39,443 nucleotides of DNA from Pseudonocardiales bacterium. Its GTDB lineage: Bacteria > Actinomycetota > Actinomycetes > Mycobacteriales > Jatrophihabitantaceae. Below the pieces are notes generated by a model, which worked only from the letters and a program-made list of their open reading frames with translations, was not told where the DNA came from and did not search any database. Below are positions 1 through 39,443 of the stretch, piece by piece. The stretch is from assembly GCA_030840445.1 (NCBI GenBank), contig JAVEEN010000018.1:1-39443 (forward strand). Direction: 5' to 3'. A program made the translations under genes and the position numbers. Positions within the stretch are counted from its first letter, which is position 1. Each line of letters starts with the position of its first letter.

Positions 1-1580
1 AGGCCGCCACCGGCTGTCACAGTGAGCATGCCGATCAGGAACGCTTGATCCTCCACGTAGAAGGTGTTGAGGATCGTCAGCCCGAGGGCGGCGCCGACGA
101 ACCAAGGGGCGGCCAGCGCTGACGTCGAGAGGACATGGCGAAATCCGAAGTTTCGTTCGATGGTCGCGGCCAGCTGCCGATCGAACACCCGAAGGACTAC
201 CGGTACCTCCGCGCTTCGCTGGCCCAGGAGATCATCAACGGCCAGTCCGGTCTCGATGTTGGCCAGATCGTTGCTGGTCAGGACCGCTACCGCGCTGGCC
301 GTATCCAGGTTCGCGGCCTGCAGGTTCTGTCGCAGGGTCGAATCGCCGATGATGATGGGCACGCCCATCTCGCGAGCCGTGTTGAGGTACCGGTTGTGCT
401 CGTCGCGTTCGAGCACGACGACATCACGGCGTTCGGTCCGCAGCTGCTCCAGCACCCGCAGGCCGACCGAGCCCAGTCCGATCAGGATGACATGCTCGCG
501 CAGGCCGCTGGCCTTCCGTCGGCCGGCGGTGGCCGCCATGCGACGGGTGATGAGCAGATCGGTAAGCCGCGCGTACAGGATCGTGACCAGGGTCGCGCCC
601 AGGATCATCAGCAAGATCGCCCACATTCGCAACCAGGTGTGCTGCCGTGCGAAGTAGAAGTCGCCGAAGCCCACCGTGGTCAGGGTCTCGACGGTGAAGT
701 AGGTGGCGTCGATGATGCCCATCCGTCGCTTGTCCGGTCCGTGGTAGTTCAGCATGAGCAACAGGATGGACAGCACGCCGACACCCCCTAGAGCCAGCAA
801 TGTCAGCCAGAATGCCCGCTCGATGTCGCTCAGCCTGCCGCGAACCGCCTGCCAGCCGCGCTGCGCGGTCTGCAGCGGGGAGATGCCGGACGGGGCCGCG
901 AGCAACCCGGCGTCACTCGCGTCTCGGCGTGCTGCGAAATCATTGGCGGCGCCGACCAGCGTGACCCGGTCTCCGGGTTGTACCAGCAGGTCCCGGCCCG
1001 GACAGGCGATCAGCTCGGAACCGTCGGCCCGGCTCACCGCAATCGGAGCCAGGTCGCCGAAGGCGCTGCGCAGGTTGGCCGCCTGCTCGACCAACCGTTC
1101 GGTGACGACGAAGCTCTCGCCGGCCAGGGTGAGCTGATGTTCCGTGCGACGCAGGCTGGCCTCGACGAAGGACGGTGCTGCGAGAGCGGCTGCGTCCAGA
1201 ACCGTCCCTGGGCCGGTCAGCCGTGAAACGGCGCGGCCGACGGCGGCATTGCTCAACTGCAGCACCACCCGCAGAGCGGGGAACCGCTCCCGGGCCAGCA
1301 ACGCGACCTCGAGGTTCTCCAGATCGCGGTCGGCGACACAGATCAGCGCCGTGGCATCGGCGATTCCGGCCTCGGTGAGGACGCTGCCGCGTCGGGCGTC
1401 TCCGGACAGCACCTGCACCCCGAGCCCGGCCACGATGCGCTGCAGACGGGCATCGGCGTCGTCATCGATCACCAGGACCCGCTCGCCGGCGCTCTGCAGC
1501 TGCTCGACGATTCGCAGACCGACATCGTTGAGCCCGCAGACGATGACGTGCGCCGTCCGTGCGGGCGCCGCGGAAGTCAC
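1..1580 (-). CDS. RCK-pore-RCK potassium channel (TrkA-N domains), 3' end outside window
   Basis: Membrane K+ channel or K+-conducting protein gated by cytosolic nucleotide-binding domains. The 526 visible residues show, in order: an N-terminal Rossmann/RCK domain (HVIVCGLNDVG near residue 11, with an acidic VLVIDDD strand end) and its TrkA-C-like partner; a first hydrophobic helix (around 245-270); a pore loop with the K+ selectivity filter TTVGFGD (about 300-306); a second membrane helix; then a second Rossmann domain (EHVILIGLGSVG near 362). The protein runs off the left edge, so its C-terminus is unseen. The only usable start after an in-frame TGA is GTG at 1580. It lies 24 bp after the stop of the DUF885 gene, which suggests co-transcription. 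No clear Shine-Dalgarno is visible. RCK domains on both sides of a 2-TM pore are less usual than the common pore-then-RCK order. Family assignment is firm; ion selectivity is inferred from the filter. Confidence 0.88.
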   Translation of the reverse strand, partial: MTSAAPARTAHVIVCGLNDVGLRIVEQLQSAGERVLVIDDDADARLQRIVAGLGVQVLSGDARRGSVLTEAGIADATALICVADRDLENLEVALLARERFPALRVVLQLSNAAVGRAVSRLTGPGTVLDAAALAAPSFVEASLRRTEHQLTLAGESFVVTERLVEQAANLRSAFGDLAPIAVSRADGSELIACPGRDLLVQPGDRVTLVGAANDFAARRDASDAGLLAAPSGISPLQTAQRGWQAVRGRLSDIERAFWLTLLALGGVGVLSILLLMLNYHGPDKRRMGIIDATYFTVETLTTVGFGDFYFARQHTWLRMWAILLMILGATLVTILYARLTDLLITRRMAATAGRRKASGLREHVILIGLGSVGLRVLEQLRTERRDVVVLERDEHNRYLNTAREMGVPIIIGDSTLRQNLQAANLDTASAVAVLTSNDLANIETGLAVDDLLGQRSAEVPVVLRVFDRQLAATIERNFGFRHVLSTSALAAPWFVGAALGLTILNTFYVEDQAFLIGMLTVTAGGG

Positions 1581-1604
1581 CGGCGGCTTCTGCCAGCTGC
1601 CCGG

Positions 1605-3350
1605 TCAGAGCTCACCCAGCACCGCCGCCCGCAGGACGTCAAGACCTACCCCGCCGATGTCCAGTGCGCGGCGATGGAAAGCCTTGAGATCGAACGTGTC
1701 GCCCTCGCGTACCTTCATCTCCTCCCGCAACTGCAACCAGTGACGCTCACCGATCTTGTAAGCGGGTGCCTGTCCGGGCCATCCCAGGTAGCGGTCGAGT
1801 TCGAAGCGCAGGATCGGCTCGGCGATCGTCGAATGCGTCGACAGCAACTGCCAGGCCTTGTCGTAGGTCCACGCACCGCCGCCCACCTCCGACGGTGCCT
1901 GGAAACCGCAGTGCACCCCGATGTCGAGCACGACCCGGGCGGCCCGCAGCGACTGACCGTCCAGCATCCCCAGGAAGTCCCCGGCGTCGTCGAGAAAGCC
2001 CAGGTCAGCCATCAGCCACTCGGCGTACAGGGCCCAGCCCTCACCATGACCGGAGGTCCAGGAAGCCAGCCGGCGCCAACTGTTGAGGAGGTTCCGCCGG
2101 TACGCGGTCTGCGCGACTTGCAGATGGTGACCCGGCACGCCCTCGTGGTAGACGGTGGTGAGCTCCCGCCACGTCGTGAATTCGGTGACGCCCTCGGGAA
2201 CGGACCACCACATCCGGCCGGGGCGGCTGAAGTCCTCGGCGGGGCCGGTGTAGTAGATGGAGCCGGTGTGGGTGGGCGCGATCCGGCATTCCAGGGTTCG
2301 GATCGGGCCCGGGATGTCGAAATGGGTATCGGCCAGCGCCTGCACGGCCTGATCCGAAGTGTCCTGCATCCAGGCCTGCAAGGCGGCGGTACCCGCGAGC
2401 TTGCGGGCCGGGTCGGCGTCCAGCTGAGCGATCGCCTCCCGCACCGAAGCACCCGGTTTGATGCGGTTCGCGGTATCTGACATGAGCTGGTCGATCCGGG
2501 CCAGTTCTTCGATTCCCCAGGAGTAGGTCTCTTCGAGGTCAACCGTGGCGCCGAGGAACTCGCGGGAGAACAGCTGGTACTTCTCCCGTCCGACCGGATC
2601 TGAGTCCACCGCCAGTGGCATCAGCTCCTCGGCCAGGAAGTCGGCGAGTTTCCGGTAACCCGACTGAGCTGCCTCGGAGCCGCGAACCAGGTCAGTCTCC
2701 AGTGCCGGCGGAAGGTGGGCCGTCCCGGCGTTGGCACCCGCAACGCTCTCGCCGGCGCCTCTGACGAACTGGGCGAAGAACCCCGTCGGGCCGAGGTTGT
2801 CCCGGCACTGGGTGACACAGGCCTTGATCTGGCGCTGCGGTGCCACGTCTCCCCGGCTGGCCGCCAGTCGCAGGGAAGCGATATAGCCGTCCATTGCGTC
2901 GGGAATCGCATTGAGACGTACCGCGATATCTGCCCAGTGCTGCGGCGCCGAAGTGGGCATCAGATCGAAGACGTTCCGCACCCCCTGGACGGGGCTGGCG
3001 ATGTTCTTCACGTCGCAGAGGTCGGTTCCGGCCGCGTGCAGCTCGCGCTGCAGGACCAGGCGCTCGGTCAGGGCGCGGATCGTTACCCGGTCCACGTCGT
3101 CGGCCGGGACCTGATCGGCAAGTGCGGAAAGCGTCCCGGCGGCCAGGGAATCGAGGGACTGCAGGCCATCGGGGGAGAGGTCGGGCAGTTCGGTGTCATG
3201 TCCGCTGAGACCGATGTACGTCGCCATCAGGGGGTCCAGCTCAGCCTGGCGGCTCAGGAACTCCTCGGCCAGGTCGTCCACCGGCGTCGGCGTCCGAATC
3301 CCGGCGGGGGCCTCGGCCGCGGCGGGGGCATCGGTGGCGTTGTCGGTCAT
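1605..3350 (-). CDS. DUF885 family protein, predicted zinc metallopeptidase
   Basis: A 581-residue member of the DUF885 family, which is related to gluzincin-type metallopeptidases. The region around residues 400-410 contains HEGVPGHHLQ, the family's HExxxGH metal-binding signature. It is followed about 35 residues later by EGWALYAE, which carries the further acidic ligand. No signal peptide or membrane helix is seen, so it is probably cytoplasmic; the substrate is unknown. The frame stays open upstream to 3617, but that would run into the divergent icd gene. The ATG at 3350 (MTDNATDAP) begins just before conserved-looking sequence and is preferred. The next gene downstream is the K+ channel, 24 bp on; a functional link is not evident. 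Confidence 0.85.
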   Translation of the reverse strand: MTDNATDAPAAAEAPAGIRTPTPVDDLAEEFLSRQAELDPLMATYIGLSGHDTELPDLSPDGLQSLDSLAAGTLSALADQVPADDVDRVTIRALTERLVLQRELHAAGTDLCDVKNIASPVQGVRNVFDLMPTSAPQHWADIAVRLNAIPDAMDGYIASLRLAASRGDVAPQRQIKACVTQCRDNLGPTGFFAQFVRGAGESVAGANAGTAHLPPALETDLVRGSEAAQSGYRKLADFLAEELMPLAVDSDPVGREKYQLFSREFLGATVDLEETYSWGIEELARIDQLMSDTANRIKPGASVREAIAQLDADPARKLAGTAALQAWMQDTSDQAVQALADTHFDIPGPIRTLECRIAPTHTGSIYYTGPAEDFSRPGRMWWSVPEGVTEFTTWRELTTVYHEGVPGHHLQVAQTAYRRNLLNSWRRLASWTSGHGEGWALYAEWLMADLGFLDDAGDFLGMLDGQSLRAARVVLDIGVHCGFQAPSEVGGGAWTYDKAWQLLSTHSTIAEPILRFELDRYLGWPGQAPAYKIGERHWLQLREEMKVREGDTFDLKAFHRRALDIGGVGLDVLRAAVLGEL

Positions 3351-3537
3351 GGCTACCGAACCTAGCCGACCGGGCTGCTCAGTGTGACGGTGAGCGCTCA
3401 ACCCAGATCTGGTGGCGTCGAGACCCCGGCCGGTCAGTAGTCTGCGATGAGAACCGGCGGCTATCTCCGGACTCCAGGTCCTTCGAGGACCGTCAGCCGT
3501 CGCGCGCGTCGAACAGATCCGATGAGAGAGGCTGTAG

Positions 3538-4752
3538 ATGTCCAAGATCAAGGTGGTAGGAACGGTCGTCGAACTCGATGGCGACGAAATGACTCGTATC
3601 ATCTGGCAGTTCATCAAGGACCGCCTGGTCCACCCGTATCTGGACGTGAACCTCGACTACTACGACCTCGGCATCGAACATCGCGACGCCACCGACGACC
3701 AGGTCACCATCGACGCGGCAAATGCCATCAAGCGGCACGGGGTAGGCGTCAAGTGCGCGACGATCACGCCGGATGAGGCCCGGGTCGAGGAGTTCGGCCT
3801 CAAGAAGATGTGGAAATCGCCCAACGGCACGATCCGCAACATCCTCGGCGGCGTGATCTTCCGCGAGCCGATCATCATGGCAAACGTGCCGCGCCTGGTA
3901 CCGGGCTGGACCAAGCCCATCGTGGTCGGTCGCCACGCTTTCGGCGACCAGTACCGGGCGACGGATCTCAAGGTGCCGGGTGAGGGCACCCTGACGCTCA
4001 CCTTCACACCGAAGGACGGTAGCGAACCGACCGAACTCAACGTCTTCGAGTTCCCCGGCCCCGGCGTGGCGCTGGCGATGTACAACCTGGACGCCTCGAT
4101 CCGAGACTTTGCCCGGGCGTCGCTGAACTACGGTCTGCAGCGTAACTACCCGGTCTACCTCTCCACCAAGAACACCATCCTCAAGGGCTATGACGGCCGC
4201 TTCAAGGACATTTTCGAGGAGATCTTCGAGGCCGAGTTCAAGGCCGACTTCGAGGCGGCCGGCCTGACCTACGAGCACCGGCTGATCGATGACATGGTCG
4301 CGTCGGCACTGAAGTGGGAGGGCGGCTACGTCTGGGCCTGCAAGAACTACGACGGTGACGTGCAGTCCGACATCGTGGCCCAGGGTTTCGGATCGCTCGG
4401 CCTGATGACCTCGGTGCTGGCCACCCCGGACGGAAAGACGGTGGAGGCCGAGGCCGCACACGGCACGGTCACCCGCCACTACCGCGAGCACCAGAACGGC
4501 AACCCGACCTCGACCAACCCGATCGCGTCGATCTTCGCCTGGACCCGGGGGCTGGCCCACCGCGGCAAGTTGGACAACACGCCGGAGGTCACCGAGTTCG
4601 CCGAGACCCTGGAGCGGGTCTGCATCGAAACGGTCGAGGGTGGCCAGATGACCAAGGACCTCGCGCTGCTGATCTCGAGAGACACTCCGTGGCTGACCAC
4701 CGAGGACTTCCTCGCGGCGATCGATGCCAACCTGCAGAAGGCGATGAGCTGA
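3538..4752 (+). CDS. icd: NADP-dependent isocitrate dehydrogenase
   Basis: Oxidatively decarboxylates isocitrate to 2-oxoglutarate with reduction of NADP+, in the TCA cycle in the cytoplasm. The 404-residue length and sequence match the homodimeric IDP class also found in eukaryotes rather than the shorter or monomeric bacterial forms. Motifs seen are [13 protein letters not shown] (substrate loop around residue 95), YDLGIEHRD near the N-terminus and [14 protein letters not shown] (coenzyme loop around 310). The ATG at 3538 is preceded by GAGAGAGG at good Shine-Dalgarno spacing. It is divergent from the DUF885 gene, with a 187-bp gap in which I could not define a convincing promoter. It is followed only by a short weak dyad (CTCAA/TTGAG near 4768), not a clear terminator. 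It supplies 2-oxoglutarate, but no operon link to the oxygenase at 12371 is implied. Confidence 0.97.
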
Positions 4753-4845
4753 CCCGGTAACGCCCCTCAACGTTCTTGAGTGCCGGTGGGAGGTCTGCAA
4801 CACGCCGGAAACCCAATCGCCGCGTTGAACGCCTATCGTCTGGCC

Positions 4846-5892
4846 ATGCCGAGGACTACCTCCTCAGATCCCGCCAGGTCCGACCGGACGGTCAACTTGC
4901 GACCGGTACGGGATATCGAGGTGCGCGCCCAGGTGGTGCACGGCTACCGACGGGTCTTCCGGATCGCCGGGCAGGGACCGCCGCTGCTGCTGATCCATGG
5001 CATCGGGGACAGCTCGACAACCTGGTTGCCGGTGATGTCGGCCCTGGCCCGCAACCACCTGGTCATCGCACCTGATCTGCTCGGCCATGGCCAGTCCGAC
5101 AAGCCGCGGGCCGATTACTCGGTCGCCGCGTACGCAAACGGCATGCGAGATCTGCTCGGCACCCTGGGCATCGACCGGGTCAGCCTGGTGGGGCACTCGC
5201 TCGGCGGCGGGGTGGCGATGCAGTTCGCGTACCAGTTCCCGGAGCGGACCGAGCGGTTGGCTCTGGTCAGCACCGGGGGAGTCGGTCGCGGAGTCAACCC
5301 CATCCTGCGGGCGGTCTCCATTCCGGGCGCCGACCTGGCGTTGGCTGCCCTCCGCCTGCCCGGAGCACGACTGCACACCGCGGTCGTGGTCAAGGCCCTG
5401 CAACTGCTGGACACGGGCCTGGGCAAGGACGCCCCGGATCTGCTACGGCTGGTCGACTCGTTGCCGGATGCCCATGCACGATCGGCCTTCATCCGCACCC
5501 TTCGTGCCGTGGTGGACTGGCGCGGGCAGGTGGTCACCATGCTCGACCGCTGCTACCTGGCCAAAGGCATGCCCACTCTGCTGGTCTGGGGATCCCGCGA
5601 TCGGGTGCTGCCGGTCGATCACGCGCACCGGGCGCATGCCGCGATGCCGGGTAGCCGGCTCGAGATCTTCGCCGGGGCCGGCCATTTCCCGTTCCACGCC
5701 CAGCCAGAACGCTTCGTGGCGGTGCTCGAGGAGTTCCTGGCCAGCAGCAAACCGGCGCATTGGAGCCTCGAGCAGTGGCGTGAGTTACTGCGCTCGGGTC
5801 GTCCGATCGCCGACGCCCGCAGTCTGCATGACGGCCTGCGGCCCGCGCCGTACTCCGATCTCCAGGCCGCCAGCGAGCGCAGCGCAACCTGA
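4846..5892 (+). CDS. alpha/beta-fold hydrolase
   Basis: A 348-residue soluble alpha/beta hydrolase. The catalytic triad is visible: nucleophile Ser118 in GHSLGG, Asp252 in WGSRDRVLP and His280 in GAGHFPFHAQP. HGIGDSSTTW near residue 45 provides the oxyanion-hole loop. The overall pattern (GHGQSDKP, YSVAAYANGMRDLL) is that of the epoxide hydrolase / MhpC / BphD group, but no substrate can be assigned. The frame is open back to an ATG at 4780, yet the 22 extra residues do not resemble the family. ATG 4846 (MPRTTSSD) is preferred, though no strong ribosome-binding site is visible. The gene stands alone, with about 93 bp after icd and 108 bp before the exonuclease gene. Confidence 0.85.
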   Translation: MPRTTSSDPARSDRTVNLRPVRDIEVRAQVVHGYRRVFRIAGQGPPLLLIHGIGDSSTTWLPVMSALARNHLVIAPDLLGHGQSDKPRADYSVAAYANGMRDLLGTLGIDRVSLVGHSLGGGVAMQFAYQFPERTERLALVSTGGVGRGVNPILRAVSIPGADLALAALRLPGARLHTAVVVKALQLLDTGLGKDAPDLLRLVDSLPDAHARSAFIRTLRAVVDWRGQVVTMLDRCYLAKGMPTLLVWGSRDRVLPVDHAHRAHAAMPGSRLEIFAGAGHFPFHAQPERFVAVLEEFLASSKPAHWSLEQWRELLRSGRPIADARSLHDGLRPAPYSDLQAASERSAT

Positions 5893-6000
5893 CTCCGGCG
5901 CCCTGCATCGGGGCGGTCCGTCCGGCGTCGCTTCTAGACTCACCTGTAATCGGGCCAGGACCCGCGATGATCGGGCCAGCATCCGCCGAAGTGATGGGAT

Positions 6001-6810
6001 TTGTTCGTGTTCTCTGTGGTGAGCGCCAATGTCAACGGAATGCGGGCCGCGCAGCGTCGTGGCGGCCTCGCGTGGCTGGCCGAGCTGGCTGCCGACGTGG
6101 TGTGCGTGCAGGAGGTCCGAGCCGATGATGCCCAGCTGCTGACGGTGTTGGCCGGCACCGGACTGTCCCGGTACCACGTGGCCCACGCCGCCTCCGACGT
6201 CGCCGGTCGGGCCGGGGTCGCCGTGTTGTCCGCCGGGCCGCCGGTGGCGACCCGGATCGGGCTGCCGGGTTTCACCGGTCAGGGGCGCTGGATCGAGTCA
6301 GACCTGCAGACCGAGCATGGCCTGCTCACCGCGGTCTCGGCCTACGTGCACACCGGCGAGGCAGACACCGAGCGGCAGGATGAGAAATTCCGCTTCCTCG
6401 ATGCCATGACGGCCCGCATGACCGAGCTCGCGGCCCGGTCGGCGGCCGGCCTCGGCGAGGCAGTCATCACCGGAGATCTGAATGTCGCCCATCGCGAGGT
6501 GGATCTCAAGAACTGGAAGGGCAATCTCGGCAAGTCCGGATTCCTGCCGAGCGAACAGGCATATCTCGACGGCTGGTTCGCCGCCGGCTGGACGGATCTC
6601 GGTCGCCGTCACGGGGGCGAGGGTCCCGGGCCGTACACCTGGTGGTCCTGGCGAGGTAAGGCCTTCGACAACGACACCGGCTGGCGTATCGACTACCAGA
6701 TCGCCACCGCGGGGCTGGCCGAGCGGTCGGTGAAGGCCGAGGTCGGGCGGGCGGCGACCTACGCCGAGCGGTGGAGCGACCACGCCGCGGTAATCGTGTG
6801 GTTCGACTGA
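6001..6810 (+). CDS. xth: exodeoxyribonuclease III / AP endonuclease family protein
   Basis: Mg2+-dependent phosphodiesterase of the exonuclease III (EEP) superfamily. It would cleave 5' of abasic sites and act as a 3'-5' exonuclease in base excision repair. Motifs run in family order: SANVNGMR (metal/base-binding Asn), VVCVQEVR (catalytic Glu), GDLNVAHREVDLKN (GDxN), GWRIDYQIA (RIDY) and the C-terminal WSDHAA (catalytic His). The 269-residue length is normal. The start is unsure: the coding reading begins at TTG 6001 with a weak GATGGGA just upstream, while GTG 6007 in the same frame would shorten it by only two residues and gives that GGGA better spacing. The stop overlaps the start of the next gene (TGATG), so the two genes are translationally coupled. 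Confidence 0.93.
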   Translation: MFVFSVVSANVNGMRAAQRRGGLAWLAELAADVVCVQEVRADDAQLLTVLAGTGLSRYHVAHAASDVAGRAGVAVLSAGPPVATRIGLPGFTGQGRWIESDLQTEHGLLTAVSAYVHTGEADTERQDEKFRFLDAMTARMTELAARSAAGLGEAVITGDLNVAHREVDLKNWKGNLGKSGFLPSEQAYLDGWFAAGWTDLGRRHGGEGPGPYTWWSWRGKAFDNDTGWRIDYQIATAGLAERSVKAEVGRAATYAERWSDHAAVIVWFD

Positions 6811-7583
6811 TGAGCGGATATCCCAACTTCACGGTCGAGATCATCGAGTCGGTGGCCACGGTGACGATCGACCGTCCGGACAAGCGCAATGCCCTGACGA
6901 TCGGAATGTGGCAACAGCTGTCGGCCATCTGCGCCGAGCTACGCTCCAATCACCAGCTCCGCGCCGTGGTCGTGACCGGCGCCGGGTCGTCCTTCTGCGC
7001 AGGCGCGGACATCACGGCGCTGTCCGAGGACGACGCGAGCATGAAGGCCGCGGTCTACCAGGCCGAAGAGGCGTTACGGCGACTGCCGGTACCGACCGTG
7101 GCCAAGATCCGCGGGTACTGCATGGGCGGTGGCAACCAGATCGCCGTGGCCTGTGATCTGCGGATCGCCGACACCTCCGCGATCTTCGGCGTTCCGCCGG
7201 CCAAGCTCAGCGTGGTTTACCCGGTTAACTCCACGCGTTGCCTGGTGGAACTGATCGGACCTGCCGAGGCCAAACGCCTGATTTTCACGGCCGTTCCCAT
7301 CGACGCGCCCGAGGCGCTGCGCATCGGGCTGGTCAACCAGGTGGTGCCGGCCGAAGCCCTCGACACCGAAGTGGCAGGCGTCATTGCGTCGATGCTGCCG
7401 CTGGCGCCGATGACCCAGGCCGCGTCGAAGGATTTGATCAATGCGATCGCCGATGGTGCCGACGCCGAGGCGCTGCATCAGCGCTGGTACGCAGAATGGT
7501 CGAAGAGTCCGGATGGTGTCGAGGGCCCGACGGCCTTTCTCCAGAAGCGCAAACCTGCGTTCAGCTGGCGCCCGACAAGCTAA
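6810..7583 (+). CDS. crotonase-fold (enoyl-CoA hydratase/isomerase family) protein lacking both catalytic Glu
   Basis: A 257-residue crotonase-superfamily acyl-CoA enzyme. The oxyanion-hole segments SSFCAGADI and GYCMGGGNQIAVACDLRIA are intact. However, the two glutamates that catalyse water addition in classical hydratases (rat Glu144 in GGGCE and Glu164 in GQPE) align with Gln in GGGNQ and Pro in GVPPAK, and the usual AGGTQRL is replaced by VNSTRCL. It therefore probably keeps acyl-CoA binding but performs another reaction, such as decarboxylation, hydrolysis or isomerisation; the reaction is unassigned. The ATG at 6810 overlaps the preceding stop by one base. The 3' end overlaps the oppositely oriented MATE gene by 23 bp. 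Confidence 0.88.
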   Translation: MSGYPNFTVEIIESVATVTIDRPDKRNALTIGMWQQLSAICAELRSNHQLRAVVVTGAGSSFCAGADITALSEDDASMKAAVYQAEEALRRLPVPTVAKIRGYCMGGGNQIAVACDLRIADTSAIFGVPPAKLSVVYPVNSTRCLVELIGPAEAKRLIFTAVPIDAPEALRIGLVNQVVPAEALDTEVAGVIASMLPLAPMTQAASKDLINAIADGADAEALHQRWYAEWSKSPDGVEGPTAFLQKRKPAFSWRPTS

Positions 7584-8967
7584 CTGCGGGTCCCGCTGAG
7601 TCAGCCGAGCGTCTGGCGAAGCGGCGCAGCAGCAGTGTCGCGGTCGCCGCCAGCCCGATCAGCAGGCCGCTCCAGACGCCGACGGTGTCGTGGCGTGTTG
7701 CCTTCCCCATCAACCAGGCAAGGGGTAGACCGATCAGCCAGTAGCCGATCAGGGTGATCCGGAATCCGCCGACGGTGTCATCGAGCCCGCGCAGTAGGCC
7801 GATTCCGATGTTCTGCGCGCAGTCGAAAATCTGCAGTGCCGCCGCGATCATTAGCAGGTTCGACGCGATGGACAACGCCGCATCGTCGGATGATCGATTC
7901 GGATCGAAGAACAACCGCAGGACCAGGTGCGGCTCGAGTAGATACACCGCAGCCGCCAGCGTCATCGCTATGGCGCCGCAGGCGAGTGCGGTCCGCGCCA
8001 GCCGCATAGCGGCCTGCGGGCGTCCTAGCGCGATGGTACGGCTGACGATGATCGAGGCGGCGTGGGAGAGCCCGACCGCTATCTGAAACACGATGTACAC
8101 CAGCTGATTCACGGCGGTGTGCGCGGCCAGGGCGGCGCCGCCGAAGGTGCCGATGATCAGGGCGATCACCGAGAAGAAGCCCGCCTCAGAGCCGTAGGTG
8201 GCGGCAATCGGCAGTCCGAGGCGGGCGAGTCGGCGCAGCGTAGCTGGGTGCGCGTGCCAGATCCTCAGCGACAGTAGCGGCGCCAGTTCCGGATCGCGTC
8301 GGGCGGAAAGGTATAGCGCAGCACCTGAGAGTAGGTATACCAGTGACGTAGCCAGCCCGATGCCGACCAAACCCAACCGGGGCAGGCCGAAGGTGCCGTG
8401 GATGAGCACCCAGTTCAGGCTGGCGTTGCCCGCAACGCAGGCCAGCGTGATCTTCAGGAGGGCCTGTGGTCGACGCATACCGACGGTGACCTGGCGGATC
8501 GCCTGAAACCACAGGCACGGCAACAGTCCGGGCGCTAATGCCCACAACACGGGACGGGCCCGATCGACCAGCTCCTTCGATTGCCCCAACCAGCCTATGG
8601 CCTCACCGCTGAGGCCGATCAGGATCGCCCCGACCACCCCGGCGACGGTCGCCAATGCCAGCGCGGCTCGAAGGAGCTCACGCAATTCACTATGGCGCTC
8701 GGCTGCCTTCTTGGGGGCAACCTCGGCGCGGGCGGCGGCGGCCGCGACCTGGTTACCGACGGCAGTGAGCAATCCGACGCCCATGGTGCGTAGTTGATTG
8801 AAGATTACGAGGGCCAACCCGCCTGCGGCCAGTGCCTCGGCGCTGATCCGGCTCATCATCACCGTGTCGGTGGTGGTGAGTGCCACCTGCGCGAGTTGCG
8901 TCAGAGCGAGCGGGACGGCAAGGGCGGCTAACGACCTGCTGTCATGAAGATAGTCAGCCGGGCGCAT
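7561..8967 (-). CDS. MATE family exporter of the metallophore operon
   Basis: A 468-residue multidrug-and-toxin-extrusion (MATE) transporter with about 12 hydrophobic segments. The family-typical N-terminus has PLALTQLAQVALTTTDTVMMSRI and the second half repeats the fold (LGLPIAATYGSEAGFFSVIALIIGTFG). MATE proteins export organic molecules using Na+ or H+ gradients. It is the last gene of the leftward operon, and its ATG overlaps the stop of the SbnA-like gene by one base (TGATG). I infer that it secretes the small molecule made by the four upstream enzymes, the role played by SbnD (an MFS protein) in staphyloferrin B clusters. Several membrane segments use non-optimal codons compared with icd. 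The 3' end converges on and overlaps the crotonase gene by 23 bp. Family is certain, substrate inferred. Confidence 0.92.
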   Translation of the reverse strand: MRPADYLHDSRSLAALAVPLALTQLAQVALTTTDTVMMSRISAEALAAGGLALVIFNQLRTMGVGLLTAVGNQVAAAAARAEVAPKKAAERHSELRELLRAALALATVAGVVGAILIGLSGEAIGWLGQSKELVDRARPVLWALAPGLLPCLWFQAIRQVTVGMRRPQALLKITLACVAGNASLNWVLIHGTFGLPRLGLVGIGLATSLVYLLSGAALYLSARRDPELAPLLSLRIWHAHPATLRRLARLGLPIAATYGSEAGFFSVIALIIGTFGGAALAAHTAVNQLVYIVFQIAVGLSHAASIIVSRTIALGRPQAAMRLARTALACGAIAMTLAAAVYLLEPHLVLRLFFDPNRSSDDAALSIASNLLMIAAALQIFDCAQNIGIGLLRGLDDTVGGFRITLIGYWLIGLPLAWLMGKATRHDTVGVWSGLLIGLAATATLLLRRFARRSADSAGPAVSLSGAS

Positions 8968-9998
8968 CAGATCCCACGGAGCTTGCGGAGCAACTCATCG
9001 ACTTCATGTTCGGCCCCGGCATCGATGAGATCGTGGGCGCTCATCCACTCGTCATTGAAGACGCTGTCGAGATATTTCTCGCCGCCGTCGCAGACCAACG
9101 CCACCATGCTGATTCCGGGAGCCGAAGACGGAAGTCGACGCAGCGCCTCGAACACCACCCCACCGGCGGAGCCACCGATCAGCAGACCGGTGCGGGCAGC
9201 CACCACCCGCGCGGTCGCGAACGCGTCGATGTCGGAGACCTTCACGCCCTCGTCGATCAGACCGAAGTCGACCAGTGCCCCGGTCTCGACACCGGGTGGC
9301 GTGCCGGTGCCGGACTGGTAGTACTCGCCGCCGGGGCCGCCGAAGGCGATCGAACCGACCGGCTCGACACCGATCACGGTGATCGCACCGATCCTGCGGT
9401 GCAGTTCCAGCGCGGTGCCACACAGCGAGCCTCCGGTTCCCACCGCGCCGATGAGCTGATCGATGCGTCCGTCGAGTGCGTCAATGAGTTCACGCGCGAG
9501 GTCGTAGTAGCCGGCGGCGTTGCTCGGATTGTTGTGCTGCTCGGTGAAGATGGTGTTGTCGGCACCCCTGGCCAGTTGTTCGGCGAGTTCCTCCCGTGCG
9601 GCGGTGGACAACTCCTCATTGCCGTCGTCGACGACGTAGACAAGCTCGGCTCCTAGCGCCTTCATGCCGCGAAGCTTGTCGGCGCAGGCGTGGTTGTCGA
9701 CGACCGCGGTAAAGGTGTACCCACGTTCAGCGGCGATCACGGCCAGTCCGAGACCGGTGTTGCCCGAGGTGGATTCGATGATCCGGCCGTTGGAGCGCAG
9801 CTCACCGCGGCTCTCGGCGTCCAGCACCATCTGGCGCGCCATCCTGATCTTGGCCGTTCCGGTGGGGTTGTATTGCTCGAGTTTCAGCAGCAGCCGGCTG
9901 CCGGTTTCGGTGCGACAGAGTTCGAACAACGGCGTGTAGCCGATGAGATCGGAGACCTGAGAGACGATTGCCGGGCGGTGCAGCGTCTGTGCGGTCAT
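8967..9998 (-). CDS. SbnA/cysteine-synthase-like PLP enzyme (C-N bond forming)
   Basis: A 343-residue fold-type II PLP enzyme. The PLP lysine is Lys50 in NPTGTAKIRMA. The substrate loop is ESTSGNTG and the phosphate-binding loop is GTGGSLCG. In CysK the lysine is followed by Asp-Arg; here it is Ile-Arg. Context points to SbnA rather than cysteine biosynthesis: the operon also holds an SbnB-like dehydrogenase and a PLP decarboxylase. SbnA joins O-phosphoserine and glutamate into N-(2-amino-2-carboxyethyl)-L-glutamate, and SbnB then releases 2,3-diaminopropionate. The frame extends upstream to 10358 inside the decarboxylase gene, so ATG 9998 (MTAQTLHRP) is chosen. It lies 28 bp after that gene's stop and has only a weak ribosome-binding site. 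An ordinary cysteine synthase is the alternative reading. Confidence 0.85.
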   Translation of the reverse strand: MTAQTLHRPAIVSQVSDLIGYTPLFELCRTETGSRLLLKLEQYNPTGTAKIRMARQMVLDAESRGELRSNGRIIESTSGNTGLGLAVIAAERGYTFTAVVDNHACADKLRGMKALGAELVYVVDDGNEELSTAAREELAEQLARGADNTIFTEQHNNPSNAAGYYDLARELIDALDGRIDQLIGAVGTGGSLCGTALELHRRIGAITVIGVEPVGSIAFGGPGGEYYQSGTGTPPGVETGALVDFGLIDEGVKVSDIDAFATARVVAARTGLLIGGSAGGVVFEALRRLPSSAPGISMVALVCDGGEKYLDSVFNDEWMSAHDLIDAGAEHEVDELLRKLRGI

Positions 9999-10026
9999 CG
10001 CAACTTGCCCGGTGACGGAGCTTCGG

Positions 10027-11388
10027 TTACTGGGCATGCCGGTCCAGGCGCCAACGGATTCGGTCGGCGCAGTCCAGTACGACCTTCGGCGGCAGCGGCG
10101 CTTCGTGAAACGTCGATTCGTTCGAGTCCATCTGGTAGCCGGCTGTGTTGAGATAGACGAGCAGGTCACCGACTTTGGGTCGACGCGGTAGGGGAATCTT
10201 GCGCCAGCTGAGCATGTCTGCTTCCAGGCAACTGGCGCCGCCGATGCAGGCCGGGAAAGGTCCGTCTGATTCGGTGCCGGTCTCTGGTAGCAGCACCGGC
10301 TCCGGCAGGTACTCGCTGTTGAACCACTGCTCGGACAGGCTGAGGCTGGTGCCGTCAACGGTTACGATGCCGTATTCGCGGGCCTTGACACCCTGCACCC
10401 GGAACACCGTGAAGCCTGCCTGGTCGAGCAATGCCCGACCGGGTTCGAGCAGCAGCGCGGTGTCCGATGAACGCAGCATGGTGGCCAGACTTGCGTGCCC
10501 GCCGGCGGGGCGGGCCGCCAGCACCGCCCGCAGCATCCGGGCGCCGGCGATCGGCGAGTGATAGGGGTAGAAGTCCCCGAACGTCTTGCCGGCATGGAAG
10601 TGTTCGGCACGCTCATCATAGGTGAAGCGGTGCCAATCCGGCGCGTCGACGTAGTCCACGGCAAAGCCGCCACCAATGTTGATCCGGTCGGCCCGAAGCC
10701 CCCACGCCCGAGCGAGCAGGCAGTGGTCGATCAGCTGGCCGGCCAGGTCCGCCCGTGCCTGAATTCGGTATCCGGAAAGGTGAAAGCTGAACCCGGTCAT
10801 CTCTATGACTGAGGTGTTGTCGATGCAACGCCGTAACGCCGTAAGGATCGCGTGGTCGTCCAGACCGAACCTGCTGTCCGGCTGATCGGGCGGCAGGCAG
10901 CGCAGCAGAATGCGGACCGGGCGCAGGGTGGTGGCCAGCAGGATGACACGATCCAGCTCATCCAAGGCATCGATGGCGATCAGGCAGTCCTGCAGGATCG
11001 CGATGCTCAGCAACGCATCGGACTTCGCCGGACCGGTAACCACAAGGTCGGTCCCGCGAACACCGTGCGACATGGCCTCGCGCAATTCCCCGACACTGGA
11101 CACGTCCACTCCGATGTCGTTGCGGGCGCACCGTTCGATCCAGCAGGCGGCCTTGTTCGCCTTCTTCGCGTAGTAGATCCGGGCGTCGACGCAGCCGTCG
11201 GCCAGAACCGATTTGAAGGCAGCGACGTTTGCGTCGAAGGTATCAGGCAGCAGTATGTGGAACGGTCCGCCGAGGCCGTGTGATAGCTCGTCCAGCAGCG
11301 GGCTCCGCATCACCTGACGTACCCGAGCGCTGCGTCGTGCGGGCAGGGTGGGGAAGTCGACCACCTGTTGGTTAACAGTTATCGCCAT
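10027..11388 (-). CDS. fold-type III PLP-dependent decarboxylase (SbnH/LysA-like, possibly Y4yA type)
   Basis: A 453-residue member of the alanine-racemase-fold amino-acid decarboxylases (ornithine/diaminopimelate/SbnH group). Visible motifs: YYAKKANKA with the PLP lysine at about residue 76, GVDVSSVGELREA, SFHLSG, the PLP-phosphate loop INIGGGFAVDY, EPGRALLDQAG and the active-site GASCLEADML near the C-terminus. The sequence style recalls the Y4yA subgroup known from rhizobial siderophore-like clusters, but I cannot verify this. SbnH decarboxylates a citryl-diaminopropionate intermediate; here the substrate is unknown and may be the product of the SbnA/SbnB-like pair. The ATG overlaps the end of the dehydrogenase gene by 10 bp, consistent with translational coupling. 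It is longer than SbnH (about 400 residues). Confidence 0.87.
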   Translation of the reverse strand: MAITVNQQVVDFPTLPARRSARVRQVMRSPLLDELSHGLGGPFHILLPDTFDANVAAFKSVLADGCVDARIYYAKKANKAACWIERCARNDIGVDVSSVGELREAMSHGVRGTDLVVTGPAKSDALLSIAILQDCLIAIDALDELDRVILLATTLRPVRILLRCLPPDQPDSRFGLDDHAILTALRRCIDNTSVIEMTGFSFHLSGYRIQARADLAGQLIDHCLLARAWGLRADRINIGGGFAVDYVDAPDWHRFTYDERAEHFHAGKTFGDFYPYHSPIAGARMLRAVLAARPAGGHASLATMLRSSDTALLLEPGRALLDQAGFTVFRVQGVKAREYGIVTVDGTSLSLSEQWFNSEYLPEPVLLPETGTESDGPFPACIGGASCLEADMLSWRKIPLPRRPKVGDLLVYLNTAGYQMDSNESTFHEAPLPPKVVLDCADRIRWRLDRHAQ

Positions 11389-12377
11389 AGCGGGATCACC
11401 GTCCCGAGACCCTCGGCGATTGCCTGCTGAGCGAATCGGTGGCCGAGGGCGATGTCGGTGACGACCAAGCCGCTGTTGTAGGCGAATATCCGCTCGGAGT
11501 CATCACGGCGGCCTCCGTGCCGGCTGGAGAACACAGCGGGAAACTCGGCCGCCACGGTGGGCAACCGGCCGTCGGGATCGGCCATGTCAACGCCGGTCAC
11601 GGCCATCTGCGCCGCGCTGGTGGCGAGTACCCGGTCGGCATGGTGCAACGTCGACGGGGCCAACCCGTGACCGACCAGTACCGACAGGGTGCCGGCTTTG
11701 AGCCAGTCCGCCTCGACCGCCGCCGGCGTGGCCGGTCCGGCAGCGGCGATCACCACATCGGCTTGCGCAGTCGCCGCCTGCAGGTCGGTGACGACTTCGA
11801 GGTCGCGCTCCGGGAAATACTTGTGCAACTGTTCGCGTACCGCACGGATACCGGCCGGGTGGGTGCCGAACAGCATCAACCGATCGAGATTGGGCAAGGT
11901 GGTCAGCAGAAAGGGCAACGCCAGCCGGCCCTGGGTGCCGGTGCCGATCACGAGTGCACTGCGACTGTCAGCTCTGGCGCAGGCGCCGGCGATCAGGGCC
12001 GAGACCGCCGGCGTGCGCAACGCGCCGATCCGAGCACAGTCCATCAGCGCTATCGGCCTACCGGTTGCATCGTCGTACAGGGTCAACGACGTGTAATAGC
12101 GTTGCCGGTCACGGTCACGCTCCGGATCGAACTTGTAGGAGGTCTTGATCGCGACAAGCTGCTGCTCGCCGTCTCGGCCGAGCATCGCGTACGCCACCGA
12201 ATGACCGTCGGCGGGTTTGACGGACAGCTTGCGCGGGTTGCTCGACACCTCGGCGGCCAAGGCCAGGTACGCCTGTTCGACGACATCCACCACCTCGGTC
12301 AAGTTGATCTCTAGACCGGCGATGTCAGCGGTATTGAGGACCCGCAACGTTCCCTCGGCTTCGGAGCGCGTCAGCAT
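11379..12377 (-). CDS. ornithine cyclodeaminase / SbnB-like NAD-dependent dehydrogenase
   Basis: A 332-residue protein of the ornithine cyclodeaminase / mu-crystallin family. The Rossmann loop VIGTGTQGRLALP lies near residues 143-155. The family's substrate-binding part precedes it (VAIKTSYKF around 78, then GRPIALMDCARIGALRTPAVSALIA). Family members include true ornithine cyclodeaminase, alanine dehydrogenase, imine reductases and SbnB, which oxidatively cleaves N-(2-amino-2-carboxyethyl)-L-glutamate to diaminopropionate and 2-oxoglutarate. The adjacent SbnA-like gene makes the SbnB role the best guess, although a reductase that forms a C-N bond in an opine-like chelator is also possible. 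Its ATG overlaps the oxygenase stop by 7 bp and its stop overlaps the decarboxylase start by 10 bp. Confidence 0.86.
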   Translation of the reverse strand: MLTRSEAEGTLRVLNTADIAGLEINLTEVVDVVEQAYLALAAEVSSNPRKLSVKPADGHSVAYAMLGRDGEQQLVAIKTSYKFDPERDRDRQRYYTSLTLYDDATGRPIALMDCARIGALRTPAVSALIAGACARADSRSALVIGTGTQGRLALPFLLTTLPNLDRLMLFGTHPAGIRAVREQLHKYFPERDLEVVTDLQAATAQADVVIAAAGPATPAAVEADWLKAGTLSVLVGHGLAPSTLHHADRVLATSAAQMAVTGVDMADPDGRLPTVAAEFPAVFSSRHGGRRDDSERIFAYNSGLVVTDIALGHRFAQQAIAEGLGTVIPLWR

Positions 12378-13435
12378 GGTGCCTCCAGGACGACCTGGCC
12401 GTAGCCGCGCTCGGCAGCCTCGGCAGCCGCTCTGGTACGGCGACCGGGCACCCGTACCGAGGCCCGCTTGAGCCAGCGATCGGTCCCGTCGAATCGGGCC
12501 CGAAACGGTACCCGGCCGTGAACTACGACGTCGTTGTCGACGACCAGCACCTCACCGGGGCGCAACGATACGGCCACCGTCACTCGCTCCAGTTCGGCCT
12601 CCAGCCGCCGGTAGGCCGACCGATAGGGTTCCTCGGCCTTCTCGAGCGGCGTGTAGGCCGGATCGAAGCGCAGCGTGAGCCCGGATGCCGACCGCCACAG
12701 TGCAGGCACCCTGGCGGGTAGTTGCGTCGATGCCTGGGCCTCGGTGTACGAATCGTCCGGCAGGATCGGCACGGTCGGGGTGCTCAACGTTGTGATGTCG
12801 TCCTCGCTGAGTTCGATCCGCCGGACGCTGGCGGCGGTGGTGGCGATCCCATCGGGATTGCGCATACACGCCAGCATCAGCAGATGGGCCCGGCCCGGGT
12901 GGAAGGCATCCTCGGTGTGAGGGCTCAGCAGCACCGAACTGCTGGCGCCGGTCTGCTCCTGTTCCCGCCCTTGGGCCGGCACGATGTTGTGAACGTAGCG
13001 GCCGTCCTGCTGTCCTTCCCAGGCGATCGGCCGGCCCATCACAGTTGCGAGCAGCAGCAGCGCGGCGTCCCACAGCGCAGCTGCGTCTTCGGCGACCGAC
13101 CAATGTTCGGGGGTTGGCTCCAGGGCTGCGGCGTCGACCGGCAGGCCACGCAACACGAACAGGCCGTCGGCGCTATCGCAGGGTGCGCACGCTTCACGCA
13201 GCCGATCGACCAGCCGGGCAGCGACGCCAGGCGTGGCCTTGAGCAGCTCGGGGTGCCGGGGTGATCCGTAGCCGGTGAGGAGCTGTCCAGCAGCCGCGGT
13301 CAGCTCGGTACGAGCGTCCGGATCGAGTTCGCGGATCGGGGCAACGTCGGTGAGTAAGGGCACAGGTTTGTCCGTTTCAGCTAGTAGGTCGCTGCGACTC
13401 ATCCGCTCATCAGCGGGCATAGACGGAGGAAGCAT
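12371..13435 (-). CDS. Fe(II)/2-oxoglutarate oxygenase, clavaminate synthase / AsnO / VioC-like
   Basis: A 354-residue non-haem iron oxygenase, first gene of the leftward operon. The metal triad is in the HxE form: His173 and Glu175 in HTEDAFHPGR and a distal His306 in VVVHGRVPFRARF. It is followed by FDGTDRWLKR, whose arginine would bind 2-oxoglutarate. HTE instead of HxD, together with the PHTEDAFHP and DGTDRWL blocks, is typical of the clavaminate synthase / L-asparagine oxygenase / arginine beta-hydroxylase group. That group beta-hydroxylates free amino acids in natural-product pathways. I infer hydroxylation of an amino-acid precursor, perhaps creating a metal ligand. The start is uncertain: ATG 13435 is only 4 nt from the predicted -10 (near-leaderless), and ATGs at 13420 and 13402 are in frame. 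It overlaps the next gene by 7 bp. Confidence 0.85.
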   Translation of the reverse strand: MLPPSMPADERMSRSDLLAETDKPVPLLTDVAPIRELDPDARTELTAAAGQLLTGYGSPRHPELLKATPGVAARLVDRLREACAPCDSADGLFVLRGLPVDAAALEPTPEHWSVAEDAAALWDAALLLLATVMGRPIAWEGQQDGRYVHNIVPAQGREQEQTGASSSVLLSPHTEDAFHPGRAHLLMLACMRNPDGIATTAASVRRIELSEDDITTLSTPTVPILPDDSYTEAQASTQLPARVPALWRSASGLTLRFDPAYTPLEKAEEPYRSAYRRLEAELERVTVAVSLRPGEVLVVDNDVVVHGRVPFRARFDGTDRWLKRASVRVPGRRTRAAAEAAERGYGQVVLEAPC

Positions 13436-13439
13436 CCGA

Positions 13440-13468
13440 AAACTAGCAATTTCTTGCTAATTAGGCAA
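13440..13468 (-). promoter_or_regulatory. predicted sigma70-type promoter of the biosynthesis/export operon
   Basis: On the minus strand, TTGCCT (-35, 13463-13468) is followed by exactly 17 bp and then TAGTTT (-10, 13440-13445). The -10 is preceded by TGC, as in an extended -10. The -35 lies inside the IdeR box, so metal-loaded IdeR would block polymerase. The -10 is only 4 nt from ATG 13435, so transcripts would be near-leaderless or use a slightly later start codon. Predicted by eye; the TSS is not known. Confidence 0.5.
13444..13459. repeat. perfect 6-bp inverted repeat beside the iron box
   Basis: TAGCAA and TTGCTA are separated by TTTC. The dyad ends one base before the IdeR box and its right arm coincides with the proposed -35 (TTGCTA) of the importer promoter. 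It may be a second operator or simply promoter sequence; the short arms make this tentative. Confidence 0.4.
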
Positions 13469-13482
13469 GCCTAACCTAATAT
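13454..13482 (+). promoter_or_regulatory. predicted sigma70-type promoter of the ABC importer operon
   Basis: TTGCTA (13454-13459), a 17-bp spacer, then TAATAT (13477-13482), an excellent -10 for a GC-rich actinobacterium. The spacer and the first bases of the -10 are covered by the IdeR box at 13461-13479, so bound repressor would occlude it. It leaves a leader of roughly 75-80 nt before the receptor ATG at 13567. Confidence 0.65.
13461..13479. promoter_or_regulatory. IdeR/DtxR iron box shared by two divergent operons
   Basis: The 19-mer TTAGGCAAGCCTAACCTAA matches the mycobacterial IdeR / corynebacterial DtxR consensus TTAGGTTAGGCTAACCTAA at 16 of 19 positions; mismatches are at positions 6, 7 and 10. 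IdeR with Fe2+ binds such sites and represses siderophore synthesis and uptake. The box overlaps the -35 of the leftward promoter and the spacer and -10 of the rightward promoter, so a single site can silence both operons. No second full box was seen elsewhere in the window. The surrounding 13436-13495 is strikingly AT-rich compared with flanking genes. Confidence 0.87.
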
Positions 13483-13566
13483 CACTTTTCATTCCGATGC
13501 GATCGCGGGCTTTGTTGCGGTGGAGTCCGGCAAACCGGATTACTTCCCGAAGGTGAGGAGCTGAGC

Positions 13567-15126
13567 ATGGGTCTGACAAGACGGCAATTCCTGTGGGCAG
13601 GCAGCGGCGTCGCAGCCACGACGGTGCTGGCCGCATGCGGGGTCGGCGACGGCGACGACACGGCGGCGAAGCCGGCCGCCGGCGCCGCGGGCACTCCCCG
13701 GCGCGGCGGCACCCTGCGCGTCGGTGCGCTCGGGCGTGCCGCGGCGATCACCCGCGACCCGCACGGGTCGCAGGTCAACGAGAGCGACTACCTGATCACC
13801 AGCCTTAGGTATGACACGTTGACCGTGCCCGCAGCCAGGTCGAACACCGCGCGTCGGCTGGCCTCGAATTGGGCCTCATCGGCGGATCTGAGGACCTGGC
13901 GTTTCACGATCGCGAAGGACGCCGCCTTCCATGACGGCGGACCGGTGACGGCAGCAGATGTGGCATGGTCGTTGCGTCGGCTGCGGTCCACCCCGGCCGG
14001 CGCGGCGAGGTTGCCCGGCATCCGGGCCGAGAACATCCGAGCGGAGGGTGCTCGCACGGTGGTGCTCGTGTCGGACTACCCGAACAATGCATTGCCGCTA
14101 CTGACCCGGTTGACGACCTTCGTCCTGCCCAAAGGCACCGCTGATTCCGCGATTGCCACCGCGCCGGGCTCCGGCCCGTTCAAACTCGACTGGTTCCGCG
14201 ACGGCAACGCCCGGTTAGTCCGCAACGATGCCTGGCACGGCGGGCGGGTACTACTCGATGCTATCGAGGTCCGGATCTTCGAGAGCCCACAAGCGATGAG
14301 CAATGCCTTACTTGCCGGGCAGATCGACGTCGCCTCCAACGTCGGCGCTGTTGCGGCACGGGCCGCGGTGGGACGCCCGGATGTCCGGATCATCCAGCGC
14401 CGGAACGACATGGCGATGCCGATTGTGATGCGTACCGCCGATGGGCCGTTCGCCGACCAACGGGTGCGCGAGGCGCTGCGGCTGGCGGTCGACCGCGACG
14501 CGATGGTGAGGCAGGTGCTCAGCGGCTACGGCGCGATAGGCAACGACGTGCTCGGTGCCGGAGATCCCATTTACGCCGTTGACCTGCCGCAGCGGCGACG
14601 CGACCTCGACACAGCACGCCGGCTGCTGGCCGAGGCCAAGTTCGACCTCAACTGGACGTATGACCTGCTGACCACCGAGGACGTCGCCGGGCTGGCCGAG
14701 TCGGCGACCCTGTTCGCCACTCACCTAGCCGAGGCGGGCGTCAAGATCAAGGTCGTGAAGCAGGATTCGGCGGTGTTCTGGGACAAGAGCTGGCTGAAGG
14801 CACCGCTGTACACGACCTACTGGGGCACAAACGATTCGGTGCTGTTCTTCGCCAGCAAGACCCTGGTATCCGACGCCGGGCAGAACGAAACCGCCTTTGC
14901 GGACAAGGCATTCGACGCCGCCTACCGCAAGGCGATCAGCTCGAACAACCCGAGCGAGACCAAGCAGTCGCTGCACGAGCTGCAAACGATCGAGTACGAC
15001 CGATCGGGATATCTGTTGTGGGGCATGGCCGATGGCATCGACCTGTCGTCGGCGCAAGTGCGGGGCCTGCCTGAACTGCCCGGCTACGGACGGGTACAAC
15101 TCGAGCGGGCATGGCTCGCCGGCTGA
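13567..15126 (+). CDS. ABC importer substrate-binding lipoprotein, SBP family 5 (Opp/Dpp/Nik type)
   Basis: A 519-residue extracytoplasmic receptor. The N-terminus has a twin-arginine motif (TRRQFL, residues 4-9), a hydrophobic stretch and a lipobox ending at Cys24 (VLAAC), so it should be Tat-exported and lipid-anchored outside the membrane. The rest follows the SBP_bac_5 pattern of peptide, nickel and opine-metallophore receptors (GGTLRVG near 50, TWRFTIAKDAAFHDGGPVTA, VREALRLAVDRD). A GGTGAGGAG-type ribosome-binding site precedes ATG 13567. Two in-frame TTA leucine codons (14215 and 14308) and an AGG arginine are unusual beside neighbouring housekeeping genes. It is the first gene of the rightward IdeR-controlled operon, so I infer it captures a metal-chelate; peptide binding is the alternative. 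Confidence 0.9.
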   Translation: MGLTRRQFLWAGSGVAATTVLAACGVGDGDDTAAKPAAGAAGTPRRGGTLRVGALGRAAAITRDPHGSQVNESDYLITSLRYDTLTVPAARSNTARRLASNWASSADLRTWRFTIAKDAAFHDGGPVTAADVAWSLRRLRSTPAGAARLPGIRAENIRAEGARTVVLVSDYPNNALPLLTRLTTFVLPKGTADSAIATAPGSGPFKLDWFRDGNARLVRNDAWHGGRVLLDAIEVRIFESPQAMSNALLAGQIDVASNVGAVAARAAVGRPDVRIIQRRNDMAMPIVMRTADGPFADQRVREALRLAVDRDAMVRQVLSGYGAIGNDVLGAGDPIYAVDLPQRRRDLDTARRLLAEAKFDLNWTYDLLTTEDVAGLAESATLFATHLAEAGVKIKVVKQDSAVFWDKSWLKAPLYTTYWGTNDSVLFFASKTLVSDAGQNETAFADKAFDAAYRKAISSNNPSETKQSLHELQTIEYDRSGYLLWGMADGIDLSSAQVRGLPELPGYGRVQLERAWLAG

Positions 15127-16082
15127 GCCGCCGATACGGCCCGGCCGTGCGGCGGATCGCGATGGGCATCGCCCGGCGGGTGCTGATGCTGTTCCTACTA
15201 CTCGCGTTGGTGTTCGCGGCGGTGCAACTGCTGCCCGGTGACGCAGCGACCGCTACCGCCGAACGTGGGTCGAATGCGGAGGAGGTGGCGGTGGTCCGGA
15301 CCCGGCTGGGCTTGGACCGGCCGCTGCCCGAGCGGTTCCTGCACTGGCTGAGCGATCTGTTGACCGGTGGTCTCGGGACGTCGGCGCGGGGAGAGCACGT
15401 CAATCAGCTGCTGAGCGGCCCGTTCGCCAACACGGTCCTGCTCGGGCTGCTGGCGCTGGTCATCACGGTGAGCCTGTCCCTGCCGCTGGGCTGCTGGGCC
15501 GCGTTGCGCCCGGGCGGCGTTCCGGATCGGATCGTGTCCACGGCGGCCACCGCAGTGCTGGCGCTGCCCGAGTTCGTGATCGCGGCAGCGCTGGTCCTCG
15601 TGCTGGCGCTCTGGACGGGTTGGTTGCCGGCGGTCACCGTGGCGAACGAACGCGGCGCGCCGACTTCGTGGTCCATGCTGGTGCTGCCGGTGTTGGCCTT
15701 GGCGATCCCCCAGATCGGCTGGAACACCCGGATCGTGCGCGCCGCCCTCGCGGACGAGGCCAAAGCGGCCTATGTCGCGATGGCGGTGCTGGACGGCCTC
15801 ACGCGGCGCCGGATCCTCAGTCACCACCTACTGCCGGGGGCGTTGCCCGCTATCGCGGCGGGTGCCGCTACCTCGACCGGAATGCTCCTCGGCGGAGCCG
15901 CCGTGGTCGAGACCGTCTTCAACTACCCCGGTGTCGGCGCGGTGCTCGCCGGCGCCGTCGCCGATCGGGATACCCCGGTGATCGCAGCGGTTGTCGCACT
16001 CACCACAGCGCTCATCACCGTGGCGCTGCTGGTGTCGGATCTGGTGCGGGTCCGTGCCTCGATCGTGCGGGCGCGCCCATGA
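15111..16082 (+). CDS. ABC importer permease, DppB/OppB type
   Basis: A 323-residue inner-membrane permease with about six hydrophobic helices. The N-terminal MLFLLLALVFAAVQLLPGD block is the hallmark of DppB/OppB/NikB proteins. The cytoplasmic coupling loop (ADEAKAAYVAMAVLDGLTRRRILSHH segment, around 220-245) contacts the ATPase. The typical NYPGVG motif lies near 270. The ATG at 15111 is inside the last codons of the receptor gene (16-bp overlap), and the stop overlaps the next permease start. It would form half of the channel for the molecule bound by the lipoprotein. Confidence 0.92.
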   Translation: MARRLSRRYGPAVRRIAMGIARRVLMLFLLLALVFAAVQLLPGDAATATAERGSNAEEVAVVRTRLGLDRPLPERFLHWLSDLLTGGLGTSARGEHVNQLLSGPFANTVLLGLLALVITVSLSLPLGCWAALRPGGVPDRIVSTAATAVLALPEFVIAAALVLVLALWTGWLPAVTVANERGAPTSWSMLVLPVLALAIPQIGWNTRIVRAALADEAKAAYVAMAVLDGLTRRRILSHHLLPGALPAIAAGAATSTGMLLGGAAVVETVFNYPGVGAVLAGAVADRDTPVIAAVVALTTALITVALLVSDLVRVRASIVRARP

Positions 16083-16873
16083 GTCGTCGCCTGAGGGTGA
16101 TGTCGGCTCTGGCGCTGGTGTGCCTGGCTGTGATCGGGCCGTGGTTCGCGCCGCACTCCATCGAGCAACCGGTTTCAATTCCCTACGCAACACCTGGACG
16201 GCCGGCGTTGCTGGGCACCGACCAACTGGGACGCGACGTACTGAGCCGGGTACTGGCGGGCGGTCGAGAGCTGACTGCCACCGCGGTGCTGATCGCCGTG
16301 CTGGTCACGACGGCGGCGGCCCTGCTGGGCGCGTTGAGCGCGCTGCAGCCAGTATTCGGCCGGGTCCTCGAAGGTGCCTGCGACGTCGTGATGCTGCTAC
16401 CTGCTGTGCTCGGTGTTTTGCTGATCGCCTCGTCGTGGCCAGCCGGTGGCCGTTGGGCCATCATCACGACGGCGGTGGTGTTGGGCGTGCCATACACCGT
16501 GCGTTTGACCACAGCTGCCGCCGCGCCGATTGCCGAGTCCGGTTACGTGGAAGCGGCGATCGTCGGCGGGGAGCGGCTCTGGTACCTCATGCTGCGCGAG
16601 GTGCTGCCCAACATGCGCGCCACGGTGCTCGCACTGTTCGGGCTGCGCTTCGTCACCGCGGTCCCTCTCGTCGCGACCGCGGCGTTTCTTCAGGTCGGCC
16701 CGCAGCCGCCCGCAGCGGATTGGGCCTTGATGATCAGAGAGAACTCGGCCGGCATCATGTTGAACCCATGGGCGGTGCTGGCACCGAGCCTGGCGATCGG
16801 GCTGGTCGCCCTGGGAGTGACGCTGGCAGCTGAGGCCGTGACGCCCCGCGGCGGCCCGGTGCCGAGCCTGTGA
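16079..16873 (+). CDS. ABC importer permease, DppC/OppC type
   Basis: A 264-residue second permease. It shows the DppC signature LLGTDQLGRDVLSRVLAGGR (residues about 40-60) just after the first membrane helix, a coupling loop ESGYVEAAIVGGERLWYLML (around 150) and about six helices. The start ATG at 16079 overlaps the previous stop (ATGA), and the stop overlaps the GTG of the ATPase gene (GTGA). It is slightly shorter than typical DppC (about 280-300), with a brief N-terminal cytoplasmic part. It pairs with the upstream permease. Confidence 0.92.
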   Translation: MSRRLRVMSALALVCLAVIGPWFAPHSIEQPVSIPYATPGRPALLGTDQLGRDVLSRVLAGGRELTATAVLIAVLVTTAAALLGALSALQPVFGRVLEGACDVVMLLPAVLGVLLIASSWPAGGRWAIITTAVVLGVPYTVRLTTAAAAPIAESGYVEAAIVGGERLWYLMLREVLPNMRATVLALFGLRFVTAVPLVATAAFLQVGPQPPAADWALMIRENSAGIMLNPWAVLAPSLAIGLVALGVTLAAEAVTPRGGPVPSL

Positions 16874-18393
16874 GGCAGCTCGAGTCAGCGGTGCGGGTGC
16901 GGGACCTCAGGATCGAGGCCGACACCGCAACGGTGCTGCAGAACGGCGGTTCCCTGGAGGTTCATCGCGGCCAAGTGGTGGCGTTGGTCGGGCGGTCCGG
17001 GGTCGGCAAGACCACGCTGTTGCGTTCCATCATCGGTATTTTGCCCACCCGCACAAGGCTGATCTCAGGCCAGGTCGAGGTGTTGGGACGCAACGTGTTC
17101 GAGCTGTCCGACGTTGAGCGGCGCGCGTTCCGACGCCACCAGATCGGCTATGTCGGTCAAGATCCCGGCTCTTCGCTCAATCCACGGCTGCGGGTACGCA
17201 CCCTCGTCGCCGAGCTGGCGTCCACTCGTGATCGGCGGCGTGTGGATGCCCTCCTCGACCTGGTGCGCCTTCCGATCGACGAAGGCATTGCCGAACGTCG
17301 GGTACCGATGCTCTCTGGTGGCCAACAGCGTCGCGTTGCACTCGCTCGAGCGCTGGCCCGCGATCCTGCGGTACTGCTGCTGGACGAGCCGAGCGCCGGC
17401 CTCGATCCGGTGCTATGCGATGAGATAGCTGACGTGATTCGCTGGCTCGCCGACCAGAGCGGGCTCGCCGTGCTGCTCGCCTGTCACGACCACGCGCTGG
17501 TCTCCCGTCTCGCGGACAAGGTGATCACGCTGGAGCGCGCCGCCACCGCGCCACCGCCAGAAACGGTGGTTCCGACCGTCACATTGCGCACAGCGGTCAC
17601 GGCGCCGGTGATGACGGTGCGGGCGCTGTCGGCCCACGTTGGCCGAGGAGCCTCTGCCAGTCGAGTGCTGACCGACCTGGACCTCGACCTGGAGCAGGGC
17701 TGCTCAGTCGGCATCATCGGCGCATCGGGGTCGGGTAAGTCCACCCTGCTGCGTTCGATCATCGGGCTACACCCCGCGGACAGCGGCACCGTTACCGTGC
17801 ACGGCGCCAGCGTCGAACCCTCGGTTGCCAGGCGCAGCCGCAACGAGCGGCGATCAATCCAGCTGGTCGGCCAGAACCCGATGCTTGCCTTGAATCCGAG
17901 TCGAACGGTTGGCTCGACCATCGCACGACCATTGGGCCCAGATCACCGCACAACCTCGGCTGCCGTGCGCCAACGCGTGATCGAACTGCTCGACCAGGTC
18001 GGATTGTCGCCGGACTACCTGCAGCGCTATCCGCATGAATTGTCCGGCGGCCAGCGCCAGCGGGTATCGATCGCCCGAGCCCTGGCGGCCGATCCGTCCG
18101 TGCTGCTGTGTGATGAGCCGACCTCGGCCTTGGACAGCGAAACCGCGCGCACCATCATGACGCTGCTCGCACGGCTGCGGGCGCAGCACAGCCTTGCGCT
18201 GATTTTGGTAAGCCACGACGTAGCGCTTGCTGCAGCGCACTGCGACCGGATACTGGCGCTCGAGAATGGGCGAGCGGTCGAAATGGTCCGGGCCAGAAAT
18301 CCCGAAGCCGCAGCGTCAGGTGCCGAGGGCAAGGAGCATCGGCTTAGTCAGAAATCGTCGTCGAAGCCAACTGTGCCTGCGATGCCGACCTGA
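16870..18393 (+). CDS. fused double ABC ATPase (DppD-DppF type)
   Basis: A 507-residue protein with two complete nucleotide-binding domains. First half: Walker A GRSGVGKT (about residue 40), signature LSGGQQRRVALARAL (about 148), Walker B VLLLDEPSAGLD. Second half: Walker A GASGSGKS (about 285), signature LSGGQRQRVSIARAL (about 391), Walker B VLLCDEPTSALD. In most Dpp/Opp/Nik systems the two ATPases are separate genes; here one polypeptide supplies both. The GTG start at 16870 overlaps the permease stop by 4 bp, so all four importer genes are translationally coupled. The C-terminal extension after the second domain (from about 470) is low complexity. The gap to the next gene (18394-18467) shows nothing recognisable. 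Confidence 0.93.
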   Translation: MRQLESAVRVRDLRIEADTATVLQNGGSLEVHRGQVVALVGRSGVGKTTLLRSIIGILPTRTRLISGQVEVLGRNVFELSDVERRAFRRHQIGYVGQDPGSSLNPRLRVRTLVAELASTRDRRRVDALLDLVRLPIDEGIAERRVPMLSGGQQRRVALARALARDPAVLLLDEPSAGLDPVLCDEIADVIRWLADQSGLAVLLACHDHALVSRLADKVITLERAATAPPPETVVPTVTLRTAVTAPVMTVRALSAHVGRGASASRVLTDLDLDLEQGCSVGIIGASGSGKSTLLRSIIGLHPADSGTVTVHGASVEPSVARRSRNERRSIQLVGQNPMLALNPSRTVGSTIARPLGPDHRTTSAAVRQRVIELLDQVGLSPDYLQRYPHELSGGQRQRVSIARALAADPSVLLCDEPTSALDSETARTIMTLLARLRAQHSLALILVSHDVALAAAHCDRILALENGRAVEMVRARNPEAAASGAEGKEHRLSQKSSSKPTVPAMPT

Positions 18394-18467
18394 TAGGCCG
18401 AGACACGGCGTTCGAAGAGGCGCGGCTGCCGAACCAGCTGCAGCAGCGACTCTGGGCCATGGAGGGC

Positions 18468-19343
18468 TCAGTGCCCACGGACAAGCGGTCTGCGGCCCAG
18501 TTGGGAGGCGATGTCGTCGAGCGGAAGCTGTCCGGACGACAGTGACCTGCGAAGTCGACGGATGCCCTGCAGATCCTTTTTCGCGGTAGCGAAGATGTCG
18601 ACCCGGCTGTCGGGATCGTCGATCCAGTCGACCGGGACCTCGTGGATCCTGAGCCCGCTGCGTTCGGCCAGCACCAGCAGTTCGGTGTCGAAGAACCAGC
18701 CGTCGTCTTCGACCAGCGGGAGCAGCAGCCTAGCCGCGTCGCGGGTGATGGCCTTGAAACCGCATTGCGCATCGGAGAACTTTACTCCCAGCGTCATGGA
18801 CAGAATTGCGTTGTAGCCACGGGAGATCAGCTCGCGTTTGGGATCCCGGACGATCCGCGCGCCGCGGGCCAACCGGCTGCCGATGGCCAGGTCGCTGTGG
18901 CCGGAGATCAGCGGAGCCAGCAGCGGAAGGACGGCGCCGAGGTCGGTGGATAGGTCGACGTCCATGTAGGCGAGGATCGGGGCATCACTGACGGTCCAGG
19001 TGGACCGGAGGGCTCGCCCTCGGCCCTTGAAGCTCAGGCGAGACCCGGCGACGTGATCGAGATGCCGGTGTAGATAGCGCATCATGGTGGGAGTGCCGTC
19101 CGTGCTGGCATTGTCGGCGATGGTGATCCGAAAGCTGCCGGGCAGCATGCTGGATAGGTAGCTGTGTAACCGAGTCACGCATGCTGCGAGAGAATGGACC
19201 TCGTTGTAGACCGGGATCACGATGTCCACGGCCGGTTTCTCGGTCTCGCCGCGGGCGGCCAGCTGGATGCCGTCCGTCGCGGCGGTGGAGATGCCATTGA
19301 GCCGGCGGTCGAAACTGCGGTAATGATCTAGTAGCAGGCTCAT
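18468..19343 (-). CDS. glycosyltransferase family 2, dolichyl-phosphate-glucosyltransferase-like
   Basis: A 291-residue GT-A fold glycosyltransferase of the DPM1/ALG5-like group. DIVIPVYNE near residue 40 opens the nucleotide-sugar site. ADNASTDGT follows, then the metal-binding YMDVDLSTDLGAVL (about 120), IGSRLARGA and FSDAQCGFKAI. Such enzymes transfer a sugar from a nucleotide sugar to a polyprenyl phosphate at the membrane, feeding cell-envelope glycosylation; the sugar is not determinable. No membrane helix is visible, so it would be peripheral. ATG 19343 is chosen because AAGGAGA sits at ideal spacing; a 17-residue extension upstream is possible but less likely. It stands alone between the importer operon and sbcC. 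Its 148-bp upstream gap contains a GGTTCC/GGAACC dyad (19385-19406). Confidence 0.87.
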   Translation of the reverse strand: MSLLLDHYRSFDRRLNGISTAATDGIQLAARGETEKPAVDIVIPVYNEVHSLAACVTRLHSYLSSMLPGSFRITIADNASTDGTPTMMRYLHRHLDHVAGSRLSFKGRGRALRSTWTVSDAPILAYMDVDLSTDLGAVLPLLAPLISGHSDLAIGSRLARGARIVRDPKRELISRGYNAILSMTLGVKFSDAQCGFKAITRDAARLLLPLVEDDGWFFDTELLVLAERSGLRIHEVPVDWIDDPDSRVDIFATAKKDLQGIRRLRRSLSSGQLPLDDIASQLGRRPLVRGH

Positions 19344-19491
19344 CGGGTTCTCCTTGCAACGCTTGGCGATATGCAACAAGCGTCGGTTCCTCACCTGTTG
19401 GGAACCTGTCGTTCAGCCAAATTCATGCAAAGAGGTCGTCAAGCGGGCTCACAGGAAGGCTGGCGATGCCAGCGGCCAGCAGCGTCGATGC

Positions 19492-22488
19492 TCAGGCGAC
19501 GACGGTGAGCCTGGACGAGCCGTCGGGGTTCGGCCGGACTTCGATGCGCTCGGCGATCCGCATCTTCATCTCGGCGACATGGCTGACCACTCCGACCGTC
19601 CGGCCGCCGGTACGCAACGAGTCCAGCACGGCGAGCACTTCATCGAGGACCTCCGGATCGAGCGAGCCGAATCCCTCGTCGATGAACAGAGTGCCAAGGT
19701 CGACTCCGCCGGCTTCGGCACGAACCACATCGGCTAGGCCGAGAGCCAACGACAACGAGACGTAGAAGGTCTCGCCACCTGATAGCGTGCCCGGGTCCCG
19801 CGGCCGTCCGGTTCGCAGGTCGAGGACGCTCAGACCAAGTCCAGACTTGGCATTTCCGCTTCTGGCGTCGGTGTGTTCGAGTTCGTACCGGCCACCGGAG
19901 ATACGGCGGAGCTGGGCATTGGCGGCGCTGACCACGTCCTCGAATCGCCGGACCAGTACGTAGGTGGTGAGCTCCATCTTCAGCTGATTATCGCCAGACC
20001 CCGCGGCCAGGTTGCCTAGCCGGATCACCGCTGCGGTCTCGGCGAGAACCCCAGCACCGGTAAGCATCAACTGTGTCACCACCCGGCCATGTTCGGCTGA
20101 CGAATCCCATTGAGCCCGGGTCGAGCCACTCAGCGCCGCCAGTTCGGCCTCGAGTTGCTCGGCGTCCAGGACGGCGTCGGTCAGCGGTGCCAGCCCCGGG
20201 GCCGGCGCGTCCAGCGCGGGATCGAGGAGTTCAGCCTCGGAGAGTTGTGAGTGAACCGCGCGCCATTCTTCGTCAAAACCGTCGACCGCAGTGCGCAACT
20301 GCGCGATCTCCGCTGTGCTGCGCCGGGCCGCCGACCAGGTCAGTTCGTCCTCGAAGCCTGCGGCGGTGAGCGCTTGAGCGAACAGCTCGCCGCATTCGAC
20401 TGCGCGAGCCAGGGCGACCGCGGCGGTGGCGGACGCGGCGGCAGCCGCATCGAGGTCGGTGACCAGATGTTCCAGGGCAACCAGCCGATCGGCTACGCAC
20501 CGATATTCAGCCCTCGCCGCGTCGACCAGCCGACGGCTTTCGGCCACCTGGGCGGCCATCGTGTCAGCGCGTTCGGCCAGGCCGGCGCGGGCTATCTCGG
20601 CGTGGGAGACCTGCTCCTCGAGCTGGCGGGACCGTTGCTCGGTGTCGGTGAGCTCGGCGTCCAGCTCGGTGCAGCGCTCACCGGCCAGCCGGGCCTCGAG
20701 CACCGCCTGCTCGAGTTGGTCCACCTTGGCCTGGGCCTGCTGCGGACTGAGCTGATCGGCGATGATCTGGAGCTCGACAAGCTGTGCTTCTTGTTTGGTC
20801 AGCTGCCCCTGAGCTGACTGCATCGCCCGGCGCAATCGTTGGGATTCGGCTTCGGCGCCATCGAGATCGTCCTGACTGACATGGTGCTTTTTCGGCCGGG
20901 CCGGCTTCGGATGCACGGCTGAGCCGCACACCACGCAGGGCGCACCGGCGGTCAGCGCCCGGCCGAGTTCGCCGGCGACACCGGCCCGCCACGACACTCG
21001 CATGCCGGCCAGAGCCTGTTCCTGCTGATCCCAGGCCGCATGAGCGGCCAAGGTGATCTGGCGCTCCTGGGCCAGCGTGGCGGCTGCCTCGGTTGCCTGC
21101 ACCGCGGCGGCCCGACGTTGGTGTGCTCGATCTGCCTCAGCAGTCAGCCCAGCCTGCTGTGCGGCGACGATGGCGAAGCTCGCCCGTGCGTGGCGGAGTT
21201 CGGTTATGCGGCCGGGGAGTAGGTTCAGTTCGTCGCGGGCCTGTGCAATCAGCGCGCCCAGCCCTTCGGCCTCGGCGGCGGTCCGGGACAGGTCACCGAC
21301 GATGGCTGGCAGCTGATTCTCACGTCTGAGGTCCTCGGCCAGCTCGCCGATACGCTGGCGAACTTCGGCGGCGGCGGTCCGAAGCTCTGGCTCCGCCGCG
21401 GCGGTCAACGGGCCGCTGAGAGCGGCCCGCGCGGCGCGGTCGGCTTCCTGGCCCGCATCGGATGCCGCGATTGCCGCGCCGAGCGAATCCGCGGCGGGAT
21501 CGACCCGCTGTGCCAGCTCAGCTGCCGCAAGTTCGGCCCGGTCGGCGTTGATCGGCTCCAGTAGCGCGATCAACTGGCCGCGTTGGGCGAGCAGCGCGGC
21601 CCGTTTGGATATGCGGCGTAACAGGTCCCGTCCGGATTCCAGCGATCGTTGCGCCGAGATCCTTGCTCGGGTGGCTTCGGCCCTGCGGGTGCTGGCCGCG
21701 TTGGCTGCCGCCTCGAGATCGGCGAGCAGGTTGAGTACGAACGCCTCCAGTTCGGCATGCCGACCCTGTTCGATGGCCAGCTCCGCCTCGGCCGCGATGT
21801 TTCCGGCAGCGCCCGAAGCTCCGACGAACGCCTGCACGGCCCTGCTCAGCGCGATCCTGCTTCCGGCTCGACGCTGTTCGGCGGCCTTGCGGGCCTCGAC
21901 CAGTCGTTCCTGGGTGCGCGCCAGCACCTGCGTGCCGAAGAGCTTCTGCAACAACGCTCGCTTGTCGTCGGTCTTCGACCGCAGAAAATTCGCGAACTCG
22001 CCCTGCGGCAGTACTACCGTCTGCACGAACTGGTCGTGGCTCAGGCCGATAGCCCGGGTGATCTCGTCATCGGCTTCGGAGACCCGGGTCGACAGCGGTT
22101 CGCCGCCATCGGGATCGTCCGGGTGGGTGATGCGCCAGATCTTGACCGTGCCGTTGACCCGGGTCGTACCGGAACCGTGCTTCTTCGGACGGTCGAAAGT
22201 GGGCGTTCGGCGGACCCGGTAGCTGCCGTTCTGGGTCTCGAACACCAATTCGACTACCGGCTCCGTCCCGGGATCGGCGTGGTGGGAGCGCAACCGCTCG
22301 CCGTGGGCCGAGAGCTGGGCCACCTTGCCGTAGAGCGCGAACGAGATCGCGTCGATCACGGTGGACTTGCCCGCACCGGTCGGGCCCTCGAGGAGGAAGA
22401 GACCGCTGTCGCCGAGCCGGGTGAAGTCGATGTCGGCCCGGCCGGCGAACGGGCCGATCGCCACCATGGTGAGGCGGTGTAGCCGCAT
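19492..22488 (-). CDS. sbcC: exonuclease SbcC, SMC-like ATPase subunit
   Basis: ATPase subunit of the SbcCD (Mre11-Rad50-like) nuclease that processes hairpins and DNA ends. The 998 residues show an N-terminal Walker A (GPTGAGKST, about 34-42) with the following IDAISFALYG. Long Ala/Glu/Arg-rich coiled coils come next, interrupted by the zinc hook CVVCG (about 518-522). A second coiled coil follows, then the C-terminal ABC signature LSGGETFYVSLSLALGLAD and Walker B LFIDEGFGSLD. The ATG overlaps the sbcD stop by one base (TGATG), so the subunits are coupled. Length is typical for actinobacterial SbcC. Confidence 0.96.
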   Translation of the reverse strand: MRLHRLTMVAIGPFAGRADIDFTRLGDSGLFLLEGPTGAGKSTVIDAISFALYGKVAQLSAHGERLRSHHADPGTEPVVELVFETQNGSYRVRRTPTFDRPKKHGSGTTRVNGTVKIWRITHPDDPDGGEPLSTRVSEADDEITRAIGLSHDQFVQTVVLPQGEFANFLRSKTDDKRALLQKLFGTQVLARTQERLVEARKAAEQRRAGSRIALSRAVQAFVGASGAAGNIAAEAELAIEQGRHAELEAFVLNLLADLEAAANAASTRRAEATRARISAQRSLESGRDLLRRISKRAALLAQRGQLIALLEPINADRAELAAAELAQRVDPAADSLGAAIAASDAGQEADRAARAALSGPLTAAAEPELRTAAAEVRQRIGELAEDLRRENQLPAIVGDLSRTAAEAEGLGALIAQARDELNLLPGRITELRHARASFAIVAAQQAGLTAEADRAHQRRAAAVQATEAAATLAQERQITLAAHAAWDQQEQALAGMRVSWRAGVAGELGRALTAGAPCVVCGSAVHPKPARPKKHHVSQDDLDGAEAESQRLRRAMQSAQGQLTKQEAQLVELQIIADQLSPQQAQAKVDQLEQAVLEARLAGERCTELDAELTDTEQRSRQLEEQVSHAEIARAGLAERADTMAAQVAESRRLVDAARAEYRCVADRLVALEHLVTDLDAAAAASATAAVALARAVECGELFAQALTAAGFEDELTWSAARRSTAEIAQLRTAVDGFDEEWRAVHSQLSEAELLDPALDAPAPGLAPLTDAVLDAEQLEAELAALSGSTRAQWDSSAEHGRVVTQLMLTGAGVLAETAAVIRLGNLAAGSGDNQLKMELTTYVLVRRFEDVVSAANAQLRRISGGRYELEHTDARSGNAKSGLGLSVLDLRTGRPRDPGTLSGGETFYVSLSLALGLADVVRAEAGGVDLGTLFIDEGFGSLDPEVLDEVLAVLDSLRTGGRTVGVVSHVAEMKMRIAERIEVRPNPDGSSRLTVVA

Positions 22489-23654
22489 CAGAGCCGCCCC
22501 ACGTCGGCGAGTGCCTCCCGGTAGGCCTGCTCGAATGCTTCCAGCTCGGCACCGTCGGCCTCCAGGCCGGTGACATGCCGGACGAAGTCTGCGGCCAGCG
22601 TGCGCGGCGAGCGTTCAGCGGCCGGCTCGGATGCTGAACGGCCGACCTCGACGGCACCGGCGGGGAGGTGGAAGACCTGCAGGACGTGCGGGAAACGGGA
22701 CTTGATCCGATCGAACATCTGGTCGGGGCGGGACCGGTCAGTGACCGTCACGCGGACCCAGCCATCGACGTGGGCGTCCAGCGAATCCGCGGTCAGCAAC
22801 TCGTCCAGGCTGCCGGCGATCTCGGCCATATCCCGCGGCTGAACGAGGTCCTGCTGGTTCAGTTGGACCGGACCGGCGGTCGGGACGTCGACGAGCGTGA
22901 CGGATTTGGTCTGCGTCCGCTCTGAGAAGGAGTACCGCAGCGGTGATCCGCTGTAGCGCAGCACGGTGGCCGACCTGCTGTTCGGTTGCTGGGCGCCGTG
23001 CAGGTGCCCGAGGGCCGCGTAGTCAACGCCGTCGAAAGTCCCGGCACTGACATGATCCACGCCGCCTACCACGATCGGGCGCTCACTCTCGCTCGCGGCG
23101 CCTCCGACGACGAACGCGTGCGCCATCACGATCGAACGGGTACCGGGTGGCCGGGTAGCCAGGTCGGCGCGGACCCGGTCCATAGCCGCGGTCATGACCG
23201 CCTGGTGAGAACGGGCCAACAACTGCTCACCGGTGCGCAGCCCGGCGCGTGCCACGTCGGGGTCCAAGTAGGGCAGCGGATAGACAGCGGTGTTGCCGAT
23301 CATCACGGGCGTGCCTACGGTGGCCAGCGAGGTTCGGATGTGCAGCCGTCCGGTGAACAACTCCGAGCCGAAGCCGAGCCGGATCGCCGAGTCATGGTTG
23401 CCCGCGGTGATGATCACATTGGTGTGCGCGGTGAGGTCCTTCAGCGTGTCGGCGAACAGCGCGACTGCCTCGACCGGTGGTACTGCCCGGTCGTAGAGAT
23501 CACCGGAGATCAGCACCGCATCGACCGTGCGGCCGTCGACCGGATCGGTCACCAGGCCGGTGATTTGGGCCAGCACACCACGCTGGGCGTCGAGCAGGTC
23601 GACGCCGTGCAGCGTTCGGCCCAGATGCCAGTCGGAGGTGTGCAGGAACCGCAT
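22488..23654 (-). CDS. sbcD: exonuclease SbcD, Mre11-like nuclease subunit
   Basis: Mn2+-dependent nuclease subunit partnering SbcC. The 388 residues begin with the phosphoesterase signature HTSDWHLGRTLHG (Asp and His metal ligands). LISGDLYDRAVPP follows, then AGNHDSAIRLGFG (GNHD catalytic motif, about 95) and ALGHLHGAQ (GHxH, about 215). The SbcD C-terminal domain follows. ATG 23654 (MRFLHTSDWH) is the family-standard start. The gene is divergent from the aldo/keto reductase gene, with 77 bp between them and no defined promoter. Confidence 0.96.
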   Translation of the reverse strand: MRFLHTSDWHLGRTLHGVDLLDAQRGVLAQITGLVTDPVDGRTVDAVLISGDLYDRAVPPVEAVALFADTLKDLTAHTNVIITAGNHDSAIRLGFGSELFTGRLHIRTSLATVGTPVMIGNTAVYPLPYLDPDVARAGLRTGEQLLARSHQAVMTAAMDRVRADLATRPPGTRSIVMAHAFVVGGAASESERPIVVGGVDHVSAGTFDGVDYAALGHLHGAQQPNSRSATVLRYSGSPLRYSFSERTQTKSVTLVDVPTAGPVQLNQQDLVQPRDMAEIAGSLDELLTADSLDAHVDGWVRVTVTDRSRPDQMFDRIKSRFPHVLQVFHLPAGAVEVGRSASEPAAERSPRTLAADFVRHVTGLEADGAELEAFEQAYREALADVGRL

Positions 23655-23731
23655 ACCGAAAAGCTACAAGCGGGGTCCGACAGAAACGCGACGACACCCG
23701 GTTGGTGGGCCTGCGGTTCGCTGAGCGGAGA

Positions 23732-24742
23732 ATGGAGAGCGTGACCATAGAGACCCGAACCACCTCCCGCCTTCCCTACGACCTGTCCGTGATCGGCCTG
23801 GGCACCTGGCAGCTCGGCGGCGACTGGGGCCAGGTGGCCGGCGGCACCGCCACCGAGATACTGTCCGCCTCGGCCGACGCCGGTGTGAGTGTTTTCGACA
23901 CCGCCGACGTCTACGGCGACGGACGCAGCGAGCAGACCATCGGAGCTTTCCTGAAACAGCGCCAGACCGGCCCCTCGGACCGCCCGGCGGTCTTCACCAA
24001 GATGGGTCGGCGGATGGATCAGGTCGAGGAGAACTACGTGCTGGCCAATTTCCGCGACTGGATCGACCGGTCACGCCGCAACCTGGGGGTCCAGACCATC
24101 GATCTGGTCCAGCTACATTGCCCGCCGACCTCGGTGTTCAGCTCGGACGAGGTGTTCGACGCGTTGGACACGCTCGTCGCCGAACAGCGCATCGCGGCCT
24201 ACGGGGTCAGCGTCGAGACCTGCGATCAGGCGCTGACCTCGATCGCGCGACCGGGTGTGGCCAGCGTGCAGATCATCCTCAATGCCTTCCGCCAGAAGCC
24301 GCTGGACGAAGTGCTGCCGGCCGCTGCGCAGGCCGGTGTGGCGATCATCGCCCGGGTCCCGCTGGCGTCGGGCCTGCTGAGCGGACGGTTCAACCGGTCG
24401 ACGACCTTCAGCCCGGACGATCACCGCCAGTACAACCGGCACGGTGAGGCCTTCGATGTGGGTGAGACTTTCGCGGGCGTGCCCTACGAAACCGGGGTCG
24501 ACGCCGCGGTGCGGTTCAGCGCCATCGCCGCCGAGGCCGGTATCTCACCGGCGCACCTGGCCCTGCGCTGGATCATCGACCAACCGGGGCTCACAACGGT
24601 CATTCCGGGGGCGAGCACGGTCGAGCAGGCCCGGGCCAACGCCGGGGCCGCCGACGTGGTGCCGATCAGCCAAGCGGCCCGGACGGCGATCAAGGACCTG
24701 TACGACGAGCAGATCCGCCCTCTGGTGCACGATCGATGGTAG
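23732..24742 (+). CDS. aldo/keto reductase
   Basis: A 336-residue NADPH-dependent aldo/keto reductase with a TIM-barrel fold. The catalytic tetrad is visible: Asp and Tyr in FDTADVYGDGRSE (about 50-60), Lys in VFTKMGRR (about 90) and His in LVQLHCPP (about 130). The C-terminal TTVIPGASTVEQARAN segment contacts the coenzyme 2'-phosphate. The substrate is unknown; this subgroup resembles general stress or sugar-ketone reductases. ATG 23732 (MESVTIE) is preceded by AGCGGAGA; GTG 23741 in the same frame is an alternative, and the frame extends to 23702. It ends 10 bp before the convergent GH42 gene, so it is not part of the galactoside operon. Confidence 0.9.
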   Translation: MESVTIETRTTSRLPYDLSVIGLGTWQLGGDWGQVAGGTATEILSASADAGVSVFDTADVYGDGRSEQTIGAFLKQRQTGPSDRPAVFTKMGRRMDQVEENYVLANFRDWIDRSRRNLGVQTIDLVQLHCPPTSVFSSDEVFDALDTLVAEQRIAAYGVSVETCDQALTSIARPGVASVQIILNAFRQKPLDEVLPAAAQAGVAIIARVPLASGLLSGRFNRSTTFSPDDHRQYNRHGEAFDVGETFAGVPYETGVDAAVRFSAIAAEAGISPAHLALRWIIDQPGLTTVIPGASTVEQARANAGAADVVPISQAARTAIKDLYDEQIRPLVHDRW

Positions 24743-24752
24743 GTAGGCCGGC

Positions 24753-26768
24753 TCATTGCCGGACCACCGCCACCTTTCCGGCTTGCACGGTGAGCGATTT
24801 GGCCACATCTGCTCCGCTGAGAAGTTCGACGCCGCTCACCGGGACCTCCACCTCATCCCGGGTGTGGTTGATGATGAAGGTCCAGGATCCGTTGTCCCCG
24901 GATCGTCGGACGGTCTCGACACCGGCCGGAAGTCCCGCCACGACCGGCGACACCTCGGCCCGGTCCAGGATGGCGGCGACGAAGCCGGCCAGGGTGTCGG
25001 CGTCCAGCGATGTCCCCACGTAGTAGGCCAAGCCGGCCCCGAAGGCATTCCGGGTGACCGCGGGTGCACCGGACAGGTCTCCCTCTGAGTAGGCGGCCAG
25101 GGTCTCGGCCGTGCCGGCCCGGCCCCGTTCGGACCAGACCCGACCTGAGCCGAAGGTGCCCAAGGCCACCGTTTCCCCGCTGTGCAGCGGAAAGAACTCC
25201 TCGATGCCGACCCCGAGGACGTCGGTGAACGCTCCGGGGTAGCGGCCCAGCCGGATGTGATCGTTGACGTCGGTGATTCCCGAGAAGTACGTGACCACGA
25301 GATGGCCGCCCTGCTCGACGTAACCGCGCAGGTTCGCAGCACCCGCGTCGGTCATCAGGTACTGCACGGGCGCGATGGTCAGCCGGTAGGACGAGAGGTC
25401 ATCGGTCGAGCGGCGGAAATCGGTGGTGATGCCGGCCCGCCAGAATGCGTTGTGCCAATGTCGGGTCTCGGCGATGTTGGAAACGTCGACGGACGGATGC
25501 GAATCGAGTTCGCTCGCCCACCGGGCGTCGGTGTCGTGCAGGATGGCGACTTCGACGTCGGCGACGCGAGAATCGGTGATCTCACCGATCGAGTGCAACA
25601 CCCGGCCGAGTTCGCACACCTCCCGCCACACCTTCGTGTCGGTGCCGGCGTGCGGCAGCATCGCGGAGTGGAACTTCTCGCCACCCGCCTTGGAGGCGCG
25701 CCATTGGAAGAACATTGCGCCATCGGCTCCGCGGGCGACGTGCTGCATCGAATTGCGCAGCAGCTCGCCGTCGGCCTTGGCGATGTTGCGAGGCTGCCAG
25801 TTCACCGCCGAGGTGGAATGTTCCATGAGCAGCCACGGCGCACCGTCGGCCCAACCACGAGTCAGGTCGGCGACCATCGCGAGATCCTGGTAATTCTCCG
25901 GATCCTCAGCGATCAGGTAATGATCATTGGAGATGAGGTCCATCTCCGCGGCCCATCGCCAATAGTCCACCGGCTGGGTGAGGCCCATGTTGTAGCCCAT
26001 GAAGTTGGTCGTGACCGGCAGTGAGGACCGTGCGCGCAGGATCTGTGCCTCGGCCTTGAAACAGTCGAGCAGCTCGTCGGAGGAGAACCGGGCGAAGTCC
26101 AACTGCTGGGTCGGATTGATCTGTGCACCGGACGTCCGAGGGGGCCGGATCTCGTCCCAGTCGTAATAGTGCTGGGACCAGAATGCTGTGCCCCAAGCCT
26201 CGTTCAGCTCATCCAGGGTGGTGTAGCGGCGCTGCAGCCAGACGCGGAACGCAGCCGCCGACGCGTCACAGAAACAAGGCTGGTTGTGGCAGCCGTACTC
26301 GTTGTGCACATGCCACATGACCACTGCTGGATGCGCGGCGTAGCGATCGGCGATGGCGACCGTCAATGCCGCGGCAACCCGTCGATAGTCCTGGCTGGAC
26401 GAGCAGAACGCCTGTCGCGAGCCGTAGCTGAGCCGCACGCCGTCAGCGGTGACCGGCAGGGACTGCGGGTACTTGGCGGAAAACCACGGTGGCGGGGAGG
26501 CCGAGGCGTTGGCCAGATCGACCCGGATGCCGTTGGTATGCAGCAGATCCAGTACCCGGTCCAGCCAGTCGAACTCGTACACGCCCTCCTTCGGCTCGAG
26601 CAGCGCCCAGCTGAAGATCGCCACGCTGACCAGGTTCACCCCGGCCTGTTTCATCAACGCGACGTCCTCGTGCCACACCGACTCCGGCCATTGCTCCGGG
26701 TTGTAGTCACCGCCGAAGGCGAGGGCGGGACGGCCGGAAGCTGCGAGTTTGGACGTGAGGCGGTGCAT
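24753..26768 (-). CDS. beta-galactosidase, glycoside hydrolase family 42
   Basis: A 671-residue GH42 enzyme that hydrolyses terminal beta-galactosides. The N-terminal TIM barrel starts with FGGDYNPEQWP. The acid/base Glu is in WHVHNEYGCHNQPC, followed by cysteines of the GH42 metal site (HNQPCFCD). The nucleophile Glu lies in WLLMEHST (about 310). The trimerisation domain (YLMTDAGAANLRGYVEQGGHLV) and a small C-terminal beta domain follow. No signal peptide is present, so it acts on imported oligosaccharides. ATG 26768 (MHRLTSKL) has GAAAGG upstream; an extension to 26810 would overlap malG. It is last in the receptor-permease-permease-hydrolase operon, 25 bp after the permease stop. Confidence 0.95.
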   Translation of the reverse strand: MHRLTSKLAASGRPALAFGGDYNPEQWPESVWHEDVALMKQAGVNLVSVAIFSWALLEPKEGVYEFDWLDRVLDLLHTNGIRVDLANASASPPPWFSAKYPQSLPVTADGVRLSYGSRQAFCSSSQDYRRVAAALTVAIADRYAAHPAVVMWHVHNEYGCHNQPCFCDASAAAFRVWLQRRYTTLDELNEAWGTAFWSQHYYDWDEIRPPRTSGAQINPTQQLDFARFSSDELLDCFKAEAQILRARSSLPVTTNFMGYNMGLTQPVDYWRWAAEMDLISNDHYLIAEDPENYQDLAMVADLTRGWADGAPWLLMEHSTSAVNWQPRNIAKADGELLRNSMQHVARGADGAMFFQWRASKAGGEKFHSAMLPHAGTDTKVWREVCELGRVLHSIGEITDSRVADVEVAILHDTDARWASELDSHPSVDVSNIAETRHWHNAFWRAGITTDFRRSTDDLSSYRLTIAPVQYLMTDAGAANLRGYVEQGGHLVVTYFSGITDVNDHIRLGRYPGAFTDVLGVGIEEFFPLHSGETVALGTFGSGRVWSERGRAGTAETLAAYSEGDLSGAPAVTRNAFGAGLAYYVGTSLDADTLAGFVAAILDRAEVSPVVAGLPAGVETVRRSGDNGSWTFIINHTRDEVEVPVSGVELLSGADVAKSLTVQAGKVAVVRQ

Positions 26769-26793
26769 GGAGACCTTTCTCGAGGCGGACAGC

Positions 26794-27711
26794 TCAGCCC
26801 TTACTCGCACCCAGCGTCAGCCCAGCGACGAAATGCCTTTGCAGAGCGATATAGACAACAAGCGTCGGAATCACCGTGATGGTGGCGCCGGCGGCGATCA
26901 GGTTGTAGTCCTGGAAGAACTGGCCCTGGAGGTTCTTGATACCGGTGGTGATCGGCAGCCGGTCACCGTTCTGGATGAAGAGCAAGGGCCAGAAGAAGTC
27001 GTTGTAGATGAAGATCGTTTCCAAGGTGGCCAGAGCCGCGACGGCCGGGCGACAGAGCGGCAGGATGATGCTGACGTACTGCCGCCAGACCCCGGCCCCG
27101 TCGACCATCGCTGCCTCGGTGAGGTCCTCGGGCAGCGCCTTCATGTAGTTGGAGAGGACGAAGGTGCAGAAGCCGATCTGGAACGCGGTGTCGACGAGGA
27201 TGACGCTGTAGTAGGTGTTCAGTAGGTCCCCCGAGTCACTGACCGAGTAAGGCAGCGGGGTGTGCTTGAACATCTCGAACAGCGGCGCGGCCAGAATTTG
27301 CGGCGGCAGCAGGTTACCGGCGGTGAACATCACCAGCAGCGTGATGTTGAACCTCCAGGTGAAGCGGCTCACCGCGAACGCCATCATCGACGCGAAGAAG
27401 ATGGTCAGGATCACCGTGGGAACGGTGATGATCAAGGAGTTGATGAAGTACTTCTGCAGGCCCGCCTGCCGCCAGGCCTTGCTGAAGTTGTCGAAGTTGT
27501 AGGCACCCTTGAGGCTGAAGTAGCCGTGCTTGTCGACGGCGGACTTGGGTCGCAGCGCGGTCAATACGGTCCACACCAGCGGTGTCAGCCACACGATGGC
27601 CATGGTGATCAGGAAGATATGCGTTCCGTAATGCCGTTTGCCGGCCGGGGCACCTCGGTCGGACCCGATCGGGTGCTGGACATCCTTCGGAGTGGTCAGG
27701 GCAGCACTCAT
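26794..27711 (-). CDS. sugar ABC importer permease, MalG family
   Basis: A 305-residue permease with six predicted helices. The coupling EAA loop is EAAMVDGAGVWRQYVSIILP (around residue 190), as in carbohydrate-uptake (CUT1) MalG proteins, and the IPT-like C-terminus ends FVAGLTLGASKG. It starts 2 bp after the MalF-like gene stop. With that partner it forms the channel for an oligosaccharide, inferred to be a beta-galactoside from the GH42 gene that follows. Confidence 0.93.
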   Translation of the reverse strand: MSAALTTPKDVQHPIGSDRGAPAGKRHYGTHIFLITMAIVWLTPLVWTVLTALRPKSAVDKHGYFSLKGAYNFDNFSKAWRQAGLQKYFINSLIITVPTVILTIFFASMMAFAVSRFTWRFNITLLVMFTAGNLLPPQILAAPLFEMFKHTPLPYSVSDSGDLLNTYYSVILVDTAFQIGFCTFVLSNYMKALPEDLTEAAMVDGAGVWRQYVSIILPLCRPAVAALATLETIFIYNDFFWPLLFIQNGDRLPITTGIKNLQGQFFQDYNLIAAGATITVIPTLVVYIALQRHFVAGLTLGASKG

Positions 27712-27713
27712 GG

Positions 27714-28679
27714 CTAGTCCACCTTCTTGAAGGTGCGGACCAGGTAGATCGTGATCGGCACGAGAGAAATCACCAGCAACATCACCGAGAGCGCCGAACC
27801 GACACCGATCACCTGGCCTTCGCCGACCAGGTTCTGCACGATCAACGCACTGATCAGCTCGAGTCCGTTCGTGCCGCGGTTGATGATGTACACGATGTCG
27901 AACGCGCGCAGGGCCTCGATGATGGTGATGACGACCACCACGATGTTGATCGGGCGCATGGCCGGGAAGACCACCCTGAAGAATGTCTGGCTGGCGGTCG
28001 CGCCGTCGATGGCCGCGGCCTCTTTCAGCGACGGATCCACGCCTTTCAACCCGGCCAGGTAGAGCACCATGATGTATCCGGCGTGCCGCCAGGTCGCCGC
28101 GACCAGGGCGGCCCAGAGATTGATACTGGAATTTCCGTACCAGTCAATGGCGTGCGGGGTGTTCGCGGTGCGCAGCAGGTTGTTGATGAGGCCGTTGTCC
28201 TTCTCGTACATCAACTGCCAGATGATGCCGACCAGCACCAGGGACAGCATGACCGGCGTGAAGAAGATGCTCTGGTAGATCCGGCTGCCCTTGATCTTCT
28301 GATCCAGCAGGACGGCCAACAGCAACCCGATCGGCGTTGCCACCAGGGCCAGGAAGGCCAGCCAGATGATGTTGTGCTGAACGGCCGGCCAGAACGGCGG
28401 GTAGTCCTGGACCACGAACTTGTAGTTCTGGAGGCCGTTGCTCTTGATGTCGGATAGCGCCAGACCGTTCCACCTGGTGAAGGACAGCGCTACCGACAGC
28501 AGCATCGGAATCCAGATGAAGACCGCCTGGATGAGGGTGGGGATCCCAACCATGAAACCGAGCACGAGCTTGTCGCGTCCGTTCAGGCGTCGCACCTTAC
28601 GTGACTTCCCGGCCGAAGCGGTGACGGTCCGCTTCGGCCGGGTGTCCGCTGGAAGTCCTACCAGTGGAAGATCGCTCAT
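27714..28679 (-). CDS. sugar ABC importer permease, MalF family
   Basis: A 321-residue CUT1 permease: a basic N-terminal cytoplasmic segment, then six helices beginning LVLGFMVGIPTLIQAVFIWIP. The EAA coupling loop is KEAAAIDGATASQTFFRVVFPAMRP (about residues 215-240; positions 27960-28030). It starts 13 bp after the receptor gene stop. No ATPase gene is present in the operon. In actinobacteria a shared MsmK/MsiK-type ATPase encoded elsewhere commonly energises such importers. Confidence 0.93.
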   Translation of the reverse strand: MSDLPLVGLPADTRPKRTVTASAGKSRKVRRLNGRDKLVLGFMVGIPTLIQAVFIWIPMLLSVALSFTRWNGLALSDIKSNGLQNYKFVVQDYPPFWPAVQHNIIWLAFLALVATPIGLLLAVLLDQKIKGSRIYQSIFFTPVMLSLVLVGIIWQLMYEKDNGLINNLLRTANTPHAIDWYGNSSINLWAALVAATWRHAGYIMVLYLAGLKGVDPSLKEAAAIDGATASQTFFRVVFPAMRPINIVVVVITIIEALRAFDIVYIINRGTNGLELISALIVQNLVGEGQVIGVGSALSVMLLVISLVPITIYLVRTFKKVD

Positions 28680-28692
28680 GGCCGTCCTCGGT

Positions 28693-30027
28693 CTACTGAG
28701 CCGCGTAAAGCGACTTCGCCTGGGCTTCCAGATTCTTCGTATCGATAGAACCGTCCTTGATGAACTTTTGCAACGCCGGAATCATCACGTTGTTGGCCAT
28801 GGCCGGCAGGGCGTCCCGGTCGAAGAACTGGCTGATGTGCTTGGCGTTGGCGATGATGTCGGCGCTCTTCTTGTTCAACGCGTTGAATTTCGAGGTATCG
28901 GCATCCTTGGCGGTCTGCAGGTTCGAGGTATCGATCGAGGCGTAGGCGTCCTGGCCCTTGCCCGACCCCATGAACTTGAGCAAGTCCTTGGCGGCCTGGT
29001 TGTTCGCGGCCTTCTTGGTCAGCATCAGTCCGTCGATGGGCGCCTCGACCGAATCCTGTCCCTCGACGGCCATCGCCGGGAACGCGAAGAAGTCGATGTC
29101 GGCCAGCACCTTCTTGTCCGTGAACTGCTGGGTCACGAAGGATCCGAGCAGGTACATGCCGGTCTTCTGCTTACCCAGGTTCTGGGCAGCCTCCTGCCAG
29201 GTCGCGCCGAGCGCTGACGGGTCCTGGTAGGGCAGCAGGGCCTTCCAGTTGTCGAAGACGTCCTTGACCTTCTGCTGGTCCCAGGATTCCTTGTGGGCGC
29301 AGAGGTCGACGTGGAACTGGTAGCCGTTCGTCCGCATGTTGATGTAGTCGAAAGTGCCCATGGCGGGCCAGCCGTCCTTGTCGGCGAAGCCGATCGGGAT
29401 CAGGCCATCCTTCTTCATCTGGGCACACAGGGTCTTGAGTTCATCGAAGGTCTTCGGCACCTGGTAGCCCTTGGACGCCCACAGGCTCTTGCGGTAGAAG
29501 TAGCCCCACGGGTAGTTGTAGTTGGGCACGAAGTACTTCTTGCCGTCATCGCCCGTGGAGGCCTGCTTCAGCGCGTCGGAGAAGTTGCTGCCGATGGAGT
29601 CCCAGACATCGTCGATCGGGGCGACCAGGCTCTTGCTGGCGTAGTAACGCATCCGATAGCCGGCGAACCAGGTGAACACGTCGTCCGGGCTGCCCTGCAG
29701 GTAGGAGTTGATGTTGTTCTGGAAGTCGTTGTGCGGGACGGTGTTGACCTTGACAGTGTCCCCGGACTGAGCCTTGAAGGCGTCGAAGACGGCCTGGTAC
29801 GCGCGCTTGGGAACATCGTCGGAGCTACCGGATCCGACCGTGACGGACTTGGAGACGGCACCACCGCTGCCGCCGCCGGATGACGGCTTGCTGCCGCCGG
29901 TGCAGGCAGCGAGAACCGGCGCGGCGGCGATGCCGGCGGCACCGAAGCCGATGCCCTTCAGTACCGTCCGACGGCTGAAACCTGACTCGGCTTCGGCTGC
30001 CGACGGCGCAGACTCTTGCGGTGCCAT
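28693..30027 (-). CDS. sugar ABC importer substrate-binding lipoprotein
   Basis: A 444-residue extracellular solute-binding protein of the carbohydrate (family 1) class. The signal combines a twin-arginine motif (SRRTVLKG, about residues 18-25) with a lipobox ending LAAC (about 42), followed by a Gly/Ser linker. It should be Tat-exported and lipid-anchored. The mature part (KAQSGDTVKVNTVPHNDFQNN, DVFTWFAGYRMRYYASKSLV) matches oligosaccharide-binding proteins. A perfect AGGAGG lies 6 nt before ATG 30027. It is the first gene of the operon receptor-MalF-MalG-GH42, and an inverted repeat (30048-30071) lies in its leader. The ligand is inferred to be a beta-galactoside. Confidence 0.93.
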   Translation of the reverse strand: MAPQESAPSAAEAESGFSRRTVLKGIGFGAAGIAAAPVLAACTGGSKPSSGGGSGGAVSKSVTVGSGSSDDVPKRAYQAVFDAFKAQSGDTVKVNTVPHNDFQNNINSYLQGSPDDVFTWFAGYRMRYYASKSLVAPIDDVWDSIGSNFSDALKQASTGDDGKKYFVPNYNYPWGYFYRKSLWASKGYQVPKTFDELKTLCAQMKKDGLIPIGFADKDGWPAMGTFDYINMRTNGYQFHVDLCAHKESWDQQKVKDVFDNWKALLPYQDPSALGATWQEAAQNLGKQKTGMYLLGSFVTQQFTDKKVLADIDFFAFPAMAVEGQDSVEAPIDGLMLTKKAANNQAAKDLLKFMGSGKGQDAYASIDTSNLQTAKDADTSKFNALNKKSADIIANAKHISQFFDRDALPAMANNVMIPALQKFIKDGSIDTKNLEAQAKSLYAAQ

Positions 30028-30283
30028 TGATCCTCCTGATGAATGGTTGTGAGGCCAATCACGGCCTCACAGAAGTAACCATCATTCAGCAGAATCAAAC
30101 GTCGAAAGTCAAGAGTAGCCGCCCATTGCGCATCAAGTTTGCCGGATCGTGATGCACGAGTGCGGCAATTGTCCAGGTATATGACTCGATCCGCTGTTTG
30201 GTTATGTTGAATTTAAGAGTGGCTGATGCGACGGGATAGTGCCCGCGGCGCCTGGCATGTGATCGTGCCGAAACGATCGTGCG
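30028..30283. other. 256-bp leader/promoter region between galK and the sugar importer operon
   Basis: No coding sequence is supported here. On the minus strand it holds the importer's ribosome-binding site, a strong inverted repeat (annotated separately), and a TTGACT (30107-30112) that could be a -35, but the facing -10 (CTGAAT, 17 bp on) is poor. GATCGT/ACGATC (30261-30278) forms a short dyad just after galK, without a T-run. The middle part (30150-30230) is noticeably AT-rich. Confidence 0.5.
30048..30071. promoter_or_regulatory. perfect 9-bp inverted repeat, candidate operator or leader hairpin
   Basis: TGTGAGGCC, spacer AATCAC, then GGCCTCACA. An imperfectly nested outer pair, ATGGTT and AACCAT (30043-30048 and 30077-30082), extends the symmetry. 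It lies about 20 bp upstream of the receptor start codon, between any promoter and the Shine-Dalgarno. It could be a repressor site acting as a roadblock or an mRNA hairpin gating the ribosome-binding site. The arms do not match the compact CG-centred LacI-type operator. Confidence 0.55.
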
Positions 30284-31444
30284 CTATACGGCCGTCAGTC
30301 GACGGGTACCCGGGCCGGGCGTCACCGTGAAACTCGACGGCGCGCGGTAGCCTCGTCCGGCGAATGCTCCGTCGACGCCGATGGCCGCGGCTCTGGCCTG
30401 GGCGGGTTCCATCAGGCCGATGGCGCAGCCGCCGAAGCCGCCCCCGGTGATCCGCGCGCCGTACGCGCCGAAGGCGAGGAGCACTTCCACGGCGAGGTCG
30501 ATCTCGGGAACCGAGACCTCGAAGTCATCCCGCAGGCTCTGATGCGAGGCAGTAAGCAGCGGACCGACCTGGCGCAGCTGTCCGGTGCGCAGCAAACCGG
30601 CCGCGGCCAGCGTCCGGTCATTCTCGGTGATGACATGCCGGGCCCGCTTGCGCAGCAGGTCACTGCTGAGCCGGCTGAGGGCGTCGGACAGATCTTCCAG
30701 CGTCAGGTCGCGCAGTGCCGGCACCCCGAGTTGCCGGGCGGCTTCTTCGCAGGCCGCGCGGCGTTCACCGTAGAGGCCGTCGGTGAGTTGATGTGGCGCG
30801 CGGGAATCGACCACGAGCAGCGTGAGCCCGGCCGCGTCGAGATCGAAGGGCAACGCTTCGACCTCCAGCGAGCGCATGTCACAGAGCAGTACCCGACCCA
30901 CCTCGCCGTAGACCGAGGCCAATTGGTCCATGCCGCCGGTCGGTGCGCCCACGAAATCGTTCTCGGCCTGCCGGGCGACCGACACCAGTTCCGCCCGCTC
31001 CAGCCCGAGGTCGAACAGGTCACCAACCGAGGCGGTCACCGCGCACACCACGGCCGCCGACGAGGACAGCCCGGCGCCACCGGGTACATCCCCGTCAAGG
31101 CAGATAGTCAGCCCACCAAGCTCATAGCCACGCTGTTGCAGCGCCCAGACGACCCCGGCGGCATAGCCGGCCCACTCGGCGTCACCGGTGAGGGCACCCG
31201 GACGCAGCTCGTCCAGTGCGATCTCGACCGGATCGTCCTTCTGCGCCGAGATGACCTCGACCACGGGGTCATCCAGCCGGGACACGCTGGAGTTGCAGCC
31301 TTGCGCAATGGCCAGCGGCATGCAGAAACCATCGTTGTAGTCGGTGTGCTCGCCGATCAGGTTCACCCGGCCGGGCGACCGCCAGGTCACGATGCGTTCC
31401 GATGTCATAGTGCGTTCCGATGTCATAGTGCGTTCCGAGCTCAC
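30284..31444 (-). CDS. galK: galactokinase
   Basis: Phosphorylates galactose to galactose-1-phosphate, the first Leloir step. A 386-residue GHMP kinase: signature GRVNLIGEHTDYNDG (about residues 20-34), ATP loop GGAGLSSSAA (about 125), PTGGMDQLAS catalytic segment and C-terminal GGGFGGCAIGL. The preferred start is GTG 31444, which overlaps the galE stop by 4 bp (GTGA) and gives family-normal length. Two further in-frame ATGs at 31426 and 31408 exist because the first 18 bp are tandemly repeated, so the N-terminus is variable (6- or 12-residue shorter forms possible). The frame extends to 31519 inside galE, which is unlikely. It lies upstream of the sugar importer operon, in the same direction. 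Confidence 0.95.
   Translation of the reverse strand: MSSERTMTSERTMTSERIVTWRSPGRVNLIGEHTDYNDGFCMPLAIAQGCNSSVSRLDDPVVEVISAQKDDPVEIALDELRPGALTGDAEWAGYAAGVVWALQQRGYELGGLTICLDGDVPGGAGLSSSAAVVCAVTASVGDLFDLGLERAELVSVARQAENDFVGAPTGGMDQLASVYGEVGRVLLCDMRSLEVEALPFDLDAAGLTLLVVDSRAPHQLTDGLYGERRAACEEAARQLGVPALRDLTLEDLSDALSRLSSDLLRKRARHVITENDRTLAAAGLLRTGQLRQVGPLLTASHQSLRDDFEVSVPEIDLAVEVLLAFGAYGARITGGGFGGCAIGLMEPAQARAAAIGVDGAFAGRGYRAPSSFTVTPGPGTRRLTAV
31391..31444. repeat. three 18-bp tandem repeats carrying alternative galK start codons
   Basis: Read on the minus strand, the units are GTGAGCTCGGAACGCACT, ATGACATCGGAACGCACT and ATGACATCGGAACGCATC. Each is in frame and each opens with a usable initiation codon. 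They encode (M/V)(S/T)SER(T/I) repeats immediately before the conserved galactokinase N-terminus. Copies 2 and 3 differ only in the last codon (ACT versus ATC), which suggests recent duplication. Confidence 0.85.
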
Positions 31445-32457
31445 GCCGACCACGCCGGCTGCTGGGCGAACGTCCACGCGTCGCCGACCATCTGCTCCAG
31501 GTCGCGGGTCGGCGCCCAACCGAGTACCTCCTGCGCACGCCTGTTCGAGGCGATCAGGACAGCGGGGTCACCTGGCCGGTCGGGGTGGTCAACGGTCGGG
31601 GTGGGTGCTCCGGTGACACGCCGTACCGTTTCCACGACCTCCAGGACGGAGTTGCCAGATCCGGAGCCCAGGTTGCAGACCAGGTGGGAGTGTTCGGATT
31701 GCGCCGTCCATTCCAAGGCCTGCAGATGGGCGTCGGCCAGATCGATGATGTGGATGTAGTCGCGCACACAGGTGCCGTCGGGCGTCGGGTAGGCCGTGCC
31801 GAACACGCTCAGCGCTGGCCGGGTGCCGGCCGCGACCTGCAGAGCGATCGGGATCAGATGCGTTTCGGTGGCATGCCGTTCCCCCAGGGACAGCCCGTCG
31901 CCGATAAGTGCGCCGGCAACGTTGAAGTAGCGCAGGCTCACGGCGCTGAAGCCGTAGGCGTTGGCGTAGCTGGCGAGCATCTGATCGACCGCGAGCTTGC
32001 TGGCGCCGTAGGGGTTGGTGGGTCTGGCGGGCGCCGACTCGAGGATCGGCACCGATTCCGGCTCGCCGTACGTGGCCGCGGTCGAGGAGAACACGATCCG
32101 TCCGACTCCGTGCTTGCGCATCGCTTCCAGCAGAGCCAGCGACCCGCCCACGTTGTTGGACCAGTACAGCTCAGGGGCGCGGACCGACTCGGCCACCAAG
32201 GACTTGGCGGCGCAATGCACGACCGCGTCGATCCTCGATCCGCCGAAGGCCGCGTCCGTGGCGGCAGTGTCAGCGACGGAGCCCGGCACGAGCGCGGCGC
32301 CGGGCGCGACCGCATCGGCGTGGCCGGTGGAAAGGTCGTCCAGGACGGTCACCCGGTGTCCGGCGGCCAGCAGCTGGGCGCTGACCACGCTTCCTACGTA
32401 GCCGGCGCCGCCGGTGACCAGCACGTGCATCGACGGGGTCGGTGAGGCAGTCATCAT
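31441..32457 (-). CDS. galE: UDP-glucose 4-epimerase
   Basis: Interconverts UDP-galactose and UDP-glucose. A 338-residue extended short-chain dehydrogenase: NAD-binding GGAGYVGS (about residue 16), VLDDLSTG, catalytic SSTAATYG serine region and YGASKLAVDQ (Tyr-x-x-x-Lys, about 150), then the family's DYIHIIDLADAH. ATG 32457 gives MMTASPTPSMHVLVTGG; ATG 32430, directly before HVLVTGG, is equally possible, as neither has a clear ribosome-binding site. The stop overlaps galK. It is divergent from the CNNM/CBS gene with a 114-bp gap that contains a TCGGAC/GTCCGA dyad (32505-32521). No galT lies alongside. Confidence 0.94.
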   Translation of the reverse strand: MMTASPTPSMHVLVTGGAGYVGSVVSAQLLAAGHRVTVLDDLSTGHADAVAPGAALVPGSVADTAATDAAFGGSRIDAVVHCAAKSLVAESVRAPELYWSNNVGGSLALLEAMRKHGVGRIVFSSTAATYGEPESVPILESAPARPTNPYGASKLAVDQMLASYANAYGFSAVSLRYFNVAGALIGDGLSLGERHATETHLIPIALQVAAGTRPALSVFGTAYPTPDGTCVRDYIHIIDLADAHLQALEWTAQSEHSHLVCNLGSGSGNSVLEVVETVRRVTGAPTPTVDHPDRPGDPAVLIASNRRAQEVLGWAPTRDLEQMVGDAWTFAQQPAWSA

Positions 32458-32571
32458 CAGTCAATCGATTCGGTGGGGGTGAGTCGACGACCCTACACTC
32501 GACATCGGACGGCGAGTCCGACCACAGCGCCACGTCTGCCACTTCACCGACCAAGGGACGATCCGCGTCAG

Positions 32572-33930
32572 ATGAACGGCACCCTGCTCAACGTCCTCAT
32601 CGTGCTGGCCCTGATCCTGGTCGAAGCCCTGTTCGTGGCGGCCGAGATCGCGCTGGTGTCGCTGCGCGAGGGCCAGACGAAGGCGATGGCCGAAGCCGGT
32701 CGGCGGGGTCAGGCAGTCGCTCGGCTGCTGGGGGACCCCAACCGATTCCTGGCCGCGGTCCAGATCGGGGTCACCTCGACCGCGCTGCTGTCCTCGGCCT
32801 TCGGGGCCGTGACGCTGTCCGCAGCAGCCAAGAAGGCGCTGGTCGACCACGGCGTGGGCAGCACGCTCGCGGGCGTGGTCGGCATCGTCGGGGTCACGCT
32901 GCTGATCTCCTTCGTGACCTTGGTTCTCGGTGAGCTGGTACCGAAACGGCTGGCTCTGCAACGACCGGAAGCGGCGTCGTTGCTGTTCGGCCCGACTCTG
33001 GACCGGATGGCCCGGGTGCTTCGGCCGGTCATCTGGTTGTTGTCCCGGTGTACCGACGGCGTCGTGCGAATCCTCGGCGGGGATCCGAACGCCGGCCGGG
33101 ACATGATCAGTGAGGAGGAGTTGCGCGGGCTGGTCGCCGCGCACGAATCACTGACTTCCGACGAACGCCGGTTGATCGATGACGTGTTCGCCGCCGGCGA
33201 GCGCACGGTCAGTCACGTGATGATCTCGCGGACCGAGGTGACCTTCCTCGAGGGCAGTATGACGATCCGCAAGGCCGTGAAGTTGGCCGGCGATTCGCCA
33301 CATTCCCGGTACCCGGTCACCGGTCAGAGCAATGACGACGTGCTCGGCTTCGTGCACATCCGGGACCTGCTGCTGGGCGCACCGGGTACCGATCCGTCCA
33401 CCGATCGTTCACAGGTGGTGGCCGATCTGGTCCGCGACATCAAGGTGCTGCCCGGTTCGAAGAACGTGCTGGCCGCGCTGAGCGAGATGCGCCGCGAGGG
33501 CCACCACATGGCGATTGTCGTCGACGAATACGGCGGCACCGACGGCATCGTGACGCTGGAAGACCTGATCGAGGAGGTGATCGGGGACATCCGTGACGAG
33601 TACGACGCCGACGCCGACGCATCCCGGCGGTTGACCGGCGGTGTGGTCGAGCTGGACGCCCGGGTGAATCTCGACGAGTTCGCCGAGTTCACCGGCCTCG
33701 TGCTGCCTGATGGCCCGTACGAGACCGCCGGGGGCTTCGTCATGTCGCGGCTCGGCAAGCTGCCGCAGGTGGGGGACCAGGTGGAGCTCGCCGACCACGT
33801 GATCTCCGTGGTCGAAGTCGACGGCCGGCGAACCTCGCGCATCCGGGTGGAACCCCGTCCGGCCACCGACCCCGCCGACGCCGGCGGGGAGTCGACGCCC
33901 GCAGACGGTGTCATCAGCGGTTCCGGCTGA
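32572..33930 (+). CDS. CNNM/CBS-domain membrane protein (HlyC/CorC family)
   Basis: A 452-residue inner-membrane protein of the CorC/HlyC/CNNM family, which is associated with Mg2+ (and related cation) transport and not, despite old names, with hemolysis. An N-terminal DUF21/CNNM domain has about four helices (FVAAEIALVSLREGQ, SFVTLVLGELVPKRLALQ; residues 1-190). A CBS pair follows (VMISRTEVTFLEGSM, HMAIVVDEYGGTDGIVTLEDLIEEVIGDI; about 215-340), then the C-terminal transporter-associated domain (GGFVMSRLGKLPQVGD). ATG 32572 (MNGTLLNVL) is directly before the first helix; an upstream frame to 32473 is judged non-coding. An AGGGACG is upstream but somewhat far. Confidence 0.93.
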   Translation: MNGTLLNVLIVLALILVEALFVAAEIALVSLREGQTKAMAEAGRRGQAVARLLGDPNRFLAAVQIGVTSTALLSSAFGAVTLSAAAKKALVDHGVGSTLAGVVGIVGVTLLISFVTLVLGELVPKRLALQRPEAASLLFGPTLDRMARVLRPVIWLLSRCTDGVVRILGGDPNAGRDMISEEELRGLVAAHESLTSDERRLIDDVFAAGERTVSHVMISRTEVTFLEGSMTIRKAVKLAGDSPHSRYPVTGQSNDDVLGFVHIRDLLLGAPGTDPSTDRSQVVADLVRDIKVLPGSKNVLAALSEMRREGHHMAIVVDEYGGTDGIVTLEDLIEEVIGDIRDEYDADADASRRLTGGVVELDARVNLDEFAEFTGLVLPDGPYETAGGFVMSRLGKLPQVGDQVELADHVISVVEVDGRRTSRIRVEPRPATDPADAGGESTPADGVISGSG

Positions 33931-34017
33931 CGGCCCTCAGACGTCCAGCAGATGACAATCTCGCAATATCTGATGTTAGCTTTGCGTTAGGGGTAGCGCA
34001 TTCAACCGTGACGTTCC

Positions 34018-35364
34018 ATGATGGCCCACGGAACCTCTTTAACGGCGTTGGGCATTCTCGTGGCACATCCTCGATACGCTCCCGGAAGGGCGCGTAAGCA
34101 CTCTTCGTTGTCGTCGGCGATCTCGGTGGCCGCGGCCCTGGGCGTCCTGGCCCTGGCCTTCGGTCCGCTGTCCGCGGCCAGCCGGGTCACCGCGTTAGGG
34201 GACGCCAAGGCAGTGACTAGGGCGACCCCGGCGGGCGCGGCCAGCAACACCTCCGCCAGTGCCTTGACCGGTTCGACCGGTTCCACAGGTTCCACCGGCT
34301 CGACCTGGGATGCCATTTCGATCAAGCCGTTCACCCTCGGATCGGTGGTGAGCCAGTCGACGGGCATCGTCGCGGTCGCCGCGCCGTTCGGGCCGGCCGG
34401 TCAGCGGGGCGAGCTCGGCATACCGCTGCTGGTCCTGCAGGCCTATCACCGGGCCGCCGACGCGATGCAACACGAACAGCCGTCCTGTCACCTGCCCTGG
34501 TGGCTGCTTGCCGGTATCGGGCACACCGAGTCCGGTCACGCGGAGGACGGCCGGTTGTTTGCCGACGGGACGACCCGCGGCCGCATCCTCGGGCCCGTCC
34601 TCAACGGCGGTATCGCCGGCGATGCGATCATCACCGACACCGACCACGGTGTGCTGGACGGCGACGTGCACTACGACCGAGCCGTCGGTCCGATGCAGTT
34701 CATCCCGAGCACCTGGGCCACGGCTGGGGCCGACGGCAACGGCGACCACAGGAAGGATCCGAACAACATCTTCGACGCGACCCTGGCCGCCGGGCGCTAC
34801 CTGTGTGCACATAGCCGCGACCTGGCCACGACCGGTGGCCTGCAGGCAGCGATTCTGAGCTACAACAACTCCCAGCCCTATCTCGCGACCGTGCTGGCCT
34901 GGGGCACGGCGTACCGGGACCGGGCCGTCGGGGTGAACGGTTCCATCCTGCCGGTGGTGAGCGATGTGACGAAGGTCCGGCCACCCCTGAAGAACAAGCC
35001 CAGCGCGACGCCCGCGACCAAGGTGTCCTCGTCGGTGGCCGCAACGGCCTCCACCACTACCTCGACGGCGACCTCAGCCGGGCACAGCTCCTCCTCGGCC
35101 AGCAGTTGCCCGCCGGTTACCACGACGCCGGTTACCATGACGCCGGTTACCACGACGCCGACTACCACGACGCTGGCTGCCACCTCAGTGACGGGGAGTA
35201 CCGGTTCGTCCTCGAGTGGGGCGACCTCCCAGGCCGGCAGCACGGTCAGCGGCGGGTCGGCATCCACCGGCACTTCGTCGGACAGCGCGTCGTCCGGGAC
35301 CGCCTCGTCGACCTCGAGTTCGGCCTCCGGGACATCGTCCGGGCCGTTCGGCTGTCATTCCTAG
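34018..35364 (+). CDS. lytic transglycosylase with Ser/Thr-rich repeat tail
   Basis: A 448-residue secreted peptidoglycan-cleaving enzyme. A membrane/signal helix lies at about residues 33-55 after a long basic N-region, followed by a (TGS)4 repeat linker. A transglycosylase domain follows (about 125-300): LLAGIGHTESGH contains the probable catalytic Glu, DRAVGPMQFIPSTW is the conserved MltB-like block, and NIFDATLAAGRYLC and AILSYNNSQPY come after. The last 120 residues are Ser/Thr/Pro/Gly-rich, including four PVTTT-type repeats, likely a cell-wall-spanning or glycosylated tail. The start ATG 34018 is directly followed by another ATG; no good ribosome-binding site is seen. A tentative promoter (TGACAA 33953, TAGCTT 33977) lies in the AT-richer upstream gap. 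Confidence 0.87.
   Translation: MMAHGTSLTALGILVAHPRYAPGRARKHSSLSSAISVAAALGVLALAFGPLSAASRVTALGDAKAVTRATPAGAASNTSASALTGSTGSTGSTGSTWDAISIKPFTLGSVVSQSTGIVAVAAPFGPAGQRGELGIPLLVLQAYHRAADAMQHEQPSCHLPWWLLAGIGHTESGHAEDGRLFADGTTRGRILGPVLNGGIAGDAIITDTDHGVLDGDVHYDRAVGPMQFIPSTWATAGADGNGDHRKDPNNIFDATLAAGRYLCAHSRDLATTGGLQAAILSYNNSQPYLATVLAWGTAYRDRAVGVNGSILPVVSDVTKVRPPLKNKPSATPATKVSSSVAATASTTTSTATSAGHSSSSASSCPPVTTTPVTMTPVTTTPTTTTLAATSVTGSTGSSSSGATSQAGSTVSGGSASTGTSSDSASSGTASSTSSSASGTSSGPFGCHS
34267..34302. repeat. four 9-bp tandem repeats in the transglycosylase gene
   Basis: ACCGGTTCG-like units (with ACCGGTTCC, ACAGGTTCC, ACCGGCTCG variants) in frame, coding for Thr-Gly-Ser four times. They form a flexible linker between the signal helix and the catalytic domain. 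Copy number could vary between strains. Confidence 0.8.
35112..35171. repeat. four 15-bp tandem repeats in the transglycosylase tail
   Basis: The unit GCCGGTTACCACGAC is repeated four times with one or two changes in copies 2 and 4, in frame, encoding Pro-Val-Thr-Thr-Thr-type pentapeptides. This is typical of extended wall-spanning or O-mannosylated linkers. Confidence 0.8.
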
Positions 35365-35366
35365 CT

Positions 35367-35393
35367 GGCTCAGCGGGCTCAGCGGGCTCAGCG
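35367..35393. repeat. three perfect 9-bp tandem repeats between genes
   Basis: GGCTCAGCG three times in a row, beginning 2 bp after the transglycosylase stop and ending about 60 bp before trpS. It is non-coding on the plus strand. Function unknown; probably replication slippage. Confidence 0.8.
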
Positions 35394-35451
35394 GCGCTCA
35401 TCTGACCAACCGCCCGGCGGCGGATCCGGGCCAGATGGAAAGATCTGCCGG

Positions 35452-36465
35452 GTGACAAGTCAATCCCGCGTCCTGTCCGGTATCCAGCCGACCGGCGACT
35501 CAATGCAACTCGGCAACTACCTGGGTGCGGTCCGCAATTGGGTGAGCATGCAGGATGGCTACGAGGCCTACTACTGCGTGGTCGACCTGCATTCGATCAC
35601 CATCGAGGCGCCCGAACCGGCCCTGTTGCGCCAGCGCACCCGGATTGTCGCAGCCCAGCTCCTCGCCGCCGGTCTGGACCCGGAACGGTGCACGTTGTTC
35701 GTCCAGTCGCACCGCCCGGAGCACACCCAGCTCTCCTGGGTGCTGGAATGCATCACCGGCTTCGGTGAGGCCAACCGGATGACCCAGTTCAAGGACAAAT
35801 CCGCGAAGTCGGGCGTCGACCGGCAGGGGGTGGGGTTGTTCACGTACCCGATCTTGCAAGCGGCGGACATCCTGTTGTACCAGGCGAACTATGTCCCAGT
35901 AGGTGAGGATCAGCGGCAGCACCTGGAACTGACCCGCGATCTCGCGCAACGCTTCAACGCCAAGTACGGCCAGACCTTCACCGTTCCCGATGCCTTCATC
36001 GGCACGTCCGCGGCGAAGATCCTGGATCTGCAGGACCCGAGCGCGAAGATGTCGAAGTCGCGGCCCGACGCCGGCACCATCTACCTCGCCGACGATCCGG
36101 CTGCGATCACCAGGAAGATCAAGCGCGCCGTGACCGACGCAGACGGGGACATTCGCTACGACCCGGAAACCAAACCCGGGTTGTCGAACCTGCTAGCCAT
36201 CCACGCCGCGATGACCGGCACCACCCCGGCCAAGGTCGAGGCTGGGTTCGCCGGCCAGGGTTACGGCCAGCTCAAGGCTGCGGTGGCCGATTCGGTCGTC
36301 GCTTTCGCCCAGCCTTTCGCGTCACGAACCCGTGAGCTGCTCGAAGACCCGGCCGAGCTCGACCGGATTCTGGCCCGCGGCGCTGAGCGGGCGAGGGCGC
36401 TGGCCGGTCCGACTCTGGCCGATACGTACGACAAGGTCGGTTTTCTGGCTCCTGCAGTAGGCTGA
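35452..36465 (+). CDS. trpS: tryptophanyl-tRNA synthetase
   Basis: Charges tRNA-Trp in the cytoplasm. A 337-residue class I synthetase: [16 protein letters not shown] (HIGH-equivalent, about residues 12-27), DLHSITI, the TrpRS-typical [14 protein letters not shown] (about 150) and AKMSKS (about 200). The first position of the HIGH motif is Gln where actinobacterial relatives usually have His (HLGN). The GTG start at 35452 has GGAAAGATC upstream. It heads a tight trio with the RNA-ligase-like gene (6 bp gap) and yihY (2 bp gap). No T-box or leader peptide is visible in the 87-bp upstream gap. Confidence 0.96.
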
Positions 36466-36471
36466 GGGACG

Positions 36472-36996
36472 ATGACGGACACAATCACCATCGGCGTGGC
36501 AGTCGCGATCCCCGAGCCGCACGCGTCCGTCCTGGCGGAGTGGCGGCGCAGGGTCGGTGACCCCGAGGCCAACCGGATTCCCACGCACGTGACGCTGCTG
36601 CCGCCCACCGAGTTCGACGTCGATGAACTTCCGAAGATCGAAGATCACCTGGAATGGGCGGCCGAGCAGGTCGGCCCGTTCGTGATGCGGCTGTCCGGCA
36701 CCGGAACATTTCGCCCGGTGTCGCAGGTGGTGTTCGTACAGGTCTCGACCGGCATCGCCGAGTGCGAGCTGCTCGAGCGGGCGGTCCGAAAGGAACCCAT
36801 TGTGCGGGAAGTCGAATTCCCCTACCACCCGCATGTGACCGTTGCCCACGACATCGCCGACTCCGCTCTGGACGAGGCGTTCGAGTCCCTGCGCGACTTC
36901 GTCGCCCAGTTCAAGGTGGAGTGCTTCGTGATGTTCTCCCAGGACGAGGACCGGACCTGGCACCGCCACCGGGAGTTCACCCTGTCCGGGTCCTAG
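36472..36996 (+). CDS. 2'-5' RNA ligase / LigT-like 2H phosphoesterase
   Basis: A 174-residue 2H phosphoesterase-superfamily protein. The two His-x-Thr motifs are THVTLLPP (about residue 38) and HPHVTVAHD (about 119). Members ligate or cleave 2'-5' RNA bonds or hydrolyse cyclic phosphodiesters; the physiological substrate is unknown. ATG 36472 lies 6 bp after trpS with a GAGGGACG ribosome-binding site. Its stop precedes the yihY start by 2 bp. Confidence 0.88.
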   Translation: MTDTITIGVAVAIPEPHASVLAEWRRRVGDPEANRIPTHVTLLPPTEFDVDELPKIEDHLEWAAEQVGPFVMRLSGTGTFRPVSQVVFVQVSTGIAECELLERAVRKEPIVREVEFPYHPHVTVAHDIADSALDEAFESLRDFVAQFKVECFVMFSQDEDRTWHRHREFTLSGS

Positions 36997-36998
36997 CC

Positions 36999-38093
36999 AT
37001 GGGTCCCGGAGAGCGAATCTCCTCGGTCAAGGACCGTGCTTGCGAGGCGTGGCGCTCGGTCAAGGAGCGCCGGCCCGGCATCGCCCACATCGTGCGGGGT
37101 TACCAGCACTACAAGAAGAACCACGGTGATCACCTGGCCGCGGCGATCACCTACTTCAGCTTCCTGGCGCTGTTCCCGCTGATCCTGCTGGGAGTTTCGG
37201 TCGTCGGGTTCGTGCTCGCCAGCCACGCCGACCTGCAGGCCGAGCTGCTGAAAGACATCGCGAAGAACGTTCCCGGCGATTTCGGCCGTACCGTCCAGAC
37301 CTCGGTCGACTCGGCTGTGCGCAACAGGACCAGCGTCGGCCTGGTCGGACTGGTCGGGGTGGCCCTTGCCGGGCTCGGTTGGATCGCCAACCTGCGCACC
37401 GCGATCGACACGGTGTGGGGATTACCCGAGGCGAAGAGGTCGTTTGTCCGCGCCAAACTGGCCGACGCGCTGGTCCTGATCGGACTGGGCCTGGGTGTCC
37501 TCATCTCGATCGCCCTCACGGCCGGTGGCACGTCGGCCAGCGGTGTCGTGCTCAGATCACTGCATCTGGACGATGTCGCCGGAGCCGGGATCCTCGCCAG
37601 CGTTCTGGGCATTCTGCTCGGGGTGCTGGGCAGCAGCCTGATCTTCGGCTGGCTGCTCATCCGGTTACCGGACGTGGAGGTTTCCCGGCATACCGCAATC
37701 CAGACCACCTTGCTCGCGGCGGTCGGTTTCGAGATTCTCAAGGTGGTCGGGACGATCTACATCGCACGGGCAACCCAGTCACCGGCGGTTGCGATCATCG
37801 CTCCCGTGCTGGGCATCCTGATCTGGATCGATCTGGTTTCGCGCTACCTGTTGTACTGCGTCGCCTGGGCGGCCACCGACTCCGACACGCCTGGCTCGCA
37901 GCGTGAACCGCTGGCCGAGGACCTCGCCAGCATGCCGGTCGAACCGATCCAGGGCCGCCGACCAGCGGTCTCGTCGGTGTCGCCGATCGGTATTGCCGCC
38001 GGCCTGATCGGTGCCGGCGCGGCTATCGGCGGCGCTTGCGTCGCAGGCTGGCAACGCCGGCACCGGCGAGCACAAGAAGTCCACCAGCCATAG
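36999..38093 (+). CDS. YihY/virulence factor BrkB family membrane protein
   Basis: A 364-residue integral membrane protein of the YihY/BrkB family, with about six helices. The family's HLAAAITYFSFLALFPLILLG block is at about residues 45-65, WIANLRTAIDTVWG near 130 and the later WIDLVSRYLLYCVAWAA near 275. Function in the family is unsettled; the old name RNase BN is a misassignment. The C-terminal tail ends in a hydrophobic stretch followed by a basic run (WQRRHRRAQ). ATG 36999 follows the LigT-like stop by 2 bp. The last 71 bp overlap the oppositely oriented carboxypeptidase gene. Confidence 0.9.
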   Translation: MGPGERISSVKDRACEAWRSVKERRPGIAHIVRGYQHYKKNHGDHLAAAITYFSFLALFPLILLGVSVVGFVLASHADLQAELLKDIAKNVPGDFGRTVQTSVDSAVRNRTSVGLVGLVGVALAGLGWIANLRTAIDTVWGLPEAKRSFVRAKLADALVLIGLGLGVLISIALTAGGTSASGVVLRSLHLDDVAGAGILASVLGILLGVLGSSLIFGWLLIRLPDVEVSRHTAIQTTLLAAVGFEILKVVGTIYIARATQSPAVAIIAPVLGILIWIDLVSRYLLYCVAWAATDSDTPGSQREPLAEDLASMPVEPIQGRRPAVSSVSPIGIAAGLIGAGAAIGGACVAGWQRRHRRAQEVHQP

Positions 38094-39441
38094 CCGCCGC
38101 AGTGGTCGGCGTAGTCATCGAGTCGCCCTTGCTGAGGACCGTCCCGGTTGCCATGGCAGTGCCGGTCCCGGTTGCGGTACCGCCGCTGGTGCCGGGGGTG
38201 GGGCCCGTGCCCGTCGCGGGGGGTAGCTCGCCAGAGATCGGCCCGGCCAGCGTTCCGACCGGCATGGTCGTCGGGGCGAGCCTGAACCCCCAGTCCAACA
38301 GGGCACTGGCTTGCTGGAACTGGTCGCGCGGGTAGCGGTGATTGCGCAGGAAGACGATGCCGAGCCGTCGTCCGTTGCGCTCGGCGGCGCACACATAGGT
38401 GTTCTGCGCGGCATCGGTGAATCCGGTCTTCGCAACCAGGGCACCCTTGACGCCCTGCAGGAAGTTCAGGCTCTGGTTGTCGAACTGATAACCGCCGACC
38501 TTGCCGTACCGGCTCTGCTTGGCGGGAAACGTGGCGCTGGCTGTCCGGTCGTACGCGACGAACCTCGGCTCGGCCAGTGCCGCGCGCAGAAACAGGCTCA
38601 TGTCGTACGCCGAGGTCAACTGCTGCCAGCCGTCCAAACCGGATGGCGTCTCGACGAATGTGTCGTACCCGCCGAGTGCTCTCGCTGTTGCGTTCATCTG
38701 GGACACCGTTGTGGCCACGCCTCCGTCGGCCTCGGCCAGGGCGGCCGCCGCATCATTGCCCGAGACCAGCATGAGCGCCCGGAACAGCTCGTCCACGCTG
38801 TACTTGGCCCCGGCCAGCAAGCCGACCGCAGAGCCCTCGGCTGCGGCCGCCGCCTTGGAGATCGTCACGACTCGTCGGCCCGGCAGGTGCGGCAGAATCG
38901 TCACCGTGGTCAGCAGCTTGAGGATGCTGGCGGGCTGGTAGCGACCGTGTGGATCCCTGGCCGCGAGAATCTCACCCGAGTCCAGGTCGCTCAGGACCCA
39001 GCTGCGGGCTGTGAGGTTTGCCGGCAGCTTCGGTGCCGAGGTCGGCAGAATCAAGCCGCGCCCGGCTAATGCCGACCCGCCGGGTACCGATCCGTCCGGA
39101 GCCTTTCCGCCCGATGGCGGATGGGGATCCGGCGCGCCGGGGGACGCCTCCGTCGACGTCGGCCTTGGTGCGGGCGGCGGCACGGCGAGCTGCCTGCCGG
39201 TGGTGGCACGCGACACCGCGCCAGCCGTTGCCACCGCGCCAGCCGTTGCCGATGGGCTTGCTGCAGCCGGCAAGGCGGTCAGGAGGACCAGGCCGAGCAC
39301 CACAATGACCGCCGGGCCGATGGCCCGACCCTTCGACGGGCCCGGATTCCTGGGCGAAGTCGCATCGAAGGCGCTCTGTCGGTGCACGGGTGCCAGGTTA
39401 CGGGGATGCGGCAGGGATACAGGAACGGAGCTGCTGTCCAA
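38023..39441 (-). CDS. D-alanyl-D-alanine carboxypeptidase (peptidase family S11, low-MW PBP), start uncertain
   Basis: Trims D-Ala from peptidoglycan stem peptides outside the membrane. Active-site motifs: SxxK as PASILKLL, SGN as LVSGNDAAAALAEADGG and KTG as LVAKTGFTDAAQ. An N-terminal membrane helix (IGPAVIVVLGLVLLTALPAAAS) and a Pro-rich linker precede the domain. A Gly/Thr linker and a C-terminal helix with a basic end (LASLRRKRRR-like) probably anchor it. The frame is open to the right edge. TTG 39441 and GTG 39387 are candidate starts and an earlier one may lie outside the window. The 3' end overlaps yihY by 71 bp. Confidence 0.9.
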   Translation of the reverse strand: MDSSSVPVSLPHPRNLAPVHRQSAFDATSPRNPGPSKGRAIGPAVIVVLGLVLLTALPAAASPSATAGAVATAGAVSRATTGRQLAVPPPAPRPTSTEASPGAPDPHPPSGGKAPDGSVPGGSALAGRGLILPTSAPKLPANLTARSWVLSDLDSGEILAARDPHGRYQPASILKLLTTVTILPHLPGRRVVTISKAAAAAEGSAVGLLAGAKYSVDELFRALMLVSGNDAAAALAEADGGVATTVSQMNATARALGGYDTFVETPSGLDGWQQLTSAYDMSLFLRAALAEPRFVAYDRTASATFPAKQSRYGKVGGYQFDNQSLNFLQGVKGALVAKTGFTDAAQNTYVCAAERNGRRLGIVFLRNHRYPRDQFQQASALLDWGFRLAPTTMPVGTLAGPISGELPPATGTGPTPGTSGGTATGTGTAMATGTVLSKGDSMTTPTTAAAMAGGLLVLAGAGVASLRRKRRR

Positions 39442-39443
39442 GC

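Follow-up and report, generated by a model that had tools for sequence, protein, structure and literature searches.

A probable EDHA-type aminopolycarboxylate siderophore cluster in an uncultured Pseudonocardiales lineage

Nine genes in two divergent operons

The window, a stretch of 39,443 nucleotides from a Pseudonocardiales MAG, holds nine open reading frames at positions 7561-18393 that form two divergent operons with a combined length of 10.8 kb. The families given to them in the initial annotation are borne out by Pfam (MatE, PALP, Orn_Arg_deC_N, OCD_Mu_crystall, TauD, SBP_bac_5, two BPD_transp_1 and one double ABC_tran) and by the top NCBIfam matches (SbnA family, LysA-like decarboxylase, SbnB family, GntD/VioC-type oxygenase and Nik/Opp-type transporter parts), the matches of the five biosynthetic and import enzymes lying below the curated cut-offs. 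The observation of a nine-gene system is thus confirmed.

The minus-strand operon encodes a VioC/OrfP/GntD-type Fe(II)/2-oxoglutarate oxygenase (12371..13435; 354 aa; TauD, 4.8e-13), an SbnB-like enzyme of the ornithine cyclodeaminase family (11379..12377; 332 aa; OCD_Mu_crystall, 4.1e-26), a fold-type III PLP decarboxylase (10027..11388; 453 aa; Orn_Arg_deC_N, 2e-16), an SbnA-like PLP enzyme (8967..10037; PALP, 1.6e-59) and a MATE family exporter (7561..8967; 468 aa; MatE, 3.6e-35) with a likely role in siderophore export. The SbnA-like protein scores 221.6 bits against TIGR03945 (SbnA; cut-off 349.95) and the SbnB-like protein 107.1 bits against TIGR03944 (SbnB; cut-off 326.9). The plus-strand operon encodes an importer of the Opp/Nik type, consisting of a substrate-binding protein (13567..15126; 519 aa; SBP_bac_5, 6.7e-64), an Opp/NikB-type permease 1 (15111..16082; BPD_transp_1, 3e-29; Opp2B/NikB top matches), an Opp/NikC-type permease 2 (16079..16873; BPD_transp_1, 6.9e-16) and a fused NikD+NikE-type double ATPase (16870..18393; 507 aa; two ABC_tran stretches).

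The same-strand junctions, originally described as translationally coupled, overlap. On the minus strand these are SbnB/oxygenase (12371-12377), decarboxylase/SbnB (11379-11388), MATE/SbnA (at 8967) and, given an SbnA-like start at the ATG at 10037 (an alternative ATG lies at 9998), SbnA/decarboxylase (10027-10037). On the plus strand, the binding protein gene overlaps that of permease 1 (15111-15126), the permease 2 ATG at 16079 overlaps the permease 1 stop, and the ATPase start at 16870 precedes the permease 2 stop at 16873.

Conservation of layout, residues and iron box

Relatives were collected with the decarboxylase, and the best 80 of at least 405 were taken, so that the set leans towards close relatives. 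The gene-order search called for in the initial annotation found the nine-gene layout in 62 of these 80 loci. Eleven of the 18 non-collinear loci in this best 80 of at least 405 end at a contig edge (L036, L048, L051, L052, L057, L060, L067, L073, L077, L090, L112); the full importer is missing from four (L068, L076, L087, L104), nothing in L103 matches MATE, and the oxygenase is absent from L109 and L113.

Residue counts were made on loci from the same best 80 of at least 405, plus L030 and L031. The lysine of the SbnA-like enzyme that we take to be the PLP lysine is kept in 79/79 aligned relatives; the enzyme has a putative AesA-type role. Lys76 and Cys387 of the decarboxylase, presumably functional residues, are kept in 82/82. 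Of 77 relatives aligned for the oxygenase, 76 keep each of the residues H173, E175, H306, R320, Q143, D227 and D258, and the remaining one has a gap. The oxygenase scores 251.5 bits against GntD and 215.8 bits against VioC, both below cut-off, and its closest solved relatives are arginine hydroxylases; the iron triad and two Asp align with those of OrfP (4m23), CmnC and 6daw. The two Asp are guanidine-binding residues, and the window enzyme is a predicted arginine-type hydroxylase. It belongs to the family of VioC, OrfP, CmnC and GntD, but these serve antibiotic or toxin precursors, whereas the window enzyme would serve a siderophore pathway.

The box that had been noted between the operons is present as an IdeR-like sequence at 13461..13479 (TTAGGCAAGCCTAACCTAA), differing at 3 positions from a 19-base consensus for the IdeR/DmdR-type iron box. 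A second, weaker site in the window, at 35761, has 5 mismatches. When the window was shuffled base by base 20 times, 18 shuffles gave no site at up to 5 mismatches and two gave one. At the same threshold a box lies upstream of the oxygenase gene in 73 of the 80 loci that match the oxygenase and extend 300 bases or more upstream of it, compared with 2 of 400 single-base-shuffled control stretches. That set comprises 74 of the best 80 of at least 405 loci plus L026, L027, L028, L030, L031 and L032, some of which are copies of loci in the best 80, the contigs of L026 and L062 being equally long; both Pseudonocardia loci are among the seven lacking a box. Two Fe_dep_repress proteins above cut-off are encoded in the window's own genome.

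Correspondence to the Streptomyces EDHA clusters

EDHA (ethylenediaminesuccinic acid hydroxyarginine; MIBiG BGC0002567) is an aminopolycarboxylate siderophore (Spohn et al. 2018, as cited in PMC8914351, PMC11888242 and PMC10702961). PMC8914351 assigns scab_5231-5311 of S. scabiei, nine tags by our count if numbering runs by tens, to an EDHA cluster of 11 kb, and indicates that the antiSMASH analysis there missed this cluster type; PMC10702961 names Streptomyces sp. MA5143a as the reference strain and AesA-D as the biosynthetic genes. All nine window genes are collinear, contiguous and on equal strands with a cluster in S. scabiei 87.22 (L040; about 10.9 kb) and with one in MA5143a (L083). By strain, size and gene count, the S. 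scabiei cluster is probably scab_5231-5311. From gene content, we infer that the window's four biosynthetic genes correspond to AesA-D.

Identities to the MA5143a proteins are 68% for the oxygenase, 73% for the SbnB-like enzyme, 60% for the decarboxylase and 69% for the SbnA-like enzyme, and, among transport proteins, 69% for MATE (in equal position), 71% for the binding protein, 66% for permease 1, 71% for permease 2 and 52%, over only 230 aligned residues, for the ATPase. The differences are thus 52-73% protein identity and a Pseudonocardiales MAG rather than Streptomyces as host. For the four biosynthetic enzymes MA5143a and S. scabiei are 78-91% identical to one another, as against 60-73% between the window and MA5143a. 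Common to the clusters are the nine genes, their order and strands, and a divergent promoter with an iron-box-like site, stronger in the window (3 mismatches) than in the two Streptomyces references, whose boxes are weak (5 mismatches each).

The locus is very probably an EDHA-type aminopolycarboxylate siderophore cluster. This reading is based on orthology, gene order, the iron-box sequence and conserved active-site residues: the window has the four biosynthetic orthologues of the reference strain, the divergent nine-gene layout of about 11 kb and, judged by sequence, the arginine-type oxygenase, whose iron triad and Asp pair are retained as a hydroxyarginine product would predict. Because the nine genes resemble the described Streptomyces cluster, the system is real, probably iron-linked and not new. 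The initial annotation's metallophore with an iron box and no evident NIS or NRPS genes therefore stands, but its "undescribed chelator" does not: the layout is that of EDHA in every gene and strand. An uncultured Pseudonocardiales lineage is thereby added to the EDHA clusters.

Predicted pathway and competing readings

The chemistry first proposed, with a PLP enzyme building the C-N bonds, comes close to what the name EDHA implies; we infer the enzyme steps and their order, the product in this host, its export and import, and the response to iron. When iron is scarce, an IdeR-type repressor would free the divergent promoter, as the box suggests. The SbnA-like enzyme would couple (phospho)serine-derived aminoacrylate to the amino group of arginine or aspartate, and the SbnB-like enzyme would reductively aminate a 2-oxo acid with the second amine, the reverse of SbnB chemistry. 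Decarboxylation would then remove the serine-derived carboxyl, leaving an ethylenediamine bridge from the succinate (aspartate) arm to the arginine arm. The oxygenase would hydroxylate the arginine part, MATE would export the product and the Opp/Nik-type system would import the iron complex.

The suggested kinship to the EDDS type is upheld, together with the MATE exporter and the Opp/Nik-type importer. EDDS (ethylenediaminedisuccinate) of Amycolatopsis japonicum is likewise an aminopolycarboxylate made without NRPS by related PLP and SbnB-like enzymes, the comparison being by description. EDDS is a disuccinate lacking an arginine part and would not be expected to need an oxygenase, whereas the window carries a VioC/GntD-type gene. 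The EDDS cluster is zinc-regulated, according to PMC10486106 and a title cited in PMC9248904, while the window carries an iron box.

The SbnA-like, SbnB-like and fold-type III decarboxylase genes lie side by side, recalling SbnA, SbnB and SbnH, which could point to staphyloferrin B or another diaminopropionate-using siderophore whose assembly is finished by a NIS or NRPS gene at another genomic site. This is extremely improbable. As originally stated for the locus, IucA/IucC (NIS synthetase) matches are absent, here from the whole of the window's own genome, which is about 92% complete, with E. coli as a positive control, and staphyloferrin B was set aside for that reason. No NRPS is evident either; the sole Condensation match is a lone condensation-like frame of 471 aa on another contig, and the NRPS route was therefore set aside. 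Moreover, the window's scores are below the SbnA and SbnB family cut-offs, the nine genes recur as a unit in 62 of the best 80 of at least 405 loci, and the window has an oxygenase and an Opp-type importer, which to our knowledge form no part of the staphyloferrin B pathway. A role in cysteine or proline metabolism, served by amino acid import and involving no metallophore, is scarcely credible, although cysteine synthases and ornithine cyclodeaminases belong to these enzyme families: oxygenase and exporter are retained in the 62 collinear loci (best 80 of at least 405), the iron box recurs in 73 of 80 (74 from that set plus six), and the cluster is collinear with one reported in PMC8914351 and PMC10702961 to make a siderophore.

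Closer to EDHA itself would be a sister chelator that keeps the ethylenediamine core and the arginine-type oxygenase and carries another amino acid or 2-oxo acid arm. The window lineage is a deep branch, its biosynthetic enzymes being 60-73% identical to the reference, and the core exists elsewhere without the oxygenase, so its partners probably vary. A sister chelator is nevertheless very unlikely: all nine genes are collinear with those of the reference clusters, the oxygenase residues are unchanged, and the binding protein shares 71% identity with its MA5143a counterpart. The broader proposal, that the Pseudonocardiales cluster makes such an EDHA relative within a wider ethylenediamine-bridged set built by an SbnA/SbnB/Y4yA-decarboxylase core, with or without oxygenase, in actinobacteria and rhizobia, is unlikely.

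Trees of 27 chosen loci out of 90 (L026-L115) place the window, for the SbnA-like enzyme, with oxygenase-bearing clusters (support 98/97), apart from L029, L113 and L033-L035; the decarboxylase tree also places it among oxygenase-bearing clusters, with weak support (87/76). Among viral contigs, none of 137 pattern matches was a relative by tblastn. No obvious replacement importer was found among the nine flanking proteins of L087, L030, L031, L076 and L104 (L068, L029, L109 and L113 were outside the scan); proteins flanking these Opp-less clusters include a P-type ATPase, DUF222/HNH and a BTAD regulator. A link to rhizobactin-type ethylenediamine chelators is not claimed, the available part of PMC7676072 containing no SbnA-type enzyme.

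The decarboxylase family carries the Y4yA annotation in plasmids; a literature search for the Y4yA family with "PLP-dependent" found no paper. Cores without the oxygenase occur on mycobacterial and rhizobial plasmids and are a more open lead than the window cluster, and the 62 collinear loci (best 80 of at least 405) offer a panel for testing step order and oxygenase-less products.

Relation to the EDHA clusters

All nine genes are present at 7561-18393, where the initial annotation had placed them, and profile matches and ORF coordinates bear out their assigned families. The minus-strand operon runs from the innermost gene, a VioC-type oxygenase (12371-13435), through the SbnB-like (11379-12377), decarboxylase (10027-11388) and SbnA-like (8967-10037) genes to an outermost MATE gene (7561-8967). 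The plus strand encodes a binding protein (13567-15126), two permeases (15111-16082 and 16079-16873) and a fused double ATPase (16870-18393), and neighbouring genes on one strand overlap throughout. The source genome, of which the window is contig C2, comprises 4.34 Mb in 402 contigs and is 92% complete.

The locus is a further member of the cluster family for ethylenediaminesuccinic acid hydroxyarginine (EDHA), an aminopolycarboxylate siderophore of Streptomyces. In the portions of the literature drawn on here, EDHA is assigned to an 11 kb cluster (scab_5231 to scab_5311) that is the seventh for a siderophore in S. scabiei 87-22 and that the authors' antiSMASH run overlooked (PMC8914351); the EDHA reference is Streptomyces sp. 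MA5143a, with four genes, AesA-D (PMC10702961); and the MIBiG entry is given as BGC0002567, with a count of 1,450 windows across 24 genera (PMC11888242). The earlier proposal of an undescribed chelator is not supported, since the clusters of both strains carry all nine genes in the order and on the strands seen in the window. By gene, MA5143a is 52-73% identical to the window, the lowest value being that of the ATPase over 230 aligned residues, and 74-91% identical to S. scabiei. Among the 80 named loci kept, the best of at least 405 relatives, gene order is fully collinear in 62 and truncated by the sequence end in 11. The remaining seven differ: four lack the full importer, two the oxygenase and one a MATE match.

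The closest named relative among the matches listed is Pseudonocardiales MAG BP_206 (L036), with a decarboxylase 96% identical to that of the window and 92-97% identity across the four genes in its record; the record begins inside the SbnB gene, and therefore the oxygenase cannot be seen there. Across 394 genomes drawn from the class, the decarboxylase is matched in 12, own genome included, at E 5e-122 or better, and in 20 at E 1e-40.

Proposed pathway and iron box

A pathway can be proposed from the name EDHA, which denotes an ethylenediamine bridge carrying one succinic and one hydroxyarginine arm, together with the enzymes encoded. The SbnA-like enzyme would form a C-N bond from a serine-derived aminoacrylate, the SbnB-like enzyme would form a second in the reductive direction, decarboxylation would yield the ethylenediamine, and the arginine part of the product would be hydroxylated. 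What the sequence itself shows is orthology, gene order, the box and the residues. The mechanism first put forward, C-N bond formation by the PLP enzyme followed by decarboxylation and/or hydroxylation, is reasonable in outline; the order and partner of each step are what we infer. Structures nearest to the oxygenase are L-arginine hydroxylases and their kin (4m23, 6daw, CmnC, VioC). His173, Glu175, His306, Arg320, Gln143, Asp227 and Asp258, which we take from VioC and OrfP work to be the iron, 2-oxoglutarate and arginine contacts, are each conserved in 76 of the 77 relatives aligned, the other one having a gap; such residues would suit a hydroxyarginine-bearing product.

Two other products were weighed. 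Staphyloferrin B is unlikely because IucA/IucC, already reported missing from the locus, has zero matches in the whole 92%-complete genome, and the single Condensation match there falls in one isolated frame of 471 aa on contig C335. EDDS is likewise unlikely, judged on features of the window itself, its oxygenase and iron box.

The iron box is an IdeR-like sequence, TTAGGCAAGCCTAACCTAA, at 13461 in the divergent promoter between both operons. Scored against a 19-base consensus, a box with at most five mismatches lies 5' of the oxygenase gene in 73 of 80 relatives. By comparison, 2 of 400 stretches taken from other parts of these loci and 1 of 80 regions after shuffling contain one. The seven relatives lacking it at this threshold are L030, L043, L076, L080, L087, L106 and L114; L087 and L114 belong to Pseudonocardia. 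On the same consensus the two EDHA reference loci have weak boxes (five mismatches each), and a second, weak site lies at 35761 in the window.

Variants of the core

The more open question concerns forms of the core that lack an oxygenase. Three mycobacterial loci (L029, L109, L113), with no oxygenase or importer match, have a decarboxylase fairly close to that of the window (54-55%) and a distant SbnA-like enzyme (32-36%). In trees of 28 rows each, the window pairs with L036 for both enzymes. In the SbnA-like tree this pair falls inside a supported 23-row set (98/97) that excludes L029 and L113, which have no oxygenase, as well as the distant L033-L035. The decarboxylase tree also places L033-L035 outside (99/98), and support is weak (87/76) for the split that sets the window and Streptomyces-type clusters apart from the mycobacterial, Nocardia-like and Pseudonocardia rows. 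In L033-L035 a distant decarboxylase (30-33%) is close to an SbnA-like gene; at 1e-8 neither an SbnB-like gene nor an oxygenase is matched.

The decarboxylase is matched at below 60% identity in 85 plasmid records, 56 of them from Sinorhizobium, Rhizobium or Agrobacterium; gene context was viewed in two. M. avium plasmid pMAH135 (L121, 5208-10699) carries cysteine synthase-like, ornithine cyclodeaminase (OCD)/SbnB-like, Y4yA decarboxylase and MATE genes; its gene table, which is incomplete, lists no oxygenase next to these. The same set of four occurs in L029, L109 and L113. On Agrobacterium vitis plasmid pRvVAR031a (L122, 892-11753), an operon of OCD, Y4yA, cysteine synthase and MATE genes diverges from four genes for an ABC importer, a single ATPase gene among them; genes annotated as an iron ABC importer come next, and no oxygenase is annotated. 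This operon possibly specifies another ethylenediamine-type chelator.

In L087, L076, L104 and L068 the biosynthetic and MATE genes are collinear and the full Opp-type importer is missing alongside; flanking genes differ among the first three. Streptosporangium minutum (L103) has the importer and biosynthetic genes, with no MATE match in a stretch continuing about 9 kb past the SbnA-like gene.

Elsewhere in the window, 19492-23654 holds SbcD-like and SbcC-like (998 aa) genes, the SbcC name being our own reading of the sequence rather than a database match. The region 24753-32457 is likely a galactoside-use operon, with a GH42 beta-galactosidase (24753-26810), a sugar-type ABC binding protein (28693-30027) and permeases (27714-28679, 26794-27711), a galactokinase-like kinase (30284-31519) and an epimerase (31441-32457).
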